64,000 nt of DNA, taken from a virus. The translations under genes were made by a program, and so were the position numbers. The stretch lies in IMG/VR virus record IMGVR_UViG_3300033153_009093, positions 1-64,000 of that record; one strand, given 5' to 3'. Of this stretch, positions 1 through 64,000 are shown piece by piece (positions within the stretch are counted from its first letter, which is position 1; each line of letters opens with the position of its first letter). The notes beneath the pieces are model-generated. The model saw nothing but the letters and a program-made list of their open reading frames with translations, made no database searches and was not told the origin of the DNA.

Positions 1-252
1 AAAGGAGGGGTTAATATTAAAATAAATGTTGATTTAATTTTTATATATGTTATTATTTAGTGGAGATGGATTTTAGAAATGTTTAACGTTGAGGGGGCGG
101 GGGTATAATGGATTTGTGGTCTTTGGATCTGAAACGGAATAAAAAGGATATTACCTCATGATTTTTTTGAAACTATAAGTATGGGCGGTATCAAGTTAAT
201 GTATTTTGATATCATGAATGAAAAATAATAGAAATGAAACTGAGTATAAATC
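1..252. other. Left-edge intergenic stretch
   Basis: I see no supported gene here. The stretch has an unusually G-rich run at about 91-103 followed by TATAAT at 104-109, but no convincing -35 hexamer 17 bp upstream. It has no tRNA-like T-loop. It may be the upstream region of the gene at 253 or the tail of a feature outside the window. Confidence 0.4.
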
Positions 253-636
253 ATGAGTGTTAGAAAACTACAGAAACTTGTTACTGACAATGAAATTTAT
301 CATTATAATGATAAAGGTAACAAAGTGAACGGGATTCATTTCAAGATCAGGGGGGACGCTTCTCATATAGATGGTAATGTAACTAATATTTGGGGTGATG
401 TTAGTAATATTAAGGGTAATGTAACTGACATTGAAGGGAATGTTAGTTATATTTGGGGAGATGTTACAAAACTTAGAGGGAATGTTAGTTATATTTGGGG
501 AGATGTTTCTTGTATCAGGGGAGATGTAACTAGTATCAGTGGCGATGTCAGTGGTATCAGTGGTGATGTGGATAAATGTGAACTTTCTACAGACGATAGA
601 CTAAATGGTATAAATATTTCTGAATTGATTCAATAA
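253..636 (+). CDS. Heptapeptide-repeat (G-D/N-V-S/T-x-I-x) protein
   Basis: This 127-residue protein has about ten tandem seven-residue repeats of pattern G-[DN]-V-[ST]-x-[IL]-x over residues 38-107, then a short acidic tail ending NISELIQ. The period suggests an elongated beta-solenoid. Similar repeat proteins with the same tail style are widespread in bacteria and phages without an assigned function. Trp here is TGG (IWGDV three times) and the stop is TAA. The DNA carries matching 21-bp imperfect tandem repeats, so expansion or contraction is likely. Function unknown. Confidence 0.8.
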   Translation: MSVRKLQKLVTDNEIYHYNDKGNKVNGIHFKIRGDASHIDGNVTNIWGDVSNIKGNVTDIEGNVSYIWGDVTKLRGNVSYIWGDVSCIRGDVTSISGDVSGISGDVDKCELSTDDRLNGINISELIQ

Positions 637-658
637 TAAATAATATTTAAAAGAAAAA

Positions 659-760
659 ATGCGTTTGGAAAACTTTGACACTCAAAAAAAGACAATATGT
701 AGTGCTTGTAGCGGTTATAAGCGATACAAAGGTAACAGCTGCGAATGTAATGTTAAATGA
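659..760 (+). CDS. Small Cys-rich (zinc-ribbon-like) protein
   Basis: A 33-residue ORF ending in TGA, with C-x2-C then C-x-C (CSACSG, then CECN) in a basic sequence, typical of a tiny metal-binding protein. It sits 27 bp before a radical SAM gene on the same strand and could be co-transcribed. There is no strong Shine-Dalgarno sequence, so the call rests on the Cys pattern and position. Function unknown. Confidence 0.45.
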   Translation: MRLENFDTQKKTICSACSGYKRYKGNSCECNVK

Positions 761-787
761 ATACATTACCGTAAGCGGAAGAGAGAA

Positions 788-1633
788 ATGTTGATAGTTA
801 AAAATAGAAATAGGGAAGTTGCCGATTTTGCAAATATAAATTTATTAGGCGAATGTAACGCTAACTGTTTTTTTTGTTTAGGTAAAGATATCTCTGCGGA
901 ATTATATGGAAAAAATCAACTAAATGTTCATTATAATGAATGGAAATCATTTAGTGAGTTTTTATCTATATGTAAAAACAATAATATTAAAAAAATATAT
1001 TTTACAGGACAAACCGCTGATGGGTTGCAATATAAGTATTTACAAGAAGCTATAAATTTTTTACATAGAGAAAACTTTACAGTAGGCGTTAGGACTAATG
1101 GTTTATTAGCTGAACAAAAAATAAATATTATTAAACAATTTTCTGGGGGTATTGGATATTCAATACATTCCCTTAATATAAGATCCAATTATAAAATTAC
1201 TGGATCTTATATTATACCTAACTGGGATAAAATTATTCCATTATCTGGCAATAATGTTAGGGTATCAATAGTATTATGCAAATATAATATAAATGAATTT
1301 TTTGATATTATTAAATATTTATCTAAATTTAATAATGTTAGATATATTCAAGTTAGAAGAATATCGACTGATACCAGATACGAAGAATTAAAGAGTCATA
1401 TAGTTTTATACGAAGAATTATATAAGGAAATAAATAATATTTTTAATTCTTATGGTAATTTTTACGGTGCTCAACAGTTCAATATTTGCGGAAAAGAAGT
1501 GAATTTTTGGAGGACGGTTGAAACTACTGTCAATTCATTTAATTATTTTACCGATGGTACAATATCAAAAGAATATTTTATTGTAGAAGGGTATTTGAAA
1601 CATCGAAAAAATGATATACAACCCGAGGAATAA
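788..1633 (+). CDS. Radical SAM domain protein
   Basis: A 281-residue protein with the [4Fe-4S] cluster motif C-x3-C-x2-C (ECNANCFFC) at residues 23-31. A later ITGQ-like strand (YFTGQTADG) and RTNGLL follow radical SAM barrel order. These enzymes cleave S-adenosylmethionine to a 5'-deoxyadenosyl radical. The substrate cannot be told from sequence. The start ATG follows GGAAGAGAGAA, a reasonable ribosome site. Trp is TGG and there is no TAG. It is one of three radical SAM genes in the window and is not closely similar to the other two. Confidence 0.8.
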   Translation: MLIVKNRNREVADFANINLLGECNANCFFCLGKDISAELYGKNQLNVHYNEWKSFSEFLSICKNNNIKKIYFTGQTADGLQYKYLQEAINFLHRENFTVGVRTNGLLAEQKINIIKQFSGGIGYSIHSLNIRSNYKITGSYIIPNWDKIIPLSGNNVRVSIVLCKYNINEFFDIIKYLSKFNNVRYIQVRRISTDTRYEELKSHIVLYEELYKEINNIFNSYGNFYGAQQFNICGKEVNFWRTVETTVNSFNYFTDGTISKEYFIVEGYLKHRKNDIQPEE

Positions 1634-1646
1634 TTATTTAATTATT

Positions 1647-2318
1647 ATGAAGATTTATAGTAAATTCACAGACTATTACGATCATGCAACAGGGTATTAT
1701 TCTAATGATGTAGTATGGAAAAGATGCATCAAAATGGATAACATTAAAGATGGAATATTCAATACTGAATATTCTAATGAAACCAATAGAACCCTTGTAA
1801 ATATTTGGAATGATTCTCCCAATATAAATTCAGATGAATTATTCATTGTCGGTTTTTGTGGTAAAATATATATTGCCATTTCAAAATATACTAATAATGA
1901 GTTAATAGGTTCATATATTAAACCTTTGAAGAAAGAAAATTTTAAGTACTGGGATTATCATAAATATACCGACTGGATGCAAAAATATTCTTATCAAGAC
2001 TTTTCAAATATCTTTATAGATATCAAAAGTCCTATTTTTATTATTAAAAATAGTTATATCGGATATTCATTATCTAAAAGAAATTATTTTGGGTATAATT
2101 TAATTATAAATCCTTGTTTAAGAGATTTTAAATTGCAGAGCGCATTCAATCCTGTTCAGGCTTATCAAGAAATTGAAATGTTTCTCAGTAATCAAATGGT
2201 CATGGTAGATGACCCGGATATTAAAAGGTCTGATGAACTAATTCGGGATTCTAAAGGTTTTAATAATTGGTCATTTAAACAACAAGGCCCGAAGAAAAGA
2301 AAGAGAAGGAAAATATGA
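1647..2318 (+). CDS. Conserved phage protein of unknown function
   Basis: A 223-residue protein. I chose the ATG at 1647 because the product then begins MKIYSKFTDYYD, a start I recall from conserved hypothetical proteins of other large phages; an upstream in-frame ATG at 1611 lies inside the preceding gene. The C-terminal part has NPCLRDF, then a QEIEMFL helix and a very basic tail (KKRKRRKI). It uses TGG five times and ends in TGA overlapping the next start (ATGA). No function is assigned. Confidence 0.75.
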   Translation: MKIYSKFTDYYDHATGYYSNDVVWKRCIKMDNIKDGIFNTEYSNETNRTLVNIWNDSPNINSDELFIVGFCGKIYIAISKYTNNELIGSYIKPLKKENFKYWDYHKYTDWMQKYSYQDFSNIFIDIKSPIFIIKNSYIGYSLSKRNYFGYNLIINPCLRDFKLQSAFNPVQAYQEIEMFLSNQMVMVDDPDIKRSDELIRDSKGFNNWSFKQQGPKKRKRRKI

Positions 2319-2647
2319 TAAAAGTAATGATTCCGAGTGCTCCTGTATATATAGCTTTCGATACTGCAAGTGGATATGATATTATTATAACTGTAACAAG
2401 TGTTCAGTATTTTTTTTCATTTTACAGAGAATTAAATAAGTGCTGTCATGTAATTAAATTCTCTAAACATGTTAATATAGATGAACTGGAAAAAAGATGG
2501 GTAGGTGAATTTTTTGCTTGTGAAATTTACGCTAATGTAAATCATTTGTATAATAAAAGCGATATTTTAAATTTCTTTAATATAATGGCCATTGATACTA
2601 ATTATAATTATATGGGCGAACTTGATAAATTGCGATATAATAGTTGA
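2315..2647 (+). CDS. Hypothetical protein
   Basis: A 110-residue protein whose start overlaps the upstream stop in an ATGA junction, indicating translational coupling. No recognisable motif. It ends in TGA and has one Trp (TGG). Confidence 0.65.
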   Translation: MIKVMIPSAPVYIAFDTASGYDIIITVTSVQYFFSFYRELNKCCHVIKFSKHVNIDELEKRWVGEFFACEIYANVNHLYNKSDILNFFNIMAIDTNYNYMGELDKLRYNS

Positions 2648-2674
2648 CGATATTCAAAAAGGATATTTATTAAA

Positions 2675-2866
2675 ATGAAAATATTAGTAATAAAAATTAT
2701 AGGAAGTCTATTATTAACAATATCATTTATTATCATTTATGATATTATTTTTTATTACACTTATGGTATTAATAATACTTCTATGTGTATATTATTTTTT
2801 ATAAACGGAAGTATTATTTCGGCTCTTATGAATCGATTGATAAAATATAAGGATAAATTTAAATGA
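2675..2866 (+). CDS. Small membrane protein (two predicted TM segments)
   Basis: A 63-residue protein with two hydrophobic stretches (about residues 2-26 and 35-53) and a short basic tail, so probably a double-spanning inner-membrane protein. AAAAAGGAT about 12 bases upstream serves as ribosome site. It ends in TGA overlapping the next ATG (ATGA). Confidence 0.65.
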   Translation: MKILVIKIIGSLLLTISFIIIYDIIFYYTYGINNTSMCILFFINGSIISALMNRLIKYKDKFK

Positions 2867-3090
2867 GTATATCAATTGTTAATATTAATAAAATTGAAAG
2901 GGTAGTTATTCAATGGCCTGCGGATGATCAAAGTGGTTTTAAAAAAGCAAAAACTGAACTAAAATCTATTTATGGAAATAGTATGGAATATATAACTTTT
3001 CTTTTTGGACTGAAAAAAGAAAACGGAAAATTCATTCATGAATGGACTGTAGATATCGTTACTAAAATGTATTGTAGAAATAATAAGTAA
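2863..3090 (+). CDS. Hypothetical protein
   Basis: A 75-residue protein coupled to the upstream membrane protein by ATGA. It contains IQWPADD and HEWTVDIV but no family I recognise. Stop TAA. Confidence 0.6.
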   Translation: MSISIVNINKIERVVIQWPADDQSGFKKAKTELKSIYGNSMEYITFLFGLKKENGKFIHEWTVDIVTKMYCRNNK

Positions 3091-3138
3091 AATATACTTA
3101 TCAAATAAATATTATTCAATTTCAATTAAAGGTATTAT

Positions 3139-3945
3139 ATGTTAAATGAAAAATGGACACCTATTGAAGGTTATGACGGAAAATATCATGTTTCTAATAA
3201 AGGAAATATTAAATCTTTAAAAGATTCTGACAATCCTAAACTACTAAAACTTTCCAAAATATCCAGCGGAGAATATAGAGTCAATTTAAGTAATAATGGT
3301 ATGACTACGGTATATAATGTTGGTAGATTGGTAGCTCATTATTTTTGTGGCAATGATGGTAGAAGTGTCAATTGCTGTAAAGCAGTCCATGTCACTAATC
3401 TTCGTTTAGATTATAAAGACAGTGATAAAAGTAATAATTGCTATTCTAATCTTAAATGGACTATCATTAAATTAAAAACAACAAATGATTCTGATGAAAA
3501 AGGGCATTATACCGAAGCCGTTTCATTTAATGAATGTAACGCTTTTATTGAGACGGCAATAAAAGCCCATAAGGTTATTTTATGTTATGTATACAATTCA
3601 TATGACATGCCTAAAACGTGCGAACAAGCTTTTGTAGCGGCATACAACTACACCAACCATAAAAATCAATGTTATATCTGTACAAATGGTTATAGTTACA
3701 AAAATGCCCGACCAATGATAAAATTGTATAAAATGAAATCCCCTCCTAATGTGGTTAACTCGTTAATAAAAAATAAATGGGAAATTAATTCTACTGGCAA
3801 TTGGACAAATTCTGATATTGATTTAATTTTTACAAACAATATGTTTTTGAATTGTCACAAAGATGTTGTTAAAAAGCCTGATGGAAATTTTTACACCGTT
3901 AAAGGTAATCAGAAACTGTTGTCTGATTGGGTAGAAGAGCGATAA
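3139..3945 (+). CDS. NUMOD4/HNH-like homing endonuclease-related protein
   Basis: A 268-residue protein. The N-terminus matches the NUMOD4 DNA-binding pattern (EKWTPIEGYDGKYHVSNKG, residues 4-22). Residues about 84-114 resemble an HNH core of the form H..D..K.NN...NL.W (KSNNCYSNLKW), but the first His of a clear HNH pair is hard to place, so the nuclease may be divergent or inactive. Such genes are usually free-standing homing endonucleases that spread between phages. Five TGG Trp codons, preceded by AAAGG, stop TAA, followed by a hairpin terminator. Confidence 0.7.
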   Translation: MLNEKWTPIEGYDGKYHVSNKGNIKSLKDSDNPKLLKLSKISSGEYRVNLSNNGMTTVYNVGRLVAHYFCGNDGRSVNCCKAVHVTNLRLDYKDSDKSNNCYSNLKWTIIKLKTTNDSDEKGHYTEAVSFNECNAFIETAIKAHKVILCYVYNSYDMPKTCEQAFVAAYNYTNHKNQCYICTNGYSYKNARPMIKLYKMKSPPNVVNSLIKNKWEINSTGNWTNSDIDLIFTNNMFLNCHKDVVKKPDGNFYTVKGNQKLLSDWVEER

Positions 3946-3951
3946 TCCATA

Positions 3952-3996
3952 AATAGAATTGCCGGTAGTTTATAGTTATCAGTAATTCTATTTTTA
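3952..3996 (+). terminator. Hairpin terminator
   Basis: AATAGAATT at 3952-3960 pairs with AATTCTATT at 3984-3992, followed by a T-run. It lies directly after the NUMOD4 gene. The loop is long (23 bases), so strength is uncertain. Confidence 0.5.
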
Positions 3997-4014
3997 AAAT
4001 AATTTATATTATAT

Positions 4015-4386
4015 ATGATACATAATATTAAAGCAGACTCATTAATTGATAGCGCAAAACTAAAATATTTGATTATTTGTATTATATCAATTCCAAAAAC
4101 CCCCCATTTTCAAAAAGACTTTACTAATTTATCTCTGGAGGAAATTGAAAAAATATATGGTAAAGAAGATGATCGTATGGTATATTCTTATGCAGCAAGG
4201 GGGCTAGGTGACATGACTATCCCAAAAGTAATTAGTCCCGATCCATTACCAAAACTTCGATTGTTTGATATCGAAATAATATTAAAATCTTATATTTATC
4301 CTCATGAATGTTGGGTATTTTTATATCCTAATAAATATTCTCAATCAAAACAAAAAAGAATTATTATATTTAAGAATTGCAAATAA
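4015..4386 (+). CDS. Hypothetical protein
   Basis: A 123-residue protein without a recognisable domain. It has one Trp (TGG, ECWVFLYP) and a lysine-rich C-terminus. TAA stop. Confidence 0.55.
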   Translation: MIHNIKADSLIDSAKLKYLIICIISIPKTPHFQKDFTNLSLEEIEKIYGKEDDRMVYSYAARGLGDMTIPKVISPDPLPKLRLFDIEIILKSYIYPHECWVFLYPNKYSQSKQKRIIIFKNCK

Positions 4387-4449
4387 TGTCAGTTTAAATT
4401 CTGAATATATCACTAATATTACAATTACAAAATTAAATAATTATTAAAA

Positions 4450-4641
4450 ATGAAATGCAAAAGGGAAATAATAGATCATTCTAAAGCAAAATGCAAATAT
4501 TGTAGAAATAATATAAAAAAAGGGGAAAATGTATTTATCTTAAAACAAGTTCATGTATCCCCAAATTTTGTAAATTTAATATTTCATTATAACTGCTTTA
4601 ATGAAATAACAAGGACTTTCCATAATGGATATTTAACTTAA
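4450..4641 (+). CDS. Small zinc-finger protein
   Basis: A 63-residue protein with C-x2-C (AKCKYCRNNI) followed by K-K-G-E and, about 30 residues on, H-x2-C (FHYNCFN). This C2HC spacing resembles PARP-type or treble-clef fingers. It directly abuts the next gene (stop TAA, then ATG at 4642). Confidence 0.6.
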   Translation: MKCKREIIDHSKAKCKYCRNNIKKGENVFILKQVHVSPNFVNLIFHYNCFNEITRTFHNGYLT

Positions 4642-4980
4642 ATGTACACTATAAAAATAACTTACAAAACTGGGAATAGTTTTGGTTCTCATACTGAAAT
4701 AGATTTAATTGGTGCCTGCTGGGAAAATATAAATAAGGCAGGTGAAACGCTAGAAAAAATAAGAATCCATAATAATTATTTTAATGATAAAAATAATTAT
4801 AAAAAAACTTTTCATAAGAACAAAGAACTTGAAAAGCATTCAGAATATTCTATTGCAATAGAATCTGATAATAATGAAAAAATAATTATTACCGCTTTTT
4901 GGCGGGGATATTTCGAACGTTTAATATCTGCCGAAATTGCTTTATATGATCCTGATAATGATTACATTGTTGAATTTTAA
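4642..4980 (+). CDS. Hypothetical protein
   Basis: A 112-residue protein starting immediately after the upstream stop codon. Mixed alpha/beta composition with two TGG Trp codons. I do not recognise a family. Confidence 0.6.
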   Translation: MYTIKITYKTGNSFGSHTEIDLIGACWENINKAGETLEKIRIHNNYFNDKNNYKKTFHKNKELEKHSEYSIAIESDNNEKIIITAFWRGYFERLISAEIALYDPDNDYIVEF

Positions 4981-4995
4981 AATAATAAAATCGTC

Positions 4996-5472
4996 ATGAA
5001 AATACGAAAATGTAAATCTATTTGTAAAAATTGTATAGGTTCAAAATGTGTCGATTTAATACCATTTAGATTATTTTATAAATGGGAAGGATATAGTGGG
5101 TTTGCATATGATTTTATTACAGACGATGAAATCATAACAGCATTTTCATATATATCATATTGTGACATTGAAAAAGAATGGCAAGATGATATAACTCTAT
5201 ATGAAACAAAAATGGTACCAGATAGCATTAAACACGCTATAAGGATTGCTGCATTAGTTGAAGCTATTCGGGACGGGAAAGGTATAGATCCGGTTGCCTT
5301 TGATACCTACGCTCATCTTTCGCCATCTTGTATTTATGATGGTAATCATAGAATACGAGCATTACAATATCTTAAATTCGATTTTTTTCCAGCAAATTTA
5401 AGTGGATTAGTTACGGAATTAAATAAATTTCGTAGAAAATATTATAGACAGCAGATAAAAATAGTTATTTAA
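4996..5472 (+). CDS. ParB/sulfiredoxin-like domain protein
   Basis: A 158-residue protein. Residues about 112-130 read IYDGNHRIRALQYLKFD, the D-G-N/H-H-R-x-x-A signature of ParB/Srx-fold proteins that bind nucleotide or DNA. The N-terminus has C-x3-C-x2-C-x4-C (CKSICKNCIGSKC), perhaps a metal site. In phages this fold is found in ParB-like nucleases and in regulators. Role unknown. Confidence 0.6.
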   Translation: MKIRKCKSICKNCIGSKCVDLIPFRLFYKWEGYSGFAYDFITDDEIITAFSYISYCDIEKEWQDDITLYETKMVPDSIKHAIRIAALVEAIRDGKGIDPVAFDTYAHLSPSCIYDGNHRIRALQYLKFDFFPANLSGLVTELNKFRRKYYRQQIKIVI

Positions 5473-5488
5473 ATAAGAAAAATTTAAT

Positions 5489-5986
5489 ATGAATAAAATA
5501 CTTTTTACTTTACAAATTCATTCGGTAGTTGACTTAATTACAAATAGTTCCTCTGAATTATTTGTTGGTACATATGATTCAAAAAATACAGTAATTGAAT
5601 TAATTAGATCCGTATATCCTAATTATTTAGAGGAATACGAAGAAGTTAAATCAATTGATGAACTTTCTATTGAAGAATTAGAAGATTATATTCAATATAA
5701 TTATATGTATACTTATAAATACTTTGATTTGAAATTAGATAAATATGTTTATCAGCATACACCGCCTCATATAATTCCGGGGTTTAAACCTGAAGAAATG
5801 TTTGATACCCAATGTTATAGTACTATATATGTTCAAGATTTTTTTGTAGAAGATAATTATGATAGAATTATTAATAATCTTGATCCCGAAAAAAAAATGT
5901 TTTTTCTTTTTTCAAAAGGAGATAATCCTAATTGGGATATTCAGAAAAAATTATCTGAAATAATGTCAAGATATCACTTAGGATAA
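5489..5986 (+). CDS. Conserved large-phage hypothetical protein
   Basis: A 165-residue protein with the N-terminal segment HSVVDLITNSSSELFV, which I recall from hypothetical proteins of several large phages. The rest is acidic with no catalytic signature visible. Short spacing to neighbours suggests one operon from about 4.4 to 6.3 kb. Confidence 0.65.
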   Translation: MNKILFTLQIHSVVDLITNSSSELFVGTYDSKNTVIELIRSVYPNYLEEYEEVKSIDELSIEELEDYIQYNYMYTYKYFDLKLDKYVYQHTPPHIIPGFKPEEMFDTQCYSTIYVQDFFVEDNYDRIINNLDPEKKMFFLFSKGDNPNWDIQKKLSEIMSRYHLG

Positions 5987-6030
5987 AATTAATTTAATAA
6001 ACAATAGGCTATTAAAATGCCAGAAAAATT

Positions 6031-6342
6031 ATGAAAGGTTATTTGGGCGAAATAATTATAAATATTAAAGATAGTAAATTTGCACATTATAAAATTGCAG
6101 ATTGGGCGAAATTTTGGATTGAAAATTATAGTCAAATTGATGGTGATCATCATAAAGCTAGAATATTAGATCAAACTTTACAAATTTTACATAAAACACC
6201 TGTTATTATAACGCTGGCAAAATGGAAAAATGGACACGAAGAATATAGATTTTCGTTAGGTAAAAAAAGTAAATCCTATTTAAATTTTTTAAAATTATAT
6301 GAAGAAGGTATATATGCTTGGTATAATGGATTTGATGAGTAA
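6031..6342 (+). CDS. Hypothetical protein
   Basis: A 103-residue Trp-rich protein (four TGG) with no recognised domain. The start is preceded by AGAAAAATT, a weak ribosome site. It is the last gene before the terminator at 6408. Confidence 0.6.
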   Translation: MKGYLGEIIINIKDSKFAHYKIADWAKFWIENYSQIDGDHHKARILDQTLQILHKTPVIITLAKWKNGHEEYRFSLGKKSKSYLNFLKLYEEGIYAWYNGFDE

Positions 6343-6407
6343 ATGTCAATTCTTATAAATTTATAGTTTGTAAAACTATCTTACTTAAATTACATAATTT
6401 ATTAACT

Positions 6408-6432
6408 AAAGCGACTATATGTCGCTTTTTTT
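6408..6432 (+). terminator. Rho-independent terminator
   Basis: AAAGCGAC and GTCGCTTT form an 8-bp stem with a 5-base loop (TATAT), followed by a T-run. It closes the plus-strand operon and directly precedes the promoter at 6434. Confidence 0.85.
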
Positions 6433-6433
6433 A

Positions 6434-6462
6434 TTGACAAATTAAAATTTATAATATATTAT
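6434..6462 (+). promoter_or_regulatory. Sigma70-type promoter
   Basis: TTGACA at 6434-6439, a 17-bp spacer, then TATTAT at 6457-6462, immediately after a terminator. It would drive the gene at 6560. Confidence 0.75.
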
Positions 6463-6559
6463 ATTCATATACTATTCAACAATTTTATAGTTCAATCGGG
6501 TCAAATTTTGAATATATAACATCTAATAAACTGCACATCATAGTTAAAAGGATTAAATT

Positions 6560-6772
6560 ATGAGTCTACAACCACCTAAATGCACTCAGCCAAATAGAAG
6601 GGATAGTTTTACAATAGAACCCGGTGCTGATCTATTTATAGAAACATCAAACCATAAAACTATTAGAATTGATGTTCGTGATGATTGTATAGAAATTTAT
6701 CAATCAAATGGAACTAAAATTGAATTGTGTACCTTCGGAGGCATGGCGGGAGTAAGGATTGTGGGAAATTAA
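6560..6772 (+). CDS. Hypothetical small protein
   Basis: A 70-residue protein with its own promoter and an AAAAGGA ribosome site. A beta-rich pattern (LFIETSNHKTIRIDVRDD and IELCTFGG) suggests a small beta-sandwich. It is monocistronic between terminators, which fits a regulator or an abundant early protein, but I cannot name it. Confidence 0.65.
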   Translation: MSLQPPKCTQPNRRDSFTIEPGADLFIETSNHKTIRIDVRDDCIEIYQSNGTKIELCTFGGMAGVRIVGN

Positions 6773-6787
6773 ATAGGAGCGCAGAAA

Positions 6788-6829
6788 AATAATAAAGGAG
6801 GGAGGTAGAATATGCACTCCTTTATTATA
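6788..6829. terminator. Bidirectional terminator between convergent genes
   Basis: AATAAAGGAG (6791-6800) pairs with CTCCTTTATT (6817-6826), with A/T tracts on both sides. It separates the plus-strand gene ending at 6772 from the minus-strand operon ending at 6840. Confidence 0.8.
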
Positions 6830-6839
6830 TCAATCGATT

Positions 6840-7079
6840 TTATTTACAGTCTGGCCGTAATACTTCAATCATTTCAGCTAATGTTACAGGTGAATTCATA
6901 ATACACTCATCATTCTGAAGTAACTTTTCAGAAGTAACACAACTATGTTCTTTCATATATTCGATAAGTAATTTAATTACTTTATTCTTTTTAGCTGCTG
7001 ACAAGTTAATACTAATAGTCATTTCATTATTATAAATTTTAAAATCAACTTCATCATCTTCTATTAAATAGTTTGGCAT
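6840..7079 (-). CDS. Hypothetical protein, end of RNA-repair operon
   Basis: A 79-residue protein directly adjoining the Hen1-PseT fusion gene (no gap). It is acidic with no recognisable motif. Position suggests co-transcription with the RNA-repair genes and possibly an accessory role. Confidence 0.6.
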   Translation of the reverse strand: MPNYLIEDDEVDFKIYNNEMTISINLSAAKKNKVIKLLIEYMKEHSCVTSEKLLQNDECIMNSPVTLAEMIEVLRPDCK

Positions 7080-9209
7080 TTAAAATCTCTCAGCTGCATT
7101 TCCTACATTAATAACATTAACGCCTAGCACATTCCAACAACATTCAATAACTTGTTTTCTATCATCAATTGCCGCCAATACGTCATACTTGTATCTAATA
7201 TGATTATCAAACAATTCAGTTTTAATAAAATAATCCTTTCTTACATCTCCTGTTTTTCGCATGAATAAATCTTCATTTCTTATAGTAGGATTTACAAAAG
7301 ATTGTAACCATTCCAAAGTATCTACTCGACAAGAATCATCTCTGCCTGATAAAAATATTATTTTATAATCATTTAAATATTTCAATCCATTTATAATATT
7401 TATTACATGTTCATTTGGAATATCTGTTAAAACTTTAGAATAATCAAATATGACTCTATGTTTGTTTAAAGCTAATGTACCATCAATATCTACAATGTAA
7501 ACTTTTACGTTACCTTCAATAGGTTCATATTTGCGTACATATTGTCGCTGATAATTAATATATTGTTTAAGTAATACCTCATACCCAACTCCGCCTAAAC
7601 GCTGTCTATCGCGCTTTAAAAGTTCTTCAAACTCTACAGGAAAAGCTTTAATGACTATTTCATATCCACGATCTTTTAATTTTTCAATTAATTTATTTCG
7701 ATAATGTTCATTAAGGTTTGTATCAGATAAAACGACATTCCATTTATCTTTTATAGCTTTATCCAATTGTTTATTCCATTCATTAGTTACTGCGCTTTCG
7801 TTTCGTTTTGTAAATTTATAGTTATTCCAATTCTTTTCAACGCCTTTAAATCTTATATTATCTCTATTAATTTCTACCCATTTATAAGGTCTCTTTCTAC
7901 AAAATGCTTCTGCAAATGTAGATTTGCCGGAAGCCGAACAACCAATAGTAATAATTACTTGAGGCTTAATATTCATATTAGTTATTATTAATCCATGTGT
8001 TGTATATTCATTATTTACAGAATCCCCAATATTAACAAATTCATATGTATAAGAATTATTATCGGAATTTAAAACAGAATTTATCCAGTATCTAAATCTA
8101 TTTGATGACATTTCCCATTTATGATCATCGTCCCTCATTTCCTCACTACTTAATAAATAATTTTTATTAAAATCTTTATTTGGAGTTGTAATGAAAATTT
8201 GATGAAAATTTAATTTTAAAACTTTATTTATTAAATCTTCTGCTTCTATTACTGACATATGTTCTATGACTTCTGTAAGCAATATATCAACTTGGCTTTC
8301 GTTTTTATATTGTTCAATGTCAGTATACGTTTTTACATCTAACTGTCTAATTTCTGCTTTTTTATCAATAACATTTATTACATCTGATTTAATATCAATT
8401 GCATGATATGTAAATTTATTTTTTCTTGTTAAATTAAATACGTATAAACCTTCACCGCAACCGATATCTAAAATACTTCTATCATTAGATAAGTATTTTT
8501 CAATAAATCTTAATCGCTGAAAATTAACTGATCCATTGCAAAGACTTATATTATCGCCTTCTAATAGCTCTTTATGTTCATTGAATTTATTTTTGTCTTG
8601 TAAATAATTTCTTGCAAAGATATATCTTAAAAAGTAAGGCAACTCCAATTTATTAATAATATTAATATACTTAATTAAAAATGCATCATTTATTTTTGCA
8701 ATATAAGAACCTTCCTTACCTGATAAAAATAAACAGGATAACATTGCCATATTAATTATTTCATTTAATGTAGTATTAGGATCATAAAATGAAATTCTAT
8801 ACGTATCAATGTCAATTACTTCATAAGTCATATCAATGTTTAAATGGGCTTTTAATTGTTTTAAAACTCTTGAACTTTTAGTTGTTACATATTCTAAAAC
8901 AATTTGCTGACCGGCTTTTGTATCATATTCGGATACTTCTTTTATAGTACTTCTTAAAAACTCTGAAAGTAAACTAAGATAAACTAAAGGAGAACTAAAC
9001 TTACTTTGCGAAAGGTATTCGAAATTTTCTTTTGAAAATGAATTAGCGTCTTCGCCATCTTTAAAAAATAAATTATATTGATTGTTGTCGCTAAACCAAC
9101 CAATCCCTAACCCTTGACGAATAGGCCTTGTTGAGATTCCTGAGTGAGGATTTTTATAAATCGCCCATGAAAAATTCTCACTATTTGAAAAAATTTTTAA
9201 TAATGCCAT
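7080..9209 (-). CDS. Hen1-like RNA 2'-O-methyltransferase fused to T4 PseT-type polynucleotide kinase/3'-phosphatase
   Basis: This 709-residue protein appears to combine three RNA-end-processing activities. Residues 1-210 resemble a Hen1 N-terminal region (YKNPHSG, GWFSDNNQYNLFF). Residues about 235-400 are a SAM methyltransferase with DIGCGEG, then the Hen1-style EVIEHM and TTPNKDFN and a DDHKWEM segment. Residues about 417-565 match T4 PseT kinase (P-loop GCSASGKST, INRDNIR, SDTNLN). Residues about 575-709 match its HAD phosphatase (DIDGTLA, SGRDD, GDVRKD, IDDRKQV). Known Pnkp/Hen1 systems repair ribotoxin-cut RNA and 2'-O-methylate the end to block re-cleavage; there Pnkp uses a metallophosphatase, so fusion to a T4-type enzyme is unusual. 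No TAG; ten TGG. Confidence 0.88.
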   Translation of the reverse strand: MALLKIFSNSENFSWAIYKNPHSGISTRPIRQGLGIGWFSDNNQYNLFFKDGEDANSFSKENFEYLSQSKFSSPLVYLSLLSEFLRSTIKEVSEYDTKAGQQIVLEYVTTKSSRVLKQLKAHLNIDMTYEVIDIDTYRISFYDPNTTLNEIINMAMLSCLFLSGKEGSYIAKINDAFLIKYINIINKLELPYFLRYIFARNYLQDKNKFNEHKELLEGDNISLCNGSVNFQRLRFIEKYLSNDRSILDIGCGEGLYVFNLTRKNKFTYHAIDIKSDVINVIDKKAEIRQLDVKTYTDIEQYKNESQVDILLTEVIEHMSVIEAEDLINKVLKLNFHQIFITTPNKDFNKNYLLSSEEMRDDDHKWEMSSNRFRYWINSVLNSDNNSYTYEFVNIGDSVNNEYTTHGLIITNMNIKPQVIITIGCSASGKSTFAEAFCRKRPYKWVEINRDNIRFKGVEKNWNNYKFTKRNESAVTNEWNKQLDKAIKDKWNVVLSDTNLNEHYRNKLIEKLKDRGYEIVIKAFPVEFEELLKRDRQRLGGVGYEVLLKQYINYQRQYVRKYEPIEGNVKVYIVDIDGTLALNKHRVIFDYSKVLTDIPNEHVINIINGLKYLNDYKIIFLSGRDDSCRVDTLEWLQSFVNPTIRNEDLFMRKTGDVRKDYFIKTELFDNHIRYKYDVLAAIDDRKQVIECCWNVLGVNVINVGNAAERF

Positions 9210-9219
9210 AATATTTATT

Positions 9220-9414
9220 TTAAGTTAATTGATTGTTGACTATATCAATAAGTGAATTAAGATCTGTAGATTTGTAAGTATTAATATATTGTGGGTCACC
9301 TCCATATTCAGGAATTTCAAATAAAATATAAATATTATATATTCTATAAATTTCTACACTATCAATATTTATAGATTGTCCAGATACTAAATCAGATAAT
9401 TGGTTTAATTGCAT
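9220..9414 (-). CDS. Small protein between the RNA-repair genes
   Basis: A 64-residue acidic protein lying between the ligase (overlap of one base at 9414) and the Hen1-PseT fusion (10-base gap). No motif is recognised. Tight packing indicates it is translated with the RNA-repair genes. Confidence 0.6.
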   Translation of the reverse strand: MQLNQLSDLVSGQSINIDSVEIYRIYNIYILFEIPEYGGDPQYINTYKSTDLNSLIDIVNNQLT

Positions 9415-10574
9415 TATAGCCTTGGATCGAGTTCTTTATTTTTTTCAATACTAAGTATTGCTTCTATTATACATTCTTTATAATAAGGATTTTCTTTATT
9501 TAGCATATTAATAGGAATATGTAATAATTTTCTACCTATTTCATATTCTTTAATACTTAATCCTACTTTTTTACCGATAGATTTTTTCCGTACCAACCTT
9601 TCTAATTTTTCAGGATTATCGTAATCGGGGCCGTATACTATTCTTAAATATTCTTTATTTCTTACTTTAATATAAGGAGCACAACACAATTTACGATTGG
9701 GGGTATATTTATATACTGCGGGTTTAACGACAATTCCTTCTAAATTTTTATCAACGATATATTTTTTCAAATACTTCTGTAAAATTATATCATCTTTCCA
9801 TACATTTGTATCAGTGACAATATACGGATCTTTTCCTATATTGAAAAAATTTGATAAATTGTCATCCATTGTTATTTTTTCAACATCATTAGTATAAACA
9901 ATTTTAAGAATATTAAAAGGCATATATTTAATGTCGTCACTTTTGGAATATAACTGCAATTGATGATCAAATTTTTCCAACTTTTTTCTTTCTTCTTTAA
10001 TATGATGTAAAGATGAAAGATTTCTTATATCCTTTTTTCTTTTTTCATCAGATTTAAAAGAATTCATCGTTGAAATGATCTGATCATCAAAATTCAATAA
10101 ATCTAATATTGACAATTCTCTATGATATAAATTTCTATATCTTTTAAACTTTTTATTTATAAGATTTTCGCCTAATGCAGTCCATGGCATTAATTCACCG
10201 TCTTCGATAACTAATTTAATATCACTATTCAGCTTATTTTTAAACCAAAAATTATGACGTTCTTTAAATACCTCTGATAAATCAATATGATTTATTTTAT
10301 AACCTTTTCTTGATATTGCATAACATTTATTTATATCTTGAAAGATATAAATTTGTGCTCTGCTTCCCATATATTTCGGCTGTATGATAACTTCATTTAC
10401 GCCCCGCTTTGAATAATGTTCCATAGCATGTGCAAAATCTTCTATATCATTTGTAGAAGGATTTGATTTTGCGGGGGCTACTGTTCCGCTCAAAAAATTA
10501 ACAGTACAGTTAACTAACCGCCTAACTTGCTTTTCTTGTTTAATATTTAATATATAATTAAATTTCCCTTTCAT
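9414..10574 (-). CDS. Pnkp-type RNA ligase (stand-alone)
   Basis: A 386-residue nucleotidyltransferase. Motif I is IQPKYMGSRAQ (Lys about residue 88 would carry AMP). Motif III is DGELMPW, followed by motifs IV/V LEGIVVKP and APYIKVRNKEYLRIVYGPDY near residues 295-340. The KYMGSR and YLRIVYGPDY signatures are those of the ligase module of bacterial Pnkp rather than T4 Rnl1 or Rnl2. Here it stands alone, upstream of the Hen1-kinase-phosphatase fusion, so the pair would make a complete end-healing, methylating and sealing set. TAG-free. Confidence 0.85.
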   Translation of the reverse strand: MKGKFNYILNIKQEKQVRRLVNCTVNFLSGTVAPAKSNPSTNDIEDFAHAMEHYSKRGVNEVIIQPKYMGSRAQIYIFQDINKCYAISRKGYKINHIDLSEVFKERHNFWFKNKLNSDIKLVIEDGELMPWTALGENLINKKFKRYRNLYHRELSILDLLNFDDQIISTMNSFKSDEKRKKDIRNLSSLHHIKEERKKLEKFDHQLQLYSKSDDIKYMPFNILKIVYTNDVEKITMDDNLSNFFNIGKDPYIVTDTNVWKDDIILQKYLKKYIVDKNLEGIVVKPAVYKYTPNRKLCCAPYIKVRNKEYLRIVYGPDYDNPEKLERLVRKKSIGKKVGLSIKEYEIGRKLLHIPINMLNKENPYYKECIIEAILSIEKNKELDPRL

Positions 10575-10677
10575 GAATATATTTCCAAGTTATTTTTCAT
10601 TTTTGATTACAAATGTTACATATATTTTTATAATTACCCATTCAGAAAATCATATAAATTCATTTCTAAAATAACTG

Positions 10678-11226
10678 TTATCGTTTATTTTTTTTTAAAT
10701 AGATCCTTAATTTCTTTTTATATTGTTCCAAAGGGTTAGCTTTTTTAACGATAGATTTACTTTTTTTAAAACTGTACGGTTTTGCTTTGCAAAAATTTTT
10801 ATCTATACTAGCGTAGTACAAATGTTCATTTTTTTCAAGAATCAATTTCATTTTTGTCGCATCCTATCCAGTATCTTCAAATGTCATCTATTTTGCATGA
10901 AAAAATAATACATCGCTGTTATCAGGCTATGATAATATTGTAAATACATCGGCTAATCTTCTAGCGTATAAATCGACATTATCTTTTTTTATTACTAAAC
11001 ATCTTAATTCTTTTTTCTTATTTTTTGTTTTTTTACAATTCTCATCATTCTAAGGACTATATTGTAATTTCTTTAATAATTCCGTAGAAATGTCAGTATT
11101 GCAAATTGTCGCCCTATTTTTTGCAGATTGATAAATTAAATAAGATTCTTCAATTCTATCAGGATTTTGCTAACTTAATTCGCCAAATAAAGTCATCGTA
11201 AGAATTAAAACCATTTTAAAAAACAT
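10678..11226 (-). CDS. Recoded secreted protein (five in-frame TAG)
   Basis: Reading TAG as sense gives a 182-residue protein ending in TAA. The N-terminus (MFFKMVLILTMTLFG) looks like a signal peptide or anchor, and the C-terminus is very basic. In-frame TAGs fall in ELS-TAG-QNP, YSP-TAG-NDE, ILS-TAG-PDN, HAK-TAG-MTF and DTG-TAG-DAT; there is no TGG at all. The coding pattern is continuous across all five TAGs, so this is one gene rather than a decayed one. It sits between the lipoprotein and ligase genes. Function unknown. Confidence 0.7.
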
Positions 11227-11281
11227 TAATATTACCCTTTATTAAATAAATTTTAATTTAACTTTACATCATTGTTCAAGT

Positions 11282-12103
11282 TCACTCTTCTTCTACTCCT
11301 GCTTCGGGATTTATTATCGAATTATCCGACCTATCACTAAAATCATAATATTCTCGTCTTCTATTGTTATTTTCGTAGTAAGTATGCTTATTAGCTTGTC
11401 TAAGTCCAATGGCACCTAAAGTTAATACATCCGCTTTATTAAGTACCGCAGTCACGACATTATTACTTAATCCAAAAACCCCATTCCAAAAACTCTGTAA
11501 ATCGGATTTAGGGGGGATATTTGTTACAATTGGAGCAGGGGTACCTTTTTTCTTTTTTGATGCATTAGAAGTAGCTACTGCTCCCGGAGAGCCTATATTA
11601 ATAGTAATAGCACCGGTTGAACCATTGGCATTTATTGTTATAGGATTTCCATAAGGAGAAGGTAGAGGATCAACATTTATACGATCTTGTTCAGGAACTT
11701 GACTTCTTTCAATTAATTCCGATAATTGTTCAGTTATAATATCCACTCCTTCTAAAACCATATCAGAATCATCATTTAACCTAACAGAGGGTGGGCGTTT
11801 TCCTTTGCCTTTAGTGTTAAAATTATAAGATCTATCCGGAATTTTTCTATTTAATGTTCCTTGTGAATTATGTTCATCCTTTTTGCATTCGTAAAATCCT
11901 TTTCGTTGGTTACTATATGCCCTTGCAGTTTTATTACGTTCTCGAATTTCTACAATTTCAACGGCATTAGTCCCTAATTTTATTTGTTTATCTGAATATA
12001 TTTGTTGAGTTTGAACGTCCTGCCATGCTGTAAATTTTTCCGAAGAACCAGCGCAACCAGAAAATATTAAAGGAACAGTATATAATAATAATCTAATTTT
12101 CAT
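11282..12103 (-). CDS. Putative lipoprotein
   Basis: A 273-residue protein with a signal peptide and lipobox (VPLIFSGCAGS, Cys about residue 17), so probably anchored in the outer or inner membrane. The mature part is rich in Asn, Ser and Pro with a central Gly/Ala-rich segment (GSTGAITINIGSPGA). Phage lipoproteins of this type act in lysis or superinfection exclusion, but nothing here decides between them. Two TGG, no TAG, stop TGA. Confidence 0.7.
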   Translation of the reverse strand: MKIRLLLYTVPLIFSGCAGSSEKFTAWQDVQTQQIYSDKQIKLGTNAVEIVEIRERNKTARAYSNQRKGFYECKKDEHNSQGTLNRKIPDRSYNFNTKGKGKRPPSVRLNDDSDMVLEGVDIITEQLSELIERSQVPEQDRINVDPLPSPYGNPITINANGSTGAITINIGSPGAVATSNASKKKKGTPAPIVTNIPPKSDLQSFWNGVFGLSNNVVTAVLNKADVLTLGAIGLRQANKHTYYENNNRRREYYDFSDRSDNSIINPEAGVEEE

Positions 12104-12137
12104 TATTTTACCTTTTCAATAATTTTATATTTATTTT

Positions 12138-12183
12138 ACATTAATACAATATATAAAACAAACATTATATATTGTATTAATGT
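12138..12183 (-). terminator. 18-bp perfect inverted repeat (terminator or processing hairpin)
   Basis: Arms at 12138-12155 and 12166-12183 are perfect complements around a 10-base loop. It lies between the radical SAM gene and the lipoprotein gene, both on the minus strand. It lacks a long flanking T-run, so it may protect or process mRNA rather than terminate fully. Confidence 0.6.
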
Positions 12184-12188
12184 AATGA

Positions 12189-13034
12189 TCAAAAAGTTTT
12201 GATTGGCGTTAAATTAAAAGAAGATGGATATAACATCATTGTTTCTAAATCAATAAATTTACTTAATAATTCAGGAGTATATAAAGATACTTTATATTTT
12301 TTCTCTGTCTTTAAAAATTCGTAAAAGCCAGCACCGAAAGCTAATTTATCATGATTATCAACTTTATCTGTGAGATAATCTAAATCAATACTTCTTTTTA
12401 ACGCCCTACCTTGCGGGATATGAGGAAGCAATACAAAATGATCAACGTCATTTTTAAATTCATTAAAAATATCAATAAAATAATCGATTGATTTTCTATT
12501 ATATATAACATGATGAAAATTAACTTCCGTATTTTCTAGTTTAATAAATTCTTTAACTGCTTTTTTCCAATAATATTCTAAATGATCATGACAACTTACA
12601 GCAACTCCCCCGCAGTATTTTTCTGTCACTTCAAGAATATTATTTTTATAGTACTCTTTTACAAACATTCCATTAGTTGTATAATTAGGTACTATTCCTA
12701 ATTCATCAACGGCTTTTATAAAATCAATAAAATCAGGATGACTTGTCGGTTCCCCTCCGCCTATTGCAATTGTAAACGGCCTTTCATTCTGTGACATGTT
12801 ACCAAAAATATTATTTAGTTTTTCGAGAATATTTTCAGTATGTTTATTACTTGCTCTACTATCCATATAACAATAGCCACATCTACCTTTGCAATATGGA
12901 GTAATTTTAACATCGTAAAATTCAGGAAAGTCCAATTCTTGAATTTCTTTATCATGATTCAAAGCAATCCTGATAGTTTTATTATTAATAAAAATTCCTT
13001 TATAATTCTTGTCTGTAAATACTCGTTGTTTCAT
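12189..13034 (-). CDS. Radical SAM protein
   Basis: A 281-residue protein with ITPYCKGRCGYCYMD (C-x3-C-x2-C) near residue 48, the GGGEPT SAM-binding motif near residue 95 and a TTNGMF strand, all in canonical order. The substrate is unknown. It follows the PAPS-reductase-like gene by 22 bases and shares the start MKQRV with it, so the two may act in one pathway. The C-terminus has none of the extra Cys of SPASM domains. TAG-free; stop TGA. Confidence 0.85.
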   Translation of the reverse strand: MKQRVFTDKNYKGIFINNKTIRIALNHDKEIQELDFPEFYDVKITPYCKGRCGYCYMDSRASNKHTENILEKLNNIFGNMSQNERPFTIAIGGGEPTSHPDFIDFIKAVDELGIVPNYTTNGMFVKEYYKNNILEVTEKYCGGVAVSCHDHLEYYWKKAVKEFIKLENTEVNFHHVIYNRKSIDYFIDIFNEFKNDVDHFVLLPHIPQGRALKRSIDLDYLTDKVDNHDKLAFGAGFYEFLKTEKKYKVSLYTPELLSKFIDLETMMLYPSSFNLTPIKTF

Positions 13035-13056
13035 AGTCTTTTATTATCCCTTATAG

Positions 13057-13842
13057 TTATGATAAACTCGAACAAATGCCAATACATTCGAATTCTTTAT
13101 CATTGTCATTGTCCTTATAATAATATGATGATAATTCTTTTCGTTCAATTCTACCTCTAAACTCTTCTAATGTTTCATCTTTAAAAAAGGATATATCTTT
13201 TTTTAAAAATATTCTCATTTCATTTTCAACTCGCTCTCTTTCGGTATATACTTCTGGTAATTTTTCATAAAGTAATTTCCATTGCTTTTTGCCAGCTCGA
13301 ACGCATCCACCTGAACAATTATTATGTTTAAATCCCATGCGATAAAGTAACGGCTCTTTTATTCCAGTTGATAATAGCCATTGATCAACCTCTTTCGATG
13401 ATATATTTTTAGATATTAAAGGAAATTGTAATTTTGCAGATTTTTTCTTTTTTTTTGCAACTCTATCATAAACCGTTATAAGTCTACTACTTCTATGAAC
13501 TTCATTTATACCTATTCCAAAAATGATAATATCGCCATCTCTATAATAATTTTGTAATCTTTCTGCTTTAAGAATGCGGGAACAAAATGGCATTCTATTA
13601 TTTGCTAATGCGCGATTATCATAAAATAATTCTTCTGGATTTCTTCCATCTGAATCGAATGTTATTTCTTTTTTATAATAATAAGACAATTCATTAAGAA
13701 ATCTATATAAATCCGGATGTTCCCATTTAGTATCATTAAAATATAAAATAACATTTTCTTTTGGAAACCTATGCAATGCATAATTTGCACAATAAGCGGA
13801 GGCTTTTCCTCCGCTAAGTCCTACTATTACTCGTTGTTTCAT
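13057..13842 (-). CDS. PAPS reductase-like adenine nucleotide alpha-hydrolase family protein
   Basis: A 261-residue protein with the PP-loop GLSGGKASAYC (residues 8-18), FNDTKWEHPD, FCSRILK and a Cys-rich segment NNCSGGCVRAGKKQW near residues 172-186. This combination is typical of the PAPS reductase/DndC-like superfamily, which activates substrates with ATP or reduces activated sulfate. Phage members are common and mostly uncharacterised. Paired with a radical SAM gene, it could modify a base, nucleotide or RNA. An APS kinase-like gene also occurs in this window at 32213. Confidence 0.75.
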   Translation of the reverse strand: MKQRVIVGLSGGKASAYCANYALHRFPKENVILYFNDTKWEHPDLYRFLNELSYYYKKEITFDSDGRNPEELFYDNRALANNRMPFCSRILKAERLQNYYRDGDIIIFGIGINEVHRSSRLITVYDRVAKKKKKSAKLQFPLISKNISSKEVDQWLLSTGIKEPLLYRMGFKHNNCSGGCVRAGKKQWKLLYEKLPEVYTERERVENEMRIFLKKDISFFKDETLEEFRGRIERKELSSYYYKDNDNDKEFECIGICSSLS

Positions 13843-13873
13843 ATTTATTAGTAAGTTATTTTTTCATTATTGT

Positions 13874-14062
13874 TTATATAAATTTATTAAATATGTTAAT
13901 AAATAATAAATCTATACTAATTAAATTATCTATAAAATAAATAGATAATAGGCTTCTACTATCTTGTTCTCCAATATCGTCAAAAAAAGTTATATCAAAA
14001 ATCCAAAATCCATAAGCACTTTTGGCCGGTATAAAATCTATACCAAATATATTAAATTCCAT
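13874..14062 (-). CDS. Hypothetical small protein
   Basis: A 62-residue hydrophobic, Phe/Ile-rich protein (NIFGIDFIPAKS) with one TGG. No family recognised. It lies in the minus-strand operon with short gaps on both sides. Confidence 0.5.
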   Translation of the reverse strand: MEFNIFGIDFIPAKSAYGFWIFDITFFDDIGEQDSRSLLSIYFIDNLISIDLLFINIFNKFI

Positions 14063-14074
14063 TTTTAGTAAATA

Positions 14075-14215
14075 TCAATAAAAAATGACAACATTATCTG
14101 AACTATCTTCAGTGCAGATATCTTCTTCAGTATATCCTTCTACAATTAGCTTAGGGGTTAATTTTTTTAATTTATTAATTAAATCTTGTACTGTATATCT
14201 ATAAGAATTCTTCAT
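14075..14215 (-). CDS. Hypothetical small protein
   Basis: A 46-residue ORF with ATG at 14213-14215 and TGA at 14075-14077. It is acidic toward the C-terminus (EGYTEEDICTEDSSD). It fits snugly between its neighbours on the same strand. Function unknown. Confidence 0.5.
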   Translation of the reverse strand: MKNSYRYTVQDLINKLKKLTPKLIVEGYTEEDICTEDSSDNVVIFY

Positions 14216-14225
14216 AACTAATTAA

Positions 14226-15188
14226 TTACCTGTTATTATAATATATATTATAACTTTGATTTATTCTATTAATATTTGTATGTCTTTTATTTAAAAATTC
14301 TTCAAAAGTTAATTTTTTAAATAAATTAGGTTGATTACAATATGCCGCAATATCAATATAAAATTGATTATATTTACTATTCCAGCAAGTTATATCTCTC
14401 ATAATATATGGCAAACATTTATTATTTTTTAACCATTCTATTCGTTGTATAGTATCTTCTAAATTCATAGAAGGATGAATATAAACAAAAAATTTTAGCT
14501 GAAAATCTTTCCTCCATGATAGTATTTTTAATTTTTCTTTTATAATATTTTTGCATTTTATATTATCGAAAGCAAAAATATATTCGTTTAAATAATTTAA
14601 TTTTGATAATAAAATACTATTAATATTAGTTATTAATCTAATATCTAATCCTTGATTGAATTGACATTTTATATTTAATTCTATTAACTCTTTTAAAACA
14701 TCTTCATGTTCATCATAAGCTAAAATGTTATTATCTAAAAATTTTACCGTTTTGTGCTTTATGATATCTTTTACATTATTTACTTTATGTATATACCCTT
14801 CCTTTTTAGGAACTTTACAAAAATAACAATTACGAATGCACCCTCTTGTAATAAATCCATAAGAGGTATTATTATCAGGGCATAATGAATAATCACAATC
14901 TAAATTTTCTATATTGTCCGGTAATTTTGTAGACAAATCAATACCTGTACCCCCAAAAATTATATTTTTACCTTTAATATAATTTTTATTACCTTCAAAT
15001 ATTACTGAACAATAAATTCTATCATGCGAATTTATTATATTATATTCTTTTTTCTTTTTATTTGGGAAATATGGAAGATTGAGTTTTAATAACTCGACAT
15101 TATAATTTTTCTTTTTATAATATGTCGATAGTTTCATTAAAGGTATATTAGGTATTTTTGAATCTGCATCTATTAATAATATTTTCAT
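14226..15188 (-). CDS. B12-binding-like/radical SAM protein
   Basis: A 320-residue protein. The first 105 residues resemble a degenerate cobalamin-binding/Rossmann domain (MKILLIDAD, IFGGTGID). Then comes FITRGCIRNCYFCKVPKKEG (C-x3-C-x2-C, about residue 115), which is the B12-binding radical SAM cluster motif. The B12-ligating DxHxxG is not evident. Substrate unknown. Three TGG, no TAG. It overlaps the upstream gene by four bases. Confidence 0.8.
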   Translation of the reverse strand: MKILLIDADSKIPNIPLMKLSTYYKKKNYNVELLKLNLPYFPNKKKKEYNIINSHDRIYCSVIFEGNKNYIKGKNIIFGGTGIDLSTKLPDNIENLDCDYSLCPDNNTSYGFITRGCIRNCYFCKVPKKEGYIHKVNNVKDIIKHKTVKFLDNNILAYDEHEDVLKELIELNIKCQFNQGLDIRLITNINSILLSKLNYLNEYIFAFDNIKCKNIIKEKLKILSWRKDFQLKFFVYIHPSMNLEDTIQRIEWLKNNKCLPYIMRDITCWNSKYNQFYIDIAAYCNQPNLFKKLTFEEFLNKRHTNINRINQSYNIYYNNR

Positions 15189-15388
15189 TTGCTTATCCTA
15201 AAATAAGCAGGTCGTCCGATATCTTTATTACAGCAATTAAAATCTTTTGTACATTCTCCGGAATAGGTATTATGCCAAGCTATTCCAAAAAAATGTAAAA
15301 TATTTTGAATAAAATGAGTAATAGAATAAATTAGTTTATTATTAAATCTTCGTTTACCTTCTTTTATTTTTCTATAATCGTATATCAT
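15185..15388 (-). CDS. Hypothetical small Cys-containing protein
   Basis: A 67-residue first gene of the minus-strand operon, four bases overlapping the radical SAM gene. Basic N-terminus, hydrophobic middle (IQNILHFFGIAWH) and Cys residues (SGEC, FNCCNKD). The promoter at 15452-15480 lies just upstream. Function unknown. Confidence 0.55.
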   Translation of the reverse strand: MIYDYRKIKEGKRRFNNKLIYSITHFIQNILHFFGIAWHNTYSGECTKDFNCCNKDIGRPAYFRISK

Positions 15389-15451
15389 AAATGTTACCTA
15401 TAATTCTTATATTATTCCTTTTTATTAATAATTAAATATTGTTTAATTATT

Positions 15452-15480
15452 AATATATCATATATATAATACCATGTCAA
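15452..15480 (-). promoter_or_regulatory. Minus-strand sigma70 promoter of the divergent pair
   Basis: On the minus strand: TTGACA (complement of 15475-15480), 17-bp spacer, TATATT (complement of 15452-15457). The spacer ends in ATATATGA, overlapping the same motif as the facing operator. It would drive the 15.4-6.8 kb operon including the RNA-repair genes. Confidence 0.75.
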
Positions 15481-15493
15481 GAAATAAAATCTC

Positions 15494-15522
15494 TTGCGTT
15501 TATAAAAAATATATGATATAGT
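15494..15522 (+). promoter_or_regulatory. Plus-strand promoter of the divergent pair
   Basis: TTGCGT at 15494-15499, 17-bp spacer, TATAGT at 15517-15522. It faces away from the minus-strand promoter and would drive the gene at 15558 and onward. Confidence 0.6.
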
Positions 15523-15534
15523 CATATCATATAT
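15509..15534. promoter_or_regulatory. Operator-like inverted repeat over the -10 element
   Basis: Arms of 11 bp (15509-15519 and 15524-15534, ATATATGATAT type) around AGTC. It covers the plus-strand -10 box. A matching half-site covers the -10 of the divergent minus promoter near 15453-15465, so one repressor could switch both. Confidence 0.5.
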
Positions 15535-15557
15535 AATATAAAAAGGAATAATAAACT

Positions 15558-15926
15558 ATGTCAAAAACAATTAGAAGAAAAACTAACTATGATATAGATA
15601 AATATATTTATCATTGGGAAAAATTTGTTATTTTAAATAAAAACTTCCATTTTATTTTATTAGAATATTATGAATATAATAAAATATACAACGGTACCTA
15701 TTTTTATAAAAATAATAAAAAATTTATTAAAGAATTAAATAAGTATCATACTGATAATAATACAGAATATAATGCGCCTAAATATTTTAGAAAACAATTA
15801 AATAAAAAATATAGAATTAAATGTAATCGAATAATGGTCAATTTAAATAATGATAGAAAAAATAATAAGTTTGATAATCTAGTTTTTCCTTTACATAAAA
15901 AAACTATGAACTGGGAATGGTTTTAA
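15558..15926 (+). CDS. Hypothetical basic protein
   Basis: A 122-residue Lys/Asn/Tyr-rich protein with a strong ribosome site (AAAAAGGAATAATAAACTATG) and a dedicated promoter with an operator. The basic charge suggests nucleic-acid binding, perhaps the regulator of the divergent promoter, but there is no recognisable helix-turn-helix. Confidence 0.55.
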   Translation: MSKTIRRKTNYDIDKYIYHWEKFVILNKNFHFILLEYYEYNKIYNGTYFYKNNKKFIKELNKYHTDNNTEYNAPKYFRKQLNKKYRIKCNRIMVNLNNDRKNNKFDNLVFPLHKKTMNWEWF

Positions 15927-15944
15927 ATACTAACCAAAAGGTAT

Positions 15945-16079
15945 ATGATGAAAATTTATTTTCAAAACATAGCATTTATTATAATAATATATTATCATTT
16001 TTTCTGGGAGTTTCAATATAGAATAAAAGCTACTATTATTTATTATAGGATAAAATTATTAAAATATTTAATTTTTTAA
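15945..16079 (+). CDS. Small membrane peptide
   Basis: A 44-residue ORF preceded by AAAAGG, starting at either of two adjacent ATGs, with a hydrophobic stretch (IAFIIIIYYHFFW). TAA stop. Probably a single-pass membrane peptide, but the support is only ribosome site plus composition. Confidence 0.4.
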   Translation: MMKIYFQNIAFIIIIYYHFFWEFQYRIKATIIYYRIKLLKYLIF

Positions 16080-16135
16080 ATAATATCCATATTGTAGTTT
16101 TATATATTGGCATAAAATACTGAGGAAAATCTATT

Positions 16136-16177
16136 ATGAATAATATAATGAGAAAAAGAAGAATAAAAAAAATATGA
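16136..16177 (+). CDS. Possible leader peptide
   Basis: A 13-residue, highly basic ORF (MNNIMRKRRIKKI) whose TGA overlaps the ATG of the downstream methyltransferase (ATGA at 16174-16177). Its likely role, if any, is translational coupling. Low confidence because of its length. Confidence 0.25.
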   Translation: MNNIMRKRRIKKI

Positions 16178-17838
16178 ATATTGTTAAACAATTAAAGGAA
16201 AATAATCAAGATTTCGAATGGTACCCTACAACCTTTGAAATGTTAGAAGTAATAAAAATACATTCCCAAAAAAAATTAAAACGGTATCCTGATGATAATT
16301 TTAGTGGGCCATTGAATGTTTTAGATATTGGTTGTGGGGATGGTAGAGGAGCTAAAATATTATCATGTGGCGGCAAAAAATTATTTATTGAAAAAAGCGA
16401 AATATTAAGAAATTCTTTATCCCATGAATTTATTCCTATGGGAACAGATTTTCATATAATCAACTTAATAAGTTTTAATAAAGTCGATGTAGTTTTCTGC
16501 AATCCTCCTTATTCTGAATATGTTAATTGGACAAAAAAAATATTATCACAATCAAATACATCTTATTTATATTTAATAATACCTACTAGATGGAAAGATG
16601 ACGAAGAAATTGAACAAGTAATAAAAATTAGAAATATAGAATATAATATCATTGGAACTTTTGATTTCTTGGATGCAGAAAGAAAGGCAAGAGCGGTTGT
16701 TGATATTGTATGTTTTGATATAGCCCCCCCTAAAAAATATAAAAAAAGAGTCGATTCATTTGATATATGGTTCAATGAAGCATTTCCTACGCATAAGGAT
16801 AATAATAAAAAAGAATATATATCCTTTGATGAAAAGGAAAAAAAGAAGAAGGAAGAAATAGAAAAAAATATATCACAAGAATTAGTTACTGGTAAAAATT
16901 ATCTTGAAGCATTAGTAACTATATATGATAAAGAATTATTAGAATTTTTAAATGTATTCAAGACTTTAAATAATACTTCACCTACTGTATTAAAAGCTCT
17001 GGATATTACACAAGAACAAATGAGCAGCACTTTAAAAACTCATATATCTACATTAAAAAATAAATATTGGTTAGAATTTTTTAATAGATATAAACCTATT
17101 AAAGATAAGCTTACAACTTATGGTAGAAAAATTTTAATAGATGAATTAAATAAAGATATGGTTACATTAGACTTTAATAATTCTAATGCATATGCCGTTA
17201 CTGTTTGGGCAATTAAGCAGGTGAATAATTTATATGATGATCAAATAGTTGATCTTATGAATAAATTAACAACTTATGCAAATATAAAATTATATAAATC
17301 TAATCAAAGAACTTTTGATGATGAAGACTGGAGATATAATAAAAACGATATTAGGCAGACATTAAATAAATATTATTTAAGTTTAGATTTAAGAATAGTT
17401 CTTAAAAATGCGGGGAATATTAGAAGGGTTTCAAGAGAATATGTAATAAATGATTGGGATTATAAAAATAATCTTCATAAAACTAGTCATGATTTAATAG
17501 ATGATATTTTAACTGTAGCTAATAACTTAGGTTTAAAAATAGAATCAGATTCATCTTATGATAGAATATGGTATCCCAGTGAAGAGCAAACTTTTTATTT
17601 TAAAGATGGTTCTATATTATTAAAAACAAGAGCATACTTAAATGGAAATTTTCATTTAAAATTAAATATAGAATTTCTTAAAGCATTCAATATAGAATTT
17701 GGAAGAATTAAAAAATGGTTAAAAAATAAAAAAGATGTTCAACAAGAAATGAATTTATCTAAAGAGGATATTGATAAATTTTTCAATAACAATTATAAAC
17801 TATTACCAGATAAAGAAATTTTGCAAATATGTAATTAA
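16174..17838 (+). CDS. SAM-dependent methyltransferase with DUF4942-like region
   Basis: A 554-residue protein. Residues 45-150 form a class I methyltransferase with motif I VLDIGCGDGRG and a D-V-V-F-C-N-P-P-Y motif (NPPY, residues about 110-113) typical of amino-methyltransferases such as N6-adenine enzymes. A charged coiled-coil-like linker follows. The C-terminal third (FYFKDGSILLKTRAYLNGNFHLKLN) resembles the DUF4942 domain that often accompanies such methyltransferases. Target probably DNA, for example to evade restriction. TAG-free with TGG Trp. Confidence 0.75.
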   Translation: MNIVKQLKENNQDFEWYPTTFEMLEVIKIHSQKKLKRYPDDNFSGPLNVLDIGCGDGRGAKILSCGGKKLFIEKSEILRNSLSHEFIPMGTDFHIINLISFNKVDVVFCNPPYSEYVNWTKKILSQSNTSYLYLIIPTRWKDDEEIEQVIKIRNIEYNIIGTFDFLDAERKARAVVDIVCFDIAPPKKYKKRVDSFDIWFNEAFPTHKDNNKKEYISFDEKEKKKKEEIEKNISQELVTGKNYLEALVTIYDKELLEFLNVFKTLNNTSPTVLKALDITQEQMSSTLKTHISTLKNKYWLEFFNRYKPIKDKLTTYGRKILIDELNKDMVTLDFNNSNAYAVTVWAIKQVNNLYDDQIVDLMNKLTTYANIKLYKSNQRTFDDEDWRYNKNDIRQTLNKYYLSLDLRIVLKNAGNIRRVSREYVINDWDYKNNLHKTSHDLIDDILTVANNLGLKIESDSSYDRIWYPSEEQTFYFKDGSILLKTRAYLNGNFHLKLNIEFLKAFNIEFGRIKKWLKNKKDVQQEMNLSKEDIDKFFNNNYKLLPDKEILQICN

Positions 17839-17853
17839 ATAAAATAATTTAAA

Positions 17854-18087
17854 ATGATAAAATATATAACTGAAGAAGAGACGGTAAAACGCCAGTATTT
17901 TGAAAAATTTATATGTGATAAATGTAAACGAGAGTTAACTGCCGATGATATTGATTTACAAGAAAGTTATACTATTCAATTTGAAGGCGGTTATAGTTCA
18001 ATGTTTGGAGATAGTGTAAAAGTGACATGTGATTTATGTCAAGATTGTTTATTTAAAATGATAGGAGAAATTTGTAAATATGAATAA
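17854..18087 (+). CDS. Small zinc-ribbon protein
   Basis: A 77-residue protein with two C-x2-C pairs (ICDKCKRE and CDLCQDC), the second followed by CLFKMIGE. The architecture (FICDKC, long beta segment, CQDCLFKMI) is a recurring small bacterial/phage zinc ribbon without assigned function. It overlaps the next gene by eight bases. Confidence 0.7.
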   Translation: MIKYITEEETVKRQYFEKFICDKCKRELTADDIDLQESYTIQFEGGYSSMFGDSVKVTCDLCQDCLFKMIGEICKYE

Positions 18088-18361
18088 TCAAGAAATAGAT
18101 ATCAGCATACCGACAGAATCAAGTTATGCTGAGTTATATAAAGATGATATATTTATAGGATGTATAAAATCCGAAATTCAACTATTCTCAATAAGGGCGC
18201 AAATAGCAGAAATGGACTTAGAAGGGTATTATATATTTTGGGTAGATGAAGAAGGTATCTCCTATACTATTAACATTACTGCATGCGGTAGATTATCTGA
18301 TTGGCCGGTGGGCTTTTTTGATTTATTTGATTTTTATTTAGACAAATTACTAATGATATGA
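18080..18361 (+). CDS. Hypothetical protein
   Basis: A 93-residue acidic protein overlapping both neighbours (eight bases upstream, ATGA downstream). No domain recognised; Trp in FWVDEE and LSDWPVG as TGG. Confidence 0.55.
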   Translation: MNNQEIDISIPTESSYAELYKDDIFIGCIKSEIQLFSIRAQIAEMDLEGYYIFWVDEEGISYTINITACGRLSDWPVGFFDLFDFYLDKLLMI

Positions 18362-19044
18362 AATTTTTAATACAAAATAATAATAATGAGTTACATGATT
18401 TTTCATCTACTTTAATAAATATTATTAAATATCAAAATAAAATTAATAGCGGTGATATACAATATCAAACATTGAGCAATATCGACCTTTATAAATTTTA
18501 TAAAAATCATATTCCTATTGGATCTGTTGAATTTGTTAGTGATTATATAAAATATTGGTTTAATAAAATACCGAAACCAATAAATATACCTAAACAATTA
18601 TTGGATTATGAATTTACAAAAAGGGAAATATTCAATGGTACAAATCATGATATAAATGGTTTATATTTTGTTAAATCCAATGATAAAATAAAATCATTTA
18701 CTGAAATATGCAGTGATGTTCCTTATAAAGGCAATTATCAAATCTCAGAAGTAATAGATATTGTTTCAGAATATAGAGTGTTCGTATTTCATGAAAGAAT
18801 TATAGGATTAAAAAATTATACAGGGGAATTTGATATATTTCCTGACATGGACATTATTAATAAGATGGTTAAGGTTTATACTAAATGTCCTCCTGTATAC
18901 ACTCTGGACGTTGGTATAACAGACGAAAATGATACCGTTATTATAGAAGTGCATGATTTCTTTAGCTGTGGTTTATATGGATTTGAGCATGTAAATTTGC
19001 CATACATGTATTCTCATACTTTTTATAATTTAATAAGGAAATAA
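18358..19044 (+). CDS. ATP-grasp domain protein
   Basis: A 228-residue protein. The C-terminal half carries ATP-grasp hallmarks: EVIDIVSEYRVFVFHERIIG, then YTLDVGITDEND and IIEVHDFFSCGLYGF, where the D and E/H-D residues would bind Mg-ATP. It resembles the small ATP-grasp (DUF4343-like) proteins found in phages. These enzymes join a carboxylate to an amine or thiol via an acyl phosphate; the substrate is unknown. Coupled to the upstream gene by ATGA and followed seven bases later by the DNA ligase. Confidence 0.7.
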   Translation: MKFLIQNNNNELHDFSSTLINIIKYQNKINSGDIQYQTLSNIDLYKFYKNHIPIGSVEFVSDYIKYWFNKIPKPINIPKQLLDYEFTKREIFNGTNHDINGLYFVKSNDKIKSFTEICSDVPYKGNYQISEVIDIVSEYRVFVFHERIIGLKNYTGEFDIFPDMDIINKMVKVYTKCPPVYTLDVGITDENDTVIIEVHDFFSCGLYGFEHVNLPYMYSHTFYNLIRK

Positions 19045-19050
19045 TTTATT

Positions 19051-20991
19051 ATGACAAATTTTTTACTTCAAAATTTATTTCTTCCTGAATTAAAAGAAAA
19101 TGCAGTATCTTATATCTCAACTTTCTCAGAGGAAAAGTTAGTCAAATTAATTTTAACATTAAAATATTATTATTATGATACTAATTCTCCTTTAATATCT
19201 GATGATATATATGATACTATAGAAGATTATTGCAGAAATAAATATCCAACCAATTTAAATTTTTATAAAGTGGGAAGTTCTATTAAAATAAATAGAATTG
19301 GAAAAACTAAATTGCCTTTTTATATGGGAAGTTTAGATAAAATAAAACCCGGCAATGATTTAATAGAAAAATTTAATAAGAAGTTTTCGGGCAAATATAT
19401 TTTATCTGATAAATTAGATGGACAATCATTAGAACTTCAATATATAAATTCAGAATGGAAAATATACACTAGAGGGGATGGTTCAGTGGGTCAAGACGTT
19501 TCTCATTTAGTAAAATATTTAATATTACCCAAATCTATTTCTGATATATGTATTAGGGCAGAAGTTATTATATCGATTTCAAAATTTAAAACTTTATTTC
19601 CTAATGCAAAAAATGCTAGAAATTCTATAAGCGGAATATTAACAAAAAAATCCGTTGATCCTGTATTAGTTAAAGAAATTGATATCATCGGCACTTCGAT
19701 AATGAATCCTGTAATATCGCCTTTACAGCAATTTTTAAAATTACAACAAATAGGGTTTAAAGTTCCTAAATATAAATTAGTTAATTCTTTAAACGAAGCG
19801 GATTTAATAAGTTATTATAAAAAAAGAAAAGAGAATTCTGAATATGTAATTGATGGTATCGTAATTACACAAAATGAAGTGCATGATAATATAGAATCTG
19901 GGAATCCAAAGCATAGTAAAGCATTTAAATTAGACAATCAAGGTCAATCAAATGATGAATCTGCCGTTGCAGTTGTTAAAAATGTTATTTGGCAACCTTC
20001 GAGATATGGAGTTTTAAAACCTGTCGTCATTATTAAACCTGTAAATGTTTGCGGTGTTACGATATCAAAAGTGACAGGGTTCAATTATAAATTCATAAAA
20101 GAAAATTGTATAGGAAAAGATAGTAAAATATTAGTAATTAGAAGTGGAGATGTTATACCGCATATAATTAGCATTATTAAAAAATCAAACCCGATATTAC
20201 CTGATATAAATTATCATCTTTCTGATAGTAAAATAGATGCTATTGCAGATACCGAAGTAACTGAAACAAAAATTAAAAAAATAAATAATTTTTTTAAAGT
20301 TATCGAAGTTGAATCCTTTAGTATTGGTTTAGTGACAAGATTTTATAATAATAAATTTGATACTATTCAAAAAATTCTTGGCATGTCAATAAATGATATG
20401 ATACTTATTGAAGGTATCAGAGAAAAAAGAGCAACTATTATTTATAATAATATTCATAAATCGTTACAAAATGTTACATTAAAAAAATTAATGACTGCAT
20501 CTGGTAGCTTTGGGAAAGATTTCGGTGAACGTAGAATTTTATCAGTGTTAAATATTGAACCAAATATATTAACTATTGATTCTAAAGATTTGATATATAC
20601 TATAGTTATAAATATTTCAGGATTCAGTGAAAATTTAACTAAAAGATTTATTAAAGGTTTATTAAAATTTAAAATTTTTAAAGAAAGTATAGATAGTTAT
20701 ACTAATATTAAAACTGAACAAACTAAAAAATTAAATAATGATTTTAATATATTAATAAATGAAAGAATACTTTTTACTGGATTTAGAGATTCAGAATTAA
20801 AAGAATTAATTTTAAATAATAGTGGAACAATATCTAAAACTATTTCAAAAAAAGTAACCATTATTATTATTAAAGATAAAAATTATTCTAATACTAAAAT
20901 TAAAAAAGCTAAAAAAATGAATATTAGTGTATTGACAAAAAAAGATTTTGTTAGTAAATATAAACTGATGCATTCTAAGAATAAGGAATGA
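19051..20991 (+). CDS. ligA: NAD-dependent DNA ligase
   Basis: A 646-residue LigA homolog. The adenylation motif is LSDKLDGQS (Lys about residue 117), followed by YTRGDGSVGQDVSHL and the motif IV segment VIDGIVI. An OB-fold and a HhH-like region (KILGMSINDMILIEGI) come next. The C-terminus has a BRCT domain (ILFTGFRDSELKELI). The zinc finger between OB and HhH is not obvious: the expected four Cys are missing. It would seal nicks in phage DNA using NAD+. TAG-free, stop TGA. Length is typical for the family. Confidence 0.9.
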   Translation: MTNFLLQNLFLPELKENAVSYISTFSEEKLVKLILTLKYYYYDTNSPLISDDIYDTIEDYCRNKYPTNLNFYKVGSSIKINRIGKTKLPFYMGSLDKIKPGNDLIEKFNKKFSGKYILSDKLDGQSLELQYINSEWKIYTRGDGSVGQDVSHLVKYLILPKSISDICIRAEVIISISKFKTLFPNAKNARNSISGILTKKSVDPVLVKEIDIIGTSIMNPVISPLQQFLKLQQIGFKVPKYKLVNSLNEADLISYYKKRKENSEYVIDGIVITQNEVHDNIESGNPKHSKAFKLDNQGQSNDESAVAVVKNVIWQPSRYGVLKPVVIIKPVNVCGVTISKVTGFNYKFIKENCIGKDSKILVIRSGDVIPHIISIIKKSNPILPDINYHLSDSKIDAIADTEVTETKIKKINNFFKVIEVESFSIGLVTRFYNNKFDTIQKILGMSINDMILIEGIREKRATIIYNNIHKSLQNVTLKKLMTASGSFGKDFGERRILSVLNIEPNILTIDSKDLIYTIVINISGFSENLTKRFIKGLLKFKIFKESIDSYTNIKTEQTKKLNNDFNILINERILFTGFRDSELKELILNNSGTISKTISKKVTIIIIKDKNYSNTKIKKAKKMNISVLTKKDFVSKYKLMHSKNKE

Positions 20992-21016
20992 AATATAAAT
21001 TAAAAAGGAAATAATT

Positions 21017-21184
21017 ATGTGCGGATATAATTTGTATGATGAAAGATTAGAAAAAAGTAATATGCCTTTATGTAAAAAAGAAGGAGGAACGATTATACTA
21101 TCAGATGAAGAAATAGAAATTCTTCAATTAGAATTAAGGGAATCTTATAAAGCTTTTAAACAATTTGATAAGGATAATAAATAA
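21017..21184 (+). CDS. Hypothetical small protein
   Basis: A 55-residue ORF with a clear AAAAAGGAAATAATT ribosome site. It begins MCGYNLYDERLEK and ends in an acidic helix. TAA stop five bases before the next start. Function unknown. Confidence 0.55.
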   Translation: MCGYNLYDERLEKSNMPLCKKEGGTIILSDEEIEILQLELRESYKAFKQFDKDNK

Positions 21185-21188
21185 TATT

Positions 21189-21389
21189 ATGAGTCTAACA
21201 AATCAAAGTTATGATGATATTCCAAAAGTTATATGTAAAGAAATAGGAATACTTATTCGTGCTACTGAGTTATTAGCACAAGTACACAATGAAATTTCCG
21301 GGCCGAGGGGCCTTTCGGGAGGAACAATTATTTCAAAAAAAACATCTAAAGAAATTGAAAAATATTTTCAAGAACATATATTCGATTAA
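21189..21389 (+). CDS. Hypothetical small protein
   Basis: A 66-residue protein. I place the start at ATG 21189; an in-frame TTG at 21165 would overlap the upstream gene. The segment NEISGPRGLSGGTIISKK has no family I can name. The TAA stop overlaps the convergent minus-strand gene end. Confidence 0.5.
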   Translation: MSLTNQSYDDIPKVICKEIGILIRATELLAQVHNEISGPRGLSGGTIISKKTSKEIEKYFQEHIFD

Positions 21390-21997
21390 ACTAATTTACA
21401 AAATCTAATATTGAATACTTGAGATATTCTATTAATGATACTTTCTTGATTCAATAAACGTTCAGTTTCAGGTATAAACTATAATTCTGTATGTGAAGAT
21501 TTTATAGAATGATATTCGCCCGGAAATTTTCTATAATAATGTAATTTAATAATTGAGTCTATTTCTTTGCTCATAAACCCATAAGTATCATAGTCTGTAA
21601 CATAATCAATCTTTAAATCATAGAAAATACTACCTAAATTACCTTTATTAATTTTTAATATATGAGGTATAATAAAGAATTTTATCTTTGGTAATTCTAC
21701 ACCGGTAGTATTTTCAGTTTTAACAAGCATCGTTCGTATATCTACAAACTGATTATTATATAATACCCTGCCGTTAAAATATTGATCAGGGTATGTTATT
21801 AATAAAACAGGAATAGTATTTGAGTCAGTTATATTATTAGCATCTTCAATATTTATTATAAATTTATATTTAATATTAGTAATTACAGTAGAATCAAATG
21901 AATCCCCGTTCTACATTATAGAAGTAGAATCTTCGTGAATGCCATCAATTAAATATTTTTTTAAATCGTTTACGATTACTTTATATTCGTCTATCAT
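21386..21997 (-). CDS. Recoded virion-type protein
   Basis: With TAG as sense this is a 203-residue protein (two TAGs: SIM-TAG-NGD and TEL-TAG-FIP), from ATG at 21995-21997 to TAA at 21386-21388. It is beta-rich and located beside the terminase. It may be a neck or head-completion protein on position alone. There is no TGG. It overlaps the end of the convergent plus-strand gene by four bases. Confidence 0.6.
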
Positions 21998-22017
21998 TTA
22001 ACAGCCTGATTTTTTTA

Positions 22018-22851
22018 TTAAAAAATAAAATTATAAAATACATTCTTTTTTCTTTTAAATTTCTTTAACTATTCATCTTTAAACGTATTCATTTGTTTAG
22101 CAAAATTAGGGTCATTAAAATTGTTAGCTAATGATTTTAAACTATCAGAATAATTGGATAGATCATTATCAAATGAAACACTTAATCCTGATAACGACAC
22201 TTCTTTAATTTTACTAAGTTCATCATTTGTCATATCGCTATTAATGGTATCATATACCAAATTGAATATCTTTTCATTGATATCCATATATTTACCATAT
22301 TGACTATTAATAATAAACTCTATAAATTTATAAAAAGTATACGGCTTTAATACGCTAAAAATGTATTCCACTATATTGTTAGGGTCTAATACTCTATTTG
22401 ACGTATAAACGACCATAGAATCCTTTTGAATATTTATATACTCACCTGTGCTATCTGTTAAAATCATAGGCCTAGAGGGTACATAATATGACGACATGCT
22501 ATTAATATATTGGCTTGTCATCTGTATAGAAAATATTTCATCTACAGATACAAATAAATCAGAAGTATTATAAATATTTTTTATAAATGACGAAGATACA
22601 ACTGACAATTTTTTAACCGGTATCATTAATTTAACTTCTAAAAAATTTTCATCTAATGAATCAAGGTATAATTTATAATTAGTTAAAGAATCTAACTTAT
22701 ATACTCTTGTATTTACTGCTGGAAAATCGTTAGAAAAGTTAGATAATATAAATGCCATTACTGTATTGATATCAGTAATTGATAATGAAGACATAATTGT
22801 CCCGAACTGTAACGAGATTTCATCTTTAATATCATTTAATGTTTTGCTCAT
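22018..22851 (-). CDS. Recoded virion-type protein
   Basis: A 277-residue protein; one in-frame TAG near the end (FKDE-TAG-LKKFKRKK) is followed by 17 more residues to TAA. It contains no TGG. The N-terminus is helical, the middle rich in Ser/Thr/Tyr. Position upstream of the previous gene and divergent from terminase suggests a structural role such as tail or neck. No family recognised. Confidence 0.55.
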
Positions 22852-22946
22852 ATTATTATTTCCAATATTATTTTATTATATTAATTCAAATTTATTCTAT
22901 ATATCAATGCTATTAATTAATATAATAAATGTTTATAGGGAAATAA

Positions 22947-24758
22947 ATGAAAACCTCAAGATATGACAACGCCACGTATTCATTAATAAGAAAGTTATTA
23001 TTATTACAAAAAAATAAACCTAGAAATTTTACACCTATGGATGAAAGATTTCTAAAATTATTAATAAATGGAAAGATTGATTATGAATAGATAAAAAGAG
23101 AAAAAGAAAAATGTAAAACTGATATCAATTATTTTATTAATACTTTTATTTATGTAAAAAATAAATTTCAAAATATAGACGAAATTCCTGAAATTTTAAA
23201 AGATAAAGTAGAAGATGATAAAATTAAATTCGTAATGTATGACATTCAACGAAAACTTGTTGATGCAATTATGAATGATGACAAAGTCATTTCTACTAAA
23301 TCAAGACAGATAGGATTTACGACTACTAGTTTAGCATGCGCATTATAGCTTATTACTTTTAATAATAATAAAACGGTATTGTTGTTTTCTAAAAGTGAAA
23401 AAGACGCAAAAGATACTTTAGCGGAATTAAAATTTATGTATAATCAATTACCATTTTTTTTAAGGCGAGCCATTGATAAAAATAATGAAAAGGAATTGAT
23501 ATTAGGTAATAAATTAAATAGTTCAAAAATCATAGTACAAACTACCGGTAAATCAAGTGGTAGATCTCATGCTGCAACTTAGATTCTATTTGATGAAGCT
23601 GATTATATTCAAGGCATATCTGATATATATAGAGCCTCGGCCCCTGCCATTTCGGCAACTAAAGGAAAATTTATAGTTCTTTCTACGCCTAATTTATATG
23701 GATCGTAGTTTCATAAAATGGTTCAAGGTTCAAAAAATAAAAGGAATGGATTTACTTTAATTGAAGGGCATTAGCATACTATACCTTAGAGAACAAAAGA
23801 ATAGTACGCTGAACAATGTGCAATGTTAAATCATGATAAAAAATCAATAGCGACAGAGCTTGATATGAAATAGATATTGCCCTTTGATACTTATTTTGAT
23901 GATAAAAAATTATTAATAATCAAAGGTATTAAGCCAACAGAAATTATTTGCGGAATAGTTAATCAGTATCATAAACCAAAAAAAGATAATATATATATAA
24001 TTTCTGTTGATTGTCAAGAGGAAGGTTCGCATAATAATGCGATAATTGTATATGATATCAATGAAAAAATAATTGTTGCCGAAGTTGCAACTAAAATGAA
24101 TATATATGAAACGTTATTAGAATTATCAACGTTATATAATAATGCTAGAATAATTATTGAAAGAAATAGAGGATTTTATTTAATAAAAAAATTTGAAGAA
24201 AATGATTTAGAAGAATTACTATTACCTAATATTAAATATTTATCTAAAACAGATAAATTTGAATTCGATATAGACGATAGAGGAAGGCCTAATAAATTAG
24301 GATTCGTAACAACAAAGCATACAAGAAATAAATTATTAATACATCTATCATCTTATATATATAAAACAAGAACCTTGCCAATTCCTATACTAGAAGAAGC
24401 CAGAACTTTTATTATTAAAAGAGGAAGGCCAATAGGAATAGTTAGTGACGACTTATTGATCAGTACAGGAATAGTTATATTAACGGCTTATGTTATTAAT
24501 GATTCTAAAAATAATACTTCTTCAAATAAAAAATTAAAATACTTAATTGATAATTATTAGGGAAAGTCATTAAATTTAAAAAATAAAAGTGTAACTCATA
24601 AAGAAAAAATTAAAAAACAAATAAATAAATTAAAAAGATCTTTAATGAGTTCTTCTAGTACAAATTCATATAATACTTTTATTCAAATAGAAGAATTGAA
24701 AAAAATGAATCATACTAATAATTCTAAAATAGGAAAAATTCAATCAATGTTTTTCTGA
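22947..24758 (+). CDS. terL: Terminase large subunit (nine in-frame TAG)
   Basis: A 603-residue packaging ATPase-nuclease once TAG is read through. Walker A is STKSRQIGFTTTS (compare T4 gp17 SRQLGKTT), Walker B is ILFDEADYI, the coupling motif is VLSTPN, and the RuvC-like nuclease half begins IISVDCQEEG. TAGs lie at 23088, 23346, 23580, 23706, 23772, 23787, 23802, 23871 and 24558. Several sit where terminases usually have Trp or another aromatic: CAL-TAG-LITF, GS-TAG-FHKM, GH-TAG-HTIP and KE-TAG-YAEQ. There are no TGG codons and 14 CAA/CAG. Read with the standard code it would look like fragments of a pseudogene; the frame is intact throughout. Stop TGA, then a terminator. Confidence 0.9.
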
Positions 24759-24759
24759 T

Positions 24760-24792
24760 AATAATACCGGAAAAAATCCGGTATTATTATTT
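24760..24792 (+). terminator. Rho-independent terminator after terminase
   Basis: AATAATACCGGA (24760-24771) pairs with TCCGGTATTATT (24777-24788), 12 bp, A-rich loop, then T-rich sequence. It overlaps the stop codon of the convergent small gene at 24787. Confidence 0.85.
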
Positions 24793-24966
24793 ATCAATCT
24801 TATTTATCCAACAGCAATTATACCAAAAAAATTCATTAGATGGTAGTTGTATTTTAACATCTCTATTTACATATCTTTTATTTATAATCGTTCCTGTTTT
24901 ATTTTTATTAACATCAGGGTAATCTATAACATATTGTTTACCCACAATAATATCATCAAAATACAT
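24787..24966 (-). CDS. Hypothetical small protein
   Basis: A 59-residue ORF, ATG at 24964-24966 and TAA at 24787-24789. It has a compact beta-rich start (YFDDIIVGKQYVIDYPD) and a WYNCCWINK ending with two TGG. It lies downstream of the CCA-adding enzyme on the same strand. Function unknown. Confidence 0.55.
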   Translation of the reverse strand: MYFDDIIVGKQYVIDYPDVNKNKTGTIINKRYVNRDVKIQLPSNEFFWYNCCWINKIDK

Positions 24967-25021
24967 AGTTATAACCTCTCTAATAATTTATTTAAACAAT
25001 CGATAATATATCTTGGAATAT

Positions 25022-26269
25022 TTATATTAACGTTTTAAAATAATTTACTCTTTTATTGAACAGAGTCTCGCCAAATATTTTTCCTGTTCCTTTATACCCT
25101 TCAGCTATAAGAGCTTTGCCGGTTACATCATTAATAGTTTGTAAATAATGTTTAAAATATACACACCTTTCTTTATGACCCTGCATAGCTTCTTCAATAT
25201 CTCCACCTTCCCTAAATGCTGAATCTATAAAAGATATCCTTGAAACATGTATAAAATCTTTATTTAAGTTATGTAGGAATCTAAAACATTTACCTATTCT
25301 CATTTCATACATTCGTTTAATTACCATATGAAATTGAGAACTTTTAATAGTTAGATTCTTTAATTTAGTAGGAATCTTTAACCGATTACAAAAGTTCTCA
25401 ATTTCAATAATTCCCAATTTATCATGACCGTGATGTTTAGGATGCATATTATTATCTGTAACACCCTTTCCGAAATCATGACATAATATCGATAGTTTAT
25501 CTTCAATAGTATTATTTCCATGATATAATAAATTTAGAGTATGATTTAAAGATGTTCCATCGTGCATATCCTTTACATTCAATGCAGCAACTTCCGGCAT
25601 AAATTTTTTTAATAAATTTATATCGTTTAAATGCCTAAAAAATTTATCAGGAGAATTAGATAACAATGCCTTTTCTGTTTCTTTCCATACCCTTTCATAA
25701 GATATTTCATTTAATTCATTATCATTAGTCATAGATAATAATAATTTAAATAAACTATCAGAAATATTAAAATTTAACTGCGAAGCAAACCTGCATGCTC
25801 TGAAAATTCTTAAATAATCATCTTTAAAATAATTGCTCACATTTCGTAATGTTTTATTTTTTATATCCGATATTCCATTATAAGGATCAATAATTTCTTC
25901 TGTTAATATATTGATAGCAATAGCATTGATTGTTAAATCTCTACGAAATAAATCTTCTTCTATTGTTACTTTATTTGTATAAAAATAAAACCCTGTATGA
26001 CCTGTTCCATGTTTAAATTCTTTTCTTGCCAATGCAACTTCACATGCTTCATTATTAATATTTATAATAAATACAGGAAAAGAAGTACCAACAACTTTTT
26101 CAAAGGGAATATTTTTGAAATCTACTCCGGTAATGACATAATCTCTATCATTAGATTTTCTATTCAGAAATTTATCTCTAACATATCCACCTGTTATATA
26201 TAAAGTACCTTCTAAATTCTTAATATAGTTAGCAAATTCAAGTTCAGAGTTAAATTTTATAGCCGTCAT
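25022..26269 (-). CDS. cca: CCA-adding tRNA nucleotidyltransferase with HD domain
   Basis: A 415-residue multifunctional CCA enzyme. Catalytic motifs: GGYVRDKFL (residues 27-35), DRDYVITG with the two metal-binding Asp, EVALARKEF, and RRDLTINAIAI. The neck/body region is followed by an HD phosphohydrolase motif LCHDFGKG and HHGHDKLG. Order and length match the gammaproteobacterial enzyme (about 410 residues). It would add or repair the 3' CCA of tRNAs, including phage tRNAs lacking an encoded CCA. It has its own sigma70 promoter, divergent from the gene at 26413. TAG-free. Confidence 0.93.
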   Translation of the reverse strand: MTAIKFNSELEFANYIKNLEGTLYITGGYVRDKFLNRKSNDRDYVITGVDFKNIPFEKVVGTSFPVFIININNEACEVALARKEFKHGTGHTGFYFYTNKVTIEEDLFRRDLTINAIAINILTEEIIDPYNGISDIKNKTLRNVSNYFKDDYLRIFRACRFASQLNFNISDSLFKLLLSMTNDNELNEISYERVWKETEKALLSNSPDKFFRHLNDINLLKKFMPEVAALNVKDMHDGTSLNHTLNLLYHGNNTIEDKLSILCHDFGKGVTDNNMHPKHHGHDKLGIIEIENFCNRLKIPTKLKNLTIKSSQFHMVIKRMYEMRIGKCFRFLHNLNKDFIHVSRISFIDSAFREGGDIEEAMQGHKERCVYFKHYLQTINDVTGKALIAEGYKGTGKIFGETLFNKRVNYFKTLI

Positions 26270-26304
26270 AATATAATTGCTCCATTAGTATTTAAGATTT
26301 TTTA

Positions 26305-26333
26305 ATAATACAATATAATTTAAATTTTGTCAA
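26305..26333 (-). promoter_or_regulatory. Sigma70 promoter for the CCA-adding enzyme gene
   Basis: Minus strand: TTGACA (complement of 26328-26333), 17 bp, TATTAT (complement of 26305-26310). It shares the sequence TTGACAAAATTT with the facing promoter. Confidence 0.8.
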
Positions 26334-26347
26334 TGTTTATTTTTAGC

Positions 26348-26376
26348 TTGACAAAATTTGAATCTTATATTATATT
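26348..26376 (+). promoter_or_regulatory. Sigma70 promoter, divergent partner
   Basis: TTGACA at 26348-26353, 17-bp spacer, TATATT at 26371-26376. The two -35 boxes are only 14 bp apart back to back, so RNA polymerases could exclude one another. Confidence 0.8.
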
Positions 26377-26412
26377 TATACTATATAAATAATTGAATAT
26401 ATAATAAATAAT

Positions 26413-26694
26413 ATGAAAAAGTATATACAGTATTATATTAATACGACTTTAAACCGAAGAGATAAATTAATAATTCAATCTATTTATAATAAAATAGGAA
26501 TAAATATTAAAGGTGATATTTATAAATATATCAATAGATTAAAAATTATAGAAGGCGTTCAGCCTAATCATAGCTATAAAATATATTCATTTGATAACAT
26601 TGATATAATATTAATAGAAGAACCTGATTTTAATATTATAAAAAAGGAATTAAATGAATATATTAATATAGAATATAAATATATTCTATTATAA
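26413..26694 (+). CDS. Hypothetical protein
   Basis: A 93-residue Tyr/Ile-rich protein under a strong divergent promoter. No motif recognised, no Trp, TAA stop. Confidence 0.55.
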   Translation: MKKYIQYYINTTLNRRDKLIIQSIYNKIGINIKGDIYKYINRLKIIEGVQPNHSYKIYSFDNIDIILIEEPDFNIIKKELNEYINIEYKYILL

Positions 26695-26729
26695 TAGAAT
26701 ATCAACCAACAATTAAATGGATAATTAAA

Positions 26730-27125
26730 ATGAACAAAAAAGAACAATTTACAAAGATGGGGAAGCGTTCTCTTATCGGTATTGCATGTATAGCTGCAAT
26801 TGGTATAGGATTGTATACTTTTAATGAGGCGGCAAATACTAGAATATTCAGCGAAAAACGAGCAAAGAAAAATGCTCAACGGTTTGTGGATACTCATAAA
26901 ATTAATGTCAAAAGATTGACTTGTGCAGGTGATACAGTTGATCCTAAATATAAAGCTAGAGATGGTTATGGATCTTGTGCATTAGTTACTAATGAAGGTG
27001 AAAAAATTATGCTTCAATGTCCTGCTGATTTTTTTGAAAATTTATTAGGAGCAAGAAGTTGTAAAGAGTATTTTATTACTTTAAATTTTACATCATCAAA
27101 TTCCGACCCTGCTCCTACTGAATAA
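26730..27125 (+). CDS. Membrane-anchored protein
   Basis: A 131-residue protein with a basic start and one hydrophobic segment (SLIGIACIAAIGIGLYTF, residues 14-31), then a soluble domain with four Cys (LTCAGD, GSCALV, LQCPAD, RSCKEY) that could form disulfides in the periplasm. A type II membrane topology is likely. It could modify the host envelope; function unknown. Confidence 0.6.
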   Translation: MNKKEQFTKMGKRSLIGIACIAAIGIGLYTFNEAANTRIFSEKRAKKNAQRFVDTHKINVKRLTCAGDTVDPKYKARDGYGSCALVTNEGEKIMLQCPADFFENLLGARSCKEYFITLNFTSSNSDPAPTE

Positions 27126-27193
27126 TTTAATTCTAAGAATGTAAATCTAGCGCAGCCCGATTACGATGGAGCGACTTTTACGCTGCTTGCATC

Positions 27194-27691
27194 ATGAATT
27201 TTCAGGCAACTCGCAGAAGAGAAATACTCACTAACATTAATATACATGAGGCGAATATGTCAAAAGAAGAAATTAATAAACCTACAAATGCGTTCTATAA
27301 TATATTATTTAATGCATTACATTCCGAAGATTTAAATTCATGTATAACATGTGATAAATTTAATACATGTTCCTATACGCAGAATTATTTGGATTATTGT
27401 ATTGAATATAAATACTATATGCCGAAAAATAATAAACCTCCTATACAAAAACCAAGATTAATTAAAAGCGTATATGCAAAGAAAGGCTGTAGGAATAGAG
27501 CTATAAAAATTGAATGCATAGGTGAAAATGCAATTAACTTTATCACTGAATATATCGGTAAATATGGCAAGCTGATAACTCATTCGGTACCGGAACCTAA
27601 TTATAATAATATTAAATACTATACATTAATTGTATCAAATCTATATCATATGAATGATGTATTAAAATATACATTATCTTATACTGATTGA
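27194..27691 (+). CDS. Hypothetical Cys-containing protein
   Basis: A 165-residue protein (an internal ATG at 27257 is an alternative start). It has a C-x2-C-x4-C-type cluster (CITCDKFNTCSYTQ) that may bind a metal. No Trp. Stop TGA, followed by the terminator at 27716. Confidence 0.55.
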   Translation: MNFQATRRREILTNINIHEANMSKEEINKPTNAFYNILFNALHSEDLNSCITCDKFNTCSYTQNYLDYCIEYKYYMPKNNKPPIQKPRLIKSVYAKKGCRNRAIKIECIGENAINFITEYIGKYGKLITHSVPEPNYNNIKYYTLIVSNLYHMNDVLKYTLSYTD

Positions 27692-27715
27692 TATATTTCA
27701 ATCTATAGAAGTTTT

Positions 27716-27763
27716 AAAAAAGCGATAGGAAGGGATTGATTCTCTTCCTATCGCTTTTTTTTA
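27716..27763. terminator. Strong bidirectional terminator
   Basis: 17-bp perfect stem, AAAAAAGCGATAGGAAG at 27716-27732 with its complement at 27744-27760, then T-run. It insulates the head gene block. Confidence 0.92.
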
Positions 27764-27800
27764 TAATTAATTATTAATAATACAATAAAAAGGAAATGAA

Positions 27801-29249
27801 ATGAAACATAACATTTTTAATATTATTAAATATCCAGATAAAAAAGAATCTGCGAAAGCATTTGATAATAGCGCCTTATTAAATAATGTAAAAATGTAGG
27901 AAACTCATACTCATTTTTACATTAGCAATTTTCCCGGAACCTTCGGAAATGTGCAAAATAAAAATAATAGAATATATGATTAGAATACATTGACTTATGC
28001 AGCTAATTAGTTCAATGATATAAAAGAAAAAAATCCGTATTTTTGTTATATATTTGATGGTCATAAAGATGATGATAGCTATGAATTTATTGCAGGAAGA
28101 GTATTGCAATTAAAAATAGATCATAGAAATAAATGCATTTTAATGGATTTAAAATTAAATAAAGGGGCAAAATCGTAGCCAGCTATCAAAAATATTATAG
28201 AAGATGGTGACCCGGTAGGGGCTAGTATGAGAATTATAACGCCTAACGTTATAACTTCATCAAAAGAAGAATTAAAAAATATAAATAATAACATTACATT
28301 TTTAGAAGATGATAATAGAAACATTGCTAAATTAATGAGCAATGACAGTGAAATAGAATATATTACAGGGGAGGCGTTTATATAGAGATTCGATATTACT
28401 TGGTTTCCGTCTTTTAATTATTCTTTTGTAAATAAACCTTATAAATTTGACCCGATTTATAATAAAAATGAATCTTTAAATTTTAATAATATTAACGATA
28501 AATTCAAAGATATTAAAACTGCCGCAACTAACTTTTCATCAGATGTAATATGTAGTACAAATTCTTGTGAATTCAGAAAGCAAATAAAAAATTTTGTTGA
28601 TTTAATAAATATAGACAATTCTATAAATAATATTAATAATAAAAATTTATATGAAAGTATGTTAAATTTTTCATATATCAACCTTGATTAGTTTGATTTT
28701 AGTAATATAAAAGATGCGGAATATTTAAAAGATGCTTTAGAAGAAAATAATTATACTGATATTAATATTTATAAAGAAGTAATATCAAATATTATAGAAA
28801 ATAACATTATAAATTATATTATAGAAAAAAGTGTTTTTGATGTCGATATAATTAATAAACTACTAATTAATACAATAAACGAAATAGTTGATGAAGATAA
28901 TATATTTTATCAATTAATAACTTTAAATTATTTACATTTTACAATATTATCCACTATATTACTTTCAACAAAAAATAATGATAAAGTTGATAATATAAAT
29001 AATTTAGTTGATGTTATAGCAACTAATATAACAAAGAATGATACTATTGATAGTTTTGTTTTTAAATTATATAATGATTTAAAAAAAGAAATTAATTTAT
29101 ATGATTATATAAATTATATATTTATGTATCTATATAAATATATTAATAATTATGGTGATAAAATATCACCATTATTAATTATAAACGAAGCTGTAAAATT
29201 ATTTACAATTAATAAATCATTGACTATAACAAAATATATTAATAAATAA
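27801..29249 (+). CDS. Prohead maturation protease with long C-terminal extension (six TAG)
   Basis: A 482-residue protein reading through six TAGs. The first ~210 residues match T4 gp21-type prohead proteases: NRIYD start motif, catalytic His in FDGHKDD, a GRVLQLKID strand, and catalytic Ser in DGDPVGASMR. It sits directly upstream of scaffold and capsid genes, the canonical order. The C-terminal ~270 residues are helical and unknown, perhaps an internal scaffold segment. One TGG (DITWFPS); other possible Trp or Gln sites are TAG. The gene has a strong AAAAAGGAAAT ribosome site. Confidence 0.78.
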
Positions 29250-29298
29250 AAAATCTAATTAATATAACAAATACATGTTATTAAAAGGGTATAATTAT

Positions 29299-30975
29299 AT
29301 GAGTAAATTACTTACTGTATTAATTAAAAAATTAAATAGTGTTAAAGAATCTTCACAAGATGTCACTCTTGATTTTTCCGAAAATAAAGAGGCGGTGTAC
29401 GAGGATTTGTTAATACCTTTAATGAATTTAACTAAATCATCTGATTTAACGCAATTGCATGATAGTTTAAATGTTATCATTAATGATCCTCAAGATTCTG
29501 AAAAATTTACAGAAATCGGAGATTTATTGGTCAACTATCTTATGGAAGATAATAAAGACGATGATAATGGAGATTTATATGAAGAATTTGATAATCTCAT
29601 GTTAAATTGCATGGCAATATTTAATAGTTTAAAAAAAGCTATTGTCGAGAAAAATATTACAACTATGAATGAAGAATTAACAACTTATATCAATTCTAAA
29701 TTTAAAGTTGACCATGATGATGATGATACAATAAATGATCTTGAAAATGATGATAGTTCAATTGATTCAAAAGAAAATAAAAATAAATTGAAAACCAATG
29801 ACGATGTCGCTGAATCTATAAAAATTATTTCGCCAAAAGATGAAACTGATGATGAAGCTTAGGGGGAAATAAATAAAATAGAATTAAAAAATACTCTTAT
29901 GGATCAATTAGAAGGATCAAAAGGAGAAAAAGAAAAAAATACCATAAAAGAAGTAATAGATGAAACTTTTGCATTAGTGACATCTTATGAAAAAACTGGC
30001 GATTAGAAATAGCCTCATCATGTTATTAAAGATGAAAAATTAATTCTTAATGTCAACGGTTTAAAAACAGCGGCATTATTTTTATTAAAACATAACACTT
30101 CCAGAAATTTATCATCCGATGAACGAATTGAAATTGCAACCCATCTCAGTCGGCATTATGATGAATTGGAATTAGAAAAACCTGAACGATTAATTAAAAT
30201 AGCGGATGATTCTGAAAGTATTATAACTGTTAAAGTACAAGAAGATGAATTAAAAGAATATGCTGAAAATTTTAATACTAATGTCGAAAATGTTTCAATT
30301 TATATTGGATTATTCGAAGCATTAATTACTGATTTAGTAAATAGCGGAATTATAGATATTAAAGACAAGGCGGAAGATTTTGATGAATCTTTAATATCTG
30401 TTCAGCTTTCAAAAGAACAAGTTGAAGAATTTTTAAATTATTTTGACATTATGTCTGATGATATTTTAAATATTTTATCAAATAATTTAAGTTCTATGTC
30501 TTATAAAAAGACTGATATTGATTTAAAAAATAAATTGTTAAAATCGGAAAGTATTATAACTGAATTGCAACAAACAATTATTGAATTGACCGAACAGAAT
30601 AAAAAGAGTGAAACTGATTTAAATAAAGCGACAAATTCCAATTATGATAAAAATTTAGTTGATAATAAATTTGAAGTCATAATTAATTTTGTCAAGTCTT
30701 CAGATATTAAAGATGAAACATTAATCCAGTTTATAAATAATATTATTGAAGCCGAATCTAAAAAGGATATAGGATATCTCACTAAACTTGGTAAATCATT
30801 TATGAAATCAAAGATATCTGATAGTACTCAGTTTATAAAAAAGTCTAAAGTAATAAATAGATTTTCTAATAATGAATTAGACGAATTATTAGATTTTGTA
30901 GGAGATGGAAAAACTGAATCTGCTGATTCTATTATTGACAATGATAGAATCAATAGATTGGCAGAATATTTATAA
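29299..30975 (+). CDS. Prohead scaffold-like protein (three TAG)
   Basis: A 558-residue acidic, helical, coiled-coil-rich protein between the protease and capsid genes; composition and position identify it as the internal scaffold or core protein. Start chosen at 29299, preceded by AAAAGGG. TAGs at 29860 and in TGD-TAG-K-TAG-PHH near 30003 are in frame with continuous coding on both sides. No TGG. Scaffolds normally have little Trp, so this gene says little about the meaning of TAG. Confidence 0.72.
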
Positions 30976-31027
30976 TAAAAACTTAATTAATTAATATAAT
31001 AACAAGAAATATAAAGGTAACATATAT

Positions 31028-32155
31028 ATGTCTAAATTAATCGATATTTCTAAAATTCCACTTGATAAAAAAGAAAGTTTGGAAATTGCAGGATTTACTT
31101 CTAAGGCAAGAGAAAGGTACAAATTGGCACCGGCTAAATCAGATAATTTAAGTATTATGCTAGGGAATATATATAAATATTTTAAAGTATTTAATGAATC
31201 TAATGCGGCAACAGTATCATCTGACATTGAACCATTTAGAGATTTAGCCATCCTAGCGACTACTAAATTTTATACACAAAACATATTAGATCAAATTTGT
31301 TCAGTGCAAACAAGTGATTCTCCTTATGGATTGATTACATATGTTGATTTTCAATATGCAGATGACCATGCACCTGATACAATTGTTGCAGGTGATAGCA
31401 TAGCCAGAAGAAGTAGAACTTATGGCGATCATCCGGGCGAACAAACATTATCCAGAAGAATTAAAACGAAGATTGAACAAAAACCTATTACTGCCGGTGT
31501 TCGGTCTATTGAAGCATCTTATTCTCTTGAATCATTTTTAGCATTAAGCTCTGTCCAAGGGCAAGCAGGAGCAAAGCAGTTTCTTGATAGAACTTACTTA
31601 GATGTAATTGCTAATAAGTTAAGAGATGAAGCAGAATTTGCCGTTGTTGATGCTATGTATTCAAGCGTTTTACCTGCTCATACATTTACATTTGCGCACG
31701 ATACGACCGTTTGCGAAGAAGAAGAATGTCAAGCAAGACGATTCTTGGATAAAATTGAAGAGTCTGCTCAAAGTGTGTATGATAATAGAAAAGTATGGCC
31801 TAATGTTGTAATTGTCGGCTCTGATGCTCTTAAATTAATCAGAAGAGGAGATACTAAGATAATTAATAATTATAAAGCAGGCACTGGAGTACCTTCTTCT
31901 GTCGCCCGAAATTATTTAGGCGTTTTAGATGATAGATATGGACTATTATATGATCCAGAATTAACAGGGGCTATTTTAACTTAGAAAGATAATAGTACAG
32001 ATTATGGAGGGTCAGTAGTTTACACTTCCGTTGTTCCAGTTGCTATTACCCCGGCTATTACTGAAAGAGATTTGGCGACTTATAGAGTAATTTATACAGT
32101 TGATTCAGTAGATGTAATTCATCCTGAAATTATGGCGAGAATTGATATTGTTTAA
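31028..32155 (+). CDS. Major capsid protein, gp23-like HK97 fold (one TAG)
   Basis: A 375-residue protein. The central segment TKIEQKPITAGVRSIEASYS followed by a long helix (DVIANKLRDEAEFAVVDAMYS) matches the conserved region of T4 gp23 where matrix helices precede AEIN-type sequence. The ending with a P-x-I-P-like VVPVAI segment also fits. The single TAG (ILT-TAG-KDN) aligns with the aromatic position of T4 gp23 VGYKG, which favours an aromatic residue. One TGG (KVWPN). It lies after protease and scaffold, followed by a bidirectional terminator. Confidence 0.82.
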
Positions 32156-32178
32156 TAATTATATCTGAAAGGAATACT

Positions 32179-32212
32179 AAAGGAGGGTTGATTTATTCGC
32201 CCTCCTTTTATT
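32179..32212. terminator. Bidirectional terminator after capsid gene
   Basis: AAAGGAGGG (32179-32187) pairs with CCCTCCTTT (32200-32208), T-run after. It separates convergent capsid and APS kinase-like genes. Confidence 0.88.
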
Positions 32213-32725
32213 TTAGATATACTTATTTTCTTTTAAATAATTTATTATATGAGTATTGCATTCATTTAAAGTTAAGGTCTTAGTATTTAATTTAATATCA
32301 AACTTTAATGATGGTTCAAATTTTTGAGAGATGCCAGTAAAATTTTTTATATTTGTATTATATAATTTTTTAGGATTTCTTTTAATGCACGTTTCAATAT
32401 CACAGTCAAGATATATTTCAATAATATTATCAAAGTTATTTCTAAGAATATTTCTTATATTTTCTGTCGGTGTTATAAAAGATATAATAATATTTTGATT
32501 ACTTTTTAATAGCAACTTTGTTACTTCTTTTAATCTTCTAATGTTTTCTGTTCTATCAATTAAAGAATATTCTAAATCTGAAGATACCCCTTTTCTAAAT
32601 TCATCTCCATCTAATTTAATTAAATTAGGCAGTGTATCATTTAAATTATCATATAAATAATTTGCAATGGTAGTTTTCCCAGAACCAGACAATCCGGTTA
32701 AAAATATAATAAAATTTTTTTTCAT
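32213..32725 (-). CDS. cysC: APS kinase-like protein (CysC family)
   Basis: A 170-residue P-loop kinase: FLTGLSGSGKTTIA (residues 8-21), KLDGDEFRKG, SLIDRTENIRRL, and a C-terminal half consistent with adenylylsulfate kinase, which phosphorylates APS to PAPS. Length is slightly below the usual ~200. Bacterial APS kinases have related nucleotide-kinase relatives, so substrate is not certain. With the PAPS-reductase-like gene at 13057 it hints at phage sulfur or nucleotide metabolism. TAG-free and Trp-free. Confidence 0.75.
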   Translation of the reverse strand: MKKNFIIFLTGLSGSGKTTIANYLYDNLNDTLPNLIKLDGDEFRKGVSSDLEYSLIDRTENIRRLKEVTKLLLKSNQNIIISFITPTENIRNILRNNFDNIIEIYLDCDIETCIKRNPKKLYNTNIKNFTGISQKFEPSLKFDIKLNTKTLTLNECNTHIINYLKENKYI

Positions 32726-32727
32726 AA

Positions 32728-33060
32728 TTAGCGTTTTGTCAATAATATATCATATCGACCATCGACATTATTAAAATTAAGATTACATTTTTGTTTATAT
32801 TGTGATATTTTTTTATTAATATCATTCATATACTCTATAACTTCTATTTTCATAATTTTTTGATCCTGATATCTATTTTCATAACTCTATAAAATATAAG
32901 TATAGCTATCTATTATAGATTTACAATAATTAATATCAACCATATGAATTTCTAAATTACTAACATCATAACTTTTGTTATTCATATCAACGCTATATAA
33001 TATATTCGGCTAACTTAAAAAAATAATTAATAATAAACAATATAATAATTCTTTATTCAT
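32728..33060 (-). CDS. Secreted lysis-cassette protein (two TAG)
   Basis: A 110-residue protein with an N-terminal signal-like stretch (LLYCLLLIIFLS-TAG-PNILYS), then a helical, charged domain. It overlaps the upstream coiled-coil protein by four bases (ATGA), an arrangement typical of spanin pairs; no clear lipobox Cys is present, so an outer-membrane spanin role is only a guess. Second TAG in YIL-TAG-SYEN. No TGG. Confidence 0.5.
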
Positions 33061-33368
33061 TTAATATACCTACTATTTAAATCTGTTAATTCGGTTTCCA
33101 ACTAACGTAGTTCTCTTTTTATAGATATAGGCATTTCATCATTTTCTGAATATTTGTCACGTAAAGACTATATTCTTTCTTGTATATTTCTAATTTTATA
33201 TAAACTAGCAATAGCATTACATTTTTCTCCGATTTCCATTATCTGGCGTTCTAATAAAATCATCTCTGTTTTTTTTACAAATGATCTATTATAATTTATT
33301 AAATAACCGATAGCGGTAAACGTAAATAGTGTAATTGTAATATAAGATGCAATTTTACCACTATTCAT
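33057..33368 (-). CDS. i-spanin-like coiled-coil membrane protein (two TAG)
   Basis: A 103-residue protein: N-terminal transmembrane segment (ASYITITLFTFTAIGYLI, residues 7-24) and a periplasmic coiled coil (LLERQIMEIGEK, then ERI-TAG-SLRDK and ELR-TAG-LETELTD). This is the shape of an inner-membrane spanin that helps disrupt the outer membrane at lysis. The two TAGs lie in coiled-coil context where Gln would look natural, so this gene is the best local counter-evidence to a Trp reading. Stop TGA. Confidence 0.55.
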
Positions 33369-33417
33369 TATATATAACCTTTAGATTTATATAATTAATT
33401 ATATAAAATTATTATAT

Positions 33418-33597
33418 TTATTCTTTTGAATAAATGCTGCTTGTAGTTCCTAATTTACGATACAGTGGTTGAAAATCATCTTTACTACAAGCAGCATTCT
33501 ATTCAGACGTGCTATCAGTATCACCTACATATATAGGGATATCAAATAATGTCAATGTCGTGCTATCCTAATTACTACTATCTCCATAATAAAACAT
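33418..33597 (-). CDS. Small recoded protein (two TAG)
   Basis: A 59-residue ORF, ATG at 33595-33597, TAA at 33418-33420. TAGs in SSN-TAG-DST and TSE-TAG-NAAC. Composition (DSTTLTLFDIP, GDTDSTS) is like the DST-rich tail proteins elsewhere in the window, so it may be a small virion protein. No TGG. Confidence 0.45.
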
Positions 33598-33608
33598 TTT
33601 ATTACCCT

Positions 33609-33875
33609 TTAATGAACTGTTTCACTTTCAACAGATATATACATATTATGAAACCAATTTAATAACTCATTTATAAATGATTTTTCTGTTTTTATCTTCT
33701 GTAATAATGCTATTGCAATGTTTGAAGCTAGTAAATTTTTATTTGATATAGCAGTTGGAATAATAATTTTACTGTCAACTTTTGTGTCTGTTACTGGTTC
33801 AAAAATTACAACCGATGCATTTTTATTAATTATTAAATATACTTCATCGTCTTTCAACTTAACTGTTTCTTGCAT
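33609..33875 (-). CDS. Hypothetical protein in lysis region
   Basis: An 88-residue protein with one TGG (ELLNWFHN) and no TAG. Beta-rich N-terminus, helical C-terminus. Function unknown; same strand and spacing as the lysis genes. Confidence 0.5.
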   Translation of the reverse strand: MQETVKLKDDEVYLIINKNASVVIFEPVTDTKVDSKIIIPTAISNKNLLASNIAIALLQKIKTEKSFINELLNWFHNMYISVESETVH

Positions 33876-33939
33876 GATTTAAATATCCTATTTTTAAATT
33901 AATTAGTTATTACTTAAAATATAATATTGCGAGGGGTCT

Positions 33940-34434
33940 ATGAATAAAGAAAAATTAATAAAAATGCGTATTGCTTTAAAAAAATGGCTAGGAAATCCAC
34001 AAAATAAAAACAACCACATTGAAAAATTAAAAATTCTAAATAAATTAAATAGTATAAAATTAGAACTAAGAAGGATGGGGTATAATAAACGAGCGGGAAT
34101 CAAAGAAAAAAATATTCCTAAATCTAATAATGAATTTCATGAGCATATAGATGAATATAGATATTATTCTATTTTAAAAAGATTAAATGATCAATATATT
34201 AAGTGCAATTGTAAATTTAATCTTAATGATAAAGTTGCTACTACTGATGATAGAATTGGATTTATAAACAATATTATCGTTTATCCTGATAAAGTAACTA
34301 GAGACCAGTCAGGTATATATTTAATATTAAATATGTGCAAAACTGATGGAACAAAAGCAAAAAAATTACTTAGACGATCAAGATTAGATAATAAAGGTTT
34401 TCCGATTGAAGAAATAAATCTTTATATAACTTAA
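33940..34434 (+). CDS. Hypothetical basic protein
   Basis: A 164-residue protein with a highly basic helical N-terminus and Cys-x-Cys (KCNCKF), the only plus-strand gene between 32.2 and 44.6 kb apart from a doubtful ORF. Preceded by GAGGGG about 9 bases upstream. One TGG, no TAG. Possibly nucleic-acid binding. Confidence 0.55.
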   Translation: MNKEKLIKMRIALKKWLGNPQNKNNHIEKLKILNKLNSIKLELRRMGYNKRAGIKEKNIPKSNNEFHEHIDEYRYYSILKRLNDQYIKCNCKFNLNDKVATTDDRIGFINNIIVYPDKVTRDQSGIYLILNMCKTDGTKAKKLLRRSRLDNKGFPIEEINLYIT

Positions 34435-34447
34435 TATTTTTAGTATA

Positions 34448-35005
34448 TTATGAACCAAAGGTTAAATAAAGTGCTATACCAATATATCTTTCTAAAACCT
34501 TTTTTACATAATAACTACTACCATTAACATACTCATTCAAACCTGCGGGCAAATTTCCTTCCTTTTTAGTATAATAGGTAATAACATGATTTCCTGCTGT
34601 TATGTTATTACCTATTTTTTTTAGATCATTTATATTATTTATATTATATATTTTTTTTAGTTCCGGCAACCATAGCGGCATTACTTGAGTTAATCCCACC
34701 GCACCTTTTGATGAAACTGCATCTTTATCAAAATTTGATTCAACTGATGTAATAGCCAGCATTAACCAAGGGTCATTGGTATTTTTATAAACGGCTTTAA
34801 TTATATTATCAATATCTGCTTTCGTTGCACTTCTTTTAGCATAAAATTTGCACCATTTAAATAATAATTGTTTTTGTTTGCGAGAAAGTTTAGTATTTTT
34901 AGCAACCTTTAATTTTATCTCATTCGGTTTATAAACAGGTATAATATCTATTGGTTTATAATAAATATTATAACATAATAATGACGTTAATATAACTGTT
35001 AGCAT
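34448..35005 (-). CDS. Lytic transglycosylase (SLT domain)
   Basis: A 185-residue protein with an N-terminal membrane/signal segment (TVILTSLLCYNIYY) and an SLT domain: LAITSVESNFDKDAVSSKGAVG (catalytic Glu in VESNFD, about residue 89), GLTQVMP, and NEYVNG near the C-terminus. It would cleave the glycan strands of peptidoglycan for lysis or DNA entry. Three TGG and no TAG, unlike its structural neighbours. Confidence 0.85.
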   Translation of the reverse strand: MLTVILTSLLCYNIYYKPIDIIPVYKPNEIKLKVAKNTKLSRKQKQLLFKWCKFYAKRSATKADIDNIIKAVYKNTNDPWLMLAITSVESNFDKDAVSSKGAVGLTQVMPLWLPELKKIYNINNINDLKKIGNNITAGNHVITYYTKKEGNLPAGLNEYVNGSSYYVKKVLERYIGIALYLTFGS

Positions 35006-35009
35006 AATA

Positions 35010-35552
35010 TTAATATTGAGTTGATATTAATCTTGTATCATTAAAAATTAATAATTCTTCTAATGAATAATTAGAAATGGACGTTTTTAAAGTTGAATCT
35101 TCTTCCAATTTATCTGCCTTATATTCATTAAATTCATTATATAATAAATTTAATGAATCAATATTATTTAAAGTTATCAAAACTATTCCATTAGTTGTAT
35201 CTTCTGATGCTTTAAAATCTAAAGGAAAAGTTATGGTATCTTTTAATAAATATAAATTAGTTAAATTACTTTGCTAAAATATTGTAGACTATATTTTAAT
35301 ATTAGGATATAAACTAAATGTAAATCCATAATAAATTATTGCAGTTGTAATAGCTGATATCATTTCTGCAATTTCATGTCTTAATAAATTAATAGATGCA
35401 GTGGTCAAATCTCCCTAACTAGGTTTAGTTCTTGTATCATCCTATGCTATATTTGTATATTCTGTAATGGTTTTAAACATACCTGAATATAAAGGATTGG
35501 GGCATAATGAATCTAATCCTTTAGATGGATAATAGTAAAAATTATTGATCAT
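35010..35552 (-). CDS. Recoded structural-type protein (four TAG)
   Basis: A 180-residue protein, start overlapping the upstream fibre-like gene by 11 bases. TAGs in NIA-TAG-DDT, KPS-TAG-GDL, IKI-TAG-STI and TIF-TAG-QSN; no TGG. Central helix LTTASINLLRHEIAEMISAI. Probably a virion component by neighbourhood. No family recognised. Confidence 0.55.
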
Positions 35553-36339
35553 TCAATTCCCCTATTTTGTTAATAATAAATTTTGTGCCTCGTAAATCTA
35601 TTTTACAACTTTTTATAGATTTTATTTGTAAATAAAGTTCATCATTAGCATTACAACAAATAGGTAATGAATCCTTAATAGTTCCACAAGTATATTTTTC
35701 TTTATTTCTAATGTTTCGTATATTATACTTAACTTTTTCTAAATAGCAAGTTAATAATGTTCCATTGATAATATTATTATTTTGTTTTATTTGTGTATAA
35801 CAAATATTTTTTTCATTCAATAAATTATATACTAACATATTATATGATATATAATATTTACCTGAATGTAAAATTTTAATTTTACCGATTATACTATCAT
35901 ATTCAAAATAATTAGTATTGTCAAGATTTATTTCAAAATTATTTAAATTATTCTATTTAAAAGATGATAGTATATAATCATCTTTTAAATATCCATATAA
36001 TATATAATTATTCTAAATATCCATTTCTTCTTTTAATTTATACTATTGGGCGCTTTTTCTCACATAAGCTTTAAAATCATTAGGAGCATCACGTAAAGAA
36101 ACGCAATATTTTGATTCTAATGTTAAATGATCAAGTGAATCGGGTTTATTTAATATTACATTATCATAAATAACTCTTATAGAATCATTTATAATCAATG
36201 TTCTTAATTCTTCAGAGTCATATATATCCGATATTGTACAATAATTTGTTAAATCTATAGTACTGTCAACTGATATATATAGCCCAATATCATCTATAAA
36301 TATATCAGTTGAATCAGTATTAGTTATCTAAATATTCAT
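35542..36339 (-). CDS. Fibre-tip-like protein, possible TNF/C1q-type jelly roll (four TAG)
   Basis: A 265-residue protein. The C-terminal 150 residues (SSFK-TAG-NNL, GKIKILHSGKYYISYNMLVY, then ELYLQIKS, IDLRGTKFIINKI) have the strand pattern of TNF/C1q-like trimeric jelly rolls that end many phage fibres and receptor-binding proteins. TAG also in MNI-TAG-ITN, SAQ-TAG-YKL and MDI-TAG-NNY. No TGG. A role in host recognition is inference. Confidence 0.55.
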
Positions 36340-36342
36340 GTA

Positions 36343-37470
36343 TCAGATAGATCCTCCTGTTTTTGATAAAAATAATACAACGACCGGATTTTCAATATCT
36401 GAACCATCTGCGTATACTTCTATATTATCACCTTCGGAAAAATCTACATTTAATGTAGTATCCCTGTATGTAGTATCATTAATAATATTAATATCTACTA
36501 TATTAGTAAATGATCCATTTTTTCTAATATAAATATTTGAATTAACTATATTCTTTGATGTCATTATAGAAATGCTTACTAAAGTATAATCTGCATCTAA
36601 TAAAATTGATGATTTATTAGAATAAATTTCATTAACTTTTAAATATACTTTATCCGCTTTATCTTTTCTACTATAAATAAAATTTTGTCTCGAAGCTAAC
36701 CATTTTTCTCTAACAGTATCTTTTCCATATACAATACCATCTACTATTGATATATCTTCTAATTCAGTGGCATTAGTTTCTAAATCTAAAATTCTATCAT
36801 TTATATTAACATCACTTAGTTTTAACTATGAAGTTGTATCATATACATAATGAGATTTGAAATTATTACCGTCATCTTCAACAATAACGGCATTATTTTT
36901 TACAGGTACATGTACATTATCAAAATATAAACCATTCTAAATATATACTTTTTGGTCTGTCTACTACGTAGGTATTATTCTATCATTTATTTCTACATCA
37001 GCTAAAAATGCCTAATTAGTGCCATCATATTTATAATACTTTTCATCGGTTGTATTAGCAAATATGTCATTTATGTTTACAGAAGTAGGTTCAGTTGAAT
37101 CAATGTCAATTACTATATATTTTACTGGTTCAATCTAAGGATTTTCTTTTACATTATCATAATGTATTGTAGAATCTCCTGCATTTTGTAATTCAGATTT
37201 AGTATAATGTTGATCTTTTACATTATAAACATTTTCTCTTGATAAATAATCTAATGCATTAGATATATTTAAATCAACTGAACCATTATTAAGTACTAAC
37301 GATGTACCATCTGATATTAATGTTTTTAAATCATCACTATTACATAATTCCGCAAAAGTATATTGATTACTTAATACTATTGTAGCATCCGCTTCAATAT
37401 AATACCCCATATCGTTTATTAAATACGGAGAACTTAATAAATTTTTTATAATTGTCGTCTATTCGCTCAT
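36343..37470 (-). CDS. Fibre/baseplate-type protein with repeated Y-D-x-T-x-TAG motif (seven TAG)
   Basis: A 375-residue protein beginning MSE-TAG-TTI. It contains two related units: YKYDGTN-TAG-AFLADVEINDRI and YVYDTTS-TAG-LKLSDVNINDRI. Y-x-Y-D-G-T-x-W is a very common phage fibre motif, so TAG occupies a Trp position twice; VYI-TAG-NG also fits the usual YxWNG pattern. Other TAGs: ENP-TAG-IEP and IPT-TAG-TAG-TDQ. One TGG (REKWLAS). The N-terminal part (ISDGTSLVLNNGSVDL) resembles short phage tail domains. It ends in TGA three bases before the next gene. Confidence 0.65.
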
Positions 37471-37498
37471 AATTAAATACCTTAGTATATTTATTATA

Positions 37499-37891
37499 TT
37501 AATTTAAAATAATTTTTAATAAAGGATAATCTATTCCTTTATTTGATTTAATAAATATTTTTAATTTTTTATTTTTATTTAATAATATCTAAATATCTTT
37601 TATATAATACTCCTTAACATTTTTAGATATTATAACATCATATATAATATCATTATCATTATATAAAAAAATTGTTGAATCCGATTTGGTATCCTTAGAT
37701 AAAAATAAAATATCTTTTATATATACATCAGTATCTGATACAAATCCTATAATATTTGATGGAATTTCATTCTAATAGAAAAATCTATTCGATGTATTTA
37801 TAGATTTTATATAATATATTAAAATATTATTATTATATAATGATGTTGTTGTATCTGTTATACTATAGTTATCTAAATTATATACTAACAT
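37499..37891 (-). CDS. Recoded small structural-type protein (two TAG)
   Basis: A 130-residue protein (ATG at 37889-37891, TAA at 37499-37501) with TAG in RFF-TAG-NEI and KDI-TAG-ILL, no TGG. Beta-rich, first gene of the 37.9-35.0 kb recoded block, preceded by a perfect palindrome. Confidence 0.55.
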
Positions 37892-37911
37892 TGCCACGCT
37901 CTTTTTATTTT

Positions 37912-37949
37912 ATATCATGGTATAGCGAATATTCGCTATACCATGATAT
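37912..37949. terminator. 38-nt perfect palindrome, terminator
   Basis: Nineteen-base arms with no loop (ATATCATGGTATAGCGAAT and complement), flanked by T-runs. It separates the TAG-free replication-side operon ending at 37955 from the TAG-rich block starting at 37891, so it probably terminates early transcription before late genes. Confidence 0.8.
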
Positions 37950-37954
37950 TTTTA

Positions 37955-38284
37955 TTACAACTGTTTTATAATTTCTCCGGCCCATGACGGAACATTTACT
38001 TGTGCAAATTTTGAAGGGTAATTTTTCAATGTTGAAATAATATAAAGTTTGACCGCTTTATAATTCATATTAGTTTCATGGAGCACTGTCATAGAATTAA
38101 CTTTATTTTCCATTCTTCCAGTAATAATTTTATGAGTAACACTTTTTATAAAGCGGTCATTTTTACTACAAAAAGCCACTGAATATAGAAGCTTATCGCC
38201 TTCAAAACGATACCCAATAGAAATGACACCGTTACGAGTTGTATCATTTTGATTTCCAAAATACATATATTTAATTTTGTCCAT
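37955..38284 (-). CDS. Hypothetical protein
   Basis: A 109-residue alpha/beta protein with one TGG (VPSWAGE) and no TAG. It contains YRFEGDKLLYSVAFCSKNDRF. I do not recognise the family. It is the last gene before the palindromic terminator. Confidence 0.6.
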   Translation of the reverse strand: MDKIKYMYFGNQNDTTRNGVISIGYRFEGDKLLYSVAFCSKNDRFIKSVTHKIITGRMENKVNSMTVLHETNMNYKAVKLYIISTLKNYPSKFAQVNVPSWAGEIIKQL

Positions 38285-38300
38285 ACTTTATCCTTATAAA

Positions 38301-38693
38301 TTAATTAATATAATTAGCTATAATATTTTTTACTTGCCGCCCGTTTACGCTACCATTAGGAAAATGTTTTATAACTTTTCCAATAGCGGCCATAGGGTTA
38401 ATTTTATCGAAGTCAATATTTTTTAAATATGAAATAATATCTTGTTCAGAAATTTGGACAGGAAGATATCCCATTAAAATATCCGTTTCAATATCAGCTT
38501 CAGATTGATCGGTGCAAGATTCTTTTAAAAATTTTAATGTTTTATTAATAACAGATATTATATAATCATCATCATAATTTTTATCTGACTTTCGTTGAAT
38601 ATCGAATATTAATACTCTTAATACTGATATTTTTATTTTATTTTTTAGTTTTAAAGCATTAGTTAAATCTACTTTAATTTTATTATATATCAT
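38301..38693 (-). CDS. yqeY: YqeY-like protein (GatB/YqeY domain)
   Basis: A 130-residue protein with the YqeY layout: N-terminal helices (LKNKIKISVLRVLIFDIQ), then DIETDILMGYLPVQISEQDI, matching the family's E.L..YLP.Q.SE.E. A C-terminal helical domain follows with GKVIKHF and NGRQVKNII, matching G.V...........G..V...V. YqeY resembles the tRNA-binding tail of GatB, the amidotransferase that makes Gln-tRNA; its cellular role is unclear. It overlaps the upstream methyltransferase by ATGA. Confidence 0.8.
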   Translation of the reverse strand: MIYNKIKVDLTNALKLKNKIKISVLRVLIFDIQRKSDKNYDDDYIISVINKTLKFLKESCTDQSEADIETDILMGYLPVQISEQDIISYLKNIDFDKINPMAAIGKVIKHFPNGSVNGRQVKNIIANYIN

Positions 38694-39325
38694 ATTTGAT
38701 ACCGGTTATGATAAAAGAAGACACATTCAGGTAATCGTAGAGGAATTTTTGATTGTTTGTATATATCACAATTTAATATTTTCTTAGCATGTTCCATTGA
38801 TTTAAAAAATGAAATGTGTTGTTTTTGTTTACAATTGGGCTGTATTGGTATAGTGCCAAAAAATAAATCCGTTGAATATTTTTTACATTTTAATATCACC
38901 TCCGATGATTTATATAAATGCTCTATGACTTCAAATGCCATAATTATATCATACTTATTATTTAAATTATCTAAATAAATATTAATATCTTCATGTAAAA
39001 ATCGTACATTATTTATAGAATATTTATTTTTTAAATAATTACATCTTTCTATTCTATTCTTTGAAAACTCTATTGATGTAATCTCGCAATTATATTTTTT
39101 TGCTATCAATAAATCTAATATACCATGACCACATCCTAAATTCAATATATTTTTTCCTTCTAAATCAATTTTAAACTTATCAAGAATAAATAAAAAATGA
39201 GTCTAATCTAATGAAGGAGAAATTTTATTACCCGTTTCAAATGAGTTTATACTTTGATTCAATAAATGAATATCATTTTCATATGTATATAGTAATTTTT
39301 CTTCTTCTATATATTTACATTTCAT
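38690..39325 (-). CDS. SAM-dependent methyltransferase (one TAG)
   Basis: With TAG as sense the gene is 211 residues, starting at ATG 39323-39325; with the standard code the N-terminal third would be lost. Motif I ILNLGCGHG (about residue 62), EFSKNR, AFEVIEHLY and GTIPIQ identify a class I methyltransferase. The TAG lies in PSLD-TAG-THF. It is a paralog of the gene at 43826 (shared EIIEHL/GTIP and FPxxxVFYY endings). Substrate unknown. ATGA overlaps at both ends show it belongs to the operon. Confidence 0.7.
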
Positions 39326-39525
39326 AATTCTTTTACTCCTTCTTCTTGCTCTTTTAGCATTTTCTGAAATTGTTTTTCTAATTCAATACAATTATAAACT
39401 GCATTTTCCGATTCTTCTATTCTAATTGTCCAATTATCTTTATCGTATCTTGTATAAAAAGAATAGCAACTTTCATCAGTTTCAATAAAATGTATTATAG
39501 CTTCAGTGATTTGTTCTATTATCAT
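39322..39525 (-). CDS. Hypothetical small acidic protein
   Basis: A 67-residue acidic, helical protein (EKQFQKMLKEQEEGVKEL) coupled by ATGA to the methyltransferase. One TGG, no TAG. Function unknown. Confidence 0.55.
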   Translation of the reverse strand: MIIEQITEAIIHFIETDESCYSFYTRYDKDNWTIRIEESENAVYNCIELEKQFQKMLKEQEEGVKEL

Positions 39526-39817
39526 ATTTATTCGATAATCCTTTATAATTTTTTATAAAATTAAACATTTTTAATTGGCGTTCCGTTCTTGTATCGCATG
39601 TATAATACTGTTCGCAATCTATACAAATGATATTTCCTAAATGAATGCAAGGATATTTTTCACTAAACATTTTATAACAATCAAATTCATCGTTATAGTT
39701 TTGCTCAAATAATGAATAATTAATCATTGGTTTATAATTTTTCGCAGCTATTAAATCTAGTGAATCATATTTAGGTAACCTATAAAATAATCTTAATAGA
39801 TATGATAAAAAGCTCAT
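39503..39817 (-). CDS. Hypothetical protein with Cys pair
   Basis: A 104-residue protein containing C-x2-C-x4-C (IICIDCEQYYTC), maybe metal binding. Overlaps the endonuclease end by four bases and the next gene by 23 bases. It carries no polymerase motif, so it is not the missing C-terminal half of the DNA polymerase. Confidence 0.55.
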   Translation of the reverse strand: MSFLSYLLRLFYRLPKYDSLDLIAAKNYKPMINYSLFEQNYNDEFDCYKMFSEKYPCIHLGNIICIDCEQYYTCDTRTERQLKMFNFIKNYKGLSNKYDNRTNH

Positions 39818-41268
39818 ATATTTCCTTTCGTTTTAAATTTTAATTTTCCGCAATCCCATACTCTATCATAACCATTATTCAAACAATTCCGATATTCTGT
39901 CAATTCAGGATTATATGTATTAAATTTTTTCTTCAATATCTTTTTTTGAAAACCTCTTTTATGAAGTAGATATGACTTGCCTCTAAAATAATAATAAGAA
40001 GGATCGACTTCATGAACAAATTTAAATCCATTTTTCAAATAAACCTTACCTTCAAAATATCGAAGGTCTGCGAAAGTATATATTGAATTAAAATTATAAT
40101 TATTAATAAAACATTTCAATAACTTAGAAAAAGCGCCATGAACTAATGTATTCTTTTTATTAACAAATCTTGTCAATTCGTAATCTTCTTTGTTTTTTCT
40201 AAAAGATATTGCGCTAACTAATTGATCTTTATAATATAACCCAAAATGTTTACCTCCAAAAAATCCTTGAATATGATTATTATTAAAGAAATCTTTTGAT
40301 ATTTTAGAATTAATTATTTTTATTTTACATTTCCTTGCACCGATCTTTGTTTCATAAATATTTAATTTTGCGAGAATAATAGATTTTATTATTTCTTTTT
40401 TAAATATCCATTCTGGTTCAAAGATAGATAGTAGTTGATGTCCTTCTTTTTTACAACCTAAATATTTTTCTTGATGATATCTAATAGGATTTTTATTATT
40501 ATTTTTTAATACTTGTTCGGAATGCCAGTAAATGCCGTTAAATTCAATTGCAAGTTTAAAAGAAGGTATCACTATATCTAACTCTTTTCCGTTCAAAATA
40601 GACCTATTAGACTGCTCGTAATCAATAGTTTTAGAATCAAGGAAAGCGCATATTTCTAATTCTGGTTTTGAAATATTTTTTGAACACATATTACAACCAT
40701 TTCCTCTTAAATGACCTTCGGGGGTTTGTTTAAATATTCCATGGATTGGACAAATAATTTTTACATGTTTTTGAGAATGTATATATATAGTAACTGAATA
40801 ATCATACTTATTATTATATATATTATTTGCCCTATGTATAAATTCTTCAATAGTTAATGTTTGATATTTTCCTCTTTTTTCTATTGAACACTTTTTACAT
40901 CCTTGTAATTGATTCAAATGCGCATCTGGAGTTTGTTTAAATATTCCGTGAATTGAACAAATAATTTTTATCTTGGTTCTACAATTCTTATATTCTACTA
41001 ATGAATAATCATACTTATTATTATGAACTTTACTAGCTCGTTCAATAAATTCCTGAATTGAAAATTTTTTATTATTAATTGAACACTTTTTACATCCTTG
41101 TAATTGATTCAAATGTGCATCTGGAGTTTGTTTAAATATTCCATGTTCAGAGCAAATAATTTTTATCTTGGTTCTACAATTCTTATATTCTACTAATGAA
41201 TAATCATACTTATTATTATGAACTTTACTAGCCTTTTCAATGAATTCTTTTGTTGTTAATTTTTTCAT
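39814..41268 (-). CDS. EDxHD/VSR-like homing endonuclease with three DNA-binding repeats
   Basis: A 484-residue protein. Residues 1-190 hold three ~65-residue repeats, each with EFIxxAxxVHNNKYDYS, KIICxxHGIFKQTP and GCKKC, a zinc-containing DNA-binding module. Residues about 200-300 are a PD-(D/E)XK/VSR-like nuclease (LEICAFLD, ELDIVIPSFKLAIEFNG, YWHSEQ). The C-terminal part (HIQGFFGG, LVSAISFRK, FADLRYFEG) is a conserved accessory domain seen in such phage endonucleases. It starts three bases after the stop of the truncated DNA polymerase. TAG-free, TGG Trp. Confidence 0.82.
   Translation of the reverse strand: MKKLTTKEFIEKASKVHNNKYDYSLVEYKNCRTKIKIICSEHGIFKQTPDAHLNQLQGCKKCSINNKKFSIQEFIERASKVHNNKYDYSLVEYKNCRTKIKIICSIHGIFKQTPDAHLNQLQGCKKCSIEKRGKYQTLTIEEFIHRANNIYNNKYDYSVTIYIHSQKHVKIICPIHGIFKQTPEGHLRGNGCNMCSKNISKPELEICAFLDSKTIDYEQSNRSILNGKELDIVIPSFKLAIEFNGIYWHSEQVLKNNNKNPIRYHQEKYLGCKKEGHQLLSIFEPEWIFKKEIIKSIILAKLNIYETKIGARKCKIKIINSKISKDFFNNNHIQGFFGGKHFGLYYKDQLVSAISFRKNKEDYELTRFVNKKNTLVHGAFSKLLKCFINNYNFNSIYTFADLRYFEGKVYLKNGFKFVHEVDPSYYYFRGKSYLLHKRGFQKKILKKKFNTYNPELTEYRNCLNNGYDRVWDCGKLKFKTKGNI
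40880..41265 (-). repeat. Near-identical ~195-bp tandem duplication inside the endonuclease gene
   Basis: The first two protein repeats are encoded by almost identical DNA offset by about 195 bp (shared runs around 40921-41040 and 41111-41235). The third repeat is diverged. This indicates a recent duplication of a DNA-recognition module. Confidence 0.75.
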
Positions 41269-41271
41269 TTA

Positions 41272-43416
41272 TTATTCTTTTATATTTTCAACAATTTTAC
41301 TAGAATTAATTGCCACATATCGAATCATAAATTGACAGTTCATTGTGATAGTGGTTGCAAGAATTATATTAAAAAGGCGGGAACGCCTAAATCCCAAATA
41401 TCCATAAACACTATTAGCTATAATCTTATCAACCAATTGAGCAATATTTAAATTTAAAATCTCTGGATCATCCGAAAGTAACCCTTGTTCTTTTACTTTC
41501 TTCTTCATTTCTTTTTTAATTGACTGCCTATCAGAAATAGGAAATCTAATTAACTTACGGAAAAATGATTCTTTAATATGAGCAGGCAAAAACACCGCAC
41601 CCGTTTCTGTCAATACTAATTCCTTTTCATACATCTTTTTAAATATCTCGATTATTTCAAAATGTTTAAATTTTTTAAATATATCATTTACAACATCATA
41701 AATTTCTACAACTAGGTTTTCGTTATCAGTTATGAAAGAAATAAAATTATCTCTTTCATATAAATACAATAGAGCTATATTTTCAGGAACTTGATACACC
41801 CAACTATCGCAACCATTATTCGTTGAATAAATACTAGAGGGGTACATACTACTTGCATCAAAGTCTATCACATTTAAATGAATACCTTTTGATGGTGTCT
41901 TGACATATGCTCCCGGATACTTATCATAATTCCAAATGAACGGAAACTGCCCCTTTGTTAATTTGATATTTTTTAAATCTACCGTTTCTAAATCCTTTTC
42001 AGTTAAATCATTGTATATATTATATTTTACTTCATTCAACTCTTCTTCATTTGTAAATAATGAAAAGGTTTTATTATCTTCTCTTAATCTTTGAATAAGT
42101 TCTAATCTACTATCATTTAAAAAATTCAAACGTCTATATATATTCCATATTTTTTGAGTATAAAAACTTTGAACTTTTATTGCGGATGTGACCATTAATT
42201 TATTTTTCTTTGCTTCTGTAGATATATATGCATCAAGGATATTATTAATTGAAAGCGTTGCCGCAGTAAACCCCCTTGTCATCATTTTTTGTTTAAATAA
42301 AATCTTAACAAATAATAATTTATCATCTATCAATTTATTTAAAATAACATCGCCTACATTATATGTAATAAAATTTATAGGATCTGTTAAATATTCCACA
42401 TTTAAATTAGAAATTTCTATTTTTGCTGTAATATTATCTTCTTCTTTTTTTAAAATCTTTTTGGCAATTTTATTTAACGCATAAGATGGGTAATTGGTTC
42501 GGTCATAAAATTTTATTAATTGAATATAATCCAGACTTAATATTTTAGTAGTATAATATGTATAAGAATTCATACCAGTTTTACTATCTACAATATTTAA
42601 TGTCTGATAAATTTCTCCAAATGAATCATTAAAAGCTCCTAATATTTTGATATGTTTACATCTATTATAAGTATACAATGTATCAAAATTTAAACTATTC
42701 CAACCCATCATTACGTCAAAATTTTTTATATATTTTAAAAATTCTATTATTAATTTTTTCTCATTATCAAATTTAAATATTTTATATTTATAACCTTCAC
42801 CGAATTTTTCTTTTAATTTTTTATATAAACCTTCATCAAAATTTTTAATTTTATCATGATGTAAATTATTATATAAAAAATAAACATTTATGTTGTTTTT
42901 TTGTAAATCAATATGAGCAATAGAATTTATTTCATATTTTGCCTGCTCCGCTTCCGGGAATTCTTTATCATCATGTAAAACTTCAATATCAAATATTCCA
43001 ATTTTAATATTATTTAAATAATCATTATCATATTGGAATATTTCTTGTTGTAAAAATTGAGTTTCGATTTTATAATCATCATATATATCAAATTGAAAAG
43101 ATAATATAGATGGAAATTTATTTAATAATTTTAAATTCTTCTTTCCTTCATATGCACTCGTTAATCCTTTCTTTAACGAATTATAATTCCTATATGTTAA
43201 CGTTAAATCCTTTACCTTTTCTTCTAACGGTAATGTATATCTTATTCGCTTTGTAAATTTAGATAGTTTTACTGTATATTTAGGATCATGTTTATGCCCT
43301 GTTATTTTTTTTGAATTACCATTACTATCTATTTCTTTAATTATATAATGTAAATTATTATCTTTATAAGAATAGTAGGCATCTATTGGGTAATATTTCT
43401 TTGTTTCTGTTGTCAT
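41272..43416 (-). CDS. Family B DNA polymerase, N-terminal part (split before motif C)
   Basis: A 714-residue protein with 3'-5' exonuclease motifs (IGIFDIEVLHDD, MMGWNSLNFD, YNVGDV). It has polymerase motif A (VIDFDASSMYPSSIY) and motif B (KIIANSVYGYLGF). It ends about 30 residues after motif B (ATTITMNCQFMIRYVAINSS then TAA). The catalytic motif C (x-DTDS) and thumb are absent and no downstream gene in the window supplies them. In T4-like phages the equivalent helix directly precedes motif C. A homing endonuclease starts three bases downstream, suggesting the gene was split. Four TGG, no TAG. Confidence 0.88.
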   Translation of the reverse strand: MTTETKKYYPIDAYYSYKDNNLHYIIKEIDSNGNSKKITGHKHDPKYTVKLSKFTKRIRYTLPLEEKVKDLTLTYRNYNSLKKGLTSAYEGKKNLKLLNKFPSILSFQFDIYDDYKIETQFLQQEIFQYDNDYLNNIKIGIFDIEVLHDDKEFPEAEQAKYEINSIAHIDLQKNNINVYFLYNNLHHDKIKNFDEGLYKKLKEKFGEGYKYKIFKFDNEKKLIIEFLKYIKNFDVMMGWNSLNFDTLYTYNRCKHIKILGAFNDSFGEIYQTLNIVDSKTGMNSYTYYTTKILSLDYIQLIKFYDRTNYPSYALNKIAKKILKKEEDNITAKIEISNLNVEYLTDPINFITYNVGDVILNKLIDDKLLFVKILFKQKMMTRGFTAATLSINNILDAYISTEAKKNKLMVTSAIKVQSFYTQKIWNIYRRLNFLNDSRLELIQRLREDNKTFSLFTNEEELNEVKYNIYNDLTEKDLETVDLKNIKLTKGQFPFIWNYDKYPGAYVKTPSKGIHLNVIDFDASSMYPSSIYSTNNGCDSWVYQVPENIALLYLYERDNFISFITDNENLVVEIYDVVNDIFKKFKHFEIIEIFKKMYEKELVLTETGAVFLPAHIKESFFRKLIRFPISDRQSIKKEMKKKVKEQGLLSDDPEILNLNIAQLVDKIIANSVYGYLGFRRSRLFNIILATTITMNCQFMIRYVAINSSKIVENIKE

Positions 43417-43459
43417 AAAAATTGATTAATTTGTTAACATTTTAAATATGAGGTTAATA

Positions 43460-43594
43460 ATGAAAATAACAGCGTTTTGTCCAGTTTGCAAAGAATAGAT
43501 TGAGATGCCTAAAATAGGATGAAGTAAATTAAAAAAATACTTCTGCAAGGTTTGTAGAAAAGCATATCCTATTCATAGATTAAAGAAAAAATAA
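43460..43594 (+). pseudogene. Zinc-ribbon ORF with in-frame TAG and TGA
   Basis: A 44-codon frame: CPVCKE-TAG-IEMPKIG-TGA-SKLKKYFCKVCRKAYP, ending in TAA. The two C-x2-C pairs make sense only if both TAG (43496) and TGA (43520) are read through. TGA is a genuine stop elsewhere in the window, so this may be a recently broken gene; the TGA could also be a sequencing error. Low confidence. Confidence 0.3.
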
Positions 43595-43604
43595 TACTAA
43601 AAGT

Positions 43605-43823
43605 TTATTCCATGAGTTTTAAACTATAAAAAATTAAATCTCTTTGGACACTAATACCAACTACTTCCAAATCAACCGCTTCATATATTGATTTATTTAT
43701 AATTACTAAATATCCATCATCTACTCTACATTTAGGTATAACATTTTGAAAGAATGTTTCAAATGTTTCATCGCATGCATTTCTAACGTAAATTTTATTA
43801 CAATGATTTATTGTTTCTGACAT
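43605..43823 (-). CDS. Hypothetical small protein
   Basis: A 72-residue protein with two Cys and a beta-rich C-terminus (VDLEVVGISVQRDLIFYSLK). It follows the methyltransferase by two bases on the minus strand. Function unknown, Trp-free. Confidence 0.55.
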   Translation of the reverse strand: MSETINHCNKIYVRNACDETFETFFQNVIPKCRVDDGYLVIINKSIYEAVDLEVVGISVQRDLIFYSLKLME

Positions 43824-43825
43824 TG

Positions 43826-44440
43826 TTATTTTTTCTCATAATAGAATACTAATTGATTTGGAAATCTTAAAGTGAAGTTATTAAATATTTTTACTTCTAA
43901 TTGTGATTCAATTTCTTTTACTGTTTTGAATGCTGATAAATGTACATTATTTGGCTTATCTTGTAAAGGAATAGTTCCTATAAGTTTACCATTCTTATTT
44001 AATATTTTTTTTAATTGTATGATAGCATTTTCAGGATTTTTCAAATGTTCAATTATTTCAAATGCAATTATAGTATCAAATTTATTTTCTTTATATGAGC
44101 TATTATCAAGAAAATAATTTACATCCATATTTAAAGCTATTAAATTGGTATGATTTTTACTTTTTTCTATTAACTTATCTATTCGGTTTTTTGAATAATC
44201 TATTGCAACTAAACTATTCATAACAAACTTATTTAATAGAAATAAGGAAGTTTCCCCTGTTCCGCAGCCAAAATCTAAAACATTAGAATTTTTATTGAAA
44301 TCTATATTAAAATAAGCTATAATTTCTTTAAATGTTTTTAATGTCATAGATGCATTTAAAAATTTACGTTTATCAAAATATGTTACATTGTTTTGATAAT
44401 GACTTAATGCGTTTTTCTCCGTTTCATATTTACAATTCAT
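43826..44440 (-). CDS. SAM-dependent methyltransferase
   Basis: A 204-residue class I methyltransferase: VLDFGCGTGETS (motif I, about residue 59), VAIDYSKNR, IIAFEIIEHLKNPENA, GKLIGTIPLQ. It is paralogous to the gene at 38690 but TAG-free. These small UbiG/Methyltransf_23-like enzymes methylate diverse small molecules; the substrate here is unknown. Confidence 0.78.
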   Translation of the reverse strand: MNCKYETEKNALSHYQNNVTYFDKRKFLNASMTLKTFKEIIAYFNIDFNKNSNVLDFGCGTGETSLFLLNKFVMNSLVAIDYSKNRIDKLIEKSKNHTNLIALNMDVNYFLDNSSYKENKFDTIIAFEIIEHLKNPENAIIQLKKILNKNGKLIGTIPLQDKPNNVHLSAFKTVKEIESQLEVKIFNNFTLRFPNQLVFYYEKK

Positions 44441-44452
44441 ATAGTCTTAACC

Positions 44453-44629
44453 TTATTTTATTTGTTTTAAAGTTATTTTATTAAAGGGATTCTTAAAAAT
44501 TGTAACTTTTTTATTTGTAATTAAATCAATAAAACTTATTATTTCCATTGATTTATATCTTCTCTGCAATTTTTTATTATTTGTTTCGAAATAAAATTTC
44601 TTATTATTGAAAATGCATTCAATTTTCAT
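44453..44629 (-). CDS. Hypothetical small basic protein
   Basis: A 58-residue ORF (ATG at 44627-44629, TAA at 44453-44455), Lys/Ile/Phe-rich, no Trp. It lies 12 bases before the methyltransferase on the same strand and appears to be the first gene of the minus-strand replication operon. Confidence 0.5.
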   Translation of the reverse strand: MKIECIFNNKKFYFETNNKKLQRRYKSMEIISFIDLITNKKVTIFKNPFNKITLKQIK

Positions 44630-44664
44630 AAATTAATATTATTAAAAGTAAAAGGTAAATTTTA

Positions 44665-45135
44665 ATGCCAAAATATAATAACAATACTCCAGCATCGCAA
44701 GGTAATGAATATTTAAAAGTTCCGCCACATACAAAAGATTTTGAAAGTATTTATTTTTATAACATAAATCATGTTAATATATCAGATGAGCCTCCGTATT
44801 ATAATCCTATATTATATAAAGATATAATAAATTTTTCATCCATAAATAATTTTCAAGTAAATTTAACAGATAATATGATAGGTCAAAACACTTTTCTTTT
44901 TATTCAAGTAAATTCAAAAAATTCTACATCATTGACAGATGTAGAAATAATTTTTAATGATATTAATAATTTACCATCATTACCAATATCAAATTCTGTA
45001 TTTACTATTAATAATAATCATAGAATAAAAAAAATTTTTATTAATACTAAAAATTGTAATGGCGAAATTATCATTTTAGTAACGGATAAATTTATACCTT
45101 CTTTTCCGTCAATGTCTTATGACTATAAACCATAA
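44665..45135 (+). CDS. Hypothetical beta-rich protein
   Basis: A 156-residue Asn/Ile/Tyr-rich protein with an AAAAGG ribosome site. Composition resembles a virion jelly-roll-type decoration protein, but it has neither TAG nor TGG, so its class cannot be judged. TAA stop, then a terminator. Confidence 0.55.
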   Translation: MPKYNNNTPASQGNEYLKVPPHTKDFESIYFYNINHVNISDEPPYYNPILYKDIINFSSINNFQVNLTDNMIGQNTFLFIQVNSKNSTSLTDVEIIFNDINNLPSLPISNSVFTINNNHRIKKIFINTKNCNGEIIILVTDKFIPSFPSMSYDYKP

Positions 45136-45141
45136 AAAATT

Positions 45142-45173
45142 TAATGTCAAGATTATAAAATATCTTGACATTA
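45142..45173. terminator. Hairpin terminator
   Basis: TAATGTCAAGAT (45142-45153) pairs with ATCTTGACATTA (45162-45173), 12 bp with an 8-base loop. The right arm contains the -35 box of the next promoter. Confidence 0.7.
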
Positions 45174-45193
45174 AATTAATCATATGATAAAAT
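45165..45193 (+). promoter_or_regulatory. Sigma70-type promoter
   Basis: TTGACA 45165-45170, 17 bp, TAAAAT 45188-45193. It overlaps a terminator arm, so readthrough from the previous gene and initiation here could interfere. It supports placing the next start at 45220. Confidence 0.65.
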
Positions 45194-45219
45194 TATTAAT
45201 AACCAATCAAGGATATATT

Positions 45220-45645
45220 ATGAGAATAAATAATAATAAAAATTTATATATGAAAACTGATAACATTAATAAGTGTTATATAGGATTTCATGAGAACAAT
45301 GAAACAACTAATGATATAATATTACATAATAATATACTAAGTTTATATATAAATTATATAAAAAATAAAAAATTATTATCATTAAAATATTTTAAAATAT
45401 TATTACCATTATATTATAAATTTACATTTAATAAAACTATAATTTATAAAAATATAAATTATGATATTACATTAAAAGAAAATTTAATTACTCTATTAAA
45501 TGATTATTCAGTTATTCAATTATATAAAATTATGTTATATTATATTAACGATGATGATATAGATATTAAACAATTAACGGCAATGTTTTATTCAACTTTG
45601 TATTACATTAATAAGGAGATAAGTACAGATAATGGAATTAACTAA
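45220..45645 (+). CDS. Hypothetical protein upstream of helicase
   Basis: A 141-residue Leu/Tyr/Lys-rich helical protein. The start at 45220 (CAAGGATATATT ribosome site) is preferred to the in-frame ATG at 45184, which lies inside the promoter. It overlaps the helicase start by 14 bases. No Trp, function unknown. Confidence 0.6.
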   Translation: MRINNNKNLYMKTDNINKCYIGFHENNETTNDIILHNNILSLYINYIKNKKLLSLKYFKILLPLYYKFTFNKTIIYKNINYDITLKENLITLLNDYSVIQLYKIMLYYINDDDIDIKQLTAMFYSTLYYINKEISTDNGIN

Positions 45646-47173
45646 AAATCAAAAAGGTATTATTGAAAGCGCGAAGGAAAATGGATTTATTAAAATTAAT
45701 GCATTCGCTGGAACAGGAAAAACTACAGTATTAGAATATTTAACAAAGACTTACAGTAATCAAAAATTTTTATATTTAGTATTCAATAAAAATATGGCAA
45801 ATGAAGCTAAAAAGAAATTTCCAGATAATACTCATGTTTATACTATAAATGGTTTAGCTTATAGATTCTCTCGATATGAACTTAATTTCGTAACTGTAAA
45901 AAATGGATATAGAGTTATTGAAATAAAAAATTATCTTAATATTACAAAATATGACATTGCATTAATAACAATAAATATATTTAATTCATTTTGTAATTCT
46001 GCTTTCAAAGATATAAATAAAAAAGTTGTATTGGATCTTATCAATACTAATGATGAAATGAAATTAGTATTCGCAAGAAATAAACAACATATCGATGATA
46101 TAGTTAAACATATTTTAACTATATGGAATAATATGTTTAATTCGGAATTAGAAATAACTCATAATTTTTATTTAAAATATTTTCATATTAATATTGATAG
46201 AATGAAAGATTTTATAAATTATGATTTTATTCTATTAGATGAAGCGCAGGATACTAATGATATTACATTGGATATATTTAATAATTTAAATGGTAAAAAA
46301 GTTTTAGTCGGAGACAAGCATCAAGCTATTTATGGCTGGCGGGGAGCTGTCAATGCTATGACAAAACTAAATGATAGTAATGTTAGAGAGTTATATCTTA
46401 CAGAAACTTTTAGATTTAATAATAATATAGCAACCAAAGCAAATTTTTTACTTAACGACTTATTAGGCGAAAACAAAAAAATTATTTCATATTACCCTGA
46501 TAAAGATAATCAAATAAAATCAAGATGTTGTATAACTAGAACTAATGCCGGTGTCATTAAGGTATTCAGTAAAAATTATAATAAAGGTAAAATAATAAAA
46601 ACTATTAGAAATCCTGACGATATATTTAAATTGCCATTATCTTTATATTATTTTTTAAAAAATAAAACTAAATATAGAAATGAAATAAAAGTAAAATGGC
46701 TTTATAATTTTAGATCAAGAGATGATATAAAAAAATATGCTCAAAGTATTAATGATATTGAACTTTTAACTTCTTTAAGTATTGTAGAAGAATTTTGGGA
46801 AGATTTAATTGATATTTATAAAAATGCAAAAGCATTTAGAAGAAAACGAAAAGTGGATTTATTTATCACAACAGCGCATACGTGTAAAGGTTTAGAATGG
46901 GATCATGTGACAATTTATAATGACTTTCCTAATATATTACAAAAAATATCAACTGTGACCGAAGATATAGATCATTTCAAAATGATAATATCAAATTTAA
47001 ATGATAATAGAAATAGTTTTGCTATTCAAAAAATAATTGAAGAAATAAATTTATATTATGTAGCAGTAACAAGAGCTATATATAAATTAGAAACGGATAT
47101 AACAAATTCTGATTTATTTAATCTTAGCAAAGAAACGATAAATAATTTATTAAAAGAATATCAGGATAACTAA
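45632..47173 (+). CDS. SF1 (UvrD/Rep-type) DNA helicase
   Basis: A 513-residue helicase with Walker A AFAGTGKTT (residues about 25-33), motif Ia FNKNMANEA, motif II LLDEAQDTND, motif III VGDKHQAIYGWRG, motif IV-like TETFRFN, motif V ITTAHTCKGLEWD and motif VI YYVAVTRA. It would translocate on ssDNA in replication or recombination. It is shorter than cellular UvrD (~720), as is usual for phage versions. Five TGG, no TAG. Followed by a palindromic terminator. Confidence 0.92.
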   Translation: MELTKNQKGIIESAKENGFIKINAFAGTGKTTVLEYLTKTYSNQKFLYLVFNKNMANEAKKKFPDNTHVYTINGLAYRFSRYELNFVTVKNGYRVIEIKNYLNITKYDIALITINIFNSFCNSAFKDINKKVVLDLINTNDEMKLVFARNKQHIDDIVKHILTIWNNMFNSELEITHNFYLKYFHINIDRMKDFINYDFILLDEAQDTNDITLDIFNNLNGKKVLVGDKHQAIYGWRGAVNAMTKLNDSNVRELYLTETFRFNNNIATKANFLLNDLLGENKKIISYYPDKDNQIKSRCCITRTNAGVIKVFSKNYNKGKIIKTIRNPDDIFKLPLSLYYFLKNKTKYRNEIKVKWLYNFRSRDDIKKYAQSINDIELLTSLSIVEEFWEDLIDIYKNAKAFRRKRKVDLFITTAHTCKGLEWDHVTIYNDFPNILQKISTVTEDIDHFKMIISNLNDNRNSFAIQKIIEEINLYYVAVTRAIYKLETDITNSDLFNLSKETINNLLKEYQDN

Positions 47174-47180
47174 AAAAGTA

Positions 47181-47218
47181 ATTAGAAAGGGATTATTATA
47201 TAATAATCCCTTTCTAAT
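47181..47218. terminator. 38-nt perfect palindrome, bidirectional terminator
   Basis: Nineteen-base arms without loop (ATTAGAAAGGGATTATTAT and complement) between the convergent helicase and the 816-residue tail-type gene. Confidence 0.85.
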
Positions 47219-49668
47219 TATACTAAATTATGTAAATAATTTAACTTAGTAGTTTTATTTTTCATAATAAATCTTTTTATTTTATAATATTCATTTATCA
47301 TATTAATATCAAAATTTAAAATATTTGTAGAAAATGAAAATTTTGTCTCATATTCATCTTTATATAAAATAATATCTTTAGGATAATTATTTAAATAATC
47401 TGTTTTTTGTGTTAATATAACAATAACTTCTTTTTCTTTCGTCATGTTATTTTCTAATACCTTTATAGAATTAAACCATTCTATATTAATATAATCATAA
47501 GATATAACAGGTTCATATTTATCATCTAATAATTTCTAATTATTTTCCGCGATAATATTATCAGAATCAACCGAAGATATTGTAATAAACTTATCATCAA
47601 TCTTTATAGTTTCTCCGATATTGCTATAATAATTTACTGAATCATTATAATTTAAATAATAATTATTACTATTTAAATCAATCATAGATTTATTATTTTT
47701 ATTATATATACATGAATCTTCATTAAGCTCTATAAATAAAAATGTTTTATCATCTGATAAATGAATATTTTTATAAGGAACTTGAACATCTTCTATTAAG
47801 TTTTCATTATATTTACTCCGAAGAGAATCAACTATAATTTTATAATTATAAATTATTTTATAATTATCCTCTGCAATTTTATCAACTCCTATTCTTGTTA
47901 AATGTACTGAATTATTTTTGGTTGATTTTATGGGATAATATTTCAATCCTGAAATCGAAGTAACGTAATTCAAATTTCCTTGATAAAATATTTTATCATT
48001 TTTTAAATCAATAAATAATGTAAATATTTTATCATTTTTTAATAATTCTATATACTATAATTTATCGCCATAATATACAGCATCATTAACGGTTGTATCT
48101 GTAATATTTATAGGTATATTGATTTCGTTTAATATAGAATAATTTGTACCATCATTGCAGTATAGTTCAACAAAAAGAGTAGTATTATATAATGAATCTG
48201 TTGCATCAGTATTAATAAATTGAACCAAACTATATAAATTATCATTTATTTTATTATACTATCCATGTTCTGAAAATACATGGTCATATACAACTATATC
48301 AGTATATCCAATATCATTATAATTTATTTCCTTTGCTATTGAAATTTCTTTATCTTTAAATAGTTTATTATGATCTAATAAATCATAATATTTTTTATAT
48401 ACTTGTTTTACGTTCAATATATCAAAAGTATCATTATCAACATTTAAATATTTATCAAACATTATACAATTCTAATCACTATTATCTTGTATAATCTCTG
48501 CTATTTTCATATTTATCAAAGGGATATCAGTATCATTATCAAAATATTCCATTTCGATTTCGGTTCCAATAGTACAGTTATTATTATGATACTATAATTC
48601 ATAATATACTTTTGATATATCAAAAGATGCTAATAAATATAAATTAAGATTAACCTATTCAATATTTCCTATAATTACATTTTTAAATAATGTTGTAGTA
48701 TCATAATATATATTACATCTTAAATTTGCTGTAGTGTCTGAAGTAGTAAACAATAAATCTTTTAATACTTTATAATTCTATAATGTATGTTTATTTTTAT
48801 ATGATAATGTAAAATTCTAATTATTTAATTCTATATTATCATATTCATCGAATAATCCTATATTGGCAGTATTATCAATGTCATTTTCGTTAACAGTTAA
48901 TTCTATATTATTATCATTTTCGTTATATACTATCGGATATAACGTATTATTTGATATAGGAACATTGTCAGGCACTTTAAAAATTAAAGAATTTATTTCA
49001 TATTGATCATCAATTATTTCATTATAATTTGCTTTGTAATTAAAATCATTTTCTTGACCATTGTAAATAATAGAAAACTTTTTACCATGCGTAAATAAAT
49101 TTTTATACTTGTTTATATTTTCTACAACAGGAGGCGTACCGCCATCATTAAATGTTAAATAAAATATATTACTTGTGAACTAATTAGATCCATAATATTG
49201 TCTAATTGTTATAAAATATTCTCCCGGTGAAGAAAAATATTGAACGTTATAATTGTTATATGTATTAGTTCCGTATATTGTATCTGATGCGATATATGAA
49301 CCCGGTTGCCCTCCTGATGAATAATGCTAATAAAATTTCAAATTATAATTCGATGAACTTTGTGAAGGTTTAGTTATACTAACATATCCAGGACTGGATA
49401 TTTCGAATTTATACGTTCTATATGTATATGATGTAGAAGGATTATACGGAGGCGTACAAGCTATGGATGGGTCATTTAGATCAATAGTGTATGGTTGATT
49501 GTTAAATATTTGAGAGTAGCAAGGAATAGAATTGTCTAATTGTTTAATAACTTTTATATCGTTTGACATATTATCCAAATATTGTTTAGTTGGACAATTA
49601 ATTTTAAAATAATTTTTATATTCTGAAGTAGTATCACTAATATTTTTTATATAAAATAGACTATTCAT
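47218..49668 (-). CDS. Large recoded tail-type protein (ten TAG)
   Basis: An 816-residue protein joined across ten in-frame TAGs, all in one frame from ATG 49666-49668 to TAA 47218-47220. Contexts include YGSN-TAG-FTSN, SEHG-TAG-YNK and GDKL-TAG-YIEL. One TGG (NIEWFNS). The N-terminal third has repeated beta segments (ISSPGYVSIT, SSPGEYFITI). Asn/Asp/Tyr/Ser/Thr-rich composition fits a fibre or baseplate protein. Its start overlaps the upstream gene's stop by one base. Confidence 0.62.
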
Positions 49669-50939
49669 TAATCATTCCTTATTTCTATTGATTTCGTTAC
49701 CTATTTATATTGTAATGGATAAATAGAATTTACGAATTTTAAATTGACATTACAATATTTATTTATTGCATACTTTTCATTGTCTGTAAAAAATATATCT
49801 TTAGTATCAAATAATAAAAGATGTGACTGAATATTTAATATTTTTATATTTATTTTATTTATTAAAGCAGAGGTGTCATATAAGTTTCCTAAATACTAAT
49901 AACTATCAACTGGAATATTATTATTAATAAATAATAATTCTAATTGTGATAAATATAATTTTTCAACATTGCCATATAAACCAACATTCAAATTTACATA
50001 GGGATTAATATCATTTTCTTCTATTTGAGAATTTAAAAAGCTTACATGAATTTTACAAGTTTGATCTTTTGTTAAATAAAAATACTCTTCTGTAGAAAAC
50101 ATATCTCCATTATCTGAACCTATATCGTAACTAGGCAAATCTTTATCTGGATATACAACAACTCTGGAAGAATTTCCCGCCTATGCATTTTCTTCGGTCA
50201 ATTCATCATTTTCATAATCTATATATTCTCCTAATTTTAACTTATACTATCCAGTGAAATTAGGAGTAAATTCTAAAGCTCTATATTTATATGATGATCC
50301 AAAAACTGGGCATACACTCCCAGCTTTATTAAAAGAAAAATCTAATATTAAAACATTTTCTCCTACTAAAGGTTTTTCTAATTGCGGCAACTGTAAAGTT
50401 TGTTCAATAAAAGAACTCTAGGTCTATTCAAATATATTAGATAATTTATTTATATCATTATCAAAAACTATATCAGGTTTTAAATATGATAATGTTATTA
50501 AATTCATAGCATTTTCGGCTATTAAAACGGAATCTACAAATTTTTTATTGATATTTAAAAAATTTTCCGTTAATAATTTATCTTTCTAAGTTGAATTATT
50601 AACCATATTTTTAATATAAGAAAGATCAATTATTCTATTTTCTCTTATAAATGTCGTATTATAATTATTTTTAATATCTAATTCAACTATAATATCATTT
50701 AAATTGTCAAAATTTCCAATAATACTATTATTTATTTTAACATTTGTAGAATCAGAATATAAATAATTAGGATAACAATTGTTAAATAAATAAGATGTAT
50801 CGGAATAGGATATATCTTTTTTATTTTTTATTTTATCAATAAAAATTAAATTAGTGGTAAATTTATCACTAATTTTTAAAGATTCGTATTCTTTTATTCT
50901 ATATTTTTTTATTGAATAATCTAATGTTATATCTTCCAT
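49668..50939 (-). CDS. Large recoded tail-type protein (seven TAG)
   Basis: A 423-residue protein from ATG 50937-50939 to TAA 49668-49670 with about seven TAGs (for example IFE-TAG-T-TAG-SSF, FTG-TAG-YKLKLGEY, QYK-TAG-VTK) and no TGG that I found. Beta-rich, acidic. It diverges from the giant plus-strand tail genes starting at 51012. Likely virion structural. Confidence 0.6.
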
Positions 50940-51011
50940 AGTTTACCGTAATACTAGATTTCTAAATTAATTTATTAAATTAATTTAAAAATATAAATTA
51001 GGTTGCTATAA

Positions 51012-54000
51012 ATGATACCACATTTATCAAAACTAACCAATATAAATGATCTTAATAATTTTGAACAATTATTTTCTTTCAAAAAATCAACGCAATTATT
51101 TATTATACCAAAAGTATATGATGAAAATAATCCTTATAAAAATGAATATAATGACGAATATTAGTTACTAATTTAGTGCGAATTGATAACTAGTGATACT
51201 GATTATTATAATTTTTTAAATAACTTTTTAACTGACACTGCAATATCTAATAAAGATTCTAACAATTTAGCATTATTTTCTATAGAAAATGATACTCTTA
51301 ATTTTGTAGATATGCATGTTTTAGAAACTGACAATAGAGCTAACTTTTCTATAAATTTAAAAACTGCACAAGATTTAATTATTGATGATATTAATGTTAT
51401 TGGTATATATTATACTCAACCAACATTTGTAACAATAAACGATGATATTATAAATAAAAATTATGGTGATATATTTACAGTATCAGTAAAACAATTAAGT
51501 TACGATGATTATAATAATAAATATACTAATCATTATATGTTTCCAGATTCTTAGGATGATTCTGAAGCGTCTAATCCTACAAATTTTGTATTGCCCCGTG
51601 ATATCAGTGATGATTATTATAAAGGTTCATATAATACAAGAACCACTTTACCAGATGAAAAATCCTAGTTAAGTTATAGCTCTGATAATTTTAATACTAA
51701 AGATAGAATAAAACAATATAGAACAGAGTACTTTGACCATGTAATACCTGATATAAATAATGATCAAAATATTGCAATAGCCTATAAAACAATTCCTATA
51801 GCACCTTATATGAATATAGATATTTATATAAACGGTATTTTGAATGAGTATAAATTAAATAATATAACATCTATTCAGTAGATAGATAATAAAATTTTTC
51901 AAATCGTTAAAGATGGTATACTATATAAATGTAATATGCATTGGGAATCTGGTACATTTTACAATTTAATCGAATTAGAAAACTTAAATATTTATTTAAA
52001 TGGCTTATTAAAATATCACAATAATATAATAAAATACGGCAGTAATATAATAAGCGAAAAATAGTCTTTTGGATATGGCAATAGTACTTATGATGATTGT
52101 AACATTTATATAAATGATCAAGAATTTTCTGAAAGTAATTCGGTATAGGGTACTGGATCTTATTATATAACACATAGTAATATTTATAAATTTGGAATGG
52201 ATATGATACAGCCTGTATTATACGAATTTAAAAATTTTATTATATTTCCTCGAAAACGATCAATATTACCTATAAATATAAAAGATTCTTATTAGAAAAA
52301 AACAGTATATAATGAAAATGATTCAGTTTATGTTGCTAATAGAGAAGAGGATTCTATTATTAAAATAAACAATTTTAATAATATTAAACTATTAGAAAAT
52401 GATGCCAAACTAATATCTGAATCAGGAACTAATGCTTTTTATAAAATGAAATCCAATTTAGCATTTGAACAATTATCCGATGATATTTCTTTAATAACAA
52501 TATATAATAATATCGGAGATGTAAACGGTGCGTTTAAAAATGCAAATGAAGATTCAACTAACAATATATTTTTAAAAATTGATGATTATGATTATGATTT
52601 AACAACAGAAAATATAACCTTAGAGTTAAATATAGATTATTCTGAAATAAAACAATTTTTACAAAATGATAAATTTATTAAATTATTAAATAATAATAAT
52701 AGTTATTATTTAAAATAGAATAATTATCTTTTTAATTCGATAACGGAATTAAAAAATAATTTTATGGATATTCTAAATAATAATTTTAATTTGGATGAGA
52801 TAAATTTGTCAACATAGACAACAGAAAATAGTAATTATATAGATAATATCATAGGTATTCAAGATACTATAGATTCTGATATATTTGCTATTAGCAATAA
52901 TACTGAACAACTTAAATTAGGTTATAATTTTATAGAGTTAAATTCATCTTTAAATTCTATAACGAATTTAACTAATCATAAATCAGAATTTAAAATTGAT
53001 CAATTTATAACTTCAGATGGTACAATATATCAAGAAAATGAGATAAATTATAAACTATATAATATTAATACGGATATATCATTTAAATTAATAATTACTG
53101 CTGAAAAAGAATTAGCGGAAAATTATATCAATGATAAGATTATTAATATTGAATATACTATTGAAGATATTAATCAATGTGAGACATCATATATAGTAAA
53201 TAAAAATTTAGAAGATTTATCAAATATTACACATGATACGACTACTATAAATTTTATAAATGATAATACATCTATTACATTATCAAATATTGATAGCACT
53301 TCAATAACATTTGAAGAAAATATAAATTTAAATGAAGAAATCATTCTTAATAAAGATGAAACTTTAAATATCGATATAACTCTTTCTAATTTTAATTTAG
53401 ATAAAGATATTAATCATTATGATATATTTTCAAGTTATAAATATAATGATTTTATTGATATTCATATTAAAGATGATTATTATAATCATAATATTTACCA
53501 TTTGGATTTAATAGGAAAAACTTTTAACACTTATAAAGTTAATTTATCTAATGAATATAAATTTTATACATTTGGAAATTTACCAAAAAAATGCAAAACA
53601 TAGTTATCAACTTAGTATGATTATGATGAAAATAATACTATAAATGAATTTTATGGTAATTATAATAATGCAATTCTATATAATTTAATGGAACAAAATT
53701 CAGCGAAGTATTTTATAGAAAGATATATAGCAAATGAAGCGTTCACTGAACCCGATAGTAATAATACTCCTTGTGATGCATATTATATAAAACAAAATGA
53801 TACCGATTTAGGCACCCTTCCTACATCGCAATCAATTGATGTATAGCCGGTAGATAAAGAGGCTCATACATTGTTTATTAATGCCGCTGTAAATGATTTA
53901 ATAGATGGTGGTAATACTATGTATACAGATTATGAATAGCGATACTATTTAGCTAAATATGGCGTTAATTATGGTGCTATATTAAATGGAGTATCGTCCA

Positions 54001-54773
54001 CTGAATAGATTGTAGGTAATACTATAAAGCCTATAACATAGTAGGTTGATAACGATGCTCAGTTATTTGATAAAGATAACTGCAATGGTTATAATGTTTA
54101 TAATTATTATGATAATACGACCTCTAACAATTTATGTTTCACTTTTAATAAATATTCCGACTCTACTAATCAAATAGAATCATCTTACATTGATTCCACT
54201 AGTATAGATACAATAGAATATGAAAATAGAATAAATGAATACTTCAGTAATGGTTATCCTATTAATAAAAATTTTGATTACGGCAGTCCATTATTAAATG
54301 ATTATAAAAATAAAACTGGAGTAATATATTTTTGCGATTTTTCTTCTCGTTCAATACATCAATCATATGGTGGTACTTTATAGAATCATATTATTGATTT
54401 TGATTACGAACTTCATTCAAATGAAATAGAATTTTTGTCAAATAATTTAACAGATATATTAACTAAAATATATAATGAAAAAAGAAAAATGGGACAAATT
54501 GTAATAGATAATGATTTCAAATATAAATATATTGAATGCGGGTCGTATATTTATGATATCCCTCGATCCTCTATGAATATTAAATTAGAAAGAAAACATT
54601 CAACTATAACAGTGTATATAAATGATATTATTGTAGATGAAATACTTACTAATGATGATAAATCATACATTTCTAATATTATAAATTAGGGCAATATATA
54701 GGCCGGAAATAAGACTATTAATATGTATAAAACTATAAACATAGTAACAAAAAAATCAGGATTATGGTGTTAA
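51012..54773 (+). CDS. Giant recoded tail-type protein (about 20 TAG)
   Basis: A 1253-residue protein in one frame from ATG 51012 to TAA 54771-54773. Only two TGG (MHWESG, SGLWC). TAG contexts include DEY-TAG-LLI-TAG-CELIT, CKT-TAG-LST-TAG-YDY and ITNP-free stretches of DST-rich sequence. No catalytic motif; alternating beta-strand character and size fit a fibre or baseplate protein. First of five consecutive plus-strand recoded genes. Confidence 0.65.
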
Positions 54774-54774
54774 T

Positions 54775-55896
54775 ATGATAAAAAGGTCATTTTATGATTT
54801 TAAAAATCAATTTACAAATGAATCTATAGATAATGTAAAAGTGCCTTATAATGTTCTTTTAAAAAGTTTTAATACAGATGTAACCACATATGATGATATA
54901 TTAAATTATTTTGATATAGATATTTCTTCTGATGGTACTAATATATCTTGTGACATTACACAAAAGGAAGATACTAGTTATATATACCCTGAACCAATTA
55001 TTTATGATTTTTCAATACCTAATGAAATTGATTATATATATGATTAGTATCCGGCTTCAGATGATCCTCAATCTCATTAGATAGGGGTAAAATTACCTTC
55101 AGATAATACCTCTGTGTTAATAAATAAACCTTTTAAAGATACTACAATTACATTATCAGAGACAAGAAAGATGCACCCTACGCCATCTATCGAAATGTAG
55201 TATTCTTCATATAATGACCATTTAATATTACCTAAAGAAGAATTGGTATAGGATGAAAATTTTACAGAATTCGCAACTGATATTTATAAATTCGCAAATG
55301 ATACAACAAAAACTGAATATGCTCATAAATATGAATTATATTTATTTAATCCATCTACATTACTTTCATTAAATAAAAATTTTAAGTTTGGGTTTCATTT
55401 TGATTCTAGTTTATTAGGTGTAAAAAATACTAATGATTTTCAATGGAATCCTAATAAAAAATACTAGCCAAATAATACTAATGTCACAAATGATATAATT
55501 GGCAGTTATTATGATTATGATTCTAATTATAAACTAAATGGATAGTTATTAATAAATAGTGATATTACATCTTATATTGGTTCTTATAACTTAAACATAG
55601 ATACTACTGTAATTATAGATAGTGAAAATTATAAAATAAATAGAGCACATGTACCACCTATGAGATATTTAAGTATTGGGGATTTTGATACTGATGAACC
55701 TGAAAACTATTATCAACCAATTATTGCTTTTAATGATAAAAATAATTATAGACATGTTAAAATTGAACACGAAAATCATAGTCAATTTACCGAAACGACT
55801 GGTATAAATGCTATTTTAAATTCATTAAAGAATGAAACTCATAGTGAATTTTTAGTTGAATTTGATGGATATAATGAAGTAATAGAATTAAATTAA
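54775..55896 (+). CDS. Recoded tail-type protein (six TAG)
   Basis: A 373-residue protein starting one base after the previous stop. It contains IYD-TAG-YPASDD and QSH-TAG-IGVKL, a pairing that recurs as TS-TAG-YPENHSD-TAG-VGSDG in the gene at 62108. One TGG (FQWNPNKKY, itself followed by TAG). Beta-rich virion protein by context. Confidence 0.6.
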
Positions 55897-55924
55897 TTTT
55901 TAAATAAAGAAGGGTTATATATTC

Positions 55925-58711
55925 ATGTCAAATATAAACTATGATAAAGATATTTTAATTTATCCTATAACAAATAATTTATCAGATATAACTAATACTG
56001 ATATTACAACATCACATGCTATAAACGTTAATATTCTTAGTTTAGTTAATAGTACTGGAATAGCTATTTATAAAGATAATACTTAGGTATTTAAAGATTT
56101 CAATAATGAAATTGAAAACAAATAGATATTTAATGATAGCACAAATACTGACATGACAGTATATTCCTATAATATTTATAATATATTTATTGATGATACA
56201 GAAAATATTAAAGCATATTTATATAACAATAAACGAAAAAAGATCAGTGATATATTTGAAAAAAATATTAATATAGATTATAAAATAACAATAGATATTA
56301 CTGGAATAGATTTATCTGATCCGAAAAATTATGAATTGGATAGTACAATTGTATTGGATACAACTTCATAGATAGATAATACAGTAATAATAAAGCATGT
56401 ATCAGGTATGTATAATAGAAAATATCAAATGGATTCATATACTAATATATATGAGTTTACAACTTCTGATTCGACCAATTTAGTTTATAATTTGTATCAA
56501 GATTCAGATAATAGATTATTTGATTACAATAACAATCTTACTTTATATGTAACAGATTCGACAGGTAATCAAGTTTCAAATAAACTAGAAAAAAATTATT
56601 TAATAAAACATATAAACTGCGAAACTCCTTTAATGTCACCTATTGTGTCGGAATATATTAATTATAATACTTAGAATGCGAGTCCAACTAATTCGAATAC
56701 ATATGAAGGTGATTGGCATAGTTGTTGTGTATATACAAAATATATGAACTTAACAATTCAACCTTATGGTACTTTTCAAAAAAATCTTAAATATTTCGAT
56801 ATTTATAATAATTATAACTCAACCGGAGCAATAAATTTAACATATAATGTCCCTTTATTAATAACTTCATATTTATCGCAAGGTGATAATTGGGATGAAA
56901 ATGTAAGCGGTGAATTAGATACAACCGATACAATTATAGAACATGATATTCATCCTTCTAATATTTATAATAATCATAATCTCATAAACTATAGCGAAAA
57001 TTCTATATTTTTATAGTTTAAATAGAATGATAATATTACGTCATATAATTATGATGATAATATGCATTCTTTAAGAATTAGAAATAATAGAGAAGGAAAT
57101 TTAGATTTGGTATATTTTCCTAATGACTATAATAATACTCCTACTTATTTTGATGATCATACTGACACTGGCGCATATGGTGAGGAAAATATATCTGGGC
57201 CAGAGTAGTATACTACGTCCAATTTTATAGAATAGAGGAAATATAATTTACAGTATAATAACTGGGATAACATAAATGAAGAAGTTATAATTGATTCATC
57301 TTATGAATAGAAATATTCTGAGCAACAATATTATTAGTAGGAAAGTAGAATACCAATAATGTTACGAATTGAAACTAATCACAAGGTAAGATTTAAATTA
57401 GAAATGAATGGAGCGGAAGATTTTGATGATAGAATTAATAATTTAATAGATATTGTAATAAATCCTAATGAACCTTTCGAATTAAGACAATCAGAAGATT
57501 TTTATATTAATCCATATACTTATTATTTTGTAACTTTTTAGTTTGAATTATTAGATACCACTACTATAAGTTTAGAAACCGCTCAAGATATAGAATTTAA
57601 TGTGTAGTTAACTCCTATTAGAGATGATAGATTATATATAATAAAAGATGATATATCTTTTCAACACGGAGATGAAATAGAATAGTTTTCGTTACAAGGT
57701 GAAGTTCACCATGATCCAGAATATATATATAATATATCTAATATAAATAAAATGACAATGGATGATACTATAAAATGTAATGATCCTTATATAAAATTTG
57801 ATAAAGGTACTAATGATTTAAGTATTTTGATGACAGAATTTTCTTCAAATGATACAACTTCTAATGTATCATTAAATTTTAGAACTTATAACATTGATGC
57901 TACATCTATTCCTGATTTTACTAATGTAAACGATTTAAATATTGGTGATATTGTACATGTATATGGATATAATTTAAACGAAACTTATATAGTTGAAAGT
58001 TATATTGTCCCTGATAATACTAATATAACTCAAAGTGAAGTTTATAAAATTTCTTTTAAAACTGCAACAGGTGTATGTTCTACTCCGGTAGTTGTTAGAG
58101 ATGATGAATATGGAGAATAGACTATAACTTGCATTGGGGATTGTAGGCCGTCATATACGTATGTAACGAGCAATTATGCTGATGGTAATACAATGCACCA
58201 TATTACATACCAAGACGGTTTAAATGTCGCTCAAGGCGAACCAGTCGAAGTATTGACAGTTCATCCTAATACTAATAGAGGATGTAATGTATATATGGAT
58301 AACACAGAAGCAATAGTGTGCATGGCACCATATGCAATAAGATATGACACAGAACAAACCGGTGTATTTTTTGCATTTTCTTGTATAGGTGATGATTTAT
58401 CATATGCTTCATCTGAAGTTATAGAAAGTGAAAATTACCCTGATCAAAGTATGTGCCCTGTAGGTAATTTGTATTATTATTATGCAGGTAGAACATCGTA
58501 GAAATGGTATGAGCATAATTATGCGAGAGGAATAGGATCTTATAACGCAACAAGATATTATCGAAAAAATGAAGGCTCTTAGATAAATTCAGGGACAAGC
58601 TCTTATTCATATTTATCGGTAAGTTTAAATGATACAATTGAAGTTATGCAACAAGATACATATTCAAATTATGACCATTCATGGTCAATTAAAAAGAAAC
58701 GATAGGCGTAA
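55925..58711 (+). CDS. Giant recoded tail-type protein (about 18 TAG)
   Basis: A 928-residue protein, ATG 55925 to TAA 58709-58711. Five TGG, the most of the block. The last ~250 residues are unlike the rest: compact, with Gly and Cys (ITCIGDCRPSY, MCPVGNLYYYY), perhaps a receptor-binding tip. TAG contexts include TSR-free YFVTF-TAG-FELL, FNV-TAG-LTPIR and RTS-TAG-KWYEH. Confidence 0.62.
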
Positions 58712-58713
58712 TA

Positions 58714-61700
58714 ATGGACTCTACTATATTAAACAATACAACAGTATATGCCGTAAATTGTAATGAGATTTATAATTATTCTCCAAAAAGAAAAATCGAA
58801 GTAATTAATGATAATAATAATTTATCTCCTTATGATAAAAACTTCACATATTTAGTAACGTTTCACCCTATAAGTCCATACTCTTAGGATCAAACGGGTA
58901 CCGATCATTTATCACCTAATGATATAAAATGTATAGATACTAATTTTGTAAACGTTGAAGATTATCATTATTTGAATAATGATGCGTTTGAATAGTGGAA
59001 TGATTCAACAGAGTCTTTATATCCTATTTTAAATTATGATACCACATGCAATTACAATAATGCTTCATTAAACACTGGAGATTTTTTAAATTGTTTTTCA
59101 TTATTTATCTATAAAAAGAAACTACATTAGGTGATAAATGATAGTACATCATATCCGGCATTAGTTCATTGTAAAATTGATTTGGATGATATAGAGTTGC
59201 AACATCATAAATATTATCATACAATATTAACCAGAAATGATAATATTTACACTATGCATTTAATTCTCGATAAATATTCTTTGTTTTCCACTTATGACCC
59301 TGAACATATTTATAGATTGCCATATGAAAGACATAATACATCTACAGATAAAATATCTGATGATATAACCACAATAGAAGCTGACACCATTGCTAATGTC
59401 GCAATAGTTAATACAAATGAAGAATATGCTATTGATTTTACATATGATAATAATGAAAGATATATAGAATTTACATTAGATGAAACTTGCGATTTAGTAA
59501 TAGAACTATTACCAGACGAAAGGCATAAACATATGAGCTGTCAGGTAGATGAACATTATAGTCCTATTAACTCTACTTCATATGGAGGTATTGGGTTAGA
59601 TGGTCATAATTAGAGTTCTATAACAAATATCGATACTTTAATTGATGAAGAAACAAATAATATCTCAAAATCTTCCGAAAGTGGCAGATTTACTACATTT
59701 TTAAATTTATCACCCGGTAAATATAAATTTATAATATATGTCCCTTTTAATTATGAAAACTATCCTGATGTAGCATTTTAGGAATATAGTTTTTATAATA
59801 CTAATACTGACTATAATTCATTTTATAATAAGCCCGAAAGTGTATCTTTTAAAATATATAAAGAAAATAAAAAAGAAAATAGCTATTTTAATTGGAATTA
59901 TAATTATAAAACTGATACTGTTATTTTATCAGAAAATATCAATATATCTGAAATAATAAATGATAATAAATTAGTTTATGGTTATTTAGAAAGATATCCT
60001 CAAAATATACTAAATAATAATTTATTATATAAAAATTCTTTTAAAGGTTATATTACTGAAACTTCATATTATAGAGATCAAGTATATTTAAGAAAATTTA
60101 ATAATACTATACCATTTAACAGTTTTCAATATATAACCGATTATACCGCTTCTTATAATGAAAATTTAAATCAATATAATTTAATTAGACCTGATTTTGA
60201 AAATATTATTAATAACCCTGACACCGAAACACCTTTTTCAAATCAAAATAATATGAAAGCTGTAATCAATAATAATAATAAAATACCTTTAAAATCTTAT
60301 TTTAATATTATTGAAAATAGTAATTATTCAACAGAATATAATGTTACTTAGGCAAGGCATATCTACGGGGCGGATGAAGATGAATGTTCAATGCCAAGAG
60401 TCGAATATTTTACAAATTTTATCATTGATGACATTATTTTAATAGATGAAAGTGTAATAGATACTAATATAATAAATAATGCATCTAATAAAATTACACA
60501 TATAGAATATCCCAGAACGATTGATTCAAGTTCAAATATCGAATATACCGGCAATGACATTGTTATTAATAACAAAACATTATTAATATTTACATTTGAT
60601 ATTATGAAAAATTTAATTTCCTCTAATGGTTATACTGTATATGATCAGACAAAATTTTTAATGACATCAAATTATATATTAGAAGAATATGATGAAAATA
60701 AAACATATCAATCGTATATTGATAGTACTGACAATTACATTCAACCGATAGATTTAACTATCAACGGTTTAAAGAAATTAGATATTTTAAATTCTTTAAA
60801 CAATTATATTAATACTGTTAAGGATTCTACAAATAATTTATTTGTAACAAAATTTATTATTCAATGTTTTCGAGATTCAAGATATATGTTTATGTATAAA
60901 ATATCCAATAAAACATTATTAACAGATCGAAATAATTATTATGATTATCAATTAGATGGTAAATGCATTACTTCATCTGATTTGTTTAATCCTGTATTTG
61001 ATAATATTATATCGCCTTATCATACGAATTTTGATTATAGGATGTCATTTTCTCCTTCCTATATATCAGGATATTAGTATACAAAAAAACCTGAAAGATA
61101 GAAAGGTTTTACAGGTAATCATTATGTATATAATGGATTTTATTATTCAACAGAGGTGTAGGAAGGAGAAAAAACTATAGTATTATTATATTCTAATGAT
61201 TTATATGATGAGGATTTTGATCCAGTTCCATTAGATAAAATTTATAAATTAACTACACCTGATTATTTGTCAACCTCTTAGGATGATATTTATTTAAATA
61301 ATTTAAGTTATGATGAAATACATATAACAGATTTAAATAAAACAGTATATCTAAAAATGAAAGTGGATGATTATATTAATAAATATGGAAATTTACTTTC
61401 AAAATATATAGAAAGCGAACTATATGAAGATGGAACAGTATTAGCTAATTTTTCTTATGATCCAAATAAACATTATTATATTGAATTATATGACTCAACT
61501 ATTAATGATAATATTGTAGTAGGTGATTTTTAGCATTTTCAGGGGTCAAAAAAAACTAGAATTCCAAATTATGAAATAACCGAAGTTGATAGCACAACGT
61601 ATAAAGTAGATTATACCAATGTAAATACTAACGATATAAATTTATATATTGCATTAGATTTCACTGATCCTATATCTGATAAAAGTAAATTAAATTAGGC

Positions 61701-62085
61701 ATTAGCGTTATTTGAATATGGTCATAATTTTGAGATGGAAAATGGTTATTGTCATACATTACCTACAATAAAAACTGATGGTAAAAAAGATTTATTTCAA
61801 TTAAAATATGAAGAAGAATTTAATGATTATTAGGCATTTTATTAGTAGTACCCTTTAATAAAGCATGATATTGTTTCAAGGCAAAATGATTATAGTAATT
61901 CATATATGTACAATTTAATAGAATAGTATAATTATGAAATTGGAAATTCTTCTATAGGTTCCTATGATGATACATATAATGAATTTGTGATAACAGCATA
62001 GTCTACTTAGGGTTATATAGATTAGTTTTTTTCTAAAATAAACGTTGTTTATGATAACGATAAACGAATTATTACAGATTTTTAA
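58714..62085 (+). CDS. Giant recoded tail-type protein (about 22 TAG)
   Basis: An 1123-residue protein, ATG 58714 to TAA 62083-62085, two TGG (one directly after a TAG, FE-TAG-WND). TAG is dense near the C-terminus (ITA-TAG-ST-TAG-GYID-TAG-FFSK; AFY-TAG-TAG-YPL). Composition is Asp/Asn/Tyr/Thr/Ser-rich with no recognised domain. Likely fibre or baseplate component. Confidence 0.62.
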
Positions 62086-62107
62086 TAAAAAATTAAATGG
62101 TTTTTAA

Positions 62108-64000
62108 ATGAAAAATTTAAGAAATATTCCTTCAAATATATATTTTTCAAATTTATTATCTGATATAGAAAATAAAGATTGTACCTCTGTATTTAAACTA
62201 AATAATAAAAATTATTTAGATATAACTATTCCTGTTTCCGAATTATTGCAAAATAATAATAAAGCGATAACTAATAGGCATATTCCTATACAAGATGACA
62301 ATACTTATAATGCCTTTTATCAATATTATAATTATACTGACAATGATATAAAAGCAATCCCTGACATAAAAAATGAATATCCGGTCACTTCTTAGTATCC
62401 TGAGAATCATTCTGATTAGGTAGGGTCGGATGGTACTATTGCAATTGATATGAAAGACTATCCGGTTGATAATTTAGAATTGACATTGTATAATAGTTAT
62501 AATACGGTACCTAAAGAATAGTAGGATGATAGTCCACAAAATTATATATCCACATTAAGAAATATATCAGGAGCGGAAACTTTAAATGGTTTTAAAATTG
62601 TAAATGATAGTTCCTTTGATACTCATAGTAAATTAGCAAATTATGATTATTAGGTTAATAAATATTCTTATAGCTATACTTATAATAATATGTATAATCC
62701 AGTAAATCTTTATGAATTAGAACCGGGGTATTTTGATATATCATGTTCTAGTTACGCAATGAAGAATCATATATCAAAGTAGGATGAAGAAGGTTTATAT
62801 ATTTATTATAAACTTATTGACACTAAAGAAATAAGTAAAAATAATGATATTTTTGAATAGGATATTTCTTATAATTTTAATGATAAACAGTAGATAAATA
62901 CTATTCAAGGATTTTTATATAACTTTAAATAGTATGCAGTTGATGAAAGTAGAATTTCTACTCCTGTATATGATAGAAATTATTATGGCACATTTAATTA
63001 TCTCCATTGTGATACTTCGTATTTTTTAAATGATTATAATGAAGATACTGATCATTTTGATGAGGTAATTTTAACAGCATATTCATTTAACGAAACATTA
63101 AATGAATAGATACCTATAGGAAATCGTAGTTTATTTTCCCCTGATGTAATTGATTTAGAAAAATTATTACCAATTAAACCAACATATACAAATAAAATAA
63201 AACTGACTATAACTCAAAAATATACATTTGATGGAGTTGAAACTGACAATACTGCATTACTTGACGATATCGTTTTTAAGAATATAAATGGCGAATTGAT
63301 AAATGAAAAGTATGCGGTAGATAAAATTACCAATACATTACAATATAAAAGATGTGCAGCATGTAGTAAATTTTTACCCGGCTTTAATATTGATTTATTG
63401 AATAATAATAAAAGTGTATTTCATACTCAATATGATAATAAAACATTTGCCCGTTTCAAAGATTATGAAATAGTAGTACCTTTCACCTCTTTTATTACAG
63501 AAAGATTATTTATAAAAGATAATGATTATTATCCCTATTTATATGATGTAAATTATAATGATAATAATTTACAATTTTATGTAAACTCAGATAGTTACAA
63601 ACATAGTGATATTTTATATAAAGGTATTAATAATATAGATGTATTATTAGTAACTTACGATTATAATAATATTATAGATTACAATGATTCAACTATTATA
63701 GAGTCCTACAATTATAATAATATTAATAATAAAATTATTTCTGATTTCACAACAGATATCAGTTCCGTTATTGATAATTATTTTATTAATATTAGATTAA
63801 ATTATCAACAGAGTATAGAAAACATTGTAAATTTTATGACTAAACTAAACTATTATACTGATGTATATAATAATTATGATTATGATTTTAAAATACCTCA
63901 AATAAATAGTATTACGGCAATTAAAAGAATTCTTACATATAAATATGACAATGACTCAACAGTGACAAAAGAAATAACAAAGGAAAATACTAATAATATT
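62108..64000 (+). CDS. Recoded tail-type protein, runs off the window
   Basis: At least 631 codons with many TAGs and no TGG that I found. Contexts include LNE-TAG-IPIGN, IFE-TAG-DISY, NFK-TAG-YAVDE and SK-TAG-DEEGLY. It has the YP...H..-TAG-[IV]-G unit shared with the gene at 54775, so the two may be related fibre modules. The 3' end is outside the window. Confidence 0.6.

Follow-up and report, generated by a model that had tools for sequence, protein, structure and literature searches.

Does the stop codon TAG specify tryptophan in some phages? The question is raised by a fibre-like gene of phage A (virus record IMGVR_UViG_3300033153_009093, 180,374 bp), in which TAG occurs repeatedly within the reading frame (Table 1). 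The gene lies in the 64,000-nucleotide stretch analysed here ("the window", record bases 1-64000). The initial annotation had singled out three of its TAG codons, in the contexts YKYDGTN-TAG-AFL, YVYDTTS-TAG-LKL and VYI-TAG-NG, and proposed that TAG is read as Trp rather than Gln. All three motifs are found exactly as given, on the minus strand, the plus strand of the interval being non-coding. The proposal departs from the phage recoding described so far, namely TAG to Gln and TGA to Trp (PMC11210395, PMC9523058, PMC10607447, PMC12386605, PMC13037316).

TAG and TGG exchange positions in two related phages

Phage A has a G+C content of 24%. Its T4-type (gp17-like) terminase, gp23-type capsid protein and family B polymerase, all three of them present, class it from sequence as a T4-like myovirus. 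Once TAG is counted as sense, 229 genes are called, spanning 94% of its length. A relative, phage B (IMGVR_UViG_3300039008_000120, 232,818 bp), was reached via the phage A capsid protein. The two capsid proteins are 67% identical and the terminases 52-53%, that of phage B also containing in-frame TAG. Phage B has 284 TAG across 92 TAG-bearing genes; none of its genes ends in TAG and 48 end in TGA. A scan of viral contigs with the capsid proteins of both phages recovered phage B as the sole relative; scans with the terminase or the synthetase (see below) as single sequences yielded no relative, a degenerate tRNA pattern matched no viral contig, and a phage collection contained no match for either the synthetase or the capsid protein.

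Phage B contains an orthologue of the fibre-like gene (30.6% identity). Since this orthologue exists and itself contains in-frame TAG, three in all, the frame is not a product of chance. In both repeat motifs the TAG of phage A faces a TGG-encoded Trp of phage B (DGTN-TAG-AFLADVEI versus DGK-W-VSIGDVKI; TTS-TAG-LKLSD versus TTS-W-GKIGD), and the sole TGG of the phage A gene (REK-W-LASR) faces TAG in phage B (REK-TAG-LGNR). The third site faces VYEYDG, with no Trp, and is uninformative on the residue.

Exchanges between TAG and TGG run in both directions elsewhere as well. The capsid proteins of phages A and B differ by KV-TGG-PN/KV-TAG-PN and by LT-TAG-KD/MT-TGG-KD. Upstream of the capsid gene, a gene of the structural cluster that lacks a database match reads EAFI-TAG-RFDIT-TGG-FPSF in phage A and EAFI-TGG-RFDLT-TAG-FPSF in phage B. 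Within phage A, a pair of paralogues aligns one TAG with a TGG-encoded Trp.

To extend these comparisons, 74 reciprocal best pairs were aligned with TAG masked. TAG faces TAG in 41 columns. In the other 145 its partners include Trp (32), Tyr (28), Phe (19), Ile (13) and Gln (1). Scoring these columns with substitution frequencies drawn from the same orthologues, a procedure that called 56 of 56 control sense codons correctly, gave +142.1 bits for Trp, +74.3 for Tyr, +26.0 for Phe and -123.4 for Gln; Trp leads Tyr by 68 bits and Gln by 265. Alignment of TAG columns to Gln, the outcome that the initial annotation had named as speaking against its reading, is confined to the single column out of 145.

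Phage A is a metagenomic record with no cultured isolate, and its TAG codons could in principle be assembly errors or marks of gene decay. Yet 295 TAGs stand in place of TGG at Trp-type columns, and 41 sites are common to both phages, so that we attach practically no weight to such an origin.

Table 1. Positions of the features discussed. Coordinates are those of the window unless marked otherwise.
Feature	Position	Strand	TAG and TGG codons	Remarks
Hen1-Pnkp fusion	7080..9209	-		Hen1 N-terminal, methyltransferase, kinase and phosphatase domains
PNKP-type RNA ligase	9414..10574	-		adjoins Hen1-Pnkp fusion
Terminase large subunit (T4 gp17-like)	22947..24758	+	9 in-frame TAG, 0 TGG	homologue columns
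CCA-adding-type nucleotidyltransferase (PolyA_pol head)	25022..26269	-		kept in phage B
Structural-cluster gene upstream of capsid gene	27801..29249	+	6 TAG, 1 TGG	orthologue in phage B
Structural-cluster gene	29275..30975	+	3 TAG	orthologue in phage B
Major capsid protein (gp23-like)	31028..32155	+	1 TAG, 1 TGG	both exchanged with phage B
Fibre-like gene	36343..37470	-	7 in-frame TAG, 1 TGG	375 codons, ATG...TGA; ORF reading and phage B orthologue
TAG in YVYDTTS-TAG-LKL (repeat motif 2)	36826..36828	-		faces TGG-encoded Trp in phage B
TAG in VYI-TAG-NG (third site)	36937..36939	-		no Trp opposite in phage B
TAG in YKYDGTN-TAG-AFL (repeat motif 1)	37012..37014	-		faces TGG-encoded Trp in phage B
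Family B DNA polymerase	41272..43416	-	0 TAG, 4 TGG	non-late example
TAG-rich block, large tail or fibre-like genes	47218..62085		80 TAG, 11 TGG	
TAG-rich block, minus-strand members	47218-49668, 49668-50939	-		
TAG-rich block, plus-strand members	51012-54773, 54775-55896, 55925-58711, 58714-62085	+		
tRNA(CUA), phage A	record 108714-108787 (outside window)	-		only tRNA gene in phage A; Rfam 59.4 bits
TrpRS-like synthetase, phage A	record 134073-135023 (outside window)	-		
tRNA(CUA), phage B	phage B record 94764-94839			58.5 bits
Release factor 2, phage B	phage B record, L278:16507-17649			SPF motif; 1.1 kb upstream of tRNA(CUA)

Protein profiles and homologues favour tryptophan at TAG

The initial annotation had proposed a Codetta-style inference from profile alignments as a check. 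We translated the TAG codons of phage A genes as various residues and compared the resulting HMM scores. The terminase scored 124.0 bits with Trp, 111 with Phe, 108.9 with Tyr, 106 with His, 102.6 with Leu, 100 with the unknown residue X and 98.4 with Gln. The corresponding values for a DUF5662 protein (150 aa, 5 TAG) were 114.1 (Trp), 101.6 (Phe), 98.9 (Tyr), 93.1 (X) and 91.6 (Gln), and those for a phosphoesterase 125.2 (Trp), 117.8 (Tyr), 116.7 (Phe) and 116.4 (Gln). Trp leads the runner-up by 13, 12.5 and 7.4 bits, respectively, and Gln by 25.6, 22.5 and 8.8 bits. A fourth gene, encoding an HNH endonuclease (record A 116207), did not discriminate between residues.

For the terminase, 89 homologues were aligned to a query whose TAGs were masked. 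Trp occupies two of the TAG columns in 89/89 homologues, another in 80/89 and a fourth in 62/89. Summed over eight TAG columns, the scores are +14.7 bits for Trp, -6.0 for Phe, -15.7 for Tyr and -17.3 for Gln. Applied to 30 sense codons as a control, this approach identified 25 correctly and missed the others by at most 3.6 bits. Profile-based codon inference can produce false stop-to-Trp calls, as noted for yeasts (PMC8629427), a weakness that is answered here by the orthologue columns and the TAG/TGG swaps.

TAG replaces TGG in one class of genes

Among the phage A genes of at least 100 aa, 62 contain a total of 295 in-frame TAG and the other 101 contain none. TAG-bearing genes include those for terminase, capsid, the capsid cluster and large tail or fibre-like proteins, with as many as 20 TAG in a single late gene (51012-54773); those free of TAG include the genes for polymerase, helicases, ligases and ribonucleotide reductase. 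TGG accounts for 0.17% of codons in the TAG-bearing genes versus 0.84% in the others, a fivefold drop (Fisher p = 3e-29), whereas Gln codons (2.08 vs 2.22%) and Tyr codons (6.96 vs 6.63%) are nearly level. These statistics, in which no homology was used, indicate that TAG stands in for TGG in the TAG-bearing genes of phage A. Profiles, orthologue columns and codon statistics all favour Trp over Gln.

As to termination, 188 of the 229 genes stop at TAA, 41 at TGA and none at TAG. Absence of TAG stops is also what a host that itself reads UAG as Trp might impose on its phage. Against a code inherited from the host stands the fact that the phages bring their own CUA tRNA, synthetase and, in phage B, RF2; moreover, TAG is kept from replication genes, as expected if the host stops at UAG. 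We regard a host code as quite improbable.

A few genes may be mentioned in passing. Three radical-SAM family proteins are encoded in the non-TAG region (788-1633, 12189-13034 and 14226-15188). A TnpB/Cas12f1-like protein (record A 122520-123851) has five in-frame TAG and its phage B orthologue four; this gene, of a mobile-element type, takes part in the recoding. A repeat-bearing HNH/DUF723-type endonuclease family (window 39814-41268; record A 114105-114284 and 116207-117103) comprises three copies, of which two contain TAG and one does not.

Both phages encode a tRNA(CUA) with an unusual acceptor end

The initial annotation had also suggested that a tRNA with a CUA anticodon be sought and examined for Trp identity elements. 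Such a tRNA is present in both phages (Table 1); phage B has in addition one tRNA-Leu and one tRNA-Gln(UUG). The two tRNA(CUA) are widely different in sequence, yet both have C1-G72, U2-A71, C3-G70 and U73, encode their CCA end and contain the loop CUCUAAA. Compared with the identity determinants in Table 1 of PMC9976931, the phage A tRNA has none of the Gln elements G73, U1-A72, G2-C71, G3-C70, G10, G36 and U38. Of the bacterial Trp set it keeps only G4-C69, G5-C68, C34 and A36, and lacks G73, A1-U72, G2-C71, G3-C70 and A9. The tRNA is thus without Gln identity, and the usual Trp identity is missing too. From these comparisons poor charging would be expected from both the host GlnRS and the host TrpRS, and with most bacterial Trp determinants missing, any TrpRS that charges this tRNA must do so in an idiosyncratic way.

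For phages that recode TAG, the usual assumption is glutamine, its meaning in phage code 15 (PMC11210395, PMC9523058), and the presence of a CUA tRNA would suit it. The evidence points the other way: Gln appears in 1 of 145 orthologue columns, it scores no better than X in the terminase and DUF5662 proteins and fares no better in the phosphoesterase, its codons hold steady in TAG-bearing genes while TGG falls fivefold, and the tRNA has none of its determinants. A glutamine reading can hardly be sustained.

ARAGORN labels the tRNA as tRNA-Pyl. Pyrrolysine decoding was rejected, as the phage A proteins give no match to PF01409 (PylRS) and the tRNA has a canonical cloverleaf. Nor was any synthetase of the Gln/Glu or Phe/Pyl type found in phage A.

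A divergent TrpRS-like enzyme accompanies the tRNA

Each phage encodes one synthetase of the Trp/Tyr family. The two are orthologues (41.5% identity) free of TAG, and the family signatures HIGH and KMSKS and a match to PF00579 are present. TrpRS models outscore TyrRS models in both (75 vs 43 bits in phage A, 85 vs 36 in phage B), although the comparison set was gathered with TrpRS-type patterns and may somewhat favour the TrpRS model. Among NCBIfam models, the phage A enzyme scores highest with tyrS (40.3 bits, cut-off 113.8), ahead of TrpRS models (32 bits), with no trpS match; the phage B enzyme scores 79.6 with trpS (cut-off 176.75) vs 45.5 with tyrS. As no curated cut-off is reached, we file both as TrpRS-like and divergent, not as curated equivalogs. 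In a tree that includes both phages, the two synthetases fall inside the TrpRS clade with support 100/100; with phage A alone, its enzyme lies outside the TrpRS and TyrRS clades on a very long branch. By these sequence criteria the enzyme is clearly a TrpRS only once phage B is included, which is not obvious from phage A alone.

A further feature is a set of four cysteines. Phage B has exactly the C-x22-C-x6-C-x2-C arrangement of Thermotoga maritima TrpRS, whose anticodon-binding domain carries it as the motif of a [4Fe-4S] cluster (PMC2954223); phage A has C-x22-C-x4-C-x2-C. A relaxed form of the motif occurs in 23 of 72 TrpRS and 0 of 12 TyrRS; among the 229 proteins of phage A the synthetase is the only one to show it. 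In a model of the T. maritima enzyme, the cluster region contacts C34 (PMC2954223), hence a change there would fit another anticodon. The same enzyme (2g36) is the best PDB sequence match of the phage A synthetase. AlphaFold reached a pLDDT of 35 from the single sequence and 85 with an all-TrpRS alignment, the best match again being 2g36; such an alignment biases the result, and no weight is placed on it here.

Might TAG instead encode tyrosine, or another aromatic residue, and the synthetase be TyrRS-like? TrpRS and TyrRS form one superfamily, tyrS is the top NCBIfam model of the phage A enzyme, Tyr occupies 28 of the 145 orthologue columns, and the C1-G72 pair resembles tRNA-Tyr of Archaea and Eukarya, where it is a Tyr determinant (PMC9976931). 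However, Trp is ahead of Tyr by 68 bits in the orthologues and by 15.1, 15.2 and 7.4 bits in the terminase, DUF5662 and phosphoesterase profiles; Tyr codons remain steady in TAG-bearing genes; Trp, though rare, is the most frequent sense partner of TAG; none of the 12 TyrRS has the four-cysteine motif; and position 73 of the tRNA is U, not A. Such a reading seems to us very improbable indeed.

TrpRS-like genes occur in many large phage records (L234-L257, up to 619 kb), several of them near tRNA-Trp(CCA). Of 24 TrpRS-bearing viral records examined, eight gave a terminase match, and in no case did the terminase contain a stop, indicating that TrpRS carriage alone is no sign of TAG recoding. One 154 kb record, IMGVR_UViG_3300037524_002067 (L241), combines a TrpRS, two tRNA-Trp(CCA) and a tRNA(CUA) (L241:3116-3188) unlike those of phages A and B; its terminase, the stretch covered, gave no indication of TAG recoding.

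Termination and RNA repair functions

The release factor of phage B scores 370.9 bits with prfB vs 220.8 with prfA and is classed as RF2-type. RF2 terminates at UAA and UGA, not at UAG. A search of record A, which may be incomplete, found no release factor, so that host RF1 may still stop at some TAGs. This gives some ground to the alternative that UAG is only partly read as Trp, with substantial RF1 termination and a mixture of truncated and full-length late proteins, all the more as a phage A tmRNA (below) could rescue stalled ribosomes. With up to 20 TAGs in the gene at 51012-54773, however, negligible full-length product would be made unless decoding were efficient, and we consider partial decoding unlikely, while granting it more room than any of the other alternatives.

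The tmRNA of phage A (record 171981-172339, minus strand; L008:6981-7339; Rfam 100.7 bits) encodes the tag ADDYAIAMAA followed by a UGA stop; ARAGORN found no tmRNA in phage B. The window also contains a phage RNA repair set, the Hen1-Pnkp fusion and ligase (7080-10574). A role in tRNA repair may be proposed for the Hen1-Pnkp fusion, and one in tRNA maintenance for the CCA-adding-type enzyme. As a guess, these three proteins could guard a tRNA needed by all late genes.

Discussion

The explanation we favour, with high confidence, is that TAG means Trp in phages A and B, where a phage tRNA(CUA) would be charged by the phage's divergent TrpRS as part of a late-gene switch. Computation from sequence finds TAG read as Trp, a tRNA(CUA), a TrpRS homologue, RF2 and the split between gene classes; from these we infer the charging, the orthogonality and the early/late timing. 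The Trp reading is most strongly supported by evidence that was not available to the initial annotation: the TrpRS of the phages, the existence of phage B, the exchanges between TAG and TGG, and RF2.

In the mechanism we envisage, replication and metabolism genes, using TGG only, would be translatable by host machinery from the start, and these TAG-free genes would supply the synthetase. This divergent enzyme of the Thermotoga type (four-cysteine, [4Fe-4S]) would load Trp onto tRNA(CUA). Because the acceptor end of the tRNA is unlike that of bacterial tRNA-Trp or tRNA-Gln, the host TrpRS and GlnRS are proposed to ignore it and the phage enzyme to recognise it; enzyme and tRNA would form a natural orthogonal pair with a rebuilt acceptor end (C1-G72, U73). 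As Trp-tRNA(CUA) accumulated, UAG would be read as Trp and the structural genes completed at full length, phage B RF2 helping to counter host RF1. The same reasoning has been put forward for other phages that recode stops (PMC9523058, PMC10746230).

The system resembles that of code 15 phages (crAss-like, Lak, phAss and others) in that TAG is recoded mainly in structural genes, the tRNA(CUA) is phage-encoded and replication genes keep the standard code; jumbo code 15 phages can also carry RF2 (PMC13037316). It differs in that TAG means Trp, the tRNA is without Gln identity and a dedicated TrpRS is present, a dedicated synthetase being absent from phAss-1 (PMC10607447). The code 4 switch of phages, in the summary given by PMC10746230, reads TGA as Trp by means of a phage TrpRS, a tRNA(UCA) and RF1. 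Phages A and B share with it the combination of synthetase and suppressor tRNA, the insertion of Trp at a recoded stop and, in phage B, a release factor blind to that stop, here RF2; unlike code 4 phages, they recode TAG with the anticodon CUA, and TGA stays a stop. The synthetases resemble T. maritima TrpRS (PMC2954223) in HIGH, KMSKS and the four-cysteine motif, and differ from it by their low identity (about 25-30%) and by the proposed tRNA partner, with CUA anticodon, U73 and C1-G72. A tRNA-Trp type anticodon loop with CUA is also found in Su7, an E. coli amber suppressor that goes back to tRNA-Trp and, in that bacterium, receives mostly Gln. In the phage tRNA, by contrast, the acceptor stem is rebuilt and a dedicated TrpRS is available, so that charging with Gln would be prevented.

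Phage code switching as such is already known. The initial annotation knew of no established TAG-to-Trp phage code, and our literature search, which covered few subscription papers or preprints and leaves priority uncertain, agrees with it in having turned up no UAG-to-Trp case. As a codon assignment, UAG = Trp appears to be new, and the UAG-to-Trp version of the switch seems to be a natural genetic code not seen before. With somewhat less assurance than for the reading itself, we think it likely that a T4-like phage lineage uses this code, with an orthogonal TrpRS/tRNA(CUA) pair, an RF2 supplied by one member and a late-gene switch.

Annotation pipelines hard-code TAG as Gln and TGA as Trp for phages. 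If TAG can also be Trp, one stop codon has differing meanings among phage lineages, and phages with in-frame TAG therefore need testing, code 15 not being assumed. The TrpRS/tRNA(CUA) pair, probably orthogonal by nature, would be of use in genetic code expansion, and the A/B system may allow a clear-cut test of whether phages time late gene expression by a switch of code.
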